From contig NC_015945.1 of assembly GCF_000224085.1 (NCBI RefSeq), forward strand, positions 558,001-622,000: a DNA stretch of 64,000 nucleotides. The letters are read 5' to 3'. This document shows, in pieces, positions 1 through 64,000 of this stretch (its first letter is position 1; each line of letters starts with the position of its first letter). A model generated the notes under the pieces. It was not told the DNA's origin, did not search any database, and was given only the letters and a program-made list of their open reading frames with translations. The translations under genes were made by a program, and so were the position numbers. The DNA comes from Allomuricauda ruestringensis DSM 13258 (lineage in GTDB: Bacteria > Bacteroidota > Bacteroidia > Flavobacteriales > Flavobacteriaceae).

Positions 1-1156
1 CCGCTTCCGTGCCGGCCACCTTGGCCGTGTAGCCCGAGATAAAGTGGTAGGCCGCCTGTGCCGGGGTCAGTTTGGAGATAGGGGGCAGCACCCCAAAGGC
101 GTCTGCGGTGAGGAAGAAAATATTCTTTACGTTTTTCCCTATTGATGGCTGCTGGATGTTCTCGATATGGTGGATGGGATAGCTCACCCTGGTGTTCTGG
201 GTTATGGAGGTGTCCGAAAAGTCCACGATTCTGTTGTCGTCCATGACCACATTCTCCAAAATCGCCCCCTTTTTGATGGCTCCGTAGATCTCCGGTTCCT
301 TGTTCTTGGAAAGGTCGATCACCTTGGCATAACACCCCCCTTCAAAATTGAACACGGTATTGTCGGGCGTCCAACCGTGCTCATCGTCACCGATCAGTCT
401 TCGGTTCGGGTCGGTGGACAGGGTGGTCTTTCCCGTTCCCGATAGGCCAAAGAAAATAGCGGTATCGCCCGATTCCCCAACGTTGGCCGAGCAGTGCATG
501 GGCAGTGTGTTCCTGTAAACGGGCAAAATAAAGTTGAGTGCCGAAAATATTCCCTTTTTGATCTCCCCCGTATAGCCCGTTCCCCCGATAAGGGCGATCT
601 TTCTACTAAAGTTAAGGATGGCGAAATTATGCTGTCGTGTACCGTCCACTTTGGGGTCCGCCATAAAGCCGGGCGCGTTCACCACGGTCCATTCCGGGTC
701 AAATTCCTCCAGCTCCTCTTCCGTAGGACGAAGGAACATATTGTGGGCGAACATATTGGACCATGGGTATTCGTTGATTATCCTAATATTCAGTTTATAA
801 TCCGGGTCGGCACAGGCATACGAGTCCCTAACATACAATTCCTTTTTGTTGAGATAGGCAATGACCTTGTCATAAAGTGCATCGAACTTATCACTCTCGA
901 AAGGGATATTGATATTCCCCCACCACACCTTGTCCTTGGTCATGTCATCCTTTACGATAAAGCGGTCCATGGGCGATCTTCCTGTAAATTCCCCAGTGTT
1001 CACGGCCAAGGCCCCGGAAGAAGCCTCTTTGCCCATCCCCTTTTCAATGGTAATGTGGTGGAGATCCTCGGGGGAAAGTTGGTAGTAGATGTTATTTGTG
1101 TTAAAATTTAATTTTTCAATATAAGCAGATACGTTGGCAGGCAGTAATAGTGACAT
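1..1156 (-). CDS. pckA: phosphoenolpyruvate carboxykinase (ATP), 3' end outside window
   Basis: ATP-dependent PEP carboxykinase converts oxaloacetate plus ATP to phosphoenolpyruvate, the entry step of gluconeogenesis in the cytoplasm. About 385 N-terminal residues are present; family members are about 530-540 residues, so the C-terminal third lies beyond base 1. The start ATG is at 1156-1154 and the protein begins MSLLLPANVSAYIEK. Visible family motifs are GRSPMDRF near residue 50, the P-loop GLSGTGKTT near residues 237-245 (minus strand of about 421-447), DPNRRLIGDDEHGW just after it, and FNFEGGCYAKVIDL. The frame is open throughout, so the gene looks intact in this part. It is a housekeeping gene with no evident link to the glycan loci downstream. 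Identification is confident. Confidence 0.95.
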   Translation of the reverse strand, partial: MSLLLPANVSAYIEKLNFNTNNIYYQLSPEDLHHITIEKGMGKEASSGALAVNTGEFTGRSPMDRFIVKDDMTKDKVWWGNINIPFESDKFDALYDKVIAYLNKKELYVRDSYACADPDYKLNIRIINEYPWSNMFAHNMFLRPTEEELEEFDPEWTVVNAPGFMADPKVDGTRQHNFAILNFSRKIALIGGTGYTGEIKKGIFSALNFILPVYRNTLPMHCSANVGESGDTAIFFGLSGTGKTTLSTDPNRRLIGDDEHGWTPDNTVFNFEGGCYAKVIDLSKNKEPEIYGAIKKGAILENVVMDDNRIVDFSDTSITQNTRVSYPIHHIENIQQPSIGKNVKNIFFLTADAFGVLPPISKLTPAQAAYHFISGYTAKVAGTEA

Positions 1157-1252
1157 AGTTTCTTGATATGTTAGTTTTAATATGCTTTCAAGAATATCAA
1201 AAAAATATCAAGAATTAAGGGTTTAACAACGTTTACTAAATTTTAATGATTT

Positions 1253-1530
1253 TTAATTCTTTTTCATAACCTTGTCCATTAGAAACTGAATTTTAGATTT
1301 CAATTCTTGCCATTTTGGGTCTTCATGCAGTATTTTTAATCGACTGTTTCTTTCCCACCCTGCCAAATCATACATACCTGCATCAATAGCTTTTTCTAGA
1401 GATTTGAAAGATGCAATTTCTATTATTGACTCTGGCATAAAGTATACCTGCATAATAATAATGCTCATAATCCTTGTTGTCCATTAATTCAGCTCCCTTG
1501 AAGATGAGGTCAGCCGTTTGGTGATAACTT
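1253..1530 (-). pseudogene. frameshifted TPR-like gene remnant
   Basis: A short open frame at 1253-1468 (71 codons) reads like the end of a tetratricopeptide protein: FKSLEKAIDAGMYDLAG followed by a charged tail ending DKVMKKN. The residues it carries upstream of that (MSIIIMQVYFMPES) do not look like a natural start. In another minus-strand frame the adjoining bases, about 1420-1530, encode TADLIFKGAELMDNKDYEHY then YYAGILYARVNN, again TPR-like and apparently the missing first half of the same repeat. The two halves would join through a frameshift at roughly 1410-1425. Upstream the frame runs into stops, and no start or signal peptide is visible. I read it as the decayed C-terminus of a larger TPR protein. 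Confidence that it is a remnant is moderate; the original function is unknown. Confidence 0.5.
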
Positions 1531-1665
1531 CAGTTTTCTTGTTCCTTTTTCCCGTCGTGCATAAGCTCATCCCATGTTTTTTCAAATAAATTTAAGCTGC
1601 AGATGATACGTAAAATACTGAGTGATTTTTTTATTTCATGTAATCATTTTGCAAAAATCGGGCAT

Positions 1666-1799
1666 AGTATACCACCCAAAACGGAAAAAAATGAGCATAG
1701 TTAAATTACAAATAAGTCATTGACCCACATTCATTTACATTTGAGTAAAAGTGGCTCAAACTTTCCGTTTTTAGTGGTTCTCATTGCCCGTCCCATCCA
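1666..1799 (+). mobile_element. degenerate IS end (IS21-like), left copy
   Basis: This stretch opens with AGTATACCACCCA, continues through a CGGA-A-rich block with ATGAGCA, then GTGGCTCAAACTTTCCG, and closes with CCGTCCCATCCA. A second copy in opposite orientation lies at 59029-59154. The first 42 bases of the two copies agree at 34 positions, and patches (TCAAA, CCGTTT, CCGTCCCATCCA) agree to the far end. The layout resembles multi-repeat ends of IS21-type elements seen in Bacteroidota, but no transposase gene is present. The rest of 1531-1850 shows nothing recognisable. Confidence 0.45.
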
Positions 1800-1849
1800 G
1801 CTATACCAGTACGCTATGCTTAGCTCCTTTCTGTTCCGTCGTCTATCTG

Positions 1850-3940
1850 CTACTCTTGGTGCGGATCTTGGGTCAAAACCCCTATTTCGGCAAAAGATGC
1901 CCGTGGATCTGTACCATCCACTCCCAAGGCACGCAATTTGATGTACCTGCCCTTTGTTGCGTGGAACATAACTTTTTGTTCAATCCTACTGTTGACAATA
2001 TTACCGAACTCCCCCGCTGCCACAGGCTGCCAATTTCTATTATCTTCACTCACCAGAAATTCATAATGGGTAATGATTCCGAACGGATAGCGTTCTTGGT
2101 TGGGCCAGTAGGTAAAACCATTCAGCTCATGGGTACGTCCCAAATCGATTATAACCTCTTTTTGATTGGTCGCCCAAAAGGTTTCGGGATTATCGTCCAT
2201 CAATTTTATCACATCTTTTTCTTCACTGATCGGAAAAACAAGCTTCCAATCATTTTTGGCTAGGTCAAAATATTTGACCACCATACCGCTAACCTGTCCA
2301 TTTTCAGGATTTATTGCGATGGCCTTGACGGTAGTGGGTTTTTCCACCAAAAAAGGTGCAAGATATTTTTGTGAGTCCATGGAAGGCTCAGAACTATCCA
2401 ACGTATAGAATACATCGACCGATCTGTCTGGCACCAAAAGGGAAACAAGACCTCTACGGTTCCTTGAAATGATGGGCTCCACCACCAGCTTGGGTGCTCG
2501 GTACAGTGCAAGGTTTGACAGCAGAATGGGGCCTTTGGATTCCAAAATGTCGATTTTTACCTTATCTGCCAAAACGGTTTCCCAGCGAAGAATGCGCTTA
2601 TGGCCTACCGTTGTCTGTTCATCGAGTATTTTCCATTTTCCATCAACTCTTGCGCTCACGGTAAATTTTTTGATCCGTTGTCCCAAGGGAATAAATTCTT
2701 GCAGAACTATCCGGTTTACCTCGGTGGGTTCCTCGAACGAAACTGTGATAGTGGCCTTTGTAACACCGTCATCGGTAGCCCAATAGGTATCATTGTTGCC
2801 ATCCAGCATATTTTTGGCCGAATAGTCGGGATAATCCCCTCGCGTGTTCGAAACCTCTATATTTTGACCGCCCGACAGTTCATGGGCAAAATCTTTGTCG
2901 ATTTGTTCTTTGAGAGCCATCAACTGTTCCACATCCTTTTCATGTACCAATCCACGAGTATCCACCGGAAGGTTCAATAGCAAGGCGGCATTTCTACCAA
3001 TAGCATTATAGTAAATATCCAGAAGATGGGGCAGCGTTTTCACCTGATGGTCTTCAGCGGCATGATAATACCACCCCGGCCGGATGGAAACATCGGCTTC
3101 GGCTGGCAGCCAATGGGTGCCGTCTTCATGGCCCGAACGCAGCTCTACGTAACGTGGCCAACCGGGATAGATCTCGTCTTTTCGCATAATATTCCAATTC
3201 GTCGCATTGGCCCAACCTTCTTCATTGCCCACCCAACGTACATCGGGCCCATTATCTCCAAAGATTACGGCATTGGGCTGCAACTTTCGAATCATGGCGG
3301 TGGTCCTTTCCCAATCGTAGTAGGTCTTACTATCGATTTTTCTGGACTCGTTGGCACCCCCATAATAGCCAGACCCTCCATTGGCCCCGTCAAACCAAAT
3401 CTCGAACAATTCTCCATAATTGGTCAAAAGTTCCCGGAGCTGTTCATGGAAGATTTTCACATACTCGGGTTGACCATAATATTCATTGTTCCGATCCCAG
3501 GGTGAAAGGTATAGGCCGAGTTTCAGTCCATAGTCATTGCAGGCTTCGCTTAATTCCTTGACCACGTCTCCCTGACCATTTTTCCAAGGTGAATTTTTGA
3601 CCGAATGCTCGGTAGTCTTGGTTGGCCATAGGCAAAAACCATCGTGGTGCTTGGCCGTAAGAACAATACCTTTCATGCCGGCTTCACGGGCCACCTTTGC
3701 CCATTGGCGGACATCCAAATTGGAGGGGTTGAACTGATTTGTCGATTCGGCCCCTGTTCCCCATTCCATATTGGTAAAGGTGTTCATATTGAAATGCACG
3801 AAGGCATAATATTCCATTTTGTGCCAGGCCATTTGCCTTTCCGAGGGGGTCGGTCCCACAGGTTCGGGCGGAGCAACTGTTTTGCAGCCCAACATTACTA
3901 TGGGCAGAAGCATGTATAGTATGATACTTTTTATTGTCAT
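1850..3940 (-). CDS. alpha-L-fucosidase (GH29) lipoprotein with F5/8-type C-terminal domains
   Basis: A GH29 enzyme that removes terminal alpha-L-fucose from glycans by a retaining mechanism. I prefer the start at 3940 (MTIKSIILYMLLPIVMLGCK), which gives a clean lipoprotein signal ending in LGC; an in-frame ATG at 3964 would add eight polar residues. Residue numbers count from 3964. The barrel shows the HFNMNTFTNMEWG motif near 58, LTAKHHDGFCLW near 102, and the nucleophile Asp192 in IWFDGANG. After about residue 360 come a discoidin-like domain (VSNTRGDYPDYSAKNMLDGN), a chitobiase-type linker (VDVFYTLDSSEP) and a second F5/8-like domain ending RASFAEIGVL. It is the last gene of the sialoglycan operon, 31-55 bases after lrgB, which fits fucose on sialylated N- or O-glycans. 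It ends about 50 bases from the IS-end remnant and looks complete. Confidence 0.93.
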   Translation of the reverse strand: MTIKSIILYMLLPIVMLGCKTVAPPEPVGPTPSERQMAWHKMEYYAFVHFNMNTFTNMEWGTGAESTNQFNPSNLDVRQWAKVAREAGMKGIVLTAKHHDGFCLWPTKTTEHSVKNSPWKNGQGDVVKELSEACNDYGLKLGLYLSPWDRNNEYYGQPEYVKIFHEQLRELLTNYGELFEIWFDGANGGSGYYGGANESRKIDSKTYYDWERTTAMIRKLQPNAVIFGDNGPDVRWVGNEEGWANATNWNIMRKDEIYPGWPRYVELRSGHEDGTHWLPAEADVSIRPGWYYHAAEDHQVKTLPHLLDIYYNAIGRNAALLLNLPVDTRGLVHEKDVEQLMALKEQIDKDFAHELSGGQNIEVSNTRGDYPDYSAKNMLDGNNDTYWATDDGVTKATITVSFEEPTEVNRIVLQEFIPLGQRIKKFTVSARVDGKWKILDEQTTVGHKRILRWETVLADKVKIDILESKGPILLSNLALYRAPKLVVEPIISRNRRGLVSLLVPDRSVDVFYTLDSSEPSMDSQKYLAPFLVEKPTTVKAIAINPENGQVSGMVVKYFDLAKNDWKLVFPISEEKDVIKLMDDNPETFWATNQKEVIIDLGRTHELNGFTYWPNQERYPFGIITHYEFLVSEDNRNWQPVAAGEFGNIVNSRIEQKVMFHATKGRYIKLRALGVDGTDPRASFAEIGVLTQDPHQE

Positions 3941-3995
3941 GTATTGTTTGTCTTTTGGCTTCAAACTGTTTATTTTTTAAGTGTGGGCAAGCATA

Positions 3996-4697
3996 TCATA
4001 AAAAACTGAACCAATCCAATATCAATGGGGTTAAAATTGCTGTGGCCACACCGTTTATACAAATGGCAAGACCGCCGTAAGCAGCGGCACTCCTGCCAAT
4101 GTCCAGGGCCCGGGCCGTACCAATGCCATGGGAAGCCGTGCCTAGTGCAGTTCCTATGGCCGTTTCACTTTTAATACCAAATATCCTTAGAATATGTATC
4201 CCAAAGGCATTTCCAAAAATGCCCACGGCTATCACCACAGCGGCCGTAATTGCCGGTATTCCCGAAACCAATTTGGTAATTTCAATGGCTATGGGCGTGG
4301 TCACCGATTTAGCGGCCAATGACCTGACAATGAAACCGGGGGATTCCAACCAAATCAAGCTCAACAAGACTATAAATATACTGGAGACACCCCCAATGGT
4401 CACTGCGGTGAAAAATGGTATCAAATTGCTTTTGATTTCGTCATATTTTTCATGGAACAATACCCCTAGGGCAACCACGGAAGGTCCCAAAAAAAAGCTG
4501 ATGTACTGCCCGCCTTTATCGTAGGTTTCAAAATTGATGTCCAAAGCCAGCAAAAGCAATATCAAAACCAAAACCGTAATAAAGATCGGAGTGGCCAAGG
4601 CCCACTTCAATTTCCGGTGAACTTTTTGGGCAAAAAAATAAACCGCCAACGTTAGAAAGACCCAAACCAAGGGCAATGTCAGAAAATATTCCTTCAT
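3996..4697 (-). CDS. lrgB: LrgB family membrane protein
   Basis: An integral membrane protein of 233 residues, the usual LrgB/CidB/YohK length, with multiple hydrophobic segments. Family features visible are FFLGPSVVALG near residue 68, the SVTTPIAIEI segment near 131, and the GTASHGIGTARAL motif near 187. It overlaps the upstream lrgA by four bases (ATGA), so the pair is translationally coupled. LrgAB was first described as affecting murein hydrolase activity, but homologues in Bacillus (PftAB) and Streptococcus mutans take up pyruvate, and the plant homologue PLGG1 moves glycolate and glycerate. Because this locus makes pyruvate through N-acetylneuraminate lyase, a role in exchanging pyruvate or another short carboxylate is my preferred inference; it is not shown by the sequence. 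Confidence 0.92.
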   Translation of the reverse strand: MKEYFLTLPLVWVFLTLAVYFFAQKVHRKLKWALATPIFITVLVLILLLLALDINFETYDKGGQYISFFLGPSVVALGVLFHEKYDEIKSNLIPFFTAVTIGGVSSIFIVLLSLIWLESPGFIVRSLAAKSVTTPIAIEITKLVSGIPAITAAVVIAVGIFGNAFGIHILRIFGIKSETAIGTALGTASHGIGTARALDIGRSAAAYGGLAICINGVATAILTPLILDWFSFL

Positions 4698-5026
4698 TTC
4701 TCAAGTCTTTGTTGGATATGTCCGCTTATGATCAGTGTCAGGGAGGTACCGAAGGTCACCACTAGGGCCAAGGCACCCCAATGTTCCTTTACCACATCGA
4801 AATGGGCCATTAAGCCAACTCCATAAGGCACAAAAAAGAGCACCATATAGTTCAAGAGTTTATCCGCGGCCGGTTTAACCGAATCCAAGCTAATGACCTT
4901 CATTCTCAGAGCAAGGAAAATAAATATCATTCCTAAAATATTTCCTGCAATCGGAATATGGAAAAGATGCCTTAGGGCTTCGCCCAAGACCAAAAACAAC
5001 ATAATATAGCCGAGTGATTTCAACAT
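4694..5026 (-). CDS. lrgA: LrgA/CidA family membrane protein
   Basis: A holin-like membrane protein of 110 residues with about four hydrophobic segments, the standard size and layout of LrgA/CidA. The family segment IPIAGNILGM is near residues 24-33, and the FFVPYGVGLM segment near 69-78 is also typical. It lies 186 bases after the mutarotase-symporter stop and overlaps lrgB by four bases. LrgA is the partner of LrgB in the inner membrane. The 5027-5212 spacer contains no convincing gene, and I saw no clear terminator there, so lrgAB may be read through from the sialic acid operon or have its own weak promoter. Confidence 0.9.
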   Translation of the reverse strand: MLKSLGYIMLFLVLGEALRHLFHIPIAGNILGMIFIFLALRMKVISLDSVKPAADKLLNYMVLFFVPYGVGLMAHFDVVKEHWGALALVVTFGTSLTLIISGHIQQRLEK

Positions 5027-5212
5027 TAACGTTTTTTGTTTTATTCCTATAAAGATGCATTTTTTTTAGAGACTGCATTTTTGGGTTGTCCCCAGCCATA
5101 TATTGGTCGATTTTTGTTGCGTACCTGCCCAACCTTTCCTTAACCCATCCAATTTGAACGATTTTGAACTTCCAGCGATAGCCCCCTTTCATGGGCAATA
5201 CTGCACAATTGA

Positions 5213-7813
5213 TCAATCATTGCCCTTGGGTTTAAAAAATAGGCTGAACAGGTATCCGAAAACGAAACAGGAAACCAGCCCGAAGAACGCATACATTAAA
5301 AAACTGATATCTGTAAACACACTGATATACCATATCAAAACTGCACTGACAAAAAGGCCCAACAATGTTCCCTTTGCATTGGCCCTTTTTGTTAGCATCC
5401 CTAACAGGAACATTCCTCCCAGACCTCCAGTAAACAACCCAAGATACCTGTAAAACTCATCCCAAAGGGATTTTATGTTGGAATTGGCCATCCAAAGAGC
5501 CAGTAACATCCCGATCAGTCCCGTAATGACAGTAACCATTCTAGCGATACGCAATAAGCGCTTATCGGCCACGTCCCTTTTGAACCGTTTGTAGAAATCA
5601 TTGCAAAAGGCAGTGGAAACGGAATTCAGGCTGCTACTAATGCTACTCATGGCCGCAGAAAAAATACCGGCCACCAAAAGGCCCGATACCCCTACGGGCA
5701 ATTCTTTCACAATGTACATTGGAAAAATGGAGTCATTATTTGAAATGGTAGGGGACAAGCGTTCTGGAAATTCAGAGTAAAAAATGAACAGCAAAGTTCC
5801 AAGACCAAAGAAAATAACACTTGCAGGCAAAGTCAATATGGCGTTGGTATACAGCGTTTTTTTGGAATTCTTCACATCCGTGCTGGTCAGGTATCGCTGA
5901 ACAATGGTCTGGTCGGTTCCCTGGGTTACCATGGCCGAAGCGAGCCCACCGAGTGTCACCACCCAAAATGTGGCTTTGGTAAAATCAAAATCCATATTGG
6001 CTATATTGAATTTTTGTTGTGCTGATGCGTAGCTAATCATGTCCCCAAAGGAACTTTCTGTATGCAACATAATCCATATAACGGCCAGAACACTTCCACC
6101 GAGCAGGATAATGACCTGCAGAACGTCCGTCCAAATCACGGCCTCGATTCCCCCGAAGGCGGTATAGGCAATACACAACAAACTCATCATTAGAATGCTG
6201 GTTTCAACAGGAATCCCCGTAACTATAGATATGGCCAATGAGGGCAATAAAAGTACAATACCGATACGCCCCAATTGAAATAGGATAAAGGACAGGCTAC
6301 CAAAGGCCCTTGCCGTGTAATCAAAGCGGTCCTCCAAAAATTCGTAAGCCGTGGTAATCCTTAAACGATTGAAAAAAGGAATGAATACCAGGGAAATCAA
6401 AGGTGTAATGGCTATGGCAGCCATGTTCAACATAAAAAAGGACCAATCGGTGACAAATGCCTTTGCCGGAATGGCCATAAAGGTAATGGCACTCAGCAAT
6501 GTCCCAAAAACACTGAGACCACTGGCCCACCAAGGAATCCGTCCCCCCCCGACAAAGTAATCGTTCGTGGACTTTTGTTTGTAAGAGAAATACACCCCAA
6601 TAAGCAAGGAAAGCATAAGATAACCGAACAGTACGATATAGTTTATGGTGCCGAATGCCTGTACCGTCTCCCCTTCCGTAATTTTCTGCACCCTCGTAGT
6701 GCGGATACCAGGGGATGCCTCCCCTGAGACCATGATTACATCTTGGCCATCAGCAAAGGATAGAGCGGTAACGGGCAAAGGTCGATCAAGTGATTCGTAT
6801 ACAAACCACTTGCCGGTAATGGTATTGTAGGATAGTACCCCATTCGAAAACCCGGGATGATTCTTTAAAATTTCGTCCCGTTCCAATCTTAAGGCATTTA
6901 AAATGGAATCGTTCTGCTCTGATTGCATCCGTAATGCAATTTCTTCCAATGTATTGAAAAACACTTCATCGGAGCCACCATAAACCATAACATGCATCGA
7001 CCCCATCGGCCTCCCATAAGCGCCCATCAAAACCTTGGGGGCATCATCGATCCGCAAGTCCCCGAGCTCTTGCCACTCTCCCGTATTAAGATCATAGGCC
7101 AAAAATGTGGTCAATGGTGTGGATTTTTGTCCTTCCTTTTGATTCCGCCCCCCTATGACAAATAATTTTCTGGAATGTTGGGTGTCCTGTACCGCCGCCA
7201 TATGCAGGGCCCTTGGTTCTCCTGGAAAATCCGGTAATTTTTCCCAGGATTTTGTGGCCAGGGACAGCCGATAAAAAGAATTGGTGCTCCTTAGGGCGTT
7301 CTTTCCACCAATAACATAAACAAAACCGTTTTCCACTACTGCAGATGAATGAGCCAAGGGTTCGGGAAGCTTTGGATAGTCTGTCAAGGTAAAGGATTCC
7401 CCCCTAGGGTCAAAACTCAACAGAAGTACCTGATCGGTGCTCCCTTGGGCATTCTCCCCTCCTATCAAAAGGATACCCTCGTTCAGACCAACGGATGATC
7501 CATAAGCCAAAGGCCGAGGCAATGTTTGTGATGCAAGTTTCCACTGCTCCCCGTTGAGATAATAAATGGCGTCGCTCCAGACTTTTTTTCCACCTTCCCA
7601 CGGAAAGCCATCGGGGAAATTGGCCCCACCCGCCGCAATCAAAACCCCATCTTGCTTGCCCCCCATCATTCCGGCAAAACCGGTTGAAGTATCGAGTTCC
7701 GTACCTAACAGGCTGGGCAGTTTTTCCAGAACAAGTTTTTGTTGATTCTGTCCCTTACACAGGCCAGAGATACTAATTAGGGCAACAACTATAATAAACC
7801 GTTTAATTGTCAT
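5213..7813 (-). CDS. fused Kelch-type sialic acid mutarotase and sodium:solute symporter
   Basis: A two-part protein of 866 residues. After a signal peptide (MTIKRFIIVVALISISGLCKGQ) comes a Kelch beta-propeller to about residue 375, with repeats such as ALHMAAVQDT, KLFVIGGRN and GFVYVIGGKNALR; this is the cyclically permuted mutarotase family containing E. coli NanM, which interconverts Neu5Ac anomers. From about residue 385 a hydrophobic segment leads into a full sodium:solute symporter domain (NDYFVGGGRIPWWASGLSVF, then about a dozen membrane segments to the C-terminus). The propeller would face the periplasm and hand the sugar to the transporter. The gene overlaps the hexosaminidase by 11 bases. 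The pairing with sialidase and Neu5Ac lyase makes sialic acid the likely substrate. Fold assignment is secure; substrate is inferred from context. Confidence 0.92.
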   Translation of the reverse strand: MTIKRFIIVVALISISGLCKGQNQQKLVLEKLPSLLGTELDTSTGFAGMMGGKQDGVLIAAGGANFPDGFPWEGGKKVWSDAIYYLNGEQWKLASQTLPRPLAYGSSVGLNEGILLIGGENAQGSTDQVLLLSFDPRGESFTLTDYPKLPEPLAHSSAVVENGFVYVIGGKNALRSTNSFYRLSLATKSWEKLPDFPGEPRALHMAAVQDTQHSRKLFVIGGRNQKEGQKSTPLTTFLAYDLNTGEWQELGDLRIDDAPKVLMGAYGRPMGSMHVMVYGGSDEVFFNTLEEIALRMQSEQNDSILNALRLERDEILKNHPGFSNGVLSYNTITGKWFVYESLDRPLPVTALSFADGQDVIMVSGEASPGIRTTRVQKITEGETVQAFGTINYIVLFGYLMLSLLIGVYFSYKQKSTNDYFVGGGRIPWWASGLSVFGTLLSAITFMAIPAKAFVTDWSFFMLNMAAIAITPLISLVFIPFFNRLRITTAYEFLEDRFDYTARAFGSLSFILFQLGRIGIVLLLPSLAISIVTGIPVETSILMMSLLCIAYTAFGGIEAVIWTDVLQVIILLGGSVLAVIWIMLHTESSFGDMISYASAQQKFNIANMDFDFTKATFWVVTLGGLASAMVTQGTDQTIVQRYLTSTDVKNSKKTLYTNAILTLPASVIFFGLGTLLFIFYSEFPERLSPTISNNDSIFPMYIVKELPVGVSGLLVAGIFSAAMSSISSSLNSVSTAFCNDFYKRFKRDVADKRLLRIARMVTVITGLIGMLLALWMANSNIKSLWDEFYRYLGLFTGGLGGMFLLGMLTKRANAKGTLLGLFVSAVLIWYISVFTDISFLMYAFFGLVSCFVFGYLFSLFFKPKGND

Positions 7814-9890
7814 AATGCTCCGTTTTAATTGCCAATCTATATTTTAACCCTTCGGCCTCTCGGATTCCCTCGACGGTTTCCCGTATCGGTATACAGCTAA
7901 ACATCCATTTCCAAGAAGGCTTGCCAAAGGGTATCTTTAATACTATGCTATTCCACCCCTTTTTTAATGGGATTTTTGTCGGTTCACGATAAAAGTAATC
8001 TTCATCAAGAAAAGGAATTTCTTCCGATTGGGTAGCCAAGCCCGGCTGTTTCCATTGTGGGGGAGCAATTGGGCTTCCGTTCACCCATATTCTCGGTTGG
8101 GTATGGTGCCATTCACCCTGCTGTGGGAAAGGACCTCCTCGGCGTCCTCCCGATCTTGACCAACCATGAAAACCGATCCAAAAATCCTGAACACGATGGT
8201 CGGGGGAATATATTTGGGAGGTCGCATAAAAGGTCCCACGTTTTGCTTCGGCAATCGATGGAAATCCAAAAAAATGCTTCAAATGTAGGGTTCCACCAAA
8301 ATATGGCCCTTCCCATTTAAACACCTTACCGTCAACCCTGTATCTGTTCTTAATTTCCGTTTCCACCGGAAAAGAAATGGAGAAATCGCCTCCATGATCA
8401 AAAGGGCCTATAATTTGCCATGGGATCCCAGAATGGGAAACATAGGGAAATTCTTTCTTTGCAAAGAACAAATCCCGATGCTTGATTACCTTTTCCTCGA
8501 ATTGTTGGAAGGCAATATAAGCCGGTGTACCAGCTTTGGGCAACACGGTCCAATGCTGTTTGTCGTACCCAGGCCTACCGTTCCAAATGGCATCCGCATA
8601 AAACACCATGGAAGTATATATAGGGTTTTGACGTAAAATATCGCGTTCGTTGGACACATTGTTATCCGGCCACGCACACAATATCCCTCCCAATGCAAAA
8701 TTATCGCCCCTGACTTGACGGCATGGCTGTTGAAAAAATAATCGTACCATTCCCGCCAATGGATCGAGATGATTGATATAATTGGCCCTGGAATCAATAA
8801 ACTGCCTCCCTTTTGTTGGTGGATGCTGTGCCCACAATTGTTGAATAGTGACAATGTCCCTGCCCAACTCGATACCCTCCTTCCAAGTTATGACTTTTCG
8901 ATTGTTTTCTTGGATATGGCTGGCAAGGGTTTCGATAAATTCGGTGGGAACTTCTTCCGCTTTATTTCTCACCTCATCTGTGCCCATGTGTATGTACGGC
9001 ATCTCATTGGCATCGGCCAGCGCCATGAGTTCATCAAATAAATCCAATAGAATGGACAATACTTGGGGTTTGTTCATTTTACTGAAGCCAAAGGCCCGGC
9101 GGAACGCTTCCGTATGACCAGGTATGTCCAATTCGGGGATAACGGTAATGTTTCGCGCTTTGCAAAAGGCCAATATTTCCTTAAAATCCTCCTGAGTATA
9201 ATATTGGGCAATATCTCTTGAAAACGCCTCATCCGATTGTAATTGTGGATATTTTCGGCTTTCCAACCGCCATCCCGGGTTATCTGTTAAATGCCAGTGG
9301 AAAATATTGTATTTGTAATTGGCAAGTACCTCAATCTGTTCCTTCAATTGATCTACGGATTGAAAGTTTCGCCCCGTATCGTGCATGAAGCCCCGAACCT
9401 TGAACGAAGGCCAATCCTTAATGTCGACAGAAGGTAAATGTCCATTGTTGTCCACTTTTCGAAAGAGTTGCTTTAAACTTGCGATAGCATAATAAGCCCC
9501 CGCTTTCGAATTTGCGGAAATTGTTACAACACTATCTATCTTAAGGATATATGCCTCATCATTGGGCCCGATGGTATCATTCCTTTGTAGGTTAATGGCG
9601 AGCCCTTGGGTATTATTCGGAATCCCATTGCCCTCTAAAAATTTACGAAGCATGAGGGCTTCATGGGGAAAAGCGTCGGAGTCCATGTAGAATCCATCAA
9701 ACGTAAGACCTCTATCACCATACTCCACTTGCTTTGGGGTGGGTATAATGGGATATTGGTGTTTACCATCGATTTTGGACGATTGGCCATGCACATGGAT
9801 GATTGAAATAAAGCAAAGGCAAACCACCCAAATCCAGCTCAGAAACTTTGCCATAAAATGAGTCGGAGGTAATAAAGGTAATTTCATCAT
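7803..9890 (-). CDS. beta-N-acetylhexosaminidase (GH20), exported
   Basis: A GH20 enzyme that releases terminal GlcNAc or GalNAc by substrate-assisted catalysis. It has 695 residues: a signal sequence (hydrophobic stretch around 14-35, cleaved near HVHGQS), a GH20b N-terminal domain (TPKQVEYGDRGLTFDGF), then the TIM barrel. Visible motifs are KYNIFHWHLTDNPGWRLESR around 193-212, VIPELDIPGHTEAF around 250-263 and the catalytic Asp305-Glu306 pair in HMGTDEV. The C-terminal 200 residues form an extra beta-rich domain (PLKKGWNSIVLKIPFGKPSW). The start is at 9890 or 9887; a third ATG at 9854 sits just before the hydrophobic stretch and is also possible. It starts six bases after the sialidase stop and overlaps the transporter gene, so it would act after sialic acid is removed. 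Confidence 0.93.
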   Translation of the reverse strand: MMKLPLLPPTHFMAKFLSWIWVVCLCFISIIHVHGQSSKIDGKHQYPIIPTPKQVEYGDRGLTFDGFYMDSDAFPHEALMLRKFLEGNGIPNNTQGLAINLQRNDTIGPNDEAYILKIDSVVTISANSKAGAYYAIASLKQLFRKVDNNGHLPSVDIKDWPSFKVRGFMHDTGRNFQSVDQLKEQIEVLANYKYNIFHWHLTDNPGWRLESRKYPQLQSDEAFSRDIAQYYTQEDFKEILAFCKARNITVIPELDIPGHTEAFRRAFGFSKMNKPQVLSILLDLFDELMALADANEMPYIHMGTDEVRNKAEEVPTEFIETLASHIQENNRKVITWKEGIELGRDIVTIQQLWAQHPPTKGRQFIDSRANYINHLDPLAGMVRLFFQQPCRQVRGDNFALGGILCAWPDNNVSNERDILRQNPIYTSMVFYADAIWNGRPGYDKQHWTVLPKAGTPAYIAFQQFEEKVIKHRDLFFAKKEFPYVSHSGIPWQIIGPFDHGGDFSISFPVETEIKNRYRVDGKVFKWEGPYFGGTLHLKHFFGFPSIAEAKRGTFYATSQIYSPDHRVQDFWIGFHGWSRSGGRRGGPFPQQGEWHHTQPRIWVNGSPIAPPQWKQPGLATQSEEIPFLDEDYFYREPTKIPLKKGWNSIVLKIPFGKPSWKWMFSCIPIRETVEGIREAEGLKYRLAIKTEHYDN

Positions 9891-9896
9891 TACGTT

Positions 9897-11495
9897 TTAA
9901 GAACCGATCAAATCACTCAATGGAATCTTTTGGAAATATAGTTCCTTTGTCCCTTCATAGAGAATCCCTAAGTGATTTTCATCAATCATCGAAAGACAGG
10001 AATACCCATAGGTATCATCGACATAGAGTTCGATTTGGTGCTCCTCAGGCCAGGACATCCCCAAATCAAAACTTGTCTTGACCGCAATATGGTTACGATG
10101 GGTCTTTGAGTCAGGATTTGAAAAAAACAGTATTTTTCCCCGTTCAGGATGCTTATAGGCAATAATACTTGCCATACAATTGGGTTCGATCAAAGCTTTA
10201 CGGGAAGTCGGATGTTCAACCCATGTTTTTCCCATATCGCGGCTTGTTGCCACTGACCTGCCGTTCAGACTGTCTTTTCGGTTGGCCCTGTTTCGATCGT
10301 CACGCATATTGAGCATAAGAACCCCTCGGGAGACTTCCACCACCTGTGCCTCCGTGGTCTCCGATTTGGCACCGGTCCCCACTTGCCAGGATTTACCATT
10401 ATCCCCACTGTAAATGACCGTTGAATGTGGTACCCTTTCAGCATTCTTATATTGGGCGGGAAATACCAAGGTGCCGTTTTCCATGGTAATCCCTGCGCCA
10501 GGACCATTAAAGAACAACTGCCATTCGGGTTGTTTGGTCATCTTTGTGATATTAATAGGGGACGACCATGTCAGGCCATCATCCTCACTTTTTACCAGCA
10601 TGAGTTGCCCTGTCCTGTCAGGGGACATTCCAGGTTCGGAGGCATTCCATGCACGTTCACCAGGATACCCATGAAGCCAAAGGGCGGCAACCCAAATGGT
10701 GTTAGTCTTACGATCCACCAGCACAGCTGGATCACCTATACCGTTTTGATCCTCGGGCAATCCATCAAACTCACCCATATCCATGATTACCTTCATCGGC
10801 TCCCATGTCTGTCCACCATCGGTACTGCGGCTCATACCCACATCGATATCCTCTTGCAGGTCTACTGGGTCGTTATAACGGTTATCGTACACGGCTATCA
10901 AAGTGCCCTTATTCGTTGTCGCCATTCCAGGAATCCGATAGGTATCGATACCGTCTTGACCTTGTTGCCTAAGGGCAATGCCAAGGCGTTGTGGCCTAGA
11001 TGCCACTTCCATATCAACTCCTAGCTGCGAACCATCGGAAAGGGTCACATTCGTTAATTTTACACCGATTTTTCCAGTTAAATTGGGGTTTTCGTTCAAA
11101 CTAACGGACAACCAGAAGTATTGCGCGCCCTGTGACAAGGATTGGTTTCCCTTTACGGAGAACCTTGGTGCCAAGTCCGTGGTTTTTCCGACCACCGAAG
11201 CATTTTCGAAGTCGTCCTTAGTACCATAATACAAGGTAGCCATGGCCAAATCACCAATATCTGTTGTCCCCTCCAAAGAAAATCCAAATTCGGTCGCGCT
11301 CAAATCTTCGGGCGCATTTGGTACGTTCAGCTCGATTTCGAGGACTTGGTTCTTATCCTTTCCTGTTAAAACAGGCAAAACAGGTTGTTGAGCCTTTATT
11401 TCAATGGCATGGTTTTGTTTGGTACTGCATGAGAGAACCACAACAACAATGAGCCCCATAAAGATCCGTTTGAAAATACGATTGGTCAAATTCAT
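9897..11495 (-). CDS. exo-alpha-sialidase (GH33) lipoprotein
   Basis: A sialidase that releases terminal sialic acid from glycoconjugates. It is 532 residues long with a lipoprotein signal ending VVLSCS (Cys23), so it should be anchored in an outer or periplasmic leaflet. Residues about 30-165 form the beta-sandwich domain commonly seen before Bacteroidota sialidases. The propeller follows, with the arginine motif YRIP (Arg187) and five Asp-box repeats: SRSTDGGQTW near 222, SEDDGLTW, SGDNGKSW, SRDMGKTW and SFDLGMSW. A later FFNGPGAG segment and the C-terminal YGYSCLSMIDENHLGILYE motif match the active-site side of GH33. Its start codon overlaps the epimerase stop (TAATG). With the neighbouring lyase, epimerase and mutarotase-symporter this gives a complete front end for sialic acid use. 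Confidence 0.95.
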   Translation of the reverse strand: MNLTNRIFKRIFMGLIVVVVLSCSTKQNHAIEIKAQQPVLPVLTGKDKNQVLEIELNVPNAPEDLSATEFGFSLEGTTDIGDLAMATLYYGTKDDFENASVVGKTTDLAPRFSVKGNQSLSQGAQYFWLSVSLNENPNLTGKIGVKLTNVTLSDGSQLGVDMEVASRPQRLGIALRQQGQDGIDTYRIPGMATTNKGTLIAVYDNRYNDPVDLQEDIDVGMSRSTDGGQTWEPMKVIMDMGEFDGLPEDQNGIGDPAVLVDRKTNTIWVAALWLHGYPGERAWNASEPGMSPDRTGQLMLVKSEDDGLTWSSPINITKMTKQPEWQLFFNGPGAGITMENGTLVFPAQYKNAERVPHSTVIYSGDNGKSWQVGTGAKSETTEAQVVEVSRGVLMLNMRDDRNRANRKDSLNGRSVATSRDMGKTWVEHPTSRKALIEPNCMASIIAYKHPERGKILFFSNPDSKTHRNHIAVKTSFDLGMSWPEEHQIELYVDDTYGYSCLSMIDENHLGILYEGTKELYFQKIPLSDLIGS

Positions 11496-12661
11496 TAAAC
11501 TGTATTTTTATTTTCTATTTTTTCAAATGTTTTCCAGCATTGATAGAGGGCACGTGGAACATGGAAACATCCTTTCCACTTACCGCCTTTCAATGTTAAA
11601 TTAGGGCGACCTTGCCTATTTAAATAGCCGAACCACTCACCATGGACCGGGTCCGGGAAATGGGTCCATGTATATTGGTGCACCTTTTCATACCATGCCC
11701 ATATCTTTGGACATTCGGTAAGCTGGTACACTTTGGCCAGGGCCACCAAGGCCTCCAAATGCACCCACCACAATTTTTGGTCGTGCTCCAACTGTTGCGG
11801 CGGATATCCCTTGGCATCCATAAAGTAAAAAATTCCACCATATCGGTCGTCCCAACCAAAATCCAAAAGACGCAATACCGTTTCCTTTGCTCTTCGAATC
11901 AATGCAACATTCTCTCTACGGACTCCGATATCAGCTATGAACCACATCGCCTCCAGGCCATGTCCGGGATTGATCAAGCGTCCCTCAAAGGAGTCATTCA
12001 AGGTTCCATCGGTATTGACATTTTCATATATGAGTCCAGAGTCCTTTTTCAAGAACACTCCCATCACTTCATCGATACAGGTATCCAGGGTGTTTTCCAC
12101 CTGATCGGGTTGGAGTACGGGTTCCAACTCCAAAACGAGATTGGACAGGATCATGGGCAGGGTAAAATTCTTTAATGCCCTTACACCGGTACTTTTTTCG
12201 TAGATTCCCTTGGGATCTCTACGCCTCTCCAAGATGTTGCGGTACGTCTGCTTGGCAATATCCGCTGCCTCATGGTCCCCCGAAGCCTTGGCGTATTGGG
12301 CAAAAGCCATGGCTGCAAAGCAATCTGAAAAAATATTGTAGGGCTGTATCAGTGGTCGACCTTCACAAGTCAATGAAAAATAAAAATTTCCCTGCTCATC
12401 CCTAGCGTTTTTTTTCAGGAACTCTATTCCGGATCGGGCAATGCCCAACCACGTCTCCCTGCTTTCCAAATTATTATAAAGCATGGAAAAAAGCCATACC
12501 TGTCTTCCTTGCAGCCAGACGAATTTGTCATTATCGTAAACCTTGCCTTTTTGATCGAGACAGGTAAAATAGCCCCCGTTTAACAAATCAAGCGAGTTTT
12601 CCTCCCAAAAAGGAAGAACATCTCCCAAAAGTGCATCTTTATAAATAGTTGAATATTTCAT
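11495..12661 (-). CDS. N-acylglucosamine 2-epimerase (AGE family)
   Basis: A cytoplasmic (alpha/alpha)6-barrel epimerase that would convert ManNAc, produced by sialic acid lyase, to GlcNAc. This ATP-independent AGE route is the one known from Bacteroides, where NanE of the enteric type is absent. The protein is about 388 residues with no signal peptide; family motifs are [18 protein letters not shown] near the N-terminus, [11 protein letters not shown] and [17 protein letters not shown], carrying the conserved catalytic-region histidines. I place the start at 12661 ([13 protein letters not shown]). An upstream in-frame ATG at 12682 would put the first seven codons inside the palindromic operator at 12663-12677, which argues against it. 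It is the first gene of the operon running down to the fucosidase. Confidence 0.92.
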
Positions 12662-12662
12662 G

Positions 12663-12677
12663 TTATGTATGACATAA
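12663..12677. promoter_or_regulatory. palindromic operator before the epimerase operon
   Basis: The 15-mer TTATGTATGACATAA is an inverted repeat (TTATGT / ACATAA). It lies directly before the epimerase ATG and just downstream of a minus-strand TATATTTG -7-like element at 12680-12687, so a bound protein would block transcription start. Near-identical copies lie before SusC (18693-18707) and the lyase (19656-19670). The GntR regulator that diverges from here, with a plus-strand TATATTTG at 12701-12708, is the likely ligand, which would also allow autoregulation. Confidence 0.75.
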
Positions 12678-12789
12678 TACAAATATATATAAATTTTGAA
12701 TATATTTGTACTACGCTATGAAAGGAATTATGTTTATTTTGCCACCAAGGATAACCGATTATGCACTGAGGACATCAATTCATTAGTAT

Positions 12790-13518
12790 ATGAAGCAGTT
12801 AAAGAAATTAAAGCCGGTCGACACCCTTTCCCTGGTAGATAAGGTCGAATTGAGCTTACTGGAGTTTTTTAAAGAAAATGAGTTGGGACCCGGTGACCCC
12901 ATTCCCAAAGAATTGGATTTCGCCAAAAGTCTCGGTGTCAGCAGAACAGTGGTAAGGGAAGCTCTTTTACGGTTAAGGACCCTAGGACTTATCGAATCCA
13001 AAAAGCATAGGGGCATGATATTAAAACAGCCCGACATCATCAATAATTTCGAACGCATCATGGATCCCACCCTGTTGGGTACTGAAACCTTAAAAAATCT
13101 CTTTGAGCTTCGTTTGATATTGGAAATGGGCATGGCCGACTTTCTTTTTGAGCACAAAACAACCAAGGAACTTGATGAACTGGAGGCAATAGTCGAGGAA
13201 GAAGAAGCTACCAGTACAGGTAAAGTTCGATTTACATTGGACAAAGAAGTGGCCTTCCATGGCAAACTCTATCAAATTTCAAAGAACGATACTCTTCAAC
13301 GGTTCCAAGGTCTTTTGCTACCCGTATTTGAATATGTTTACTTAAGGGATACCGAAAATCGCGATCTCGATGAATACCATTATACAAAAGGTACCTTTGT
13401 CACCCACAGAATGCTTTTGGACAATTTAAAGGTAGGTACTCCCGAAACTTTCAGGAATGCAATGAGACGCCATCTCGAACCTCATTTTGACCATATCTTT
13501 AAATACGAAAAAAAATAG
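12790..13518 (+). CDS. GntR/FadR-family transcriptional regulator of the sialic acid locus
   Basis: A 242-residue regulator. Residues about 15-85 form the winged helix-turn-helix of the GntR family (PIPKELDFAKSLGVSRTVVREALLRLRTLGLIESKK). Residues about 100-235 form an FCD ligand-binding domain with the metal-site histidines expected of the FadR subgroup (KEVAFHGKLY, THRMLL, RRHLEPH). E. coli NanR belongs to this subgroup and responds to Neu5Ac. The gene sits between, and points away from, the epimerase-led operon; three copies of a 15-bp palindrome before the epimerase, lyase and SusC genes are its probable targets. By analogy it is likely a repressor relieved by sialic acid or a catabolite; the ligand is inferred. 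Confidence 0.9.
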   Translation: MKQLKKLKPVDTLSLVDKVELSLLEFFKENELGPGDPIPKELDFAKSLGVSRTVVREALLRLRTLGLIESKKHRGMILKQPDIINNFERIMDPTLLGTETLKNLFELRLILEMGMADFLFEHKTTKELDELEAIVEEEEATSTGKVRFTLDKEVAFHGKLYQISKNDTLQRFQGLLLPVFEYVYLRDTENRDLDEYHYTKGTFVTHRMLLDNLKVGTPETFRNAMRRHLEPHFDHIFKYEKK

Positions 13519-13817
13519 CATTTATTCATCTTCAGGGGGCACCACAGCATAAAATTAGGCAAACCAAAACTTTACCGTTTATTCGAAATCTTGGACAGCT
13601 GCCCTGGCACAGGCTGAGTTGACTTCTTAGTATGCTTGCAAAAAGTATTGGACAAAATAGACATAAGCATTGACACCATGGAACTTGTTTGCTTTATTTA
13701 TGAAACCGAGCTGAAAAAAAGAGGGGCCGAACATATCAGCCCCTTGCACTTGAATTAAATAAAATTACAACTAAACTCAATAACTAACTCAAATAAATTT
13801 GCGTTCCAACACCTTTA
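13519..13817. other. convergent intergenic region
   Basis: About 300 bases lie between the 3' ends of the regulator gene and the SusD gene. No coding potential stands out. The only structure I can support is the minus-strand terminator at 13714-13744. Confidence 0.6.
13714..13744 (-). terminator. rho-independent terminator after SusD
   Basis: Read on the minus strand, AGGGGC and GCCCCT arms flank a loop of about 11 bases and are followed by CTTTTTTTC. It lies about 75 bases past the SusD stop and would end the lyase-SusC-SusD transcript. Confidence 0.7.
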
Positions 13818-15323
13818 TTACCAACCCAGGGTTTGGTCCAACAATGGATTCCTGCCGATCATGTCATCCGAAATCGGCAACAATAGCTTATACTCGTCTC
13901 CAGGGTTAAGAAAACCAACGTTCTCAATGACATAACTATCACCTGCACGTCTTAGGTCCCACCAACGTTTCCCCTCTGCGATAAATTCTTTATATCGTTC
14001 GGTTAGGATTGCATTGGCATTATCGGTCTGGCTACCATTCACATAGGCATGGATACCCGGGTCATAATCCGTACCATAAGCCCTTTGACGTATCTGGTTG
14101 ATCTCATTCGAGGGATCTTCGCCCAGATGGTTTTTTGCCTCGGCCAACAGCAATAGCACATCGGCATACCTATACAAGGGAACGTCGTTCTCAAAGATGC
14201 GTTCGGTGCCATCCATTCTACCCAAAAACTTGTTCAATATGGAACCGAAATAGGTCGGTTCATTATAGGTGGGGTATCCAACACCGCCATTATCATCGGT
14301 ATACAACCTTATAAAAGTGGCGTCCTTTCTATCGTCCGCGTTGTCGTCCAAAAGCAGAATGGTTTTTTCGGATTGCCCATACCTATTGGCCCCAGCAATG
14401 ATAAAATCACTCATCGATTCGCCCGAAGCGTTGAATTGGGGATTGATTTCCGTTGTTCGGCCTGTAAAACTATTATAGATATTGGAAGCTTCGTCCCTTT
14501 GATACTGTAGTGCAAAAATAAATTCACTGTTGCCCTCGTTGGACACCCCCCATAAATCATCGATAGTTGATACCAAGCTTACACCCATGGTTCCAATCTG
14601 TTGCAGGGCATTTTTAGCCTCAGTAAAGTCAGCATTGCCGCCATCCAATAAATTACCGGACCAGATATACACATCTCCCTTAAGTGCTAAGGTCGCAGCT
14701 TTGCTCCAGAAGTTTCTATTGCCTTCCCAGAATGAACTGTCCGAACCAAAGGCCGACAAAGAGGCTTCGATGTCCTTTTTTATCTGATCCATCACCTCGT
14801 TCTGTGGAGATCTTTCCCTGCTCAAACCATTGGGGTCGACATTTGTCAAAGGCTCCAAAATAATGGGTACATCGCCCCAAGTTTTCAACAAGGTATAATA
14901 GTACAATGCCCTTAATCCATAAGCCTGTCCCAACAAATGCTTCTTATCATTTTCATTGACAAACGATATGTTGGGCACATTGGCCAAGAAGTCGTTCACC
15001 CGATGTATTTGGGTATAAAATCCAGCCCATCCACCAAAGGGAGCAGTGGATGCCGTAAAACTGGATTCAATTAAAGAAAGGTTTGAGGGGGACTCATAGG
15101 TTCGCCCGCCCCATACATCACTACGTATTTCACCAAGAAGCCATAAGTCGCCCGCTTCAGCTCGCAAGCTTGCGAACAGCCCTGTATGGGCCGTTCGGGC
15201 ACCTTCCTCAGAATCCCAAAATCCTCCTGTAGTCAGTTCACTTGGTGCATCCAGCTCCAATTCGCTTTCACAGGCATAGAAGCTTAAAATTGCCGTTATA
15301 ATATAGATATACTTTTTCATCAC
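13818..15323 (-). CDS. SusD-family nutrient-binding lipoprotein (sialic acid locus)
   Basis: The cell-surface lid of a SusCD glycan importer. It has 501 residues with a lipoprotein signal ending LSFYACES. SusD/RagB features include GFWDSEEGARTAHTG near residue 33, ALYYYTLLKTWGDVPII with the TPR helices, and the C-terminal ERYKEFIAEGKRWWDLRR segment, which is typical of the family. It starts seven bases after the SusC stop, so the two are co-transcribed. Together with the neighbouring sialidase, its ligand is probably a sialylated oligosaccharide, or sialic acid itself as described for Tannerella NanU; the sequence does not settle this. Confidence 0.94.
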   Translation of the reverse strand: MMKKYIYIITAILSFYACESELELDAPSELTTGGFWDSEEGARTAHTGLFASLRAEAGDLWLLGEIRSDVWGGRTYESPSNLSLIESSFTASTAPFGGWAGFYTQIHRVNDFLANVPNISFVNENDKKHLLGQAYGLRALYYYTLLKTWGDVPIILEPLTNVDPNGLSRERSPQNEVMDQIKKDIEASLSAFGSDSSFWEGNRNFWSKAATLALKGDVYIWSGNLLDGGNADFTEAKNALQQIGTMGVSLVSTIDDLWGVSNEGNSEFIFALQYQRDEASNIYNSFTGRTTEINPQFNASGESMSDFIIAGANRYGQSEKTILLLDDNADDRKDATFIRLYTDDNGGVGYPTYNEPTYFGSILNKFLGRMDGTERIFENDVPLYRYADVLLLLAEAKNHLGEDPSNEINQIRQRAYGTDYDPGIHAYVNGSQTDNANAILTERYKEFIAEGKRWWDLRRAGDSYVIENVGFLNPGDEYKLLLPISDDMIGRNPLLDQTLGW

Positions 15324-15330
15324 TCTAATT

Positions 15331-18300
15331 TTAAAATGTTACGTTAAGTCCGATGGTAATCGTCTTCGGAACAGGAAATTCTCCATACTGCACCCCGCCA
15401 ACTTCGGGCGTATCACCGCTCATACTTTTAAAATAATGCAAGTTCGATCCAGTGACATTAACACTCAATCTCTTGATAACATCATTAAAATATTCCGATG
15501 GAAAACTATAGCGAAGCGTTACTTCCCTTAGAGCCAGGTAATCACCTTTTTCCCAAAACTGTTCGTTCCCTTCTGTCTGCAGGCTGGCAACACTCTCGTT
15601 GCCCCTCCATACGTTCTTGGTTCCGTTCACGAATACAAATCGCGGCCACTCGGTATCCGTATTGTTTGGGGTCCATGAATCAAGGACCTCAACAGGCTGC
15701 GCCAAATTACCCTGTGTCTGTGCATACCCCTTGTTCCTAATGTGGTTCCAAACCAAATGCCCAGTGGCAAAATCAGTTTGTACAAACAAGCTGAAGTTTT
15801 TATAGGTAAGGCTAGTATTGAAACCACCAACAAGATCCGGAGTCGTTCGACCGATTACTTTCCTGTCCAGATTATTGATGACCCCATCTCCGTTTTGATC
15901 GACCCATTTTACATCACCTGCCCATCTTTGGTTTCTACTTGCTGCAGGTGCATACTCATCTGTAATGGAATTATCCGCATCGGCTTCTGCCTGATTGGCA
16001 TAGATTTTCTCTTGTTCGAAAGCCACCACAAGATCGCCCCCAAAACGTTGTCCTTCCTGTAATCCACCGACCCACTCTTCCTGGCCGGTTTCTGGGTTCC
16101 AGATCAAACTCCCCCCCTGCCTATTGAGTTCATTGTCGTTTTCGGGCAGGGCCACCACATAATTTCTATTCCTAGTAAAAGTAGCGCCCATACTCCACGT
16201 GAAGTCTTCCTTTCTAAGGATATCACCATTGACCTGAAGCTCAAAGCCCCTGTTCCGGTAGGTACCATTGTTGGTCAGTATTCCACTAAATCCAGTGTAG
16301 TATGGCAATGTCAGACTTGCTAATTTGTCCTTGATATCCCTAGTATATGCATCCGCGATAAGTGATAATCTATTATCAAACAAGGCAACATCCAAACCGA
16401 TATTGAAAGTAGTGGCTTTTTCCCATTTCAAATCAAGGGTAGCCAAGCTTGTATTGGCATATCCGGTCTGGCCATTGTACACCCCTTGGGAACCATATGA
16501 ACCGTAGACCCCGTAATTGCTCAATACATCTTGGTTACCATTTACCCCGTAACTCAGTCTTGGTTTGAACTTGGTAATGGTCTTGTCCAATCCAGAATCT
16601 TGGAAAAAGTTTTCATTATGCGCATTCCAACCAAGAGAAACCCCTGGGAAGAACCCATATTTATTGTTCCCCAATCTTGAAGAACCGTCATTTCTGAAAG
16701 TAAAACCGACCAAATACCTATTGTCGTAATCGTATAACAACCTTCCAAAGGTCGAGGTGATGACGTATTCTGTTTCAAAGCTATAAGGTATCCCATTGGC
16801 TTCCGCCCCGGCATTGAGCGTCTCGATCAAATCCGTTGGGGAGTTTCGTGTTCCTGCAGATGTCTCAAAAAAGTTATCCTTAAAGTATTCAGCACCGATT
16901 AAGGCATTTACATTGTGAAGACCAAATCTTTTTGTGTAATTCAAAGTTCCGGTAATTTGATTTCTCAAAACCCTGTCCAAACCAACCGATGCTTCCCTTG
17001 CCGTACGCAATGGCCCCTCGGTACTTCCTGTCCTAAAGGCCCGGTTAAAGCTCTCATTATGATTGTTGATTGCAAAATGACTGCCGCTCAAGGAAAAGGT
17101 CAGGTCATTAATGATATCCCAATCCAGACCTACCGAAAGCTGAAGACGCTGCTCCAAGTTTTTTCTCACAAACTTATCTTGATAATATAGTGGATTACCA
17201 AATCCTTGGTTTTGGCCCACCGCATACTGATCGGAAAATGTTCCGTCAGGATTGCTATCATAGGTCCTTGAAGTAGAGGCCTGCCCTTGAAACCTCCTAA
17301 ATACGGTATCTTCACTTCCCAAAGGACTAAGGTTTAAATTGGAATGTGAATACAAAATATTGGAATTTACCTCAACATTGTTCGTAACCTTGTACGAACC
17401 GCTAAACTTACCTGAGTATCGTTTAAACCCTGAACCCAAAATAAGTCCTTGGTTATCCAATAGACCAAGACCAAGATAATAGGTGCCTTTTTCATTACCC
17501 CCATCAAAAGAAAGATAATGATCCTTGGATTCACTGTTCTGATAAATACGATCTCCCACATCCTTATTGTCATAAAATATGATCTGTTGACCGGGATTTA
17601 AAATATCCGGAATGGACTGCCATCCTGGCTGATTCAGCAAATACTGGTTGCCCGCAGTTAAAAGCTGCGTAGTAAACGGGTCATTTGTTGCATTGTTACC
17701 GGTCCCCGCGCTTTGGTTACCATCCAAGAATGCACCAAAAGCCCCTGGATTATTGGTAGCCTCCCTGAACCACGCAATGGATTGCCTGTTATAATTGATG
17801 TGATCTGCCGCTCCAAGATATTGCTGGTCATTACGCTCACTATTGATACTGTATCGGTACTTGTAATTGATGGAAGACCTACCTGCCTTACCCTTTTTGG
17901 TTGTGATCAAGATTACCCCGTTGGCTGACCTAGCCCCATAAATGGCAGTTGCAGCGGCATCCTTTAGAACCTCCATTGATTCAATATCGTCGGAATTCAA
18001 TGCATAAAAAGAACTGGGCACTCCATCCACCAAAATCAAGGGTGCATCATTTCCACTAAAATTGGTACCCCCACGCAATACAACCTGTGGTGTGGAGCCT
18101 GGTTGACCAGATGTATTGGTGACCCTAAGCCCCGCAACAGTACCCTGCAATGCCGTCGCAGGATTGGATCTGGTTGCACTTTCCAATACTTTGGTGTCCA
18201 GTTTTGATACCGAGGAGGTTAGGGTGGACCGGGACTGACTTCCATAGCCTGTCACTACAACTTCATCCAACACCGCTGTGCTTTGGCCCAAGGTCACATT

Positions 18301-18636
18301 AATAATCGTTTGATTGGACACGACCTCTTCTTGGGGCGTGAATCCAATATAACTGAAGATCAAGGTATCGCCGATATTAGCTTCAATGGAATAATTTCCA
18401 TCAAAATCGGATTGCGCACCATTGGCAGTACCCTTGACCAAAACGGTCGCACCCGGAAGTGGCACACCTTGTTCATCGGTAATGACCCCTGTAATCTGGG
18501 CGGCCTGAGCATACACCGTTACCGTAGCTACATTCAGCAGCATTAGAAGAAAGAAAAGAATCAATGTCCTATTCATTCCCAGAATCTTCAGTAGACCCGA
18601 CGCTGCATTTTGTTCTGCATACTTTGAGAGTTTCAT
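15331..18636 (-). CDS. SusC-family TonB-dependent outer-membrane transporter (sialic acid locus)
   Basis: A TonB-dependent receptor of 1101 residues that imports the glycan captured by its SusD partner. After a signal region (hydrophobic stretch around 25-43 ending VYAQA) comes a carboxypeptidase-regulatory-like domain (GVPLPGATVLVKGTANGAQS, DFDGNYSI). The plug domain follows with DDIESMEVLKDAAATAIYG and ARSANGVILITTKKGK near residues 215-250. The rest is the 22-strand barrel, ending TITIGLNVTF with the usual C-terminal Phe. It lies 87 bases after the lyase gene; an operator-like palindrome in that gap (18693-18707) and a TATATTTG element at 18671-18678 suggest an internal promoter. Confidence 0.95.
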   Translation of the reverse strand: MKLSKYAEQNAASGLLKILGMNRTLILFFLLMLLNVATVTVYAQAAQITGVITDEQGVPLPGATVLVKGTANGAQSDFDGNYSIEANIGDTLIFSYIGFTPQEEVVSNQTIINVTLGQSTAVLDEVVVTGYGSQSRSTLTSSVSKLDTKVLESATRSNPATALQGTVAGLRVTNTSGQPGSTPQVVLRGGTNFSGNDAPLILVDGVPSSFYALNSDDIESMEVLKDAAATAIYGARSANGVILITTKKGKAGRSSINYKYRYSINSERNDQQYLGAADHINYNRQSIAWFREATNNPGAFGAFLDGNQSAGTGNNATNDPFTTQLLTAGNQYLLNQPGWQSIPDILNPGQQIIFYDNKDVGDRIYQNSESKDHYLSFDGGNEKGTYYLGLGLLDNQGLILGSGFKRYSGKFSGSYKVTNNVEVNSNILYSHSNLNLSPLGSEDTVFRRFQGQASTSRTYDSNPDGTFSDQYAVGQNQGFGNPLYYQDKFVRKNLEQRLQLSVGLDWDIINDLTFSLSGSHFAINNHNESFNRAFRTGSTEGPLRTAREASVGLDRVLRNQITGTLNYTKRFGLHNVNALIGAEYFKDNFFETSAGTRNSPTDLIETLNAGAEANGIPYSFETEYVITSTFGRLLYDYDNRYLVGFTFRNDGSSRLGNNKYGFFPGVSLGWNAHNENFFQDSGLDKTITKFKPRLSYGVNGNQDVLSNYGVYGSYGSQGVYNGQTGYANTSLATLDLKWEKATTFNIGLDVALFDNRLSLIADAYTRDIKDKLASLTLPYYTGFSGILTNNGTYRNRGFELQVNGDILRKEDFTWSMGATFTRNRNYVVALPENDNELNRQGGSLIWNPETGQEEWVGGLQEGQRFGGDLVVAFEQEKIYANQAEADADNSITDEYAPAASRNQRWAGDVKWVDQNGDGVINNLDRKVIGRTTPDLVGGFNTSLTYKNFSLFVQTDFATGHLVWNHIRNKGYAQTQGNLAQPVEVLDSWTPNNTDTEWPRFVFVNGTKNVWRGNESVASLQTEGNEQFWEKGDYLALREVTLRYSFPSEYFNDVIKRLSVNVTGSNLHYFKSMSGDTPEVGGVQYGEFPVPKTITIGLNVTF

Positions 18637-18692
18637 AGATTTAAAAGTTTGATTAATTAAGTGTTATGGACAAATATATATATTTATTTGTA

Positions 18693-18707
18693 TTATGTAT
18701 TACATAA
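18693..18707. promoter_or_regulatory. palindromic operator before SusC
   Basis: TTATGTATTACATAA is a 15-base inverted repeat located in the spacer between the lyase stop and the SusC start. It lies about 15 bases upstream of a minus-strand TATATTTG (18671-18678), where it would cover the -33 region. It is identical to the copy at 19656-19670. Confidence 0.75.
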
Positions 18708-18723
18708 TAATAAAAATTAAAAA

Positions 18724-19647
18724 CTAAACTACAGAATCCCCGTGAAATGGCTTCGCCAGATAACCGGAAAGCCCTTCCTTTTCAAAGGATCGGATCGCTT
18801 GGCTCAATAAGCTATCATTGAATGTCTTGTGTGGAAAACGGCTTGGCCCCATATCCAATCCAAAATATCGCATAAAGCTTTTGCCACCGCCGTGATATCC
18901 TCCCAAAGCCTCCAATACCTGGACAAAATGTATCGCCTTGCCTTGAAGTTTCCTGGCAGCGTCCCATCTATCTTGGTCTACCTGTCTTGCGACTTCATGG
19001 TAAAGGGGGGCCAAATGATTATATGTACTCCCCACCCATCCTTGGGCACCCACCCTTATACTATCAATGTATTTTTCATCGATTCCAAAGAACATATCCA
19101 AGGAGCCATCACCCTTGTGGACACACTGCTTGAAATCGGACAGATTATCTTCTGTGTACTTAATGCCTGCAAAGTTTGGAATCTGTTCTTTGGCCTTTTC
19201 TATAAAACCCAACATGGGCAAACTGACCTTAGTAAGTATAGGAATATGGTAATAATAAAAAGGAATACCGGGTGCAGCCTGAGCAATTTGTTTGCAATAA
19301 AACACCAAATCATCCAATGTTTTTGGACGAAAATAAAATGGGGGCAAAGCAGCCGTGGCATCCACCATATCCGCACTGTGGGCGGCAAGTTCCACTGCTT
19401 CCTTAAGATTGTTATGGCCAACATGGTTAATCAAAAAAAGGCCTTCCGACCTTTGTTGCGACCAAACCTCTATCAATTCTTTTCGTTCTATTGAACTCAA
19501 GGCCGTAAAGTCCCCTGTAGACCCGTTGACAAATGCTCCCGATACCTTGTTCGCTACCAAAAAGCTGCCATAACCCTCGATAATATCCGTGTTAAGCAAC
19601 CCGTTCTGATCCATCGGCGCATAGGTTGCTGCTATAATTCCTTTCAT
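18724..19647 (-). CDS. nanA: N-acetylneuraminate lyase
   Basis: A class I aldolase that splits N-acetylneuraminate to pyruvate and ManNAc in the cytoplasm. It has 307 residues, the usual length for the DHDPS/NAL family. It shows NGSTGDFTALSSIERKEL near residue 41, the Tyr-containing YYYHIP near 131 and the Schiff-base Lys163 in AGIKYTEDN. The HIP sequence after the catalytic tyrosine suits a lyase of the NanA type rather than dihydrodipicolinate synthase. The start at 19647 (MKGIIAATYAP) sits just downstream of an operator-like palindrome at 19656-19670. It heads the lyase-SusC-SusD unit; its ManNAc product feeds the epimerase at 11495-12661. Confidence 0.93.
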   Translation of the reverse strand: MKGIIAATYAPMDQNGLLNTDIIEGYGSFLVANKVSGAFVNGSTGDFTALSSIERKELIEVWSQQRSEGLFLINHVGHNNLKEAVELAAHSADMVDATAALPPFYFRPKTLDDLVFYCKQIAQAAPGIPFYYYHIPILTKVSLPMLGFIEKAKEQIPNFAGIKYTEDNLSDFKQCVHKGDGSLDMFFGIDEKYIDSIRVGAQGWVGSTYNHLAPLYHEVARQVDQDRWDAARKLQGKAIHFVQVLEALGGYHGGGKSFMRYFGLDMGPSRFPHKTFNDSLLSQAIRSFEKEGLSGYLAKPFHGDSVV

Positions 19648-19655
19648 AAATTGTA

Positions 19656-19702
19656 TTATGTATTACATAACAAAGTAATTGTTTTTTTTGTAATTATTCA
19701 AA
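19656..19702 (-). promoter_or_regulatory. nanA promoter with palindromic operator
   Basis: The 15-base palindrome TTATGTATTACATAA occupies 19656-19670. Directly upstream on the minus strand is a -7-like TTACTTTG (19671-19678), and about 20 bases further a TTTG (19699-19702) that suits the Bacteroidota -33 element. The operator therefore covers the expected start of transcription, consistent with repression. Confidence 0.7.
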
Positions 19703-19925
19703 CAATTCCTTGTTTTATCTGTAACAAGATTTTCGTGAACCTCTTCAAATCAACTTTTAGGAGTCCTCGATGACCACTTTCAAAAAAGGGTATCCAAGCC
19801 ATGTAGTTTTTCCTTTTAGAAAGAATAGTCATGCTGTGATTACCATCCTCTCGGCACATACCGTGTTGACCAGCCAACATAATTGCATCAAATTGTGCCA
19901 ACAATAAAATGCGATTACGTTCCAA
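19698..19925 (-). CDS. small hypothetical protein or remnant
   Basis: A 75-codon open frame upstream of nanA on the same strand, containing ERNRILLLAQFDAIMLAGQ and a basic C-terminus. The reading frame continues upstream of its first ATG for about ten residues (SIVNQHERAIEHPL) before a stop, with no clear start or signal peptide. It overlaps the probable -33 element of the nanA promoter at its 3' end. I do not recognise it. It may be a fragment of a longer lost gene or not coding at all. The remaining parts of 19648-20061 show nothing else. Confidence 0.25.
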   Translation of the reverse strand: MERNRILLLAQFDAIMLAGQHGMCREDGNHSMTILSKRKNYMAWIPFFESGHRGLLKVDLKRFTKILLQIKQGIV

Positions 19926-20061
19926 AGGATGTTCTATTGCTCTTTCATGCTGATTTACAATACTTTAAATTGTTTTTCCATTTGACCAAACAAACAAACA
20001 GCTGTGATTGCATTTAATTTTAGCTATTTGGATACCTAACTTTGGAGCCCAATGGCACCTT

Positions 20062-20685
20062 ATGATCCGTAAAAAGATAAAACGTACCTATAGAGTCGGT
20101 AAATACATTTTTTACAAGGAGACTGTGGTAGATTACCGGGAAACCTTTTGGTCCTTTGTAAGCTCATTTCTTGGAATGGCCTTGATCGGTTATGTACAGA
20201 GCCTGTACTTATTGCCGCTTGAAAATGTTTTCCTGATCGGTTCGTTCGGCGCTACCTGTGTATTGATATATGGAACAGTCCATAGCCCTCTTGCACAACC
20301 TAGAAATTTGATCGGTGGGCACCTTATATCGGCATTGATAGGGGTAACCGTGTACAAAGTGACGCCCGAGCCTATCTGGGTCAGCGCTCCATTGGCCGTT
20401 TCCCTATCCATCATCGCAATGCAGTACACCAAGACCCTGCACCCTCCGGGAGGGGCCACTGCGCTGATCGCTGTAATCGGAACGCAACATGTCAGGTCGC
20501 TCGGCTATCTCTATGTATTGTTTCCCGTACTGTCCGGAGTGCTTATTCTATTTGTCGTAGCTATCATATGCAACAATATGACCCGCCAAAGAAAATATCC
20601 GTCGAACATCAATTTTTCAAACAGGGCCAAAGACATTGGCCCGCCCCTAAAAAAAACCTTCAAAAAAATACAAAGGAATCTGTAA
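20062..20685 (+). CDS. HPP family membrane protein
   Basis: A membrane protein of about 207 residues from the start at 20062 (MIRKKIKRTYRVGKY); an in-frame ATG at 20008 would add 18 residues unlike the family. The basic N-terminus is followed by four hydrophobic segments and the signature TLHPPGGATALIAVIG, which gives the HPP family its name. Some HPP proteins in cyanobacteria and plants have been linked to nitrite transport, but most bacterial members have no proven role. It stands alone between the sialic acid locus and the AraC regulator, on the opposite strand to both, so context gives no hint. Confidence 0.85.
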   Translation: MIRKKIKRTYRVGKYIFYKETVVDYRETFWSFVSSFLGMALIGYVQSLYLLPLENVFLIGSFGATCVLIYGTVHSPLAQPRNLIGGHLISALIGVTVYKVTPEPIWVSAPLAVSLSIIAMQYTKTLHPPGGATALIAVIGTQHVRSLGYLYVLFPVLSGVLILFVVAIICNNMTRQRKYPSNINFSNRAKDIGPPLKKTFKKIQRNL

Positions 20686-20692
20686 CGCCCTG

Positions 20693-20932
20693 TTATAGGC
20701 TATCCGATCTATAATATTTCCAATGGCATGGAGGTGGACTTTGCCAAAAAGAGAGAAAGCCGGTCGACCATAAGTTGTCGGCATTGATTGATTTCTTTTG
20801 GAAAGGAATTGACAAACGGTCAAACAAAAATAGTATATCTCCCTTTTGCGGAAATATTGAGCTTAACGCATATCCCAATAAATTACTGACAATGAATCCA
20901 ATAATAAGGATTGGAATCACGACATACCTCAT
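20693..20932 (-). CDS. possible small membrane protein, doubtful
   Basis: An open frame of 79 codons that starts 12 bases after the AraC-type regulator gene and runs in the same direction. Its first 30 residues (MRYVVIPILIIGFIVSNLLG and following) would form one membrane helix. The last third, rich in Ser, Pro and Trp, looks non-coding or frameshifted. I do not recognise it and rate it doubtful. Confidence 0.22.
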   Translation of the reverse strand: MRYVVIPILIIGFIVSNLLGYALSSIFPQKGDILFLFDRLSIPFQKKSINADNLWSTGFLSFWQSPPPCHWKYYRSDSL

Positions 20933-20944
20933 ATGAAACTAAAA

Positions 20945-22768
20945 TCAAAGCTCTTCCTTATTGAGTTTTTCTATAAAATAAGAGGGCAAGATTCCCAAAC
21001 GTTTTTTAAAGGCAGAATAAAATGTGTTAAGGTTGTTAAATCCGCTTGAAGTTGCAATATAGGATAACTTATTTTTACGGTACTCTTTGTCTTCCAATAA
21101 TCTATTTAAAAGATGATTTATCCTAAGTCCATTTATATAATTATTAAAATTGGACTTTTTTTCATGGTTAATTACCTGAGAAAGGTATTTCTGATTTGTT
21201 TGCAATAAATCTGCCAAACTACGCAGATTACATTTAGGGTCAAGAAAAAAAGTTTCTTCTTCCAACCTATCGAGTTTGGTAAGTATTATTTCCTTTATAT
21301 CCTCATCCAGATAATCCTTGTCGGGAATAGGTTTGGCAATTTGTTCATTGGATTTATTTTCCTTCCCGATGGTAAACTTCTTTTTTTGATTAAGTTTTTC
21401 AACGGCCAGTTCCCGTGTTCTATAATATAATAGCTTATTTTTCCTTTTTAACTTAAAGTATGAAAGTGTTGCAAAAATTCCGGAAACCAAGAGAATAACC
21501 AATATTATGGTTAGGAAACGATATCGTTCTTCTTGCGACTTGGATTTAAGTTCCAAAATTTCCTTTTGTCTTGATATTTGTGAAATTCGCCTACTAGCCT
21601 CCAATATCCTTAATCGCTGTTCGGATTCGATGGTAAAAAGAGAATCCTTTAAGGATAAATGCAAATTGGAGAAATAAACCGCTTCTTCCGAATTGCCCAT
21701 TGACTTGTTTATTGTAGACAATGATTTGCTTACTTCCTTAACAACATCAAATGCTTTAATTTTCTTTGCTGACTGATAGGCCTTATTATAATCAATTATG
21801 GCACTTAGACTATCACCTTTATGCAAACTTAGAGCAGCCATTAAAACATGTGCTCTCGGCTTTCTAAATCTATAGTTGTTAGAATCGATCAATACCATTG
21901 CCCTCTCCAAAAATTCCTCTGCTTTTTCCAACTCTAATTCTTCCAAATAAATGGCAGCTATGTTCATGTACACGGCACTTTGAATATAATTGCCCGGGGC
22001 ATCTACAGAACTTTCCAACTCCAGATAAAAATCATAGATTTCGCGGGCTTTTTTACTCCCTTCAAGTTTATGGGTCATTCTGGCTATTTCATCAACTTTT
22101 GGGAAAATAAACCTGGCTTCTTTCAACTCCAATATATGGCCAAGTCCCTTTAAGCAATTGTCAAGTGCTTTTTCATAATCTCCCAATCTTAAATAGAAAT
22201 GAGAAATTGCAGAATATGCCCGCATCAAACTGTATTGATCATTTAGTTCCTCCCCTTTTTCCAGCAAATTCAAGGCAGTTTCATACGCCAAATCATACTC
22301 ACCTCTTTCAGTATAGATATACGACCTGAGTGTTTCGCTATCAGCCTCTATCTTACTGAACAATGTACATTTATCATTTGATTCCACCTGATTGATAATG
22401 TCCAATGCATTATCAAATTCACCATGAACGAAAAATATGAACGCTTGATTCAAGGAGGCTCTCAAATATCCTCTATCATAGCCCAAATCGGTTGCAAGCC
22501 CATATGCTTCGTCATTGTACTTTTTGGCAAGTTCGGTTGATTTAAAAATATAGTGAATGAACAAATCCAGACAAGCGTCCACTCTATATTCTCCCTTTGA
22601 TCGGGCGTGGCTTTCCAGTAGAGTTTCTTGGCTAAGAAAACTATGATTATCCACCATTTCTTTTATACCCTTAAAATAAGGCTCAAGTCTATTAGAAGAT
22701 TCTTCTTGGCAATATATTGGCATAATGGCCAAATACAGCAATATGGCCACTGTGTGTTTTAATGACAT
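20945..22768 (-). CDS. membrane-anchored TPR regulator with AraC-type DNA-binding domain
   Basis: A regulator of 607 residues of a type common in Flavobacteriia. A signal sequence (AILLYLAIMPIYCQEES) precedes about 370 residues of TPR helices that should lie in the periplasm, for example AEEFLERAMVLIDSNNYRFR. One membrane helix around residues 415-440 (FLTIILVILLVSGIFATL) follows, then a cytoplasmic linker and an AraC HTH at about 505-600 (NLRSLADLLQTNQKYLSQVI and FNNLNTFYSAFKKRLGILPS). It probably senses an exported-side cue and controls the SusCD/3-keto gene cluster that ends 550 bases upstream of it, but no direct link is visible. No histidine kinase domain is present, so it is not a hybrid two-component system. 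Confidence 0.88.
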   Translation of the reverse strand: MSLKHTVAILLYLAIMPIYCQEESSNRLEPYFKGIKEMVDNHSFLSQETLLESHARSKGEYRVDACLDLFIHYIFKSTELAKKYNDEAYGLATDLGYDRGYLRASLNQAFIFFVHGEFDNALDIINQVESNDKCTLFSKIEADSETLRSYIYTERGEYDLAYETALNLLEKGEELNDQYSLMRAYSAISHFYLRLGDYEKALDNCLKGLGHILELKEARFIFPKVDEIARMTHKLEGSKKAREIYDFYLELESSVDAPGNYIQSAVYMNIAAIYLEELELEKAEEFLERAMVLIDSNNYRFRKPRAHVLMAALSLHKGDSLSAIIDYNKAYQSAKKIKAFDVVKEVSKSLSTINKSMGNSEEAVYFSNLHLSLKDSLFTIESEQRLRILEASRRISQISRQKEILELKSKSQEERYRFLTIILVILLVSGIFATLSYFKLKRKNKLLYYRTRELAVEKLNQKKKFTIGKENKSNEQIAKPIPDKDYLDEDIKEIILTKLDRLEEETFFLDPKCNLRSLADLLQTNQKYLSQVINHEKKSNFNNYINGLRINHLLNRLLEDKEYRKNKLSYIATSSGFNNLNTFYSAFKKRLGILPSYFIEKLNKEEL

Positions 22769-23318
22769 TTTGAGCGTTAGTTAGTTTAGTTGCATTACAC
22801 AAGTGATTATACTTGAAAGGCATCCCATTATTTAGAAATGCGTTTCCATAATACTTATGAAGTTGGTTTTATACAATCTACGATTTAATTTTGTTTCTGT
22901 ACAAATTCACCCAATCATTTTATATCGGATAAATAATTAAAGTACCTAAATTTTAAACATTTGGAAAGATTGCATCGAATACACATCTCATTTTTGTGAA
23001 TGACACAAAAATGAGCTATTAACATTGTAAAAAAGTCGTTGATATTTTTGCCCTTCAAAAAAAGCAATGCTGGATTACTACAACATTGCTTTTGAACTAA
23101 ACTTGAATTAAATCTCAACTAACTCAAAATTTTATGGGTTTTAATCCAATTACAATTTTTCGAGAGAAGTTAAAACTGTATAATAAACTAACTTCATTAA
23201 AGATAAATTATTCAAAGTATTCAAAAACAATTAATTGGAATAATAAAAATCAAATTCATGAATTTTAGCACCAATTTTTTAATGCATGTGATTATTTGTT
23301 CAGAGATGCGTAATTCAA
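22769..23318. other. AT-rich intergenic region
   Basis: About 550 AT-rich bases separate the regulator start from the FG-GAP lipoprotein stop. It should hold the regulator promoter. I see no convincing gene. At 23250-23267 it has TCAAATTCATGAATTTTA, which recurs exactly at 31926-31943 before a SusC gene. Confidence 0.6.
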
Positions 23319-26300
23319 TTAAAATGAGGTATTCACGCTATTAGTTGAATTGGTTTTACCTTTAAAAACCAATAGCTTGTCCTTATTTTGTGTCACAAAA
23401 AAAAGATAGCCGCCCAATGCGTGATTTACCCTCACAATAGACTTGGCATCGCCCGGGACCAAAAATCCGCTGGTTGATGTTTTTTCACTTATAAAATCCC
23501 CTTGTCCATTACCTTTTAAAAATATGCCGTTAAGGGCATCGTATCTTCCAATAAAAGTTTCATTCCCAAAATCATTTCCTATCCCAAGAATATCCTTGTG
23601 GCCATCTCCATCCATATCACAAAGCAATATATCGTTTAAAGGTGCTAGTTGAGCCGCTGCAGGTAATTGGTGAAGATTAAATTTACCGTTGCCTAGGTTT
23701 TCCAAATAGGCGCTTTTATCAAAATTACCCTTTAAGATTAAGGCATTCTTGATTTCCTCCTCACTGAATAAAGTGTTCAAAGTAGCTTCTGCGTATTCCT
23801 TAAAATAGTCAAACTTTTTTCTAAACAAGGGGCTTTGCAAGTTTAAATCACCCCAATAATTGAAAGGATACGGTTTATACGTTCCCTTATCATCTTTAAT
23901 ATAAACAAAGCAAATGGGGTCTTGACTGCCATTTTTGTCAAAATCCTTGCCTACCATATGGACAGGCCGTTCCTTAGATGGTTGAAAAAAATTGTTGCTG
24001 CCCAAATTTCCGGCAACAAAGTCAATATCCCCATCCCCGTCCATGTCGCTGGATTTTATGCATTCCCACCAACCGATATAATCATCAATTCCAGTTTCTT
24101 TAATTATTTTAAAAGATGTTGTCTCATTTTTGAAAAAAGTAATGGGCATATATTCACCCAAGACTATCAAATCTGGTCTATTATCCCCATCGTAGTCAGA
24201 CCATATTGCATCTGTTACCATTCCAACTTTATGTAGATCTGGCGCATATTCACGGGTAACATCCTTTAAGATACCTTTATCGTTTTTCAATAAATAGCTT
24301 TTTTCAGCTGCCGGGTATTTACCTGCTGGTGTACGTCCTCCAACAAATAAGTCCAAATAGCCATCTTTATCAAAATCCACGGATTTTACCACCGACCCAC
24401 TTGTACTTATCTCGGGCATCCTATCCTGATCCACGACAAAGTTTCCATGTCCATCATTAATAAGAATCCGATCTTTGTAAAATTCACTGCCAGGCTCAAA
24501 CTCGTTACTCCCAGAAACCATATATAGGTCTAGGTCGCCATCATTCTCCAGGTCAAACAACTCCATATCCACTTCCTCGTAGCCCATGTCCTGTTCGTTG
24601 TCGAATATCATGTGCTCTTCAAAATTTCCATTTGCATTTTGAATATACACTACGGGAGAATGATTTGCAGAACTTCCAACAATGACATCATCGTATGAAT
24701 CGCCATTGATATCACCCACGGCCAAACAGGGGCCATGTTGTGAAAATTTATGCGGCAGGGTTCGTTGTTGGGTGTTAAAATCTACAAAATCCTGCTCCAC
24801 ATGCTTATAGTTTATACCCAACTCATCTGAAACTTCAGATAATTCCCGGTCATCCAACGAGTCCATATTAATTTTTAATATGTCCGCATTGCTCAGAATT
24901 TCACTAGTTTCATAATCAATCTCAATCAATTGATTGGGTTGAATATTGTTCATTTTATTATAATTTCCATCCGGCCAATGTATTTCAAGCTCGGAAATCA
25001 TTTCATTAGATCCTATTCCAAAATGAACAATAGGCTCCATGGAAGACATATAACCCCTACTGAGATAATGTTGGTAATATTGCTTTTGTCCTTTACCATA
25101 GCGAATCAAAACCTTTGCTCCAATAGCTAATGGGTTTTCTTTATTTCCTTTTAAAAGAACCCTTAGAAAATTATTTTTCCCAAAAGACTCAGATTCCGAT
25201 TGGTTTTTAAAAATGAATGCTTCTTCATTGATGTTATTGACAACATAATCCAAATCTCCATCCAAATCCAAATCAGCGTAAGCCGCTCCGTTGGAAAAGG
25301 AAGGAACATTCAATCCCCATGTATTCCCTACTTCTTCAAAAGTCCAATCCCCTTTATTTCTGTATCCATAATTTGGTATTTTAACCACCGGGATGGAGTC
25401 CAATATCTGAGCAGGGGTCAAAAATGATGCAGCCCCCAACCTAAAGTCACCAAAATCCCTATCCGTAATATCCCTCGGAAAACCATTTGTAATCAATAAA
25501 TCGCGAAATCCATCATTGTCAACATCAACGAAAAGTGGGGCCCAACTCCAATCAGTTTTGGAAACTCCCGCCATCAGACCAATCTCACTAAAATCACCCC
25601 CAGAACTCGATCCCTTATGCAGCATATTTCGCATATATTGGTACTGATAATCAAAACGTTCGTTCAAGGTATACTCTAGATAATTGGTACGGCCTATGGT
25701 TGTTTTCATTCTTTGGTTGCTTTCTCCCAACATATCCAAGGTTATAATGTCAAGTAAGCCGTCATTGTCGTAATCGGCAATGTCCGATCCCATTGAAAAC
25801 TTACTCTGATGCTTTATATAGTCCTCAATTTGATTTGTAAATGTTCCGTCTCCATTGTTTATGTACAGTAAGTCGTTGGTCAAATAATCATTGCTGACAT
25901 GGATATCCGGCCAACCATCATAGTTTAAATCTGAAACAGCCAGTCCCAAACCAAAACCTTCATGCACAATACCGGCCTCAATGGTTACATCGCTAAAGAT
26001 TCCATTCCCATTATTATGGTACAACCTATCATTACTTTTTGCAGATCCATCATCGATTTTTGGACGATAATTGGAGGGCAATGTATGTACTTGTTGGTTA
26101 TTGAGTACATATAAATCCAAAAACCCATCCTTATCATAGTCAAAAAAAGTAGCGTTCATACTATTTCCAGAATCATCGATACCGTACTCAGCTGCCATTT
26201 CACGGAACTTGGGCACACCGTTCTTATCAGATCCCTGATTGACGAAAAGCAGGTTCCTTCTTTGACCTCCTTTTTCTTTCATGGCTGTACAGACGTATGC

Positions 26301-26675
26301 ATCCAGCCAGCCATCCAAATTAATGTCGACCACCGCAACTCCCGTACACCAATTATTCTCTGCTCCGATACCAGAATCCTTGCCAACTTCCTTAAATTTA
26401 AAATCGCCTTCATTTAAATAAAGCTGATTCGCCACTTGGTTGCCAGTAAATAATATGTCGCTTTTGCCATCATTGTTAAAATCCGCTACGGCTACACCGC
26501 CACCGTTAAAAATATATTCATTTGTTAGAATATTGAAACTATCGGTTTCCACAATCTTATTATTGAAATATATGCCCGTACTTTCGACATTCAATTGCTT
26601 GAACAATACCCGAGGGGGGTTCTGGCATGAGAATATCAAAACATAAATAACAATAAGGGTGATAATCTTTTTCAT
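23319..26675 (-). CDS. FG-GAP/VCBS repeat lipoprotein with ASPIC/UnbV domain (CRTAC1-like), copy 1
   Basis: A giant surface or periplasmic lipoprotein of about 1118 residues. I prefer the start at 26675 (MKKIITLIVIYVLIFSCQN), which gives a clean signal ending in FSC; the ATG at 26699 adds eight residues. Repeated calcium-binding FG-GAP blades are plain, for example DFNNDGKSDILFTGN, DINLDGWLDAYV, DYDNDGLLDIITLDML and DYDGDNRPDLIVLGEYMP. Near residues 525-600 lies an ASPIC/UnbV domain (IGAKVLIRYGKGQ and ELEIHWPDG). Its function is unproven; two propellers joined by UnbV suggest ligand or glycan binding. It follows the SusC-SusD pair, as does its paralogue at 38856-42182. A hairpin at 26741-26774 separates it from SusD and may lower its expression. 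Confidence 0.9.
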   Translation of the reverse strand: MKKIITLIVIYVLIFSCQNPPRVLFKQLNVESTGIYFNNKIVETDSFNILTNEYIFNGGGVAVADFNNDGKSDILFTGNQVANQLYLNEGDFKFKEVGKDSGIGAENNWCTGVAVVDINLDGWLDAYVCTAMKEKGGQRRNLLFVNQGSDKNGVPKFREMAAEYGIDDSGNSMNATFFDYDKDGFLDLYVLNNQQVHTLPSNYRPKIDDGSAKSNDRLYHNNGNGIFSDVTIEAGIVHEGFGLGLAVSDLNYDGWPDIHVSNDYLTNDLLYINNGDGTFTNQIEDYIKHQSKFSMGSDIADYDNDGLLDIITLDMLGESNQRMKTTIGRTNYLEYTLNERFDYQYQYMRNMLHKGSSSGGDFSEIGLMAGVSKTDWSWAPLFVDVDNDGFRDLLITNGFPRDITDRDFGDFRLGAASFLTPAQILDSIPVVKIPNYGYRNKGDWTFEEVGNTWGLNVPSFSNGAAYADLDLDGDLDYVVNNINEEAFIFKNQSESESFGKNNFLRVLLKGNKENPLAIGAKVLIRYGKGQKQYYQHYLSRGYMSSMEPIVHFGIGSNEMISELEIHWPDGNYNKMNNIQPNQLIEIDYETSEILSNADILKINMDSLDDRELSEVSDELGINYKHVEQDFVDFNTQQRTLPHKFSQHGPCLAVGDINGDSYDDVIVGSSANHSPVVYIQNANGNFEEHMIFDNEQDMGYEEVDMELFDLENDGDLDLYMVSGSNEFEPGSEFYKDRILINDGHGNFVVDQDRMPEISTSGSVVKSVDFDKDGYLDLFVGGRTPAGKYPAAEKSYLLKNDKGILKDVTREYAPDLHKVGMVTDAIWSDYDGDNRPDLIVLGEYMPITFFKNETTSFKIIKETGIDDYIGWWECIKSSDMDGDGDIDFVAGNLGSNNFFQPSKERPVHMVGKDFDKNGSQDPICFVYIKDDKGTYKPYPFNYWGDLNLQSPLFRKKFDYFKEYAEATLNTLFSEEEIKNALILKGNFDKSAYLENLGNGKFNLHQLPAAAQLAPLNDILLCDMDGDGHKDILGIGNDFGNETFIGRYDALNGIFLKGNGQGDFISEKTSTSGFLVPGDAKSIVRVNHALGGYLFFVTQNKDKLLVFKGKTNSTNSVNTSF

Positions 26676-26740
26676 TTTTAACCTTTTATCAATATTCACT
26701 TATCTGGATTCGTTCTCAAAAGTTGAAGGCCCTTAATTCT

Positions 26741-26774
26741 AAAAGGCCATGATATGAAATTATCAAGGCCTTTT
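26741..26774 (-). terminator. hairpin between SusD and FG-GAP gene
   Basis: Arms AAAAGGCC and GGCCTTTT extend through a TGATA/TATCA inner stem with one A-A mismatch and a six-base loop. On the minus strand a short T run ends the stem. It can act as a bidirectional terminator or attenuator between SusD and the FG-GAP lipoprotein gene. Confidence 0.6.
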
Positions 26775-26807
26775 GATTTTAGGTGTTAAAAATATTTATT
26801 TTATCTT

Positions 26808-28562
26808 TTAGTAGGCGGGGTCTTGTGTCAGTGTAGGCTGACCATCTTTTACCGATCTATCTATTGCCTCTATCGGAATAGGGAAAAATTCATTTTTACC
26901 CTCTTGAAAGGATCTGCCCTCTAAATACGTTCTATGTTCGGACTCACTTTGTATATACTGGTTTAAAACTTCAGCAGCGATACCCCAACGTTGAAGATCA
27001 AAAAATCGATGTCCTTCCATGGAAAATTCCAATCTAGTTTCAAAGCGTACGGCTCTCCTGGCCATGTCTTTATCTGTCCATGGTGATTCATACTCGGAAA
27101 TTTCATAATTTGCCGCAGCTTCTCCATCGACGATGGTAAAATCATTTCTTTCTTCACCTTGCGTGGCCAATGGAACAAAGCCTTCTGGATTGGCTGCTCT
27201 GGCTCTAATCTGATTTACCAAGCCTCTGGCAACCTCCAAATCACCGATTTCCACTTCGACTTCAGCAAGCCATAGAATAATCATGTCCAAACGCATAATT
27301 CTGTAGTTGTTGGCCGATAGATTTCCCCACCCCCCTTGTCCAAAAGCCTCTGGTTCTGCCACATGCTTCATACTAAAAAAAGGTCCGGCATAAGTTAGGT
27401 CACGTACAAAATCGGTCTGATAAATTTTAAATCCTTTGTATAGAATTCCTGGTCTGCCTACGGAATGGTCTAATCTTGGGTCCAATGGACCGTCATAAGT
27501 TGACAATGTGGTAACAGGATCAACCGTAGCTGGCACATCTTCAGCATCAAAGGTCTCCAACATGGGAAGCCCACCCTCTGTTTTAAAAGCATTTACCAAG
27601 TTTTGTGATACCTGATAAAATCCACAGCAACCCCATGGATCAGTATATGGGTGAGCAAGACCAATACCTCTATTCGCTGCATCTCCCGTGGCACTACTAA
27701 TGGCGTACTGAACCTCGAATATGGATTCCGAATTGTTTCGGGTAGCGACCAAAAAATTGTCTTGGTACTTTTCTTCTAATGAGAAAGGGCCATTATTTAG
27801 GATGTCCTCCAAAATAGGTTTTGCCTCTTGTAATTTCGTTGTGTTCGCAGAACCGTCCGAATTCCATCCCTGATACATTTTGGCCTTGGCCAAAAAGGCT
27901 TTGGCGGCCCAGCTTGTTGGTCTACCAACTTCACTTTGCGTTTCGGGCAACACTGCGGCCGCGGCTTCAAAATCAGCTTCAATTAATGGCCAGATTTCTC
28001 GGTCATTAGGCACCTTGGTACTTTCAAGGTCGTTCAATTCAAAATCTTCATCGCTGATATAAGTGGGCATTCTCCACATTTTTCTTGCCTCAAAGTGAAA
28101 CAGCCCCCGCAAAAATCTAGCTTCTGCAACTATCTGTTGTTTTTGCTCCTCTGTAGCATCCTCAACTTTTTCCAAAGTATTTATTACATTATTGGTAGCA
28201 GCAACCCCTTTGTAAAGCCCTCTCCATTTATCCCTTACGTGAACATTGAACGACTGAAAGTCGTATGCCTCAATAAAGGATTGTTCTGGTTGATCACCGG
28301 CATCTGTGCCCTTAAGAGCATCATCAGAAGCCAAGTTAAACACCCAGTTATGAATATCATTATGCCATGTCTGTCCCTCCAAACCACCACCGGGAAGCAT
28401 GGTATAGGCTCCGAGCAGAAGCCCGTTGACGCCATCTAAAGTAGCAACATCCGCTTCACTGAACTGGCCCTGTGGCTGTCTATCCAAAAAATCGTTATTA
28501 CAACTCAATACCAAAGCAATCACGCCAAGTATTCCAAGTAAAGTCGAAATTATCTTTTTCAT
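26808..28562 (-). CDS. SusD-family lipoprotein (3-keto/galactoside region)
   Basis: The surface glycan-binding partner of the SusC at 28585-31797. I place the start at 28562 (MKKIISTLLGILGVIALVLSC), giving a lipoprotein signal; the ATG at 28574 adds four residues. The protein is about 584 residues. Family features include FLDRQPQGQFSEADVATLDG at the mature N-terminus, ARFLRGLFHFEARKMW in the TPR region, and ETRLEFSMEGHRFFDLQRWG near the C-terminus. An HNWVFNLASDDALKGTDAGD segment near residue 70 is characteristic of a SusD subgroup with an insert. The substrate cannot be read from sequence; the neighbours suggest a glycoside that is oxidised at C3. Confidence 0.93.
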   Translation of the reverse strand: MKKIISTLLGILGVIALVLSCNNDFLDRQPQGQFSEADVATLDGVNGLLLGAYTMLPGGGLEGQTWHNDIHNWVFNLASDDALKGTDAGDQPEQSFIEAYDFQSFNVHVRDKWRGLYKGVAATNNVINTLEKVEDATEEQKQQIVAEARFLRGLFHFEARKMWRMPTYISDEDFELNDLESTKVPNDREIWPLIEADFEAAAAVLPETQSEVGRPTSWAAKAFLAKAKMYQGWNSDGSANTTKLQEAKPILEDILNNGPFSLEEKYQDNFLVATRNNSESIFEVQYAISSATGDAANRGIGLAHPYTDPWGCCGFYQVSQNLVNAFKTEGGLPMLETFDAEDVPATVDPVTTLSTYDGPLDPRLDHSVGRPGILYKGFKIYQTDFVRDLTYAGPFFSMKHVAEPEAFGQGGWGNLSANNYRIMRLDMIILWLAEVEVEIGDLEVARGLVNQIRARAANPEGFVPLATQGEERNDFTIVDGEAAANYEISEYESPWTDKDMARRAVRFETRLEFSMEGHRFFDLQRWGIAAEVLNQYIQSESEHRTYLEGRSFQEGKNEFFPIPIEAIDRSVKDGQPTLTQDPAY

Positions 28563-28584
28563 TTTTATAAACATTTAATTTGTA

Positions 28585-31500
28585 TTATTTAAGTGTAACA
28601 TTTAACCCTAGCGTTATCGTTTTTGATACTGGTTGGGCTCCGCCATCATAACCTAAAGTAAGGTTTCTTCTTGAGTCATCTGCATTGCTCAATTGAACTT
28701 CCGGATTAAGACCTGAATATTTGGTAAAAGTGGCCATGTTCTGAGCTTGCACGTATACTTGAGCTTTATCTAGACCCATAGTGGATAATATTTTATCAGG
28801 GAAATTATAGGTCAATTGTATATTCTTTAGTCTGAAGAAACTTCCATCCTCTATCAAGTAGGATGAAGGCCTACTACTGATCTGATCATTGGCGTCCATA
28901 ATCGGTGAAGTGGCATTGGGGTTGGCCGCCACCCAAGTACTTGGGTCTGCTGTTGGATTGGTCGGTTGCCATGCTTCGTACAATGCCCTGGTGCTTCGGT
29001 TACCTTGAAAGGTATTGAAATCTGCAAAATATCTCACATAGTTGAATACATCATTCCCCTGGGAGCCATTTCCGAAGATGTTCAATTCCAAGTTTTTATA
29101 GCTTAAATTAATATTGACACCATAAGTGAAATCAGGGTGAGGACTTCCAATAACAGTCCGGTCATCGTCATTAATGACACCATCGTTGTTGACGTCGGCC
29201 ACCTTGAATTTACCAGGGGCATTATAATCGCCGTAAGGTGCCCAGGCATCAGCTTCTGCTTGGGATTGGAAAATTCCCAAGTTTCTGAACCCATAAAAAG
29301 AAGATAAGGGCAAACCTGCCTCGGTTATGGACAGTGCAGGTATTCTCCTACTTTGACCAAAAATTCGAGTGCTCTCCCCTTCCAACGCATCAACATTGTT
29401 CTTATACGCAGAAAGATTGGCACTGACATCATAGGAGAAATCTCCTTTTTTATCACCATAACTGATTCCCAAATCAAAACCTTTATTGGTCATCTGTCCT
29501 ACATTAAAGGCAGGTTCATCCGCTTGACCTGCAGTATAGGTGACAGGAACATTGATCAACATGTCGGTAGTAACCCGTTTCCAAAGGTCCAAGTTCAGTG
29601 AGACCTTGTTGTTCAGCATCACCAAATCTAGCCCAATGTTATTTGAGGTTGTCGCCTCCCATTTGGCATTAGGGTTTCCAAAAGCTCTTGGTGCAAAACC
29701 AATCTGTGGGGTACCTGTAGAACCATCCACTGGATATCCCCCTGTTAAAATATCGGAACGGTAGGTAGTAAATGCATTATAGTCACCTATTTGCTGGTTT
29801 CCTGTTTTACCCCAACCATACCTTAATTTTAAGTTATCGATCCATGTGACATCTTCCATAAACTTTTCATCAGAAATCCTCCAACCCAAACTAAAGGCAG
29901 GAAAAAATGCACTTCTGGAAGCTTGTTGAAACCTAGAAGATGAATCATTTCTCAAAATAACTTGGGCCAAGTATTTCCCGTTGTAGTCGTAGTTTAACTG
30001 ACCAAACTGAGACCATAACGTATAATCTTGCCAAACAAATCCTCTATTGGTCGCCGTAGTGGCATCTCCCAGATCCAAATAACTCAAAATATTTGTTGTT
30101 TCAAAAGCAAATCGTTGCCTACTGGCCTCTAAACGTTCTTCAAATTGCTGAATGGATTCCACGCCAACGAATGCCTTAAAATTATGATTTTCATTAAAGG
30201 TTTTGGAATAGGTCAAGGTATTCGTCCATGTCCACTGGTACTCATATTGTTCTCTAGCTGTGGAACTGTTGATAAAGTTGCCCTCCACATACTCAGGCTG
30301 TGGACGCCCTAAATCTCTCTGCCGCTGTATTCTTCCATCCAATCCAAAACTGGTCCGTAATTCAAGGTTTGGAATCACCTCATAGTTTGCATAGACATTT
30401 CCCAATAGTCTTAAACTATATCTCCTATCATCTCTGTCCCTGTAAAGTCTGGCATATGGATTGAAATTGTTACCTAAATTGGCACCTCTACTACCTGCAA
30501 AATTACCGGCAATGTCATAAATTGGAAGCAAAGGGTGGTGCTTATAGGACCCAGAAACGGGACTCTGCTCATCATCATTGGACACAAACCCCTTAAGGTT
30601 ATCAAATGAAGCAGTGAAATTTTCGCCAATGGTCAGCCGTTTATTCAAAGCTTTAAACTCTGTGTTTGCCCTTAGTGATATTCTATCATAACTAAAGAAC
30701 TTAACTATACTTTCTTGTGAAAAATATCCCAAGCTAAAGGCATAACGCGCCATTTCCGTAGCTCCTGAAGCCGAAATATTGTGGCTTAAAATGGGAGCAG
30801 ATCTTGATACTTCCTGCCACCAATTGGTATCGGCAGCACGTGTAATAGCATATATATTACCAGGTTCCAATGCATAAAGACTCGGATCCGTACCAGGATC
30901 ACCTTCAAAAGCACCACTTGGAAAAACATAATCAGGTATGGTCACTTCGCCATTGGGCCCGAACGTATACTGTCCGTGACTGGGGGTCTTGCCCGCGTAC
31001 AAATCGGCCAAATATAAATAAGTGCCCAAATCTTCGGCATTTAATGCCTCCACATCGTTGGCTGGGGATTGAATCCCATAATACGTATTGTAGCTAATCG
31101 TCGGTTTTCCCATTTTACCCTTTTTTGTGGTGATAATGATAACTCCATTTGCAGCCCTAGATCCATAAATGGAAGCTGACGAAGCATCTTTTAGAACCTG
31201 CAAGGACTCAATATCATTAGGGTTTAAATTAGATTGCCTTTGAGAGGGGACACCATCTATAATATATAAGGGATCGTTATTTCCCAACGTCCCGAAACCA
31301 CGGATACGAACTGTAGCCTCACCTCCCGGTCTGGCATCGTTAATGATTGTTACACCGGCCGCTCTACCCTGTAATTGTTGAGAAAATGTGGTTGCTGGTA
31401 CAGATTTAAGTTCTTCCGTATCCACAACGGTCACGGCTCCTGTCAAATCTTTCTTGGCCTGTGAACCATATCCCGTTACTACAATTTCATCCAATCGGTT

Positions 31501-31797
31501 GGCATCCTCTTCCATGGTTACATTTATGGTACTTTGACCATTGACGGGAACTTGAATGGTCTTATACCCTATATAGCTGATAACCAAGGTAGCGTCACTA
31601 GCAGCTTCAATGCTGAAATTACCGTCAAAATCGGTTTGTGTCCCATTTGTAGTCCCCTTGACCAGAACGTTTGCCCCTGGCAAGGGTCCTGTTTCGTCAG
31701 ATACCGTACCTGTAATGCTCTGGGCCTGTATAAAACCCGTACAAAGTACAGCAGCCAAAAACAAAATACTCTTGAAAAAAGGTTTTTTCATAATCAA
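28585..31797 (-). CDS. SusC-family TonB-dependent transporter (3-keto/galactoside region)
   Basis: An outer-membrane glycan importer of about 1070 residues. The signal peptide (FFKSILFLAAVLCTGFIQAQ) is followed by a carboxypeptidase-regulatory-like domain (ETGPLPGANVLVKGTTNGTQ), a plug with DIESLQVLKDASSASIYGSR and ANGVIIITTKKGKMGKP, and a barrel ending SKTITLGLNVTLK. The start is at 31797 or two codons later at 31791 (MKKPFF). It begins about 240 bases downstream of the small-subunit gene, a spacer that contains the palindrome at 31926-31943, so it may have its own promoter. SusD starts 22 bases after its stop. Confidence 0.95.
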   Translation of the reverse strand: MIMKKPFFKSILFLAAVLCTGFIQAQSITGTVSDETGPLPGANVLVKGTTNGTQTDFDGNFSIEAASDATLVISYIGYKTIQVPVNGQSTINVTMEEDANRLDEIVVTGYGSQAKKDLTGAVTVVDTEELKSVPATTFSQQLQGRAAGVTIINDARPGGEATVRIRGFGTLGNNDPLYIIDGVPSQRQSNLNPNDIESLQVLKDASSASIYGSRAANGVIIITTKKGKMGKPTISYNTYYGIQSPANDVEALNAEDLGTYLYLADLYAGKTPSHGQYTFGPNGEVTIPDYVFPSGAFEGDPGTDPSLYALEPGNIYAITRAADTNWWQEVSRSAPILSHNISASGATEMARYAFSLGYFSQESIVKFFSYDRISLRANTEFKALNKRLTIGENFTASFDNLKGFVSNDDEQSPVSGSYKHHPLLPIYDIAGNFAGSRGANLGNNFNPYARLYRDRDDRRYSLRLLGNVYANYEVIPNLELRTSFGLDGRIQRQRDLGRPQPEYVEGNFINSSTAREQYEYQWTWTNTLTYSKTFNENHNFKAFVGVESIQQFEERLEASRQRFAFETTNILSYLDLGDATTATNRGFVWQDYTLWSQFGQLNYDYNGKYLAQVILRNDSSSRFQQASRSAFFPAFSLGWRISDEKFMEDVTWIDNLKLRYGWGKTGNQQIGDYNAFTTYRSDILTGGYPVDGSTGTPQIGFAPRAFGNPNAKWEATTSNNIGLDLVMLNNKVSLNLDLWKRVTTDMLINVPVTYTAGQADEPAFNVGQMTNKGFDLGISYGDKKGDFSYDVSANLSAYKNNVDALEGESTRIFGQSRRIPALSITEAGLPLSSFYGFRNLGIFQSQAEADAWAPYGDYNAPGKFKVADVNNDGVINDDDRTVIGSPHPDFTYGVNINLSYKNLELNIFGNGSQGNDVFNYVRYFADFNTFQGNRSTRALYEAWQPTNPTADPSTWVAANPNATSPIMDANDQISSRPSSYLIEDGSFFRLKNIQLTYNFPDKILSTMGLDKAQVYVQAQNMATFTKYSGLNPEVQLSNADDSRRNLTLGYDGGAQPVSKTITLGLNVTLK

Positions 31798-31925
31798 ATT
31801 TTAGGTTGTTTGTGTTAGTTAAATAGTTGAAAATCCAAAAAATCCATGATGGAAAATATAAAATTGAATTAGGTAAACATAAATGATAAAGACCACACTT
31901 TATTATAGATGTGTTATTATACATC

Positions 31926-31943
31926 TTCAAATTCATGAATTTT
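31926..31943. promoter_or_regulatory. palindromic motif before SusC
   Basis: TCAAATTCATGAATTTTA contains the perfect palindrome AAATTCATGAATTT about 130 bases before the SusC start. The same 18-mer occurs at 23250-23267, and a one-mismatch relative of its core (AAATTCAAGAATTTTA) lies before the GMC gene at about 34556-34571. It may be a regulator site, but AT-rich spacers make chance matches easy. Confidence 0.35.
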
Positions 31944-32040
31944 ATAATTATTATCTCTTACTATTGCTATATTTATATATTTTTTCTTAAAACTTCATTC
32001 TTGGTTGTTTTATAGAATTTGCTATCAAAAGGACAAGACT

Positions 32041-32748
32041 TCAAGTCAATAGATTTCCGTTTTCATCCCATTCCGCTATTTCGTTACGCTTGCTTTGATC
32101 AACGCATTTTGAAATCCATTCAGGGTCGTAAGCCACTCCATGCTGATCCAGTACATCTTGAGGAACACCATCCCATATGTTTGGTTGATTTCCTTTATAG
32201 CCCAAATCTGCAATACCTTCTTTTGAAGTGTAATATCCTGTCACGGTCAAGTTTCGCATAATCGCAAAGAATTGAATTTCGAGAGGTTGTACATCCAAAG
32301 GAATTGCCGCATCATGAAAAGCTATGGTGTCTAAGATTTGTTTTTGCTGCTCCAACGCTGCCTTCTTGAACTCAAGATTAAAAAGCTTGTTGCTTTCATG
32401 ATCAAGCCACATCAACCCACCTTTTAAAGTGAGTTCGAATTCCGGTATATCCTTGGCAATAAATTCAATGAATTCTGGAACTTTGGCCTCAATTGGACCT
32501 CCATAAGGTTCTTTAGGCGGTAAAATGATGGTGCTTAAAACGGCAATGGTCTCCAATTCATGGTCTGCAAATAACTTTTGGGCATTCAATTTTGCTATTC
32601 GTTCCAACTCTTCTGGGGTTCTTCCAAAATGTGCAGTGTCTATTTTACTTGGTATATTCATATCCACATCCGACTTGCAGCCATAAAAGGCCAAAGCAGA
32701 GGCACCAGCCCCCATAATCATGGTTTGTATACTTTTCCTCCTGTCCAT
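32041..32748 (-). CDS. gluconate 2-dehydrogenase subunit 3-like small subunit of GMC dehydrogenase
   Basis: A 235-residue exported protein of the gluconate 2-dehydrogenase subunit 3 family, which accompanies membrane-bound FAD dehydrogenases of the GMC type and helps their export and activity. The N-terminus carries a twin-arginine-like start (MDRRKSIQTMIMGAGASALA) followed by FYGC, so Tat export with lipidation is plausible. The body is helical with the family segment ELETIAVLSTIILPPKEPYG near residue 64 and GLMWLDHESNKLF near 115. It lies four bases after the GMC stop, so the two form one enzyme. In Bacteroidota and other groups this pair functions as a glycoside 3-dehydrogenase; that assignment here is by family and context. 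Confidence 0.88.
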   Translation of the reverse strand: MDRRKSIQTMIMGAGASALAFYGCKSDVDMNIPSKIDTAHFGRTPEELERIAKLNAQKLFADHELETIAVLSTIILPPKEPYGGPIEAKVPEFIEFIAKDIPEFELTLKGGLMWLDHESNKLFNLEFKKAALEQQKQILDTIAFHDAAIPLDVQPLEIQFFAIMRNLTVTGYYTSKEGIADLGYKGNQPNIWDGVPQDVLDQHGVAYDPEWISKCVDQSKRNEIAEWDENGNLLT

Positions 32749-32752
32749 TGAT

Positions 32753-34474
32753 TTATATATTTTGTTGTTTCAGTTGTTCGATGATATAATCCGATGCTCG
32801 CCACGACAAAGCCAAAATGGTCCATGTACAATTTTTATCGGCTTGAGAAGTAAAAGGACCCGCATCAACAATAAAGACATTGTCTACATCATGCAATTGG
32901 TTGAATTTATTGGTCACGGAAGTCTTGGGGTCATTTCCCATTCGTGTTGTTCCTACTTCATGAATTATTCTTCCTGGAGCGAGTAAACCATAGTCCATAT
33001 CGGCAGTAGGTTTATCCCCAAGAGGTTCACCGCCCATATTGTGAATGATTTCCTCAAAGGTATCTTGCATGTGTTTGGCTTGTTTGATCTCTAAATCAGA
33101 CCATTTATACTTAAATTTAAGAACAGGTATTCCGAATTTATCCACTGTAGTAGGGTCTATCTCGCAGTAATTCTCTTTACGCGCAATACCTTCACCGCGT
33201 CCGGCCATCTGAATCACTGAACCGTAATATTTCTTTACATCGTCACGCAAAACATCCCCATATCCTCCTACATTCAGGCCAAAGAATTTATTGAACTCAT
33301 TGGTGTTGAAGCCGAAACCATAATTTGGTTGTCGCATCCCGCCACCAATTTCAATATGATATCCACGAGGAAAATCCAATTTGTCATTGTCGCCCCACCA
33401 AGGGGAATAAACATGCATTCCGCCGGTACCATCCTCGTTATAAGTGACTTTACGGTTCATTAACCCTGGGATGAATGCGGAACGGCTGGCTCCAGTGGAA
33501 TCGTGCAGATATTTTCCCACATGGTCACTACTGTTGCCCAGTCCGTTGGGATGATGCTTGCTTTTTGAGTTCAACAGAATTCTGGCAGAACTACAAGCAG
33601 AAGCAGCAAGTACTACAACTTTCCCTTTAAGTTTGTATTCCTTTCTATCATCTTTACTGATATAGGATACACCAGTCGCTTTACCTTCATCATCCGTAGT
33701 AACTTCACGCACCACTGAATTGACAAATATTTTGATTCTTCCCCCACTTTTTTGTGCTGGGAATATTAAGCAACTTCCGGATGAGAAATCAGCATAGACG
33801 GAGCAAGATCTGGAACATTGTCCACAGTAAAAACAAACGCCCCTTTCGTTATTTATCCGTTTGGTAAGCATAGAAAGGCGACCTGGTATGACCGGTACTC
33901 CTGTTTTCTTTGCTCCATCTATATAAAATAGCTCATGAAGTCTAGGTTTTGGAGGAGGCAGAAAAAAACCATCAGGATCATTTTCCAATCCTTCATTTGT
34001 ACCAAATACTCCGATTAGTTTATCGACCTTATCGTAATAGGGCTTTACATCTTCATAGCCTATGGGCCAATCTTCGCCGTGGCCATCACGTGTTTTCCCC
34101 TTAAAATCCTTTGGGCCAAAACGTAGTGAAATCCTGCCCCAATGATTGGTTCTACCTCCCAGCATGTGGGAGCGAAACCAATCAAATTTAGTGCCGGGCT
34201 CATGGGTGTAGGGTTCTCCCTCTATTTCCCATCCCCCATAGGCCATATCCCAACCTCCGAAAGGCCTTGTGGTGCCCGCTCCCCTATTTGGGGATTCATA
34301 AGGCCATTTTAGCTGGGTCATTGTTTTGGGGTCAGCAGGGTCAAAAAATGGACCTGCCTCCACTATAGCAACGTTCAATCCGGCATCGGCCAATTGCTTG
34401 GCTGCCATACCTCCCCCAGCTCCAGAACCTACAATGATCACATCATATAATTCTGGTGCTACTTTTATCTGCAT
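32753..34474 (-). CDS. GMC-family FAD oxidoreductase with cysteine cluster (probable glycoside 3-dehydrogenase)
   Basis: A flavoprotein of 573 residues. The FAD-binding motif VIIVGSGAGGGMAAKQLADA is at about 12-31, and HMLGGRTNHWGRISLRF at 103-119 contacts the flavin. The GMC C-terminal catalytic pair is His505 (HEVGTTRMG) and Asn548 (NCTWTI). Four cysteines at 214, 217, 220 and 224 (CFYCGQCSRSC) could hold an iron-sulphur cluster, as in FAD glucose dehydrogenases that pass electrons to a cytochrome. It has no signal of its own and is probably exported with the Tat-type small subunit encoded next. The seven-haem cytochrome upstream in the operon is a natural acceptor. The DUF1080 protein would cleave the 3-keto product. 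Substrate is unproven. Confidence 0.9.
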   Translation of the reverse strand: MQIKVAPELYDVIIVGSGAGGGMAAKQLADAGLNVAIVEAGPFFDPADPKTMTQLKWPYESPNRGAGTTRPFGGWDMAYGGWEIEGEPYTHEPGTKFDWFRSHMLGGRTNHWGRISLRFGPKDFKGKTRDGHGEDWPIGYEDVKPYYDKVDKLIGVFGTNEGLENDPDGFFLPPPKPRLHELFYIDGAKKTGVPVIPGRLSMLTKRINNERGVCFYCGQCSRSCSVYADFSSGSCLIFPAQKSGGRIKIFVNSVVREVTTDDEGKATGVSYISKDDRKEYKLKGKVVVLAASACSSARILLNSKSKHHPNGLGNSSDHVGKYLHDSTGASRSAFIPGLMNRKVTYNEDGTGGMHVYSPWWGDNDKLDFPRGYHIEIGGGMRQPNYGFGFNTNEFNKFFGLNVGGYGDVLRDDVKKYYGSVIQMAGRGEGIARKENYCEIDPTTVDKFGIPVLKFKYKWSDLEIKQAKHMQDTFEEIIHNMGGEPLGDKPTADMDYGLLAPGRIIHEVGTTRMGNDPKTSVTNKFNQLHDVDNVFIVDAGPFTSQADKNCTWTILALSWRASDYIIEQLKQQNI

Positions 34475-34615
34475 AATAGATTTCCTTTAAAATGATTTTT
34501 GGAAAAATACTATGGCAGCCTATAATATTTACATATTTAAAAACAAAACAGCTTTAAATTCAAGAATTTTATAGGGTTTTACTCTTTATGTTATTCAAAG
34601 TACTTTTTCTAGTGG

Positions 34616-35851
34616 TCAACTTTTGGAACCTTCATTTTTCTTATTTTGTAGAATACTATCTATATAAACACCGATGAGGTGTGTCCGGATATTGACCGAT
34701 GTTTCATCATTTGTATCTCCAAGCTTTACTTTCATGGTTTGAGAAGGAAAAAGTGGCATATGACAGGAGATGCAATTATCCCGTGAATTGAAGTTTGAAG
34801 TGGTGTGCAAGTTTTCCGGGGTTGAATGACATTCGATACATTTGGAATTAAAATGTTCTTCATTCCCACGTTGATTTTGGTGTGGGTCATGACATGTGGT
34901 ACAGCTCATTGTAGCTGAATTTTTATAACACTTACTGCTTTTAAGAAGGCCGTATTGATTACCATGTACATCAAGTTCAGCCTCTGGTCTTCCAAAGTTG
35001 TAGTTCTTGGCGTATTTATCCAATCTTTCGCCGGTTACAAAAGAAAAGGGATTGTCCTTTACTTGAATAGCACGCAGACCTGAATGGCATTGAACACAAA
35101 TATCCATTTTTAATTGTCGGCTCAATGTGTCTATTTTAATAACTACATCTCCTGTGCTATTCGTTAAGTTCCCTGATCTAAAGTCAACATGTTTCTTTAA
35201 TGGACCGTGGCACCGTTCACAGTCTATACCATACATAAAGGATTCTCTTTCATAAACATTGGTATTGCCTATAAAGTTTTTGTTTTTAGCAAAGGTTACA
35301 TGACATTTAATACAATTATCCGTTACAGGTCTTGAATACTTATGATTGGGAAAACCTGGGCTATTTATCCAGCTATCGATCAACCTAAAATAAGAGGCCT
35401 GTAACTGAAAAAGCGAATCCCCCTTAAATGTTAAGTAAGATTGTCCCTTAACGCCTGAACCTATTACAACATCAAGATTGGATTTATCGATTAATCCGCC
35501 TGTAGTTTTGGAATACGTATTTTGAACATATGTCTGTTCATCACGAGCAACTTCCACCTCAACATCTGTTAGTTCTAACTGGTTGGACCATTTATCAAAA
35601 TGGTTCTTTAGAGTTTGCCCATTTACAATCGTAGAGGAATTATAATGTGAAGATTCCACATGGGTCTGGTATATATTTTTATGACAAGGTATACAGGAAG
35701 ACGAACCGGCAAACCGATCACCATTATAATGAACCGGCATTTCTTGAGGGACTAATTTATATTCCCCTACTTCTTCATACTGAATACTCAAAATTGCACC
35801 TATAACAGCTATAGCCACTATCAAGCATAATATAGAGACTCTTTTAATCAA
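34616..35851 (-). CDS. seven-haem c-type cytochrome
   Basis: An exported cytochrome of 411 residues with an N-terminal signal anchor (RVSILCLIVAIAVIGAILSI). Seven CxxCH haem-attachment motifs are visible in order: CIPCH, CIKCH, CERCH, CVQCH, CTTCH, CIECH and CISCH. The spacing, with DCERCHGPLKKH and MSCTTCHDPHQN, resembles the cytochrome c554/doubled-CXXCH multihaem group. It lies 141 bases upstream of the GMC dehydrogenase gene and 273 bases downstream of the DUF1080 gene, same strand. I infer that it accepts electrons from the dehydrogenase and passes them to the respiratory chain. No cytochrome maturation genes are in the window. Confidence 0.88.
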   Translation of the reverse strand: MIKRVSILCLIVAIAVIGAILSIQYEEVGEYKLVPQEMPVHYNGDRFAGSSSCIPCHKNIYQTHVESSHYNSSTIVNGQTLKNHFDKWSNQLELTDVEVEVARDEQTYVQNTYSKTTGGLIDKSNLDVVIGSGVKGQSYLTFKGDSLFQLQASYFRLIDSWINSPGFPNHKYSRPVTDNCIKCHVTFAKNKNFIGNTNVYERESFMYGIDCERCHGPLKKHVDFRSGNLTNSTGDVVIKIDTLSRQLKMDICVQCHSGLRAIQVKDNPFSFVTGERLDKYAKNYNFGRPEAELDVHGNQYGLLKSSKCYKNSATMSCTTCHDPHQNQRGNEEHFNSKCIECHSTPENLHTTSNFNSRDNCISCHMPLFPSQTMKVKLGDTNDETSVNIRTHLIGVYIDSILQNKKNEGSKS

Positions 35852-36124
35852 CTTTGGAGATGGATATAATTAAATAAATTATGGTTCCTCTAAGGAAACC
35901 AATTTTTATGGCAAAGCGAAATTATGAACCTAAAAACAGTAATAAATTTTAAATGCAAAAACCAATTTTGAAAATATTCAAAAACATTTGTATTGAAAAA
36001 ATCTATAACCCCCACATTCTTAGGAATGTAGCCACCCCTGATCTTTAGGACAGGTTTTCTACAAAACCAGGATTGAGAAAATCATACCTAGCATTGGAAC
36101 CACATTTAATCTAACGCAATCAAC

Positions 36125-37018
36125 TTAGTAGATACATTTTGAGTTGTCGGATTTTACATAATAAGATTTATAATTCTTTGCTTTTTTATCTGTACAACCA
36201 CATAGATCCAATAATTCAATGGATTTAAAATCGATGGGGGCGGTCTCCGCCTGAATTGAAATATAACCTTCCTTTACGGGTTTGCCCACTTCATATGCAC
36301 TATCAAGATAACCGTTAACCATACCCCCACCGATCGTCGGCTTACCATATCCCAACACAACTTTGTTGTCCAAGATATGTTGCATTATTGAATCCCCCAG
36401 AACCAGTGCCTCAATGGTCACCCATCCATCACCGGGATAGGTCTTGGATGTAGAAGGAATACAATGGTCTATAATCAACGAATCATTAATCACCACATTG
36501 GTTCCAGGTGTACATAGATTTCCATTGGTTCGATCGTGAGTACCATCGCCTCCTAGTAGCTGCAATTCCAACGAAATAGGGAAATCTTGATCAAGCCCCA
36601 TAGTCCTTGGGTCTTGAGAATGCAGCATTAAACCATTGTTACGAATGGCCCATTCAGGTCCTCCCAACATTTGCTCCCCTACAAAACGATACGTTACCTT
36701 GAGTTTGTAATATGAAAACTTCTTTTTGTAGAATAAATGACCAAAGGTGCCATTAAAGCTGTCTTTTTCCTGATACCTAACGCTTAGAAGACTGTCTTTG
36801 AAAACAAAGGAGTCGTTATAATTTTCCCCCAGGGGATAGCCCGTAAATTTAGGTGTCCAGTCTTGATAATTGGTCCCATCAAATAGTGCGATCCATTCTT
36901 CCTTATTGGAATTATTTTTCTTAGGGGCACAGTTTGAGAAAAAAATAAAAGCTAAAACTGAAGCAATTAATGTTAGTGGTTTTAAACAGGATGGAATATC
37001 CATTTTTTTGGGTTTCAT
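36125..37018 (-). CDS. DUF1080 (3-keto-glycoside hydrolase/lyase-like) lipoprotein
   Basis: A lipoprotein of about 297 residues from the start at 37018 (MKPKKMDIPSCLKPLTL), signal ending FFSNCAP; the ATG at 37039 adds seven residues. The DUF1080 fold (PF06439, 3-keto-disaccharide hydrolase) is seen in EEWIALFDGTNYQDWTPKFT, the KFSYYKLKVTYRFVGEQ strand and PISLELQLLGGDG near the middle, ending IQAETAPIDFKSIELLDL. Family members cleave glycosides after oxidation at C3. The C-terminus CGCTDKKAKNYKSYY with a final Cys (SKCIY) resembles a Cys-containing tail found on several Bacteroidota exported proteins. It heads the minus-strand run with the cytochrome and GMC dehydrogenase, the expected partners of such an enzyme. 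Confidence 0.87.
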   Translation of the reverse strand: MKPKKMDIPSCLKPLTLIASVLAFIFFSNCAPKKNNSNKEEWIALFDGTNYQDWTPKFTGYPLGENYNDSFVFKDSLLSVRYQEKDSFNGTFGHLFYKKKFSYYKLKVTYRFVGEQMLGGPEWAIRNNGLMLHSQDPRTMGLDQDFPISLELQLLGGDGTHDRTNGNLCTPGTNVVINDSLIIDHCIPSTSKTYPGDGWVTIEALVLGDSIMQHILDNKVVLGYGKPTIGGGMVNGYLDSAYEVGKPVKEGYISIQAETAPIDFKSIELLDLCGCTDKKAKNYKSYYVKSDNSKCIY

Positions 37019-37039
37019 ATTTACCAAGGTTTTGGACAA

Positions 37040-37630
37040 TAAAGGGTTACTTTCAATTTTAAAGGTCCCATGTAAATTTATGGATGTTTTTCAATTTACT
37101 CCTTATTTTTTCATTCCAATAGGATACCTTCAAGTCTTTTTGTCAAGTACAAATAAAATTGTGACCGATCGGCCGTTGATTTATTTTTTTTAGATATTGA
37201 CAATTTATCTGACAAAGAAGGTTAATCGATAGGATTTTGCCATCGATTCCATTTTTTTATGGAGAAGTTACCAATGTTTAAATCATTGCAAGCATTCTGT
37301 AACCCAAATGGTAACCCTATCGAGCTTATAGTCCCATATAACAATTGCCGCCAAGTATCCAATTCATTACCCTTACCGACTAATAGGTATGTTATTTCTC
37401 AAAAATTGATTTATCTTTTTATAAATCACAAGTTTTATGTCTCATTTACTAATAAAAAAGCAGGTATTTTGTAATTTTGACATACTTGCATGAAATATTC
37501 CAAACTCCTAATAACAGTATGGAATCCGTCCTGATTACAGGAAAAAGTTTAAGCACCCTTATGTTGAATTCTTTTTGTCGGTCAACTCAAGGGAAAAGTT
37601 GGTCCAAGTGACCTTTTTATTTATATAATT
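37040..37630. other. divergent intergenic region before galK
   Basis: Nearly 600 AT-rich bases separate the divergent DUF1080 and galactokinase genes. An inverted repeat with arms AATCGAT (37224-37230) and ATCGATT (37242-37248) precedes a T-rich run and could be an operator or a terminator. A TAATTTTG at 37472-37479 fits a plus-strand -7 element for galK. No gene is visible. Confidence 0.5.
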
Positions 37631-38785
37631 TTGATAGAAAGATATATATTCTCGAATCGGCTAAAAACCGACATAACGGTCACATCCCCCGGAAGAATCA
37701 ACATCATAGGAGAACATACGGATTACAACAACGGTTATGTACTGCCTGGTGCAATCGATAAAACCATTACTTTTAAATTAGGGAAGAACAACACTGAAAA
37801 ATGTTGTAGAATTTACAGCAAGGGTTTTGGTGATATACTTGAATTTGACTTGGATTCGATTACCAAGAAACCCGAGGGATGGGAAAATTATGTGCTTGGG
37901 GTAATTCATGAAATTTTACAACGAACCCATAAGTTAAAAGGCTTTGACTGCACCATTGAAAGCCACCTACCTGTTGGATCGGGAGTAAGTTCTTCCGCTG
38001 CCCTGGAATGTGGTCTTGCCTTTGGATTAAATACCCTTTTTGAACTTGGCCTTACAAAATGGGAAATAATTGAATTATCCCAAACAGCGGAACACGAATT
38101 TGTGGGCACCAAATGTGGTATCATGGATCAGTTTGCCTCGGTAATGGGCAAAAAGGACCATGTAATGTTTTTGGATTGCATGACATTGGATTTTGAATAT
38201 ATCCCCATGGATATAGAACCTTACCGTATTCTATTGTTGAATACCAATGTTGCCCATAATTTGGCATCTAGCGCATATAATATTCGGAGAAGCCAATGTG
38301 AAAAAGGTTTGGCCGTACTTCGGAAAAACTTTGGCAAAGACATTACCTTTAGGAATGTCACCACAACAATGCTCCATCAATGCAAAGAGGAACTGGGTGA
38401 AACCATTTTCAATAGGTGTAGTTATGTAATCGAAGAAAATTTAAGAGTTTTTAAGGCCGTAACGGCCTTAAAAGAAAAGAACCTTATAAAATTTGGTCAA
38501 TTATTGTACCAGACCCATGAGGGATTGCGCCATAAATACGAAGTAAGTTGTCCTGAGCTTGATTTCCTTGTCGATTTTGCAAAAGATAAAACTGATGTAC
38601 TTGGCGCCCGAATGATGGGAGGCGGATTCGGAGGCTGTACCCTTAACATTGTACATGAAGAAGCTATCGATGATTTTATAAAAGAAGCGGGCTCAGTTTA
38701 CCACGAGCGGTTTTCCAACACATTGACTTTTTTCCAAACTGTTCCAAGCCAAGGGACCACCATCTCAAGTGAGAATGTGCGTTGA
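37631..38785 (+). CDS. galK: galactokinase
   Basis: A GHMP kinase that phosphorylates alpha-D-galactose at C1 in the cytoplasm, first step of the Leloir pathway. It has 384 residues, the family norm. The galactokinase signature GRINIIGEHTDYNNGYVLPG lies near residues 21-40, the GHMP ATP loop LPVGSGVSSSAALE near 115, and MMGGGFGGCTLNIV near 332. The start appears to be TTG at 37631: the frame is open upstream to a stop near 37565 but has no ATG, and starting here gives about 20 residues before the signature, the usual spacing. It stands alone and diverges from the DUF1080 gene, but pairs logically with the GH2 beta-galactosidase 11 kb away. No galT, galE or mutarotase gene is in the window. 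Confidence 0.95.
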   Translation: MIERYIFSNRLKTDITVTSPGRINIIGEHTDYNNGYVLPGAIDKTITFKLGKNNTEKCCRIYSKGFGDILEFDLDSITKKPEGWENYVLGVIHEILQRTHKLKGFDCTIESHLPVGSGVSSSAALECGLAFGLNTLFELGLTKWEIIELSQTAEHEFVGTKCGIMDQFASVMGKKDHVMFLDCMTLDFEYIPMDIEPYRILLLNTNVAHNLASSAYNIRRSQCEKGLAVLRKNFGKDITFRNVTTTMLHQCKEELGETIFNRCSYVIEENLRVFKAVTALKEKNLIKFGQLLYQTHEGLRHKYEVSCPELDFLVDFAKDKTDVLGARMMGGGFGGCTLNIVHEEAIDDFIKEAGSVYHERFSNTLTFFQTVPSQGTTISSENVR

Positions 38786-38855
38786 CACCTCACTTGGTTG
38801 ACTTTAACAGTACGGCCATGAGTTGTGGAATATACCACTACCCATTGCAACAATT

Positions 38856-41800
38856 TTAGTTGTTGAATTGATACGTTTTTATATCTTTTCCAGATATGCC
38901 AAGCAATAATTTATTGTCTATTTGGACAGCACTCCTAACATCACCTTTTATATGCAAACCAGATCGGGATTGTGGAACATATTTGAAGGATCCTTTCCCA
39001 TCACCCAAAAGCAGCGTTCCATAATTAGCATCAAATTTTCCAAGCCGAAGTTTGAAAAACTGATTGTTGCCCAACAGCAATATATCGACAGTGCCATCAT
39101 GGTCAAAGTCTTCTATTACGGTTCCATAAACAATTGAATATTGCACTTGTTCAGGCAAGGTTGCCATAGTATACTTACCATTTGGAGTGCTCAACATTAA
39201 AGATGTATACATATGATTGGCGGTTAATTTCTTGGACTTTTCCAATTCTTTTGGCGTGAAGATATCTTCCAATGTAGCATCTGCAAAACTCTCGTACGTT
39301 GTAAATTTTGAACGGAGATATGCCAATTGTCCCAAAAGCTCATTTCGGGTTACATAAGGATATTCCTTTCCCTGAATGTAAAAATTGAGAATGGGATCTA
39401 CCGAACCATTTTGATCGTAATCGGCGTGGTACAATGCTGCGGGTTCTTCTTGGGATGCCTTGAACTGTGAATTTGTACCAAGGTTTCCCATAACTAAATC
39501 GGGGCGGCCATCCCCATTAAAATCGCCAACATCAATGGAATTCCAAAGACCACGGTATTCCCTGTCCAAAAGATTACTGGTTTCGTTTTTGAGCACCCCT
39601 GATCTGTTCATAAAAAAAGTGATGGGCATCCATTCTCCGACAACCACCAAATCCTTACCACCGTCATTGTCAAGATCTAACCAAACTGCATCGGTTATCA
39701 TACCAGCTTCTTCCAATTCAGGAGCCAATCTTTGGGTAGCGTCCACAAAACGGCCGTTACCCTTGTTTTCCAACATATAGCTTCTTGGACTTTCCGGATA
39801 TCTTCCCGGTATTACCCTACCGCCCACAAAAATATCCAGATCCCCATCTCCATCGATATCCGCAGTTCTTACGGTTTCACTATTTGTAGGCATTTCCGGG
39901 AGACGGTCTGTGCCATCGGTAAATCCTCCCTTTCCATTGCCTAGATATAACCTATCCTGCAGCAATGGATCTTCAGTATTAAAATTATGGTATCCGCCAC
40001 CGGCCACATAAATATCAAGAAATCCGTCACCATTGGCATCGAATACGGCAGCGTCACTGTCATGGTATTCTTTATATTGGGAAAAAATACCCACTTTATG
40101 TTCGGCAAATGCACCATTTCTTCCCTGCAAGAATATATGTGCTGGTTTTCCTTTGGAACCTCCTATAAAAAGGTCATTAAGACCATCGTTGTTATAATCC
40201 CCTTTGACGATGCTTGGCGTGTTATGGGAATATTGGGATATAAGCAATGATTGGCGTTTAAAATCATTGACCGCTGATGGTTTGTCGGTATACTTCACTG
40301 GAGAGTCCACTTCACTGAACAAGGTAGAAGTGCTTGAAAATTCCTTCTTCCCTTTATCGGCATCAGTTTCCTTAAGCACTATTAATTTATCCACTGGAAC
40401 TTGGGCAATCGTTTCCAGTCCTCCCCTATTCCACCGTACAACTATGGAATCAATGGTACTGTTTTGACCCAATCCAAAGTGCAGGATTGGGGATACCGTG
40501 GATAAATATCCTCTGGTGGGCATTTGAACCAGGGTCTGTTTCAAGGAATCTTGGTAAACCGTTACTTGGGCTCCGATTCCCTGTGTATTGCCCCCTTCAC
40601 CTTCCAATTTTAACTGAATAAAATGGGAATCCCCAGAATTAGTATTGTTTTGATAAATGGAAGCTGGCTTATTGATATTGTTGATGACCAAGTCCAGGTC
40701 ACCATCATTATCCAAATCGGCATAGGCCGCTCCATTACTATTGGCAGGCTCGTCCAACCCAAATTTTTTAGTGCTATTGGTATAATTGTTATTGCTGCTA
40801 TGGGTATAAAGGTAATTGCTGAGCTTTGAAGATGGCATTTTTTCGATGAGTTCGAGTACATCCTTCCGTTTAAAACGCCCTTTGGATTTAACTAGGTTAT
40901 CCATGTAATCGATAAAATCCAGATTGGTGTAATCCCGTAAGTACCCATTGGTCACAAAAAGATCTTTCCAGCCATCATTATCATAGTCGGCCCAAAGAGC
41001 GGCCCAACTCCAATCGGTATTGGAAATTCCAGCCATCTGTCCAATTTCACTAAAACTTCCATTACCATTGTTGACCTGCAACATATTCCGCATGTATTGA
41101 TAATGAAAGCCACTGCGCACATTCAAATCAAATTTGTCATAATTGTCCGGTGAAAGCAATAATTTTTGTCTACGATTATCTTCTGGGAGCATATCCAAAG
41201 TGAAAATGTCCTGCAAGCCGTCATTGTTAACATCGGCTATATCGTTCCCCATAGAGAAATGACTCGTATGTCCAAGTTGTTCCCTTAAATCATTGATAAA
41301 TGTTCCATCCTTTTGATTGATGTACAAGTAATCCGGTACGGCATAATCATTGGAAACATAAAAGTCCGACCACCCATCATTATTGAAATCCCCAATTCCA
41401 ATACCCAAACCATAGGTTAGTGCGGAACCATTGATACCCGCATTGACCGTTACATCGGAAAAACGACCATTATCTTGCTGATATAGCCTAATTCCCTGCA
41501 AAGGATCGTCCATTTCCAAAAATCGTTTTGTGTTTGCTACATTGAGTATGGGCAGGGATTTTGGATTATGGTTCAGTAGAATCATATCAAGGTCACCATC
41601 GCGGTCGTAATCAAAAAAATAACCCTGGTTGCTGAATGCACTGCTAGCCAATCCATATTTTTCTGCTTGCTCCTCAAAAATGGGTATTCCATTGGAGTCG
41701 TTCCCCATATTGATGAACAATTGGTTTGTTCTTTTTTTGGGAGGCAATGCTCCGGAATAACAGAGGTAAAGGTCCATTCGGCCATCCCCATTAACATCGG

Positions 41801-42182
41801 CGGCGGTGATACCTGTTTTCCACGGTCCTGTCCTTCCTCCAACCTTTGCAATGGCGGTAATGTCTTTGAATTTCATTCCTCCCAAATTAAGGTAGCATTT
41901 ATTCTCACCTGTATTGGATGTAAAATAAAGGTCGATCAAGCCGTCATCGTTAAAATCAGCTGTCGCCACTCCCCCGCCATTATATAGGTATTCGTACATC
42001 AAAACATTTAGGTTAGGGCCTTCCTGTAACGTGTTTTGAAAATGAACTCCAGAAAAATCAGGGGAAATAGATTGAAAAACAGCAGCTTCACTATTTGCTT
42101 TTTTAGCATCAATTGTCTTTTTATCTGTTTTGTCGCAACTAAAAAGAAAGGAGAGCAATAGTAAACATAGAGAATACCTCAT
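38856..42182 (-). CDS. FG-GAP/VCBS repeat lipoprotein with ASPIC/UnbV domain (CRTAC1-like), copy 2
   Basis: A lipoprotein of 1108 residues with signal MRYSLCLLLLSFLFSCDKT. It is a full-length paralogue of the protein at 23319-26675 with the same order of parts: mature N-terminus, a first series of FG-GAP blades (DFNDDGLIDLYFTSN, DVNGDGRMDLYLCYSG, DYDRDGDLDMILLNHNP), an ASPIC/UnbV domain around 535-610 (IGAQVTVYQDSLKQ and SIVVRWNRGG), a second series of blades (DIDGDGDLDIFVGGRVIPG, DVGDFNGDGRPDLVMGNLG) and a short tail. Blades carry DxDxDG-type calcium sites. It comes after SusC-SusD of the third pair, separated by a strong terminator-like hairpin. Function is unknown; I infer an accessory surface binding protein. 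Confidence 0.9.
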   Translation of the reverse strand: MRYSLCLLLLSFLFSCDKTDKKTIDAKKANSEAAVFQSISPDFSGVHFQNTLQEGPNLNVLMYEYLYNGGGVATADFNDDGLIDLYFTSNTGENKCYLNLGGMKFKDITAIAKVGGRTGPWKTGITAADVNGDGRMDLYLCYSGALPPKKRTNQLFINMGNDSNGIPIFEEQAEKYGLASSAFSNQGYFFDYDRDGDLDMILLNHNPKSLPILNVANTKRFLEMDDPLQGIRLYQQDNGRFSDVTVNAGINGSALTYGLGIGIGDFNNDGWSDFYVSNDYAVPDYLYINQKDGTFINDLREQLGHTSHFSMGNDIADVNNDGLQDIFTLDMLPEDNRRQKLLLSPDNYDKFDLNVRSGFHYQYMRNMLQVNNGNGSFSEIGQMAGISNTDWSWAALWADYDNDGWKDLFVTNGYLRDYTNLDFIDYMDNLVKSKGRFKRKDVLELIEKMPSSKLSNYLYTHSSNNNYTNSTKKFGLDEPANSNGAAYADLDNDGDLDLVINNINKPASIYQNNTNSGDSHFIQLKLEGEGGNTQGIGAQVTVYQDSLKQTLVQMPTRGYLSTVSPILHFGLGQNSTIDSIVVRWNRGGLETIAQVPVDKLIVLKETDADKGKKEFSSTSTLFSEVDSPVKYTDKPSAVNDFKRQSLLISQYSHNTPSIVKGDYNNDGLNDLFIGGSKGKPAHIFLQGRNGAFAEHKVGIFSQYKEYHDSDAAVFDANGDGFLDIYVAGGGYHNFNTEDPLLQDRLYLGNGKGGFTDGTDRLPEMPTNSETVRTADIDGDGDLDIFVGGRVIPGRYPESPRSYMLENKGNGRFVDATQRLAPELEEAGMITDAVWLDLDNDGGKDLVVVGEWMPITFFMNRSGVLKNETSNLLDREYRGLWNSIDVGDFNGDGRPDLVMGNLGTNSQFKASQEEPAALYHADYDQNGSVDPILNFYIQGKEYPYVTRNELLGQLAYLRSKFTTYESFADATLEDIFTPKELEKSKKLTANHMYTSLMLSTPNGKYTMATLPEQVQYSIVYGTVIEDFDHDGTVDILLLGNNQFFKLRLGKFDANYGTLLLGDGKGSFKYVPQSRSGLHIKGDVRSAVQIDNKLLLGISGKDIKTYQFNN

Positions 42183-42207
42183 TATGTTGTTTTTGATTCA
42201 AGGCAAT

Positions 42208-42243
42208 AAAAAAAGAACCCTACCCCCGACTATTAGGGGTAGG
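42208..42243 (-). terminator. terminator between SusD and FG-GAP gene
   Basis: Arms CCTACCCC (42219-42226) and GGGGTAGG (42236-42243) form an eight-base-pair stem; on the minus strand the stem is followed by GTTCTTTTTTTATT. It lies 60 bases past the SusD stop and 26 bases before the FG-GAP gene start, so most transcripts should end here and read-through would supply the lipoprotein. Confidence 0.75.
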
Positions 42244-42303
42244 ACTCAAAGGTATTAAAACTAAAAAACTCAAACTAAATGAAATAAATCAAAATTCATT
42301 GGA

Positions 42304-44181
42304 TTAATAACCGGGATTTTGAACCAGTAAGTCATTACGATTAATTTCATCTCTACTAAGAGGCATAAAGTACATTTTATCTTCCCAGGTCCTAGTTTCG
42401 TTTTCCGTATTGTCCACCACATTATAGGTGTAATCATACACTTCTGGGTCATATCGATAAGGGACGTGTGGTGTGGCACCAGTCTTCAATGTTGCTGTTA
42501 CCCTGATTACTTTTATTCCCCTACCCAAGGTTTCAGGGGCAATCAACCATCTACGTGCATCAAAATAACGTTGTTCTTCATACGCAAGCTCGATTCTACG
42601 CTCATTGCGGTATAGTTCCATAAGTTCACTTCCTGTGGCAGTAACCGCGGGCATTCCAGCCCTATATCTTATCCGATTCAACCATAGAATGGCCTCATCT
42701 TCGTCACCTGTTTCCAAACAGGCTTCCACATAATTCAAAGCAATCTCTGTGTAGCGGATAAATGGCCATGGTACCAATTGTGCACTTGACATATTGTCTG
42801 CTACAGATGGGTCGGGATCGATAAATTTACGTACGTAATATCCTGTTCTGGACCCGTTCCAGTTCTCTATAACGGAATTTCGTGTGTCCACACCCGCTAT
42901 AGTACCACCGGCACCATCATCATAAGTTCCGGTCTGTATTTGATCATAGGGATCAATTGATACTACATCACTAGGGCGTGGTTTCCAATCTGCACCATCA
43001 TATAATATGGTCGCATAAAATCTAGGATCTCTGTCCGTGTAAGGAGCAGCAGCATGATCAGGGTTTTCCCAATCAAACTTGGAACCATCCATCATTTCAT
43101 AATCATCCACCAATTGTTGTATGGGCGTATTACCTGCCCAGTTATGATAACCATTGGGTCCATTATTGATTCCTTGATGAATTCCTCCAAGAGGCCAATT
43201 GTTTTCCACTGTATATAAGGCACTATGGGTTCTCTCAAAAAGTATATCGGAATGGGCACCCGCATCCGCAGCTCCACTACCACCTCCCATGGAAAGGGCT
43301 ACATAATTTGCTTCTCCTTCTTCAGGGGAAACAGGAGCATTTAAATCTAGTTTATATCCCGAAGTTGCATCCAACAATGCTTTGGAAGCCGCCTTAGCTG
43401 CATTCCATCTTGTTGTTCTATCGCCGGAAGTGTAGGCCACCAATTCCAAATCGGAGTAGCTACCATGTGCCGAGGATTGGGAAGATACGGTTGGGCCATG
43501 TCTTAAATCACTGGCCGCATATAACAATACTCTTGACTTTAATCCCATCGCACTGAGGTCCGAAGCCCTTCCAGGAGTAGCTCCTTTATCCTTAAGCAAT
43601 GTAATGGCCTGCTCCAAATCATTTAAAATGAAATTGATACATTCTTCATAAGTGCCACGGGCAACGGAATAATCTTCATCCAATCCATAAGGTTGGTCTA
43701 TTATTGGTGAACCTCCATAATATCTCACAACTTGGTGGTAATAATAAGCTCTGAGAAAATAGGATTCTCCTAACAGCCTATCCCTTAGTTCATCATCACC
43801 AAAAGTAGCTTCAGGTAATTCCGCTATGGCAATATTGGCCTGTCTAATGGCTGAAAAAAGTTCATCCCATTGAGGAATTATATTTGTGTTTCCAGTTCCT
43901 GTCGGTGACAAGGTGCCCTCGGTAATTACATTAATTCCCCTGCCTGAGTGGGTGAACATGGCCTCATCGGTCAAAGAAGCCAATCCCTCCTCTTCAAAAC
44001 CTCCATAATTTAAATGTGAGTAAACACCGAACACAAACGCTTCTGAAAGTGCACCATCGCCCCAGGTCGCATCTGAGGATATTTTATCCAAGGGTTTGGT
44101 TTCCAAATAATCTTCCGAACACGATATGGGAACGATTGCCATCGCAGCAATCAATATGGTATAGAGTTTTATATTTTTCAT
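42304..44181 (-). CDS. SusD-family lipoprotein (galactosidase region)
   Basis: The SusD partner of the SusC at 44192-47416. The start at 44181 (MKNIKLYTILIAAMAIVPISC) gives a lipoprotein signal; the ATG at 44190 adds three residues. The protein is about 625 residues, longer than the sialic-acid SusD. Motifs are YLETKPLDKISSDATWGDGA at the mature N-terminus, ESYFLRAYYYHQVVRYYGGS in the TPR region and YRNERRIELAYEEQRYFDAR near the C-terminus. The gene overlaps nothing but lies only 1-10 bases past SusC, so the two are co-translated. Ligand unknown; the divergent GH2 operon suggests a beta-galactoside. Confidence 0.93.
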   Translation of the reverse strand: MKNIKLYTILIAAMAIVPISCSEDYLETKPLDKISSDATWGDGALSEAFVFGVYSHLNYGGFEEEGLASLTDEAMFTHSGRGINVITEGTLSPTGTGNTNIIPQWDELFSAIRQANIAIAELPEATFGDDELRDRLLGESYFLRAYYYHQVVRYYGGSPIIDQPYGLDEDYSVARGTYEECINFILNDLEQAITLLKDKGATPGRASDLSAMGLKSRVLLYAASDLRHGPTVSSQSSAHGSYSDLELVAYTSGDRTTRWNAAKAASKALLDATSGYKLDLNAPVSPEEGEANYVALSMGGGSGAADAGAHSDILFERTHSALYTVENNWPLGGIHQGINNGPNGYHNWAGNTPIQQLVDDYEMMDGSKFDWENPDHAAAPYTDRDPRFYATILYDGADWKPRPSDVVSIDPYDQIQTGTYDDGAGGTIAGVDTRNSVIENWNGSRTGYYVRKFIDPDPSVADNMSSAQLVPWPFIRYTEIALNYVEACLETGDEDEAILWLNRIRYRAGMPAVTATGSELMELYRNERRIELAYEEQRYFDARRWLIAPETLGRGIKVIRVTATLKTGATPHVPYRYDPEVYDYTYNVVDNTENETRTWEDKMYFMPLSRDEINRNDLLVQNPGY

Positions 44182-44191
44182 AACAATCAAA

Positions 44192-47100
44192 TTAAAATTT
44201 TACTTTAAATCCAGTGTTTATAACTCTAGCTTGTGGATAAAACTGTCCGCTGTTTACTGTGGATTCAGGGTCGTAAATATCATTTTTTGCCCAAGTGAAT
44301 ACATTGTTGGCACTTACATATAAACTGAAGCCGGAAAGCCCCAAAGGCTCCAGTAGTTTATCTGGGAAATTGTAAGCCAATTGTATATTTTTAAGCCTTA
44401 TGTAATCCTTACTAAATAAATAGTAGGTATTGTTTCCATAGCTTCCACCCGTATAATAGGTATCTCCCCTAGTTGCCAACCTTGGGTGTACACTGCTCGG
44501 GTTGTTTATACTCCAACGGTTATTATAAGAATACTGCAAATAATTACCAATATCTCCCGATTCTGTTTGAATAGGTAGAGAGGCGCCTGTCGCTCCTTGA
44601 AATAATACTGCCAAAGTAAAATTCTTGTATGCTGCATTAAAGTTGGCACCAAAATTAAATTTGGGGATGATGTTTTCTTCAAGTCGAACTTGGTCATCCC
44701 CATTGATGACGCCATCACCATTTACATCCTTGAATTTCATGTCACCTGGTCTAAGTGTTGGGGTTACCTCACTATAATCCAATGTGTTGGCTGATATATC
44801 AGCTTCGTCCCTAAACACTCCGTCATATTCATACACAAAATAGGCTCCGATAGGTTTCCCTTCTTGACGTTGGTATTCTGGCGCTCCTGGAATTTCGTCC
44901 ATAAAAACCACTTCGTTTTTGGCATAACCTCCATTGATTCCAACATCCCATTTAATGCCATCCTGGCTACCTCCATAATAATTTACGGCAAATTCAAAGC
45001 CCTTGTTGGCAACCTCGCCCGCATTTACTGGTGGAAGTTTGTCCGAAATACCGGAAGAACCAGGAGTAGATCCAGTTTCACGAATCAAAATTTGATCCCT
45101 TTTATTATAGAAATATTCGAAACTCATGCTTAAAGAGTTATCAAAAAGATATGTATCCAACCCCAGGTTAAAGTTATTGGCCCGTTCCCATGTAAAATTA
45201 GGATTGGCCAAAAGTGCTTCTTCCAAAGTGTTCGCCACAGCTCCATTTATAGGAAATTGGTTCGGAGAATATGTTGACAAATAAGCGTATTCCTGTAACG
45301 AGCCATCAAAAAATACTTGATCGTTACCCATTTGACCATAAGACCCCCTTAATTTAAGATAATTGATGGCATCAACATTAAACCAATCCTCATTGGAAAC
45401 GTTCCATCCCACTAAAAACCCAGGGAAGAAACCGAATCTATCATCAGCGGGGAAAATATAAGACCCATCATATCTCCAGATGAATTCAGCTAAATATTTT
45501 TGTTTATAATCGTATTGAACACGACCATAATACCCTAAACGAGCTCTGTCAAATGCCCTACCGTCAACCTCCTGTCCATCGGAACCACCAAAAAAAAGTT
45601 GATCAATGGAAGGAGAAATAAAGTTTCTGCTGTATGCTGAAAAGAACTCATTTTGAAAACGCTCACGTGTAACACCCGCCATAACGTTAAGGGAATGCAC
45701 ATCGTTAAAAACACGATCGTAATTTAGTAAAGCGGTAAGGTTGGTGTTGAGATTGTTTTCCGAGGACTGGGTCAACCTTGGATCTGTAAAACTAGACCGT
45801 ATGTTGGCCGTAAGTATAGGTTCGCCTGTATTAATATAGGTTTCCCTATCCAATGAATACAACTCCCATGGCACTTGCCAAAGTTTTCTTCTAATTTGAC
45901 TTTGGTCAATACCTGCTAATAATGTCAACTTCAAACCTTCTATCCAAGGTTGTGTAATATCCACCGAGCCCGTGAACTGTAAATAATCAGTAGGTTGACT
46001 ATCATATCCCGTGGCATTTGTAGTAATAACCACCGGCTGCTGTCCGTTTTCAATATCTGGGCCAGGTTCACCAGTAGGCCAAATAGCCGGGTCTGTAGGT
46101 CGACCTCTCATCAACATCCTGAAAATGGCCCCTGAACCTTCGGTTGGGTAACGCCTATCTTCCTTTCTATAGGCAAAACCAAGTTTTGTCTGAATATAAT
46201 CATTTACCTTGATGTCCGTGTTGATTCTAAAATTATACTGTTGGTAACGGGTAGATGAGTTTTTATAATATGCATCTTGATCAAAGTATCCAATTGAGGA
46301 ATAGTATTTTACATTTTCTCCACCTCCCCTAATTGAAAGGTTATGCCTGCTCTGCATAGACCATTCTTTAAAAGTGGAATCAAACCAGTCTGTATTCGGG
46401 TATAGCCAAGGATCGGTACCTTGTGCATAGCCTTGAACGGATTCTGGGGAAAAAGCAGCATTTACTGTTTCATCACTTGAAGGAATGGTATAGTTTCCCG
46501 AATTACCAAATGCATTCCAAGCTGCTCCCCATTCACCAACGGGAATGTTACTGTTAAAAATGGTAATCTCATTCATGATATCGGCATATTGCACAGCACC
46601 TGCCATATCGGGTACCTTGGTAGGTTGGGCCATACCAAAATCTGCGGTATAGGTAACTTCAGGCTTACCTACCCTACCCTGTTTTGTGGTTACAATGATA
46701 GCTCCATTGGCCGCCCTTGCACCATAAATAGCGGCTGAGGCATCTTTTAACACTGAAATATTTTCAATATCACTTCCGTTTAACCTTCCTATACCTCCAT
46801 CACGATCGGGAATACCATCTATAACTATCAAAGGGCTACTGTTTCCCAAAGTATTGGTACCACGTATGCTAATACTGGCGGCATCGCTCCCAGGTTCGCC
46901 GCTGGTCTGAATCACCACCAAACCAGGTAAACGCCCCGATAATGAATTGGATACACTAATTGTTGGTGAAGTTTCCAATATATCTCCCTTAACAGCTGCC
47001 ACTGCACCGGTGACCGTTGCCTTTTTCTGGGTACCATACCCAACTACAACAACTTCATCCAGGGAGGAAAGGTCTTCGTCCATTGCTAAATTTATAGTTG

Positions 47101-47416
47101 TTTGATTATTAACAGCAACCTCTACGGTCTTGAATCCTATTGAGCTAAACCGCAGGGTTGTTGTGCCTTGAATTCCAGAAATGGAATAGTTTCCATCAAA
47201 ATCTGTAATGGTCCCCTTTGAAGAATCGTTTATGTCAATAATAGTGACACCCGGTAAAGGTTGGCCATCTGAAGAGGCCGTTACTGTTCCTGTGACAGTG
47301 ATACCTTGAGCCTGTGCGGTGGAAAACAATACACCTCCAAAAAACAGGACAAAGGTTAAGAAAATACAGGGCGTACTACCCAAATATCTCCTATTCAATG
47401 ACGATTGGTTGTTCAT
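44192..47416 (-). CDS. SusC-family TonB-dependent transporter (galactosidase region)
   Basis: An outer-membrane importer of 1074 residues. The signal region (FLTFVLFFGGVLFSTAQAQG) is followed by the carboxypeptidase-regulatory-like domain (SDGQPLPGVTIIDINDSSKG), the plug (SDIENISVLKDASAAIYGAR then ANGAIIVTTKQGRVGKPEVT) and a barrel ending RVINTGFKVKF. The plug segment lacks one residue compared with the other two copies (DASAAIYG against DASSASIYG), a small natural variation. It diverges from the GntR regulator at 47717, with about 300 bases between, which should hold both promoters. Confidence 0.95.
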   Translation of the reverse strand: MNNQSSLNRRYLGSTPCIFLTFVLFFGGVLFSTAQAQGITVTGTVTASSDGQPLPGVTIIDINDSSKGTITDFDGNYSISGIQGTTTLRFSSIGFKTVEVAVNNQTTINLAMDEDLSSLDEVVVVGYGTQKKATVTGAVAAVKGDILETSPTISVSNSLSGRLPGLVVIQTSGEPGSDAASISIRGTNTLGNSSPLIVIDGIPDRDGGIGRLNGSDIENISVLKDASAAIYGARAANGAIIVTTKQGRVGKPEVTYTADFGMAQPTKVPDMAGAVQYADIMNEITIFNSNIPVGEWGAAWNAFGNSGNYTIPSSDETVNAAFSPESVQGYAQGTDPWLYPNTDWFDSTFKEWSMQSRHNLSIRGGGENVKYYSSIGYFDQDAYYKNSSTRYQQYNFRINTDIKVNDYIQTKLGFAYRKEDRRYPTEGSGAIFRMLMRGRPTDPAIWPTGEPGPDIENGQQPVVITTNATGYDSQPTDYLQFTGSVDITQPWIEGLKLTLLAGIDQSQIRRKLWQVPWELYSLDRETYINTGEPILTANIRSSFTDPRLTQSSENNLNTNLTALLNYDRVFNDVHSLNVMAGVTRERFQNEFFSAYSRNFISPSIDQLFFGGSDGQEVDGRAFDRARLGYYGRVQYDYKQKYLAEFIWRYDGSYIFPADDRFGFFPGFLVGWNVSNEDWFNVDAINYLKLRGSYGQMGNDQVFFDGSLQEYAYLSTYSPNQFPINGAVANTLEEALLANPNFTWERANNFNLGLDTYLFDNSLSMSFEYFYNKRDQILIRETGSTPGSSGISDKLPPVNAGEVANKGFEFAVNYYGGSQDGIKWDVGINGGYAKNEVVFMDEIPGAPEYQRQEGKPIGAYFVYEYDGVFRDEADISANTLDYSEVTPTLRPGDMKFKDVNGDGVINGDDQVRLEENIIPKFNFGANFNAAYKNFTLAVLFQGATGASLPIQTESGDIGNYLQYSYNNRWSINNPSSVHPRLATRGDTYYTGGSYGNNTYYLFSKDYIRLKNIQLAYNFPDKLLEPLGLSGFSLYVSANNVFTWAKNDIYDPESTVNSGQFYPQARVINTGFKVKF

Positions 47417-47716
47417 AATCGAATGTTTGTTGTTTAGTTATTAGTTCGTGCGAGCAGCACAATTTTCATCAAGACCTCGAAAAATTTCAAAAAATCTATG
47501 ATACTCTGTGCTACTGTTGCTAAATTAGTGTTAAATTTGAAATATCAAAACTTTAGAAGTGTTTTTTTGACAAATAACCAATTTGAACTTAATAATATTG
47601 ACTATTTAACACCATAGCTATTAAGAGGTAATCCACAAAACAGTAATATGGATGTGCATCCTCGCAATTTGAAAGTATTTTTGAGATTGAACAGATTAAC
47701 CGAATAATGTTGAAAC
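47417..47716. other. divergent promoter region of SusC and GntR regulator
   Basis: About 300 AT-rich bases with no gene. A GGATG-TG-CATCC inverted repeat lies at 47650-47661, and TATTTTTG at 47676-47683 suits a plus-strand -7 element for the regulator, placing the repeat near its -33. This is a candidate autoregulatory operator, seen only once. Confidence 0.45.
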
Positions 47717-48733
47717 ATGCCATTACTAGATAGAATATTGGACTTACAAAACAGCCATTTATTGTCAAAGCATGAAATACTGGTTCAAAGTGTGGTGGAT
47801 GCCATAGGAGATAATGAATTTCAAGTTGGTGACAAACTACCCTCAATAAATATTATGGTTCGCGATGTGGGATATGCCAGAAAAACCATTGTAAAGGCAT
47901 ACGAGGAGTTAAAGGACAGAGGACTTGTGGAATCAAAAAACAAACAAGGTTATTTTGTCATCAGTCAAGAAACAGGAGTTGTACTTAGGGTGGCGTTGTT
48001 ACTATTTGCCTTCCAGAGTTTTCAAGAAGATTTTTACAACACCCTAAGAGAGGAACTTGGAAAAAAATTTCAAGTAGATGTGTTTTTTCACCATAACAAC
48101 ATCTCCATATTTGAAACAATGATTACGAATATCAAAGGGAAATATGGCATGTATGTAATCGCTCCCATACAAGACGATGCGGTAAAACCCATGCTGCAGA
48201 CCATAGCCCCGAACAAATTGATATTGGTTGATAGATATTTGGATCTAGGTCCAGAGTATTCATTTATAGCTCAAGAGTTTGAAAACGCTACATACAGCAC
48301 CTTGGTAAAATTATTGCCCGATATAAAAAAATATAAGAGCATGGTACTGTTCTTCAATTCCAAAACAGACTATTCACCAATAGGAATCCGAAGGGCCTAT
48401 GAAAGGTTTTTAAAAGACCATGGTATTAAAGGCTCTATCGAAGAGAATTATATCTCGGGAACTATTAAAAAAGACACACTGTATTTTATAAAAAATGATT
48501 CCATTCTATGGACCTTCCTTAAGGATTGCAACCAAGGGCATTGTGTGCTTGGCAAAGACCTGGGTATCCTTTCCTATGATGATAATGTGCTCAAAGAGAT
48601 TATTATGGGAGGTATAACCACTATATCCACTAATTTTAAGGAAATGGCCAAAATAGCAGCAAAATATGTTATGGATGGAAACGAAATAAGAACCATTATC
48701 CCCACAAACCTTATTAGCCGTAGTTCACTTTAA
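47717..48733 (+). CDS. GntR-family regulator with sugar-binding (LacI-like) domain
   Basis: A regulator of 338 residues. Residues about 10-80 form a GntR winged helix (HEILVQSVVDAIGDNEFQVG, LPSINIMVRDVGYARKTIVK). The rest is a periplasmic-binding-protein-like domain of the LacI/GalR type (VALLLFAFQSFQEDFYNTLR, then YVIAPIQDDAVKPML and ILVDRYLDLGPEYSFI) rather than the UTRA or FCD domains of other GntR proteins. Bacteroidota sugar regulators such as AraR of Bacteroides have this build. It lies 43 bases before the GH2 gene on the same strand and diverges from SusC, so it likely senses a sugar and controls both units. Confidence 0.9.
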   Translation: MPLLDRILDLQNSHLLSKHEILVQSVVDAIGDNEFQVGDKLPSINIMVRDVGYARKTIVKAYEELKDRGLVESKNKQGYFVISQETGVVLRVALLLFAFQSFQEDFYNTLREELGKKFQVDVFFHHNNISIFETMITNIKGKYGMYVIAPIQDDAVKPMLQTIAPNKLILVDRYLDLGPEYSFIAQEFENATYSTLVKLLPDIKKYKSMVLFFNSKTDYSPIGIRRAYERFLKDHGIKGSIEENYISGTIKKDTLYFIKNDSILWTFLKDCNQGHCVLGKDLGILSYDDNVLKEIIMGGITTISTNFKEMAKIAAKYVMDGNEIRTIIPTNLISRSSL

Positions 48734-48746
48734 ATACAATAGATAA

Positions 48747-51983
<3,237 letters not shown>

Positions 51984-52040
51984 AGCTTTTGTCCAGCAAC
52001 CCGTTCGGCAATAGTATATTTTAAAATAAAAACCATCAAA

Positions 52041-52973
52041 ATGAAGCGTAGAAATTTTGTAAAAGACAATCTAATGCTCTCTGGGGCATTAAGTGTTGGC
52101 ATGACCGGACTATTTGCCCAGAATTCAAGTAAAAACAAATTGGATTTTGAGGTGCCGGCCACTTTCAACCTCAAGTATGCCCCACATTTGGGCATGTTCA
52201 AAGAATCTGCAGGCGACGACCCCATTGACCAGCTTAACTTTATGGCGGATATGGGCTTTGCCGCTTTTGAAGATAACGGTATGAAAGGCCGCTCCATAAG
52301 CCTACAGGAACAAATGGCCAGCACCATGGAAAAGCGAGGTATTGCAATGGGGGTGTTTGTTGCCCATGAGATTTCGTGGAACAAGCCCAACCTTACCAAT
52401 GGGGATGCTACACTCCGTGAAAAATTTCTGAAGGAAATCAAAGAATCCATCGAGGTTGCAAAAAGGGTAAATGCCAAATGGATGACCGTGGTGCCAGGCC
52501 ATGTGGACCTTCAACTGCGCAAAGGATACCAAACAGCCAATGTTGTGGAATCACTCAAACAGGCCAGTGCCCTTTTGGAGCCTCATGGATTGACCATGGT
52601 CTTGGAACCGCTAAACTTTAGGGACCACCCAGGACTTTTTCTTACAGATAGCCCCCAAGCCTTTGAAATATGCAAAGCCGTTGACAGTCCATCCTGCAAA
52701 ATCCTTTTTGATATTTACCATCAACAAATACAGGAGGGCAACCTTATTCCCAACATAGATGCAACGTGGGACGAGATTGCTTATTTTCAAGTAGGTGACA
52801 ACCCAGGCAGAAAAGAGCCAACAACCGGTGAAATAAATTACAGGAATGTTTTTAAACATATCCACTCTAAAGGATTTCAAGGTATTGTAGGAATGGAACA
52901 TGGCAATTCAAAAGCAGGTAAAGCAGGTGAAACGGCTGTAATCGAGGCCTACAAAGTCAGTGATTCCTTTTAA
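52041..52973 (+). CDS. hydroxypyruvate isomerase-like TIM-barrel sugar isomerase/epimerase, exported
   Basis: A 310-residue protein of the xylose-isomerase-like TIM-barrel group, Hyi branch. The N-terminus MKRRNFVKDNLMLSGALSVG has a twin-arginine-like start, so it probably acts in the periplasm. Barrel landmarks are the metal and catalytic residues in MVLEPLNFRDHPG near residue 191, ILFDIYHQQ near 223, QVGDNPGRKEPTTGEINY near 252 and GIVGMEHG near 284. Exported enzymes of this family act with Gfo/Idh/MocA oxidoreductases and DUF1080 proteins in 3-keto-sugar metabolism. It lies 57 bases past the beta-galactosidase and 15 bases before the SUMF1 gene. Exact reaction unknown. Confidence 0.85.
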   Translation: MKRRNFVKDNLMLSGALSVGMTGLFAQNSSKNKLDFEVPATFNLKYAPHLGMFKESAGDDPIDQLNFMADMGFAAFEDNGMKGRSISLQEQMASTMEKRGIAMGVFVAHEISWNKPNLTNGDATLREKFLKEIKESIEVAKRVNAKWMTVVPGHVDLQLRKGYQTANVVESLKQASALLEPHGLTMVLEPLNFRDHPGLFLTDSPQAFEICKAVDSPSCKILFDIYHQQIQEGNLIPNIDATWDEIAYFQVGDNPGRKEPTTGEINYRNVFKHIHSKGFQGIVGMEHGNSKAGKAGETAVIEAYKVSDSF

Positions 52974-52988
52974 ACCTTAATAAACATT

Positions 52989-53948
52989 ATGACAATAAAA
53001 TCAATCGGGATACTCTATTTGCTTTTGGGCACCATGGTAATGGGATATGGACAAAAAACATCTAATTACACCCAAAGCTTGCCAGGCGTGGATATCGAAT
53101 TTGAAATGGTTGCTATTCCTTCCGGCACTTTTCTAATGGGAAGCCCAAAAGATGAGCTTGGCAGAAAATCTGATGAAGGTCCAGTTCGGGAGATTGAGGT
53201 TGAGGGCTTTTGGATGTCCAAATTTGAAATCACTTGGGAGGTGTACAATCTTTTTATTGAAAGGGCCATAGATAATCTTGAGAACGAAGCTAAGGTCACT
53301 GAGGTCAATCTCGAAATCGATGCCGTTTCCGGTGCCACTACCCCTTATGTTGATATGAGTTTGGGTATGGGACGGGAAGAAGGTTATCCTGCAGTAAACA
53401 TTACACAAAGAGCAGCTTCCGCATTCTGCGAATGGCTTTCCGCTATAACTGGTCGTTATTACCGATTGCCCACAGAAGTGGAATGGGAATACGCAGCACG
53501 GGCCGGGAGCGACCAACCTTATTATTTTGGGGTTGACCCATCAGAATTAAGCGATCATGCATGGTTTGATCAAAACAGCGGTGGGGCTTACCATAAAGTA
53601 GGAACAAAAAAACCAAATCCTTGGGGACTTTACGATATTTATGGCAACGTTGCCGAATGGACCTTGGATCAATATAATGAAAATGGTTATGCGGATGCCA
53701 AACTACCTTTTGAGCCAGTTATCAATGAATACCCAATTGCCATTCGAGGTGGCTCCTTCAGGGATGGTCCACAACAACTGCGCAGTGCATCAAGATTGGC
53801 ATCCAACCCTATTTGGAAACAAAGAGATCCGCAATTTCCACGAAGTAAATGGTGGTTCACCGATGCTGGATTTGTGGGTTTTAGGGTCGTCCGCCCAGTT
53901 ACACCCCCTGCTCCAGAAAATTATTACGACTATTGGATTAAAAACTAA
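52989..53948 (+). CDS. SUMF1/FGE-fold protein, exported, without FGE catalytic cysteines
   Basis: A 319-residue exported protein (signal MTIKSIGILYLLLGTMVMGY GQ) with the formylglycine-generating-enzyme fold. Motifs are EMVAIPSGTFLMGSPKDELG near residue 37, YYRLPTEVEWEYAARAGSDQ near 157, GLYDIYGNVAEWTLDQ near 212, and RGGSFRDGPQQLRSASRLAS and GFVGFRVVRP near the end. In true FGE the segment after RGGS contains the catalytic cysteine pair; here it reads FRDGPQQLRSA with no cysteine, so formylglycine formation is unlikely, and no sulphatase gene is in the window. It is more likely a binding or accessory enzyme of the surrounding sugar-oxidation operon. Start 15 bases after the TIM-barrel stop. 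Confidence 0.88.
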   Translation: MTIKSIGILYLLLGTMVMGYGQKTSNYTQSLPGVDIEFEMVAIPSGTFLMGSPKDELGRKSDEGPVREIEVEGFWMSKFEITWEVYNLFIERAIDNLENEAKVTEVNLEIDAVSGATTPYVDMSLGMGREEGYPAVNITQRAASAFCEWLSAITGRYYRLPTEVEWEYAARAGSDQPYYFGVDPSELSDHAWFDQNSGGAYHKVGTKKPNPWGLYDIYGNVAEWTLDQYNENGYADAKLPFEPVINEYPIAIRGGSFRDGPQQLRSASRLASNPIWKQRDPQFPRSKWWFTDAGFVGFRVVRPVTPPAPENYYDYWIKN

Positions 53949-53973
53949 CACCAAATTTTAAAATTTAAATACA

Positions 53974-55305
53974 ATGAAACATAAAGACCAACCGAATGCC
54001 AACTCCAGAAGAGAGTTTATCAAAAATGCCTCTATTGCATCTAGCGCCATAATTGTGCCATCACTGGGCACCAATGCCATGGTGAATGTTTTTAACGAAA
54101 AAAAGTTGAAAATCGCCCTAGTAGGTTGCGGGGGCCGGGGAACCGGTGCTGCGAACCAAGCCCTTGAAGCCGATGATCATGTGGAATTGGTCGCCATGGC
54201 CGATTTGTTCGAAGACCAGTTAAATTCTAGCTATGGCCATTTGAACGAAAAATATAAGGACACGGGGAAAATCAATGTAAAAGACAAACATAAGTTTGTT
54301 GGGTTTGATGGCTTTAAAAAAGCCATTGATCTTGCCGATGTGGTGATTCTGACAACCCCGCCCGGCTTTAGGCCTTACCATTTTGCCTATGCCATTGAAA
54401 ACGATAAGCATGTTTTTATGGAAAAGCCTGTGGCAACAGATGTACCCGGGATACGCAAAGTACTTGAAACCGCTAAACTGGCCGAACAAAAAAAACTGAA
54501 TGTTGTTGTTGGACTTCAACGACATTACCAAGAAAATTATATCAAGGTCAATTCAATCATCAAAAATGGTGATTTGGGCAAAATTGTGGCCGGACAGGTG
54601 TATTGGAACAGTGCCGGTGTGTGGGTACGCCAACGAAAGCCCGAACAATCCGAACTTGAGTATCAGATGAGAAACTGGTATTATTTCAATTGGATTTGTG
54701 GCGACCACATTCTGGAACAGCACATCCACAATATTGATGTGGCCAACTGGTTTATTGGAGAGTATCCGATTTCCGCCCAAGGTATGGGAGGAAGAATGGT
54801 GAGGAAAGGACCTGATCATGGTGAGATATTCGACCATCACTTTGTAGAATTCACCTATCCAAGTGGAGCGGTAATTTCAAGTCAATGTCGCCATCAACCC
54901 AATACCATGTACAAGGTTGGCGAGGCGTTTCAACTGACCAACGGAACAGTAGAGACAAACGATGCAGGTGTAGCAAAAATATATGACCTTTCTGGGAACG
55001 AGACACAAGCTATCAACAATTCGATGGGCCATAACCCCTATCAAGAGGAGCATAATGAACTTTTTGCTTCCATTCGAAACAAAGGAGTCATCAATGATGC
55101 TTTTAACGGTGCAAAAAGTACAATGACAGCGATAATGGGACGAATGGCGACCTACAGTGGAAAAGTCATAAACTGGGAGGAGGCCCTGGCATCAAATCTA
55201 CAGCTCATGCCCGAGGAAATCACATGGGATTCTCCGACACCGACAAGCCCAGATGAAAATGGCAACTACCCTGTCCCGGTGCCAGGCCGGGCCAAAGTTC
55301 TTTAG
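53974..55305 (+). CDS. Gfo/Idh/MocA family NAD(P)-dependent oxidoreductase, Tat-exported
   Basis: A 443-residue oxidoreductase. The N-terminus (NSRREFIKNASIASSAIIVP) is a twin-arginine signal, so it is folded with its nucleotide in the cytoplasm and exported. The Rossmann motif KIALVGCGGRGTGAANQALE lies near residue 43, the catalytic-lysine motif HVFMEKPVATDVPG near 147, and the second domain carries WICGDHILEQHIHNIDVANW near 236. Such Tat-exported members act on glycosides or sugars, and several take part in 3-keto-sugar interconversion with the bound cofactor recycled. It is the last gene of the plus-strand galactosidase operon, 25 bases after the SUMF1 gene. Substrate unknown. Confidence 0.88.
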   Translation: MKHKDQPNANSRREFIKNASIASSAIIVPSLGTNAMVNVFNEKKLKIALVGCGGRGTGAANQALEADDHVELVAMADLFEDQLNSSYGHLNEKYKDTGKINVKDKHKFVGFDGFKKAIDLADVVILTTPPGFRPYHFAYAIENDKHVFMEKPVATDVPGIRKVLETAKLAEQKKLNVVVGLQRHYQENYIKVNSIIKNGDLGKIVAGQVYWNSAGVWVRQRKPEQSELEYQMRNWYYFNWICGDHILEQHIHNIDVANWFIGEYPISAQGMGGRMVRKGPDHGEIFDHHFVEFTYPSGAVISSQCRHQPNTMYKVGEAFQLTNGTVETNDAGVAKIYDLSGNETQAINNSMGHNPYQEEHNELFASIRNKGVINDAFNGAKSTMTAIMGRMATYSGKVINWEEALASNLQLMPEEITWDSPTPTSPDENGNYPVPVPGRAKVL

Positions 55306-56205
55306 TAGACATTATCGATAGGATATGATAAAAAGAGGCACATAAAATATTTGGTGATGAGACATGTTAATGAACCAGTGACCAATACACTACGCTTACT
55401 AAGCCGTAAGAACTAAAAGGGCACGATCAAAGAAGACCATGCCCTTTCCATCGAAAGAGTTCTTCCGGTGGAAAATAATCCGAATGTATCCCCTAAAGTA
55501 TACAATGAAGTTATTTAAACTTTTTTTGGATTGAAAGATAGGGCTACGGGCATTTGTGTTACCACACCCAAATACCATAGCCCACGTACTAAGTACTCGA
55601 CAAAGATACCATAGAAATGGCCGCGGATTTGCCCTATTCCAAGGAAGATAGGGAACTGGCAGACTCTTCCCTATGGTTGGAACAACTTATGGACAGTGGA
55701 ATGTTCAAGAATGTTGCCAAGAAATTCCTAACCTCCAGGGAACCCTGATCCTTTGGGACAGGTTTGAACCTTGGATACCTGTGTCGGTATCACCGATCCA
55801 CATTTCCTTTGCGATATCCGCGTGAGGGATTGCAATGAAAAGCCCTGACTCAGATAGCAAAGGCCTTGTAACGGAAAGCCCGGTCCCGAAGGAACACGCC
55901 AAAGAAACATTGCCGTAGGCATAAGGTGTTGGACGGTTTCTATGATGAAAGGAGGGAAACCCGTTATTTAAAACGCGCACACTTATTGGGATAGTGTCGT
56001 TTTGCAGACCCTTGATTCCCTTTGCATGAAGTTTTCGTTGCAGATCCATTGCAAATCAAGTTATTTAAATTACATTTGTGGCTGTTCTATTCTTTAGAAC
56101 TCTCAAAATAGTAATATCAACTGCCGATGGCAGTCCCTCGTTAAGCAATTCTAATACGGTCTTACTTCACGTTTTTTACCCATTTTGAAGTAAGTCATTG
56201 TTTAA
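55306..56205. other. decayed intergenic stretch
   Basis: About 900 bases without an intact gene. On the plus strand around 55619-55746 a fragment reads AADLPYSKEDRELADSSLWL then EQLMDSGMFKNVAKKFLTS and stops, with a natural codon look but no start. A second piece upstream reads TIKEDHALSIERVLPVENNP. I recognise neither. A GATACC/GGTATC hairpin lies at 55774-55791. The G+C-richer block at about 55740-56000 shows open frames on both strands that look non-biological. Probably gene remnants. Confidence 0.4.
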
Positions 56206-56220
56206 CAAAATCTACATTTT

Positions 56221-57330
56221 ATTAAAAATCCATCTTTTCAATCATCGGTAGGCTCCGATTTTTCCAGAACATTAAAAAAACGCGTTTCGGAATATTTCAA
56301 AACCACAAAGAAAACCAGGCACGGCAACCGTCAAATGCTTTTTAAGAGCATCTGTATGTTACTGTTATTTTTCGCCCCCTTAGCTATCATCATTTTTTCA
56401 ACCCTTACAAGTGTCCCATTGTTGTTTGGATTGTACATTTTGAGCGGATTCGGTATGGCAGGTATTGGCATGGGCGTAATGCACGACGCCATTCATGGTT
56501 CTTTTTCAAGGAACAAAATGGTCAACAAACTCATGGGGTACACGATCAATCTGATCGGTGCCAATGACAAGGTCTGGAGGCTGCAACACAATGTTTTGCA
56601 CCATAGCTATACCAATATAGAAGATCATGACGATGATATTAACGCGCCATTTTTCCTGAGGTTCTCACCTCACGCCAAAAAGAACAAGCTCCATAAATAC
56701 CAGCATTACTATGCATGGTTCTTTTATGGTCTGTCAACGGTTTCATGGGTCACTTCCAAGGATTTTGTCCGGTACGCCAGGTATTACAAAATGGGCCTGG
56801 TGAAAAATCGAAGGACATACATCGAAGGAATCTTTAAGATGGCCGCCTGGAAGATATTATATTTTTCCTATGCGCTGGTCCTGCCGATTCTGTTGACCGC
56901 TATTTCACCATGGCTGGTGGTCCTTGCCTTTTTGGCCATGCACTTTGTGACTGGATTGAGTATCACCTTGGTCTTCCAAACGGCCCACGTTACCCCCAAT
57001 GCCTCATTCCCCTTACCGGATACCCATGGAAATTTGGAGTCCGAACGTTTGGCACATCAACTGGAGACCACATGTAACTTTGCGCCAAAGAGTGCATGGT
57101 TATCGTGGATGGTAGGAGGTCTGACCAATCAGATAGAACATCATCTTTTCCCAAATATATCACATATACATTACCGCAACATAGCACCGATAGTAAAACG
57201 TACGGCCGAAGAGTTTGGCTTGCCCTATCACTCCAACGGATCTTTTGCATCCGCGATTTTCAAACACTTTAAAATGCTCCGCGATTTGGGGCAAATGGAA
57301 TTACAGACAATTCCAACACATCAAAACTAA
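56221..57330 (+). CDS. membrane fatty acid desaturase, N-terminus upstream of first ATG
   Basis: A di-iron acyl-lipid or acyl-CoA desaturase. The first ATG in frame is at 56335, but the same frame upstream, 56221-56334, encodes IKNPSFQSSVGSDFSRTLKK and RVSEYFKTTKKTRHGNRQ, which matches the conserved amphipathic N-terminus of Bacteroidota desaturases (FxxTLxKRVxEYFK). No ATG, GTG or TTG opens this segment; ATT at 56221 is the candidate. Histidine boxes are HDAIH near residue 53 of the ATG-started protein, HNVLHHS near 84 and NQIEHHLFP near 263, with membrane segments between. The C-terminus is complete. It is followed six bases later by the helicase gene. Start is uncertain. Confidence 0.82.
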   Translation: MKNPSFQSSVGSDFSRTLKKRVSEYFKTTKKTRHGNRQMLFKSICMLLLFFAPLAIIIFSTLTSVPLLFGLYILSGFGMAGIGMGVMHDAIHGSFSRNKMVNKLMGYTINLIGANDKVWRLQHNVLHHSYTNIEDHDDDINAPFFLRFSPHAKKNKLHKYQHYYAWFFYGLSTVSWVTSKDFVRYARYYKMGLVKNRRTYIEGIFKMAAWKILYFSYALVLPILLTAISPWLVVLAFLAMHFVTGLSITLVFQTAHVTPNASFPLPDTHGNLESERLAHQLETTCNFAPKSAWLSWMVGGLTNQIEHHLFPNISHIHYRNIAPIVKRTAEEFGLPYHSNGSFASAIFKHFKMLRDLGQMELQTIPTHQN

Positions 57331-57336
57331 AATACT

Positions 57337-58491
57337 ATGCATTATAATAAAAAGCACCGGACAGGTACGTCCGGCAAACGGCCCGTGTCCAGGTTAAATC
57401 CTGAACTACTTGTCAAAAAATCAACATCGACAAATACCGAACCCTATGTTTCAGATAGAAATTTTGAACAATTCCATTTACATGGGGAACTTCGTAAAAA
57501 CATTGCCCATAAGGGCTATCGATCGCCTTCTGAAATTCAGGACAGGTGTTTCGACCACCTGCTGAAAGGGAAAAACTTAGTGGGCATTGCGGCCACAGGT
57601 ACAGGTAAAACAGGGGCATTCCTTATCCCCATGGTACAGCAGATGCTTACCGCCAACAACGTTTCCGGTCTAGTGGTAGTGCCCACCCGGGAATTGGCAC
57701 AACAGGTACAGTCCGAATTCAGGTCATTGACCAAAGGTACCCGGCTCACGTCTGCATGCTTTATCGGAGGAACAAATGTGGGCAGGGACATATCCTCGGC
57801 AAGGGGAAACCTGGACCTTATTGTGGGCACACCGGGGAGGCTGAACGATTTGATTGACCGAAGGGCATTGAGAATTGATACCAGATCGACCCTGGTTTTG
57901 GATGAGTTTGACAGAATGTTGGACATGGGGTTCATCAAAGATATACAAAAGCTTGTTTCTGGCATGCGAAACCGAAAGCAGACCATGTTGTTCTCGGCGA
58001 CCTTGGACCCGAACCAGGAAAAACTGATCCAGCAGATCACCGGGGCGGCAACACGTGTAAATGTGTCAAGCGGAACCAGATCGAGCGATAACGTCGATCA
58101 ACATATCATCCGAGTGAAGAACAGTGAAAATAAATTTGATGTATTGTTCAAGCTGGTAAACGAATCTTCTTTTGAAAAAGTGCTGTTGTTCGCAGAAACG
58201 AAAAGAGGGGTGGATAAATTAAGCAAGCAATTGAAGAATTCCGGGATTAGATCGGATGTCATTCATGGGAACAAGTCACAGAACTATCGCTCAAGGGCAA
58301 TAGAGCTGTTCAAGTCGGGCAGCACAAAAATATTGGTGGCAACGGATGTTGCTGCTAGGGGAATTGATATCAAGGGGGTAACCCATGTGATCAACTATCA
58401 ATTGCCCCAAACAATGGATAGCTATATCCATAGGATAGGTAGGACGGGCCGTGCATCTGCCACTGGAGTGGCCTACACGTTCGTCAATTAA
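57337..58491 (+). CDS. DEAD-box RNA helicase
   Basis: An ATP-dependent RNA helicase of 384 residues, close to the minimal two-domain core. Motifs in order: Q-motif region (GYRSPSEIQDRC near 62), Walker A ATGTGKTGAF near 84, PTRELAQQV, TPGRLNDLID, the DEAD-box variant DEFD near 188 (LVLDEFDRMLDMGF), SAT in LFSATLD, then domain 2 with VLLFAETKRGVDKL, ATDVAARGIDIKGV and HRIGRTGRA. The short basic N-terminal tail could bind RNA. It begins six bases after the desaturase stop and is followed by two cold-shock genes, a grouping that fits cold acclimation: membrane fluidity, RNA unwinding and RNA chaperones. Confidence 0.95.
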   Translation: MHYNKKHRTGTSGKRPVSRLNPELLVKKSTSTNTEPYVSDRNFEQFHLHGELRKNIAHKGYRSPSEIQDRCFDHLLKGKNLVGIAATGTGKTGAFLIPMVQQMLTANNVSGLVVVPTRELAQQVQSEFRSLTKGTRLTSACFIGGTNVGRDISSARGNLDLIVGTPGRLNDLIDRRALRIDTRSTLVLDEFDRMLDMGFIKDIQKLVSGMRNRKQTMLFSATLDPNQEKLIQQITGAATRVNVSSGTRSSDNVDQHIIRVKNSENKFDVLFKLVNESSFEKVLLFAETKRGVDKLSKQLKNSGIRSDVIHGNKSQNYRSRAIELFKSGSTKILVATDVAARGIDIKGVTHVINYQLPQTMDSYIHRIGRTGRASATGVAYTFVN

Positions 58492-58502
58492 ATAACAAAA
58501 CG

Positions 58503-58747
58503 TTTAACAAATACAATTATGCAAGAAGGAACAGTAAAGTTTTTCAACACCGAAAAAGGGTATGGGTTTATTACCCCAACAAATTCAAAAGCGGACATCT
58601 TTGTCCACAACAGTGGACTCATCCATGAGATTATGGAAAACGATGGGGTCTCATTTGAAACGGAGCAAGGCCAGAAAGGACTCAATGCGGTCAACGTAAG
58701 GCGAATCGACTGATTATTCAACAAAACATTTAACAAATACAATTATG
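58503..58747 (+). repeat. tandem duplication unit: cold-shock leader
   Basis: The 19-mer TTTAACAAATACAATTATG, which covers the leader and start codon, occurs at 58503-58521 before the first cold-shock gene and again at 58729-58747 before the second. With the near-identical coding sequences this marks a tandem duplication with a unit of 226 bases. Confidence 0.8.
58519..58713 (+). CDS. cold-shock domain protein, copy 1
   Basis: A 64-residue nucleic-acid-binding protein with one cold-shock domain. RNP1 is KGYGFITP and RNP2 is DIFVHNSG; the N-terminus GTVKFFNTEKGYG is standard. It binds single-stranded RNA or DNA and melts RNA structure. It lies 27 bases after the helicase. It differs from copy 2 in several residues (EIMENDGVSFE against EVRENDEVHYE), and ends RRID where copy 2 ends EVID. 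The GVSFE segment is less usual for the family, so copy 2 may be the ancestral form. Confidence 0.95.
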   Translation: MQEGTVKFFNTEKGYGFITPTNSKADIFVHNSGLIHEIMENDGVSFETEQGQKGLNAVNVRRID

Positions 58748-58939
58748 CAAAAAGGAACAGTAAAGTTTTTCAACAACGATAAAGGGTATGGGTTTATCAC
58801 CCCGACAAATTCCAACGAGGATATTTTTGTGCACTCATCGGGGTTGATCGATGAAGTAAGGGAAAATGACGAAGTACATTATGAAACGGAGCAGGGTCAG
58901 AAAGGACTAAATGCAGTCAATGTTGAAGTGATCGATTAA
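58745..58939 (+). CDS. cold-shock domain protein, copy 2
   Basis: A second 64-residue cold-shock domain protein, arisen by tandem duplication. RNP1 KGYGFITP and RNP2 DIFVHSSG are intact, and the acidic C-terminal strand (DEVHYETEQGQKGLNAVNVE) matches the typical family pattern. It starts 31 bases after copy 1 with the same leader 19-mer. A terminator follows at 58986-59018. Confidence 0.95.
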   Translation: MQKGTVKFFNNDKGYGFITPTNSNEDIFVHSSGLIDEVRENDEVHYETEQGQKGLNAVNVEVID

Positions 58940-58985
58940 CATTAATTATTCCATCTCTTTTTGAGAGGTGAATTTTTTTTGAACG

Positions 58986-59018
58986 AAAAAAGACCGTTTG
59001 TGCAAATGGTCTTTTTTT
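58986..59018 (+). terminator. rho-independent terminator after cold-shock genes
   Basis: AAAAAAGACC and GGTCTTTTTT arms flank a loop of about 12 bases (GTTTGTGCAAAT, which itself can pair partly), followed by more T. It lies about 47 bases past the second cold-shock stop. Confidence 0.8.
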
Positions 59019-59028
59019 GTCATCAAGT

Positions 59029-59154
59029 TGGATGGGACGGATAACGAGAAACGGTTAATTTGAACCACCTTAAATTTTAACATAGTTAACTAAAATTAAG
59101 TCACATATTGACAGTTTTACCGTGCTCATTTTATTCCGGCATGGGTGGTATACT
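59029..59154 (-). mobile_element. degenerate IS end (IS21-like), right copy
   Basis: On the minus strand it begins AGTATACCACCCATGCCGGA, passes AATGAGCACGG and GTGGTTCAAATTAACCG, and ends CCGTCCCATCCA, parallel to the copy at 1666-1799 in inverse orientation. The reading frame of the phosphatase-like gene breaks exactly at its outer edge (59154/59155), which supports its being the end of an inserted element. No transposase gene remains. Confidence 0.5.
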
Positions 59155-59544
59155 AGGTCCGGCGTTTCCACTCATCCGCCATTCCTGTCAATATCTCATT
59201 ATAGCCAGGGTAGGAAAACCACATTGAATTGGTCAAGTCCACTTTGCTTCCCAATTTTCGATTTCCATGTATTTGACCCATTTTTGACACTTGGCTCCAG
59301 AAAAAGGCATCAACGTCTCACGTCTTTCTTTGGGAGTATCTCTCCAAAAATGTCTTTTTTAGTGTAGCTGTATCCTTCATATAGGCTTTATTGGCCACCA
59401 AAAGCGAGTCGGCTCCAGTGAACAATTCCTGCCAACGGAACCCATAAAGGGTGATCAAGATTACTTTGGTTTCCTCTGTTTTTGGACATGAAGATTAACA
59501 AGTGCCGCAACGGCAGCCATCAAAAACAAAATTCTATTTATCAT
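59155..59544 (-). pseudogene. alkaline-phosphatase-superfamily (PGM/sulfatase-like) gene, truncated
   Basis: The start ATG (59544-59542) overlaps the metallophosphatase stop and opens a signal peptide MINRILFLMAAVAALVNLHV. A one-base frameshift near 59475 then joins to EETKVILITLYGFRWQELFT and GADSLLVANKAYMKDTATLK, and a second break near 59335 to [39 protein letters not shown] and [15 protein letters not shown]. This matches the first ~120 residues of exported phosphodiesterase/phosphoglyceromutase-like proteins in Bacteroidota. The metal-binding Asp of the usual TLDG is Tyr here (TLYG). The frame ends at the IS-end remnant. With frameshifts, a lost metal ligand and no C-terminus, the gene is dead. 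Confidence 0.75.
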
Positions 59545-61138
59545 TTTCCTGTGGTGTTTTAAATGATGCTATTTGGGACCAATCACTCCAATTTAGGTTC
59601 TGATCACGGTATCGGACCCTCCAATAATAGGTAGTATTTGGTTGTAATCGTTTGGTTTTTTCATCGGTCAAATCGTCCTCTTTTTGACGGTTTTCCATGT
59701 AATACCAGTTTTCGAACTGTTTCCAGCTGTCCAAATCCAACTTTTCAAAATCAGAGGTTTGGGAGACTTGCCAATGTGCAGCTGCATGAAAAGCACCGCT
59801 CAGCGAACTTGAAAACTCACCAGCTTTCAAGATGGCAAATTCTTCTTTTACCATTTCATTATTGACTGGGAAAATCGGTTTGGGAGGGTTGGGCTTTTTC
59901 TCCAATCGCCAAATGGTAATGCTGTCGCGAAGCTCGTTCTGCCTGGACTTAATGTTATTCCCTTGACTGATTCTCTTAATCTTGAATTTAGGATCGTTCC
60001 GGTTACCATCAACCTCGACCATGACAAAACCGTATTCGTCTTGGGTAACGGTAAACTCATCATAGTCCCTTCCTTCAAACTCGCCCCAATTGTCGATAGC
60101 TCCACCTGCTGAGGCCACATTAATCCACAAATGTTTGTGATCTCGGGACTGTCCACGCGAATACCCATGGGTGTGTCCAAAAAAGTGGATACTTGGCTTT
60201 CCTGTTTTGGTGGAAAACGCTTCCAGCATTTTTACCACCTTCCCTGTGGATTCTTCTTCTCCTGGAATCCAAAGTTCTGATTTATGTGGATGGTGCAATT
60301 GTGCAAACACAAAATCAATATCATCGTTCTTTTCGGTATCTGCCAGCACTTGTTCCAACCACTCGTATTGTTCGCGGAGGTCGCGGTAACCGTCATTGGA
60401 ATTCAATCCTATGATTCTTGTATTGCCATAATCTTTGTACCACCAATGTTCGGCATAGGCAGGTGTTCCGTTTTCCGGAAGGCTAAAATATTTGAAGTAA
60501 AAAACAGAATTTCTCTCATGATTTCCCAAAACGGGATACACGGGAACCTTTGCAAAAAGTTTTTGGCCGGGATCAAAAAAATGTTCCTTCCATTGATAGT
60601 ATTTACTCCCGGTGGTCACTAAATCACCAGGAATCATAACCATGGCCAAATTGTTCGATAATTTGCCCCCATGCGCTTGTTCTAGATATTGAAGCACCCC
60701 TTGATTCACGATCTCGGAAAATTTGTTGGGGTGCTGACTATCATATTGCATATCGCTCATGGCCACAATATTGAAGGACTCTTCGTCACTTGAAAACGGT
60801 GGTGTCTTGAACTGGAAAATGTCCGATCTTACCTTTCCTGTTTTTACACGATAATAGTACTCCGTGAAACGTTTGAGCCCCTCCAATTTCACGGTGTGGA
60901 CCCTTGAATCGGAAAAATTGATATCCTCTGCCTTTCCAGTGGTTTTTTTGCCCAGTTTTTTGGTGGTTCCCCACTCCACAATACTTTCTTCCCCGCTAGA
61001 GGTTTCCCACATGATCACCATGGAATTGGGTTCAGCATCCTGCAAATAGGGTTGTACAAGAATTTCAGGTTTGGTCTGGGCAGGGAGCTGTACCAATCCC
61101 AAACTAAAAACAATAAGTAAACAGTTAATTTTTTTCAT
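59534..61138 (-). CDS. exported metallophosphatase with Fn3-like flanking domains
   Basis: A 534-residue exported phosphoesterase of the purple-acid-phosphatase/calcineurin type. The signal (CLLIVFSLGLVQLPAQTKPE) precedes an Fn3-like domain (PYLQDAEPNSMVIMWETSSG) as in purple acid phosphatases. The metallophosphatase core follows with AMSDMQYD near residue 128, IPGDLVTTG near 169, GNHERNS near 206, HHPHKSE and FGHTHGYSRG near 325. A second Fn3-like domain ends the protein (RLQPNTTYYWRVRYRDQNLN). It abuts the aminotransferase gene (they share base 61138) and overlaps the broken phosphatase-like gene. Substrate unknown; phosphate release from phosphomono- or diesters outside the cell is the family role. 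Confidence 0.9.
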   Translation of the reverse strand: MKKINCLLIVFSLGLVQLPAQTKPEILVQPYLQDAEPNSMVIMWETSSGEESIVEWGTTKKLGKKTTGKAEDINFSDSRVHTVKLEGLKRFTEYYYRVKTGKVRSDIFQFKTPPFSSDEESFNIVAMSDMQYDSQHPNKFSEIVNQGVLQYLEQAHGGKLSNNLAMVMIPGDLVTTGSKYYQWKEHFFDPGQKLFAKVPVYPVLGNHERNSVFYFKYFSLPENGTPAYAEHWWYKDYGNTRIIGLNSNDGYRDLREQYEWLEQVLADTEKNDDIDFVFAQLHHPHKSELWIPGEEESTGKVVKMLEAFSTKTGKPSIHFFGHTHGYSRGQSRDHKHLWINVASAGGAIDNWGEFEGRDYDEFTVTQDEYGFVMVEVDGNRNDPKFKIKRISQGNNIKSRQNELRDSITIWRLEKKPNPPKPIFPVNNEMVKEEFAILKAGEFSSSLSGAFHAAAHWQVSQTSDFEKLDLDSWKQFENWYYMENRQKEDDLTDEKTKRLQPNTTYYWRVRYRDQNLNWSDWSQIASFKTPQENDK

Positions 61139-62514
61139 TAGACTATGGTGTTGGTTTTTAAAAAGGCACGGTTCAAAATTTCAAAGGCTTTTTCCAGTTC
61201 TTCCCTGGTTATGGTCAACGGAGGCGAAAGTTGGAGTACGTTTCCTTTGGAAACTTTAAAACTCAATCCCTGTTTTAGACACTCGTACATAATTTCTTCG
61301 GCTTCGGCGGTTGCTTTTTCCTTGGTAGTTCTATCGGTTACCAGTTCAATGCCCCAAAGCAAGCCCACGCCACGTACATCCCCAATCATGGAATATTTAC
61401 GGTGCATTTTGTAAAGGTTTTTCCGCATAAACTCTTGATCTTCCTTTACTTTTTGAAGAATATCTTCGTCTTCGAGCACTTCCAATAAGGTTAATCCCGC
61501 TATGGAACCCAACGGACTTTTTTCGTGCGTATAGTGTCCGAGCGAAATATCACCGAACTTGTTGTACTCCTCCCGGGTCACAATGGCTGCCTGTGGAAAA
61601 ATTCCTCCACCCAGACCTTTGCCCAAACATAGAATGTCAGGTTCAATATCAAAAAGCTCATAGGCAAACATTTTGCCCGTGCGTCCGAAGGCGATGGGGA
61701 TTTCATCCAAAATCAGTATCACCCCATGCTTGTCGCACAACGCTTTTGCTCCTTTCCAGAATTTTTTTGATGGGATCTGAACATCTGTATTACGAATGGT
61801 TTCCGCCAAAAACGCCCCGATCTGACGGTCTTTTTCCAAAACATATTGCAAATATCCCAAAGCTTTTTCCTCATTACCTTCGAAAATACCACGATAGGTG
61901 ATTGGGGGCGGAATACGCTCCACACCTGGCATTAATGGCCCCATATGTTCCTGAAAAACGGACTCGCCGCCTATACTTATGGCATCCAAAGAGGCTCCGT
62001 GGAACGAATCCCAGAATGAGACTACTTTGTGTTTTCCGGTTACGGCCCTTGCCAATTTTAGGGCAATTCCAATAGCAGAGCTTCCATTTGGCGTAAGCAA
62101 AATACGGTCAAGGCCCTTGGGAGTATATGAGGTTAGTTTCTCAGCAAATCGAATAGCTGTTTCATTGGCATACCTCCGGGTGGAGAAGGTAAGGCTTTGC
62201 AGTTGCTCTGTTAAGCGAGAAACCATTTTTGGGTGGGAAAACCCAATTTGATGTACGTTGTTCCCATGAAAATCGAGATACTTTTTTCCTGATACACTTT
62301 CAATGTGCGAGCCTTCACAATTCTGGAGCACATCCAAACAAGGAGTGGACATAGATTGATGTATAAAGTACTTGGCATCTTTTTCCAATAGGTTTTTGGT
62401 TTCTTCGTCCACTTCTTGCCGCAACCATTCAGCCCTGGCAGAGGTTAGATTAATGTCGCCTTCAACAACAGATTCTAAGTTGTGCTTATCGCGCTTTATA
62501 CGGTCCATGTTCAC
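61138..62514 (-). CDS. class III aminotransferase-fold PLP enzyme
   Basis: A cytoplasmic PLP enzyme of 458 residues. Class III motifs are LLTPNGSSAIGIALKLARA near residue 137, VVSFWDSFHGASLDAISIGG near 165, the PLP-binding Asp in LILDEIPIAFGRTGKM near 267, and Lys in CLGKGLGGGIFPQAA near 295. The N-terminal part (STPCLDVL, YLDFHGNNVHQIGFSHP) resembles the branch that contains (R)-1-hydroxy-2-aminoethylphosphonate ammonia-lyase (PbfA) more than ordinary ornithine or GABA transaminases; this is from memory of the family and not certain. The phosphatase neighbours would suit a phosphonate or phosphoamine substrate. It overlaps the MBL gene by 29 bases and shares one base with the metallophosphatase gene, so it is mid-operon. 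Confidence 0.85.
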   Translation of the reverse strand: MNMDRIKRDKHNLESVVEGDINLTSARAEWLRQEVDEETKNLLEKDAKYFIHQSMSTPCLDVLQNCEGSHIESVSGKKYLDFHGNNVHQIGFSHPKMVSRLTEQLQSLTFSTRRYANETAIRFAEKLTSYTPKGLDRILLTPNGSSAIGIALKLARAVTGKHKVVSFWDSFHGASLDAISIGGESVFQEHMGPLMPGVERIPPPITYRGIFEGNEEKALGYLQYVLEKDRQIGAFLAETIRNTDVQIPSKKFWKGAKALCDKHGVILILDEIPIAFGRTGKMFAYELFDIEPDILCLGKGLGGGIFPQAAIVTREEYNKFGDISLGHYTHEKSPLGSIAGLTLLEVLEDEDILQKVKEDQEFMRKNLYKMHRKYSMIGDVRGVGLLWGIELVTDRTTKEKATAEAEEIMYECLKQGLSFKVSKGNVLQLSPPLTITREELEKAFEILNRAFLKTNTIV

Positions 62515-63754
62515 TTAAAATTTTTCGTCCTTCTGTGGTGTCGTCCAGCACATAAACTTTATAGGCATCACCATTGTTGTACACCCGAATAACTATATGC
62601 CCATTCTGACTTTTATAAAGATCCAACTTACCACCGATCACATCTTTTGCACCTTGCAGCATAACGGTTGAAAATATATCCCGGTCGCCAGGATATAATT
62701 TGGTCGATGTTATTCTTCGCAGTACTTCTTCTCCTGGATGGTCCGCTGTCCAGTTTTGCTGAATCCAGACTCGAGGGCGAATCGTACGCACATAAAATGG
62801 GTTCTGTGAGTCACGGTTCCCGTGATGATTCAACGTGGCCACATCCACGGGTCCGACAATTGGTGCAATATGGGATTCCACATCGTTAATATCGGTCTGT
62901 CCAAAGCTATTGATGCCAGAAATATCCCCTCCGGTGTAATAATTAAACTTGCCATAATCAATACGGATTACGCTGCTCAACGAATTTTCCCCGGGATACT
63001 CTCCTTCTTTAAAAAGGGGATAAAACGAATCGTCGTAGCCTGTCCAAATATTCCCGTTGGAGGCTATGTTTTGAACAGAAAAGTTGGGATAATCCTTTGG
63101 ATGATTTTTTAATGTAATCTGATAGTTACTTCCTACCTGTAAAGCTTCATTTTCCAGACCAACTTTTCCTGATTGATATGCAATGAATTTCCAATATTCC
63201 TTCAAGGTTGGAATCATTCCGTAGGCGTCCTTGGAAAATCGTTCTTTAGATTGTACTTGCTCGTTGGTTAGATCAATAGGATAATCAAAACCACGGTCGA
63301 TCAATTTTTTAATCGGAATCAGTGTACCCACTTCCATAATCCCTGTAAGCTGGTATCCTCCTTTGGCAATTGAACGCAACGAATCAATCTCCCCGAAATG
63401 GTCGTCGTGGTAATGGGAGATCAATGCATAATCCAACTTGCGCTCTTGTTTTTTGGACAAGAACTGATCTATATAATCTACAATCCACTCGGGGGCAGTT
63501 TTACTCCTGTTCGGAACCAATTTGGCATTTCTGCTCGATGTTGTCCTTGGATGGGTTTCGGACATATCGCCAGCATCCACCAACATGGTCGTACCATCGG
63601 GAAATACCATAAAAGTGGCATCGCCCCTACCTGTATTGATATGGTGGATATCCAAAAATCCAGGTTGCCAATCGGGCAATTGTTTTTGCCCGTGTGAAAG
63701 TTGCACCATTAGAATAATGATGAAGAGATAAGGTCTTTTGAGGTTGAAATGCAT
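62486..63754 (-). CDS. exported MBL-fold metallo-hydrolase (ComEC/Rec2-like)
   Basis: A 422-residue exported protein (signal PYLFIIILMVQLSHGQKQ) with a metallo-beta-lactamase fold. Motifs are IHHINTGRGDATFMVFPDGT near residue 37, MLVDAGDMSET near 57, the metal motif LISHYHDDHFGEIDS near 110 (HxHxDH), GPVDVATLNHHGNRDS near 299 and the C-terminal VYVLDDTTEGRKIL. The arrangement is that of ComEC-type MBL domains found free-standing. Substrate unknown; phosphodiesters or lactones are possible. It starts two bases after the PA14 gene stop and overlaps the aminotransferase gene. Confidence 0.88.
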   Translation of the reverse strand: MHFNLKRPYLFIIILMVQLSHGQKQLPDWQPGFLDIHHINTGRGDATFMVFPDGTTMLVDAGDMSETHPRTTSSRNAKLVPNRSKTAPEWIVDYIDQFLSKKQERKLDYALISHYHDDHFGEIDSLRSIAKGGYQLTGIMEVGTLIPIKKLIDRGFDYPIDLTNEQVQSKERFSKDAYGMIPTLKEYWKFIAYQSGKVGLENEALQVGSNYQITLKNHPKDYPNFSVQNIASNGNIWTGYDDSFYPLFKEGEYPGENSLSSVIRIDYGKFNYYTGGDISGINSFGQTDINDVESHIAPIVGPVDVATLNHHGNRDSQNPFYVRTIRPRVWIQQNWTADHPGEEVLRRITSTKLYPGDRDIFSTVMLQGAKDVIGGKLDLYKSQNGHIVIRVYNNGDAYKVYVLDDTTEGRKILSEHGPYKAR

Positions 63755-63756
63755 AC

Positions 63757-64000
63757 TTATTTTTCTCTATACAATTGATTTGCTGGAATGATTTGTTTTG
63801 GGGTGTCGGGACCTGAATATTTTACGTCCAGATGATAGCCCCCTCCTCCATTAAAAAACTCTATACGAACCAAATGTCTCCCCTTGGAAAGTTCAAACGC
63901 CCCGCTACGCTCCATTACACCATGGTCGCCATCGTTGTCCACGATTTCGATACCGTTAACATAAAGCTTGCTTCCATCATCACTATTGGTGAAAAAAGTA
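63757..64000 (-). CDS. PA14-domain protein, C-terminal end only
   Basis: The last 80 residues of a protein that continues beyond the window. The segment FFTNSDDGSKLYVNGIEIVD then DNDGDHGVMERSGAFELSKG and HLVRIEFFNGGGGYHLDVKY is a PA14 domain, a carbohydrate-binding fold often at the end of exported glycosidases. The protein ends PANQLYREK two bases before the MBL gene. A glycoside hydrolase with a C-terminal PA14 is the most common architecture, but the catalytic part is not visible. Confidence 0.85.
   Translation of the reverse strand, partial: TFFTNSDDGSKLYVNGIEIVDNDGDHGVMERSGAFELSKGRHLVRIEFFNGGGGYHLDVKYSGPDTPKQIIPANQLYREK

Follow-up and report, generated by a model that had tools for sequence, protein, structure and literature searches.

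Gene organization of the window

The window, a stretch of 64,000 nucleotides from Allomuricauda ruestringensis DSM 13258 (contig NC_015945.1, positions 558,001 to 622,000), contains two conserved loci that abut: locus A at 23319-35851 and locus B at 36125-47416. The six genes of locus A lie on the minus strand. The first encodes a seven-haem c-type cytochrome of 411 amino acids with seven CXXCH motifs (34616..35851). It is followed by the catalytic subunit of a GMC oxidoreductase (32753..34474; PF05199, 68.5 bits; PF00732, 39.6 bits) and by a Gluconate_2-dh3 small subunit resembling gluconate 2-dehydrogenase subunit 3 (32041..32748; PF13618, 93 bits). A SusC/RagA TonB-linked outer-membrane transporter (28585..31797; TIGR04056, 887 bits) and a SusD-like substrate-binding lipoprotein (26808..28574; PF07980, 116.6 bits) come next, and both scores are above cut-off, as expected of a SusCD-type uptake locus. 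The last gene encodes an UnbV/ASPIC FG-GAP lipoprotein with a CRTAC1-like double beta-propeller (23319..26699). The successive gaps are 141 bp (cytochrome-GMC), 4 bp (GMC-small subunit), 243 bp (small subunit-SusC), 10 bp (SusC-SusD), and 108 bp (SusD-UnbV); those of 141 and 243 bp are no proof of a single transcript.

Locus B begins 273 bp from the cytochrome gene with a DUF1080 gene of the 3-keto-disaccharide hydrolase family (36125..37039, minus strand; PF06439, 90.8 bits against a curated cut-off of 26.8). Its ORF has a TTG start, and position 37018, the boundary given in an earlier note on this DNA, is an ATG inside it. A divergent galactokinase gene (37631..38785, plus strand; TIGR00131, 316.8 bits, above cut-off) and a second SusC-SusD-UnbV set recognized by Pfam (SusC2-SusD2-UnbV2; 38856..47416, minus strand) complete the locus. 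The earlier note described the DUF1080, cytochrome, GMC, and small subunit genes as one co-directional run ahead of a SusCD pair, and strand, order, and Pfam identities all agree with that description. Since the Pfam matches of all four genes exceed the curated cut-offs, these identities are not due to chance.

The GMC dehydrogenase and its small subunit

The GMC subunit has a CX2CX2CX3C motif formed by C214, C217, C220, and C224. In the alignment, C214, C220, and C224 are present in 43/43 rows of the orthogroup and in 4/4 outgroup rows, and they align with the CX5CX3C motif of the FAD glucose dehydrogenase BcGDH. With the fourth cysteine, C217, the motif resembles a ferredoxin-like arrangement. 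The conserved His505 presumably falls in the usual active-site region. No signal peptide was seen on the GMC protein. The small subunit starts with MDRRKS and has Cys24; R3, R4, C24, and C215 are found in all 33 aligned rows, and the protein is the probable Tat carrier (hitch-hiker) for the GMC subunit. Thus, as far as the sequences tell, the exported dehydrogenase proposed earlier holds up as a pair that looks Tat-exported and carries Fe-S cysteines. A GMC subunit with Fe-S cysteines and a Tat hitch-hiker are two components of the three-subunit FAD sugar dehydrogenases. In the place of their electron-transfer subunit with three c haems, the linked cytochrome has seven motifs and an OcwA-like fold.

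A seven-haem cytochrome resembling OcwA and MccA

Residues 40-405 of the cytochrome model align with OcwA as a fold match, and a beta-sheet domain with strands at 91-163 lies between haems 1 and 2 in the model. PMC6703420 names such an extra beta-sheet domain after haem 1 as a feature of OcwA and MccA, and gives haem 2 as the active site in both. In the window protein, modelled without haem coordinates, haem 2 corresponds to this active-site haem. The C-terminal three-helix bundle of the OcwA/MccA branch is missing from the model, where a single helix of low confidence (395-408) is all that follows the last haem motif. The N-terminal helix spans residues 2-24. Seven conserved non-motif His residues were found, enough to fill all distal haem sites. 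By its modelled fold, the cytochrome resembles OcwA/MccA and not the usual trihaem subunit.

Conservation of the cytochrome-GMC linkage

Is the linkage conserved? It was found that the cytochrome, the GMC subunit, the small subunit, SusC, SusD, and usually UnbV form a conserved unit. The cytochrome gene adjoins the GMC gene in 8/8 genus genomes carrying a GMC clade of 93-100% identity. SusC follows the small subunit in six of seven genus relatives, the contig of the seventh (L201/L018) ending at that point, and SusD follows SusC in the same six. One cytochrome-GMC-SusCD relative, L017, has no UnbV gene behind SusD. The gene order in Saonia is GMC-small subunit-cytochrome-SusC-SusD-UnbV. In the GMC tree, the Allomuricauda clade (7 rows, SH-aLRT 99) excludes the Saonia copy, and this copy groups with a cytochrome-less one (SH-aLRT 98). 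The starred branches of the tree force two changes, and the GMC-cytochrome link arose at least twice. Since the 8/8 within the genus represents one descent, only two independent events back the link. At the level of sequence, the conserved linkage and the two origins support a working link between dehydrogenase and cytochrome.

The true partners of the cytochrome could instead be SusC, SusD, and UnbV. The GMC pair would then be a later insertion using a generic periplasmic cytochrome, and the cytochrome would deal, as its OcwA/MccA relatives do, with an external acceptor or with a redox-active cargo. The fold match to OcwA and MccA, with their active haem 2, is in line with this explanation, and so is the distribution of neighbours. 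Three neighbours were scored within 10 kb of the cytochrome: UnbV was found at 40/80, SusC at 33/80, and GMC at 7/80 named loci. GMC is absent from the other 73, and from 48 of the 53 loci with full flanks. L019, L020, L029, and L039 have cytochrome-SusC-SusD-UnbV without GMC, while a GMC pair lies beside SusCD/UnbV without the cytochrome in L136, L162, and L163. Among the orthogroup GMC copies listed, the cytochrome lies within 10 kb of 8/78 (71 genus genomes), 2/55 (199 family genomes), and 1/48 (395 class genomes); these copies are those found at the E-value limits set, with few candidates scored per genome, so that the copy numbers are lower bounds. A spacing of 15-55 kb, seen in G221, G237, G232, and G242, was not counted as linkage. 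Thus, it is not obligatory for the cytochrome to lie beside GMC. On the other hand, 37/80 cytochrome loci (21/53 with full flanks) have none of UnbV, SusC, and GMC within 10 kb at the thresholds used, and therefore UnbV and SusCD are not obligatory for the cytochrome either. Furthermore, cytochrome loci gained the GMC pair on two occasions and with different gene orders, which is more than a passing insertion should produce, and the seven conserved non-motif His residues could occupy every distal site. The insertion explanation is doubtful, though it keeps appreciable weight. As for the claim that the cytochrome is a dedicated electron acceptor, the linkage itself stands, being conserved in one genus clade with at least two origins. 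The word "dedicated" is too strong, given that 53/55 listed family GMC copies are without the cytochrome within 10 kb and that GMC is the rarest scored neighbour.

Proposed function of locus A

My preferred reading, to which I assign a probability of roughly 0.55, is that locus A encodes a sugar-oxidising unit wired to the seven-haem cytochrome and that the DUF1080 gene of locus B is separate from it. The small subunit would carry the FAD/Fe-S GMC dehydrogenase via the Tat pathway, and in the periplasm the GMC enzyme would act on a glycoside or sugar, with C3 as the most probable site of oxidation. The substrate may be bound by SusD (perhaps by UnbV too) and imported by SusC. Electrons would flow from FAD via an Fe-S cluster to the membrane-anchored OcwA/MccA-like cytochrome, standing in for the usual trihaem partner, and from there to the respiratory chain, possibly conserving energy.

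Oxidation at C3 is likely because relatives of the GMC protein sit in 3-keto-glycoside clusters. Sugar-isomerase TIM barrels and Gfo/Idh/MocA are among the neighbours of the orthogroup. Of the 55 loci listed, 26 were fetched, and in 13 of these the small subunit gene lies at most 160 bp from an AP_endonuc_2 sugar-isomerase gene, all 13 such genes belonging to one cluster. In Pseudoalteromonas (L208), genes for Gfo/Idh/MocA, two sugar isomerases, MFS, and DUF1080 form a single run with a GMC relative of 47% identity, the GMC, small subunit, and DUF1080 genes adjoining one another, and in L166 the GMC and small subunit genes adjoin another DUF1080 gene, identified by eye. Alternatively, the GMC pair might attack a sugar elsewhere, at C1 or C2, or might oxidise an alcohol that is not a glycan, with no cleavage chemistry after it. 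Among solved chains, FAD glucose and fructose dehydrogenases come closest; these oxidise glucose or fructose and are not known to act as 3-dehydrogenases. The C-terminal part of GMC matches a pyranose oxidase model far under its cut-off. However, the neighbours listed above are genes of an oxidation-elimination-hydration-reduction pathway, and this alternative seems unlikely.

The DUF1080 gene belongs to locus B

Near-orthologues of the window DUF1080 (80-100% identity) were found in 4/71 genus genomes. The galactokinase gene and the second SusCD/UnbV locus adjoin it in 4/4, while the cytochrome is next to DUF1080 in 1/4, namely the window genome only. SusC2-SusD2-UnbV2 with DUF1080 and galactokinase was seen at L187, L188, and L189. 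Thus, the DUF1080 gene forms the edge of locus B and neighbours locus A by accident, although keto-sugars could still be substrates of its product in trans. In G230, DUF1080 and the cytochrome lie on separate contigs and no GMC of the orthogroup was found; the G230 cytochrome is near a contig end, and therefore the absence of GMC may be an assembly gap. I read the corresponding stretch in the seven other genus cytochrome-GMC loci and found the window-type DUF1080 in none of them. Three of the seven (L198, L200, and L201) have a very different DUF1080-like protein about 4 kb upstream within another run. The 273-bp gap contains a terminator-like hairpin, although such sites are no commoner than shuffles allow. 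The window DUF1080 scores lowest among the 11 PF06439 matches of its own genome. Its single sequence gave no PDB match up to E 0.1, and the best profile match was 3hbk (E 0.0021). Three loci of Chitinophaga and a contig of Saprospiraceae have a DUF1080 match about 6 kb or less from a cytochrome, in unlike surroundings.

The earlier note joined DUF1080, cytochrome, GMC, and small subunit into one exported pathway of 3-oxidation and cleavage, which fits the adjacency and shared direction of the four genes, the L166 and L208 clusters, and the published LacABC-DUF1080 clusters (PMC9007349), but is very unlikely in view of the near-orthologues, G230, the seven other genus loci, and the hairpin-containing gap. 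What remains of it is the exported dehydrogenase-cytochrome link, and DUF1080 is taken out of the chain. Adjacency misleads here: two conserved loci abut and mimic one pathway.

If the link is true, some Flavobacteriaceae pass electrons from envelope sugar oxidation to a multihaem protein tied to TonB uptake, and a widespread Bacteroidota family of OcwA/MccA-like cytochromes gains a testable electron donor. Tentatively, and with rather modest expectations, the OcwA/MccA-type seven-haem cytochrome may be a recurring redox part of Bacteroidota SusCD/UnbV loci into which different dehydrogenases plug, here the CX2CX2CX3C GMC enzyme. In that case, sugar oxidation at the envelope would be coupled to a cytochrome that perhaps retains a reactive haem 2.

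Comparison with known systems

Like BcGDH (6a2u) and FDH (7w2j), the window pair combines a Tat hitch-hiker small subunit with a GMC catalytic subunit that carries Fe-S cysteines; the window GMC differs in having C217. According to PMC9727119, the Fe-S cluster of the FAD glucose dehydrogenase accepts electrons from FAD and sits by a haem c, and the electron-transfer subunit of BcGDH/FDH has three haems, whereas the window cytochrome has seven and another fold. The cytochrome shares its fold and the domain between haems 1 and 2 with OcwA of Thermincola and MccA of Wolinella. Its haems 1-7 line up, partly by judgement, with OcwA haems 1-4 and 6-8. Haems 5 and 9 of OcwA have no counterpart in it, nor does the C-terminal bundle. 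It has His64 where OcwA and MccA carry Trp, and differs from both in its N-terminal helix.

The Agrobacterium GlycDH/AtOGE operon for oxidation, elimination, hydration, and reduction, as described in PMC10628242, contains sugar-isomerase-family genes, as do the 13/26 GMC orthogroup loci. In contrast, locus A has no such gene; AP_endonuc_2 and Gfo/Idh/MocA genes lie outside it, beside LacZ at 52041-55305. LacABC is likewise a periplasmic three-component sugar dehydrogenase, compared here by its published description. In PMC9007349, oxidation followed by cleavage with DUF1080 is reported for LacABC of Caulobacter, Pedobacter, and Indibacter, and DUF1080 proteins occur near LacA in several bacteria including Bacteroidota. 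Thus, the general idea of LacABC plus DUF1080 is already known. In the variant described here, the haem component has seven haems and resembles OcwA/MccA, and DUF1080 lies outside the unit in another locus, with the dehydrogenase genes beside it in only one of the four near-orthologues.

Results

The genes of the Gluconate_2-dh3-like small subunit (32041–32748), the GMC oxidoreductase (32753–34474), the OcwA/MccA-like c-type cytochrome (34616–35851; seven CXXCH motifs), and a DUF1080 protein (36125–37039) all lie on the minus strand, in the order and single direction described in the earlier note, followed by SusC, SusD, and UnbV/FG-GAP genes. That note had read the four as one glycoside 3-oxidation chain. 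The run is, rather, two loci, broken between 35851 and 36125, because DUF1080 near-orthologues are paired with galactokinase and cytochrome-GMC loci have other upstream genes. Among 71 genomes of the genus, a near-orthologue (80–100% identity) of the window DUF1080 was found in four: the window genome G000, G230, G216, and G223. In the last three, it is divergently paired with a galactokinase gene adjoining UnbV2 and SusD2 genes, as in the window (36125–47416); SusC2 is present too in L189, where the stretch extends that far, and two extra ORFs separate galactokinase and UnbV2 in L187 and L188. Since all three lie beside galactokinase, with no cytochrome or GMC of the window kinds in the 19 kb read at these loci, DUF1080 was removed from the proposed chain. 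The seven other cytochrome-GMC loci of the genus differ from the window upstream of the cytochrome: the upstream run ends in a uronate-isomerase-like gene in three, and the rest have divergent genes or an SDR-like gene (all named by eye). A DUF1080-like protein (LFDGTLNGW) is encoded about 4 kb upstream in L198, L200, and L201, within that separate run, and was not matched by the window DUF1080 query at an E-value of 1e-5.

At an E-value of 1e-200, at least 78 GMC copies of the window orthogroup were found in 56 of the 71 genus genomes; a cytochrome match was obtained in 18 of all 71. Eight copies with 93–100% identity form a separate set and all directly adjoin a cytochrome gene; no cytochrome match occurs within 10 kb of any of the remaining 70 (no more than 82% identity). 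The order cytochrome-GMC-small subunit-SusC-SusD is shared by the window and six of seven relatives; the remaining one (L201) has its contig end after the small subunit. UnbV comes next in four of the seven, the stretch stops before that point in two, and L017 (G268) has a regulator after SusD instead. Saonia flava (L032, also L139) has the order GMC-small subunit-cytochrome-SusC-SusD-UnbV. In the GMC tree (47 rows), the window and six Allomuricauda-group copies form a single clade with SH-aLRT support of 99, and that of Saonia groups with a G189 copy having no adjoining cytochrome (SH-aLRT 98); two changes are forced by strongly supported branches. The Saonia cytochrome also falls outside the Allomuricauda group in the cytochrome tree (92 rows). 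That the same partners came together on two separate occasions, in two gene orders, is the strongest argument for a functional link between GMC and the cytochrome.

The link is not obligatory. Across 199 family genomes, at least 55 orthogroup GMC copies (at least 64% identity; the next matches fall to 36–37%) and at least 14 cytochromes include two adjacent pairs; in 395 class genomes, one of at least 48 GMC copies (43 genomes) adjoins a cytochrome. These copy numbers are lower bounds, few candidates being scored per genome. Among the best 80 of at least 581 confirmed cytochrome stretches, a sample tilted to close relatives, GMC lies within 10 kb in 7, UnbV in 40, SusC in 33, and none of these in 37; for the 53 with full flanks, the counts are 5, 31, 27, and 21. 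Neighbourhoods were read for 26 of the 55 listed orthogroup loci. These 26 showed no further multihaem ORF within 8 kb; in 13 of them, a sugar-isomerase gene (AP_endonuc_2, all from a single cluster) lies at most 160 bp from the small subunit, and sulfatase and Gfo/Idh/MocA genes also recur. In L136, L162, and L163, the GMC pair adjoins a SusCD/UnbV set without a cytochrome. Class-wide, 79 more distant cytochrome relatives (140–178 bits) occur nearly all in other families; all but three lie in open frames of 616–738 residues, which include an extra part.

In the window genome, a single contig of 3.84 Mb, the cytochrome family is matched once, PF13618 five times, and PF06439 11 times. Two more orthogroup GMC copies (80–81% to the window GMC) lie elsewhere in it without a cytochrome. 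These near-identical GMC-small subunit copies (L128, 8868–11304; L129, 8992–11464) have unrelated surroundings, and their short end branches in the GMC tree (0.003 and 0.007) point to recent duplication.

No signal peptide was seen at the GMC start. The small subunit begins with MDRRKS and has Cys24, as would a Tat lipoprotein carrier. The cytochrome is probably membrane-anchored, because its structure model opens with a helix (2–24) and no clear lipobox was seen. His64 of the cytochrome family occupies the Trp position after haem 1 in OcwA and MccA, and may be a new haem ligand.

Elsewhere in the window, two UnbV/FG-GAP lipoproteins (23319–26699, modelled as a CRTAC1-like double propeller, and 38856–42182) each follow a SusCD pair; the literature search found no paper tying such lipoproteins to SusCD. 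A run at 48777–55305 encodes LacZ (GH2), an AP_endonuc_2 sugar isomerase, an FGE-sulfatase-like protein, and Gfo/Idh/MocA, possibly keto-sugar genes near the galactokinase/DUF1080 locus. A sialic-acid-like locus (5213–19647) encodes a sialidase-like BNR protein, GH20, GlcNAc 2-epimerase, a DHDPS-family lyase, and SusCD; in one ORF of this locus (5213–7813), a NanM-like Kelch domain and an SSF transporter are fused.

Discussion

The general 3-dehydrogenase-DUF1080 chain is not new, because a Caulobacter study already proposes a periplasmic 3-dehydrogenase and a DUF1080 hydrolase with fitness data, and Bacteroidota clusters too (PMC9007349). Three points are new: a seven-haem OcwA/MccA-like cytochrome stands next to a GMC dehydrogenase, this cytochrome is tied to SusCD/UnbV, and the four-gene run is split; no paper on the cytochrome, GMC, and SusCD/UnbV combination was found in the literature search.

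The Pseudoalteromonas GMC relative (47%) lies in a single run with Gfo/Idh/MocA, two sugar isomerases, MFS, and DUF1080 genes, and a DUF1080-like protein (by eye) follows GMC-small subunit in L166. AtOGE, a TIM barrel of the sugar-isomerase family, was demonstrated to cleave a 3-keto glycoside by beta-elimination (PMC10628242). Because of such neighbours and this precedent, 3-oxidation is the likeliest GMC activity, judged from gene context alone.

The solved chains nearest to the window GMC are FAD glucose and fructose dehydrogenases. Its C214, C220, and C224 keep the CX5CX3C spacing of FAD glucose dehydrogenase, in which the Fe-S cluster receives electrons from FAD and is located near haem c (PMC9727119), and an added C217 makes CX2CX2CX3C in all 43 orthogroup rows, while four outgroup rows have Arg there. 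The Hymenobacter relative (62%) has the longer motif; those of Pseudoalteromonas, Runella, and Croceicoccus (the latter two 33–34%) have only CX5CX3C. In place of the three-cysteine 3Fe-4S site of BcGDH-type enzymes, the orthogroup has this ferredoxin-like CX2CX2CX3C motif.
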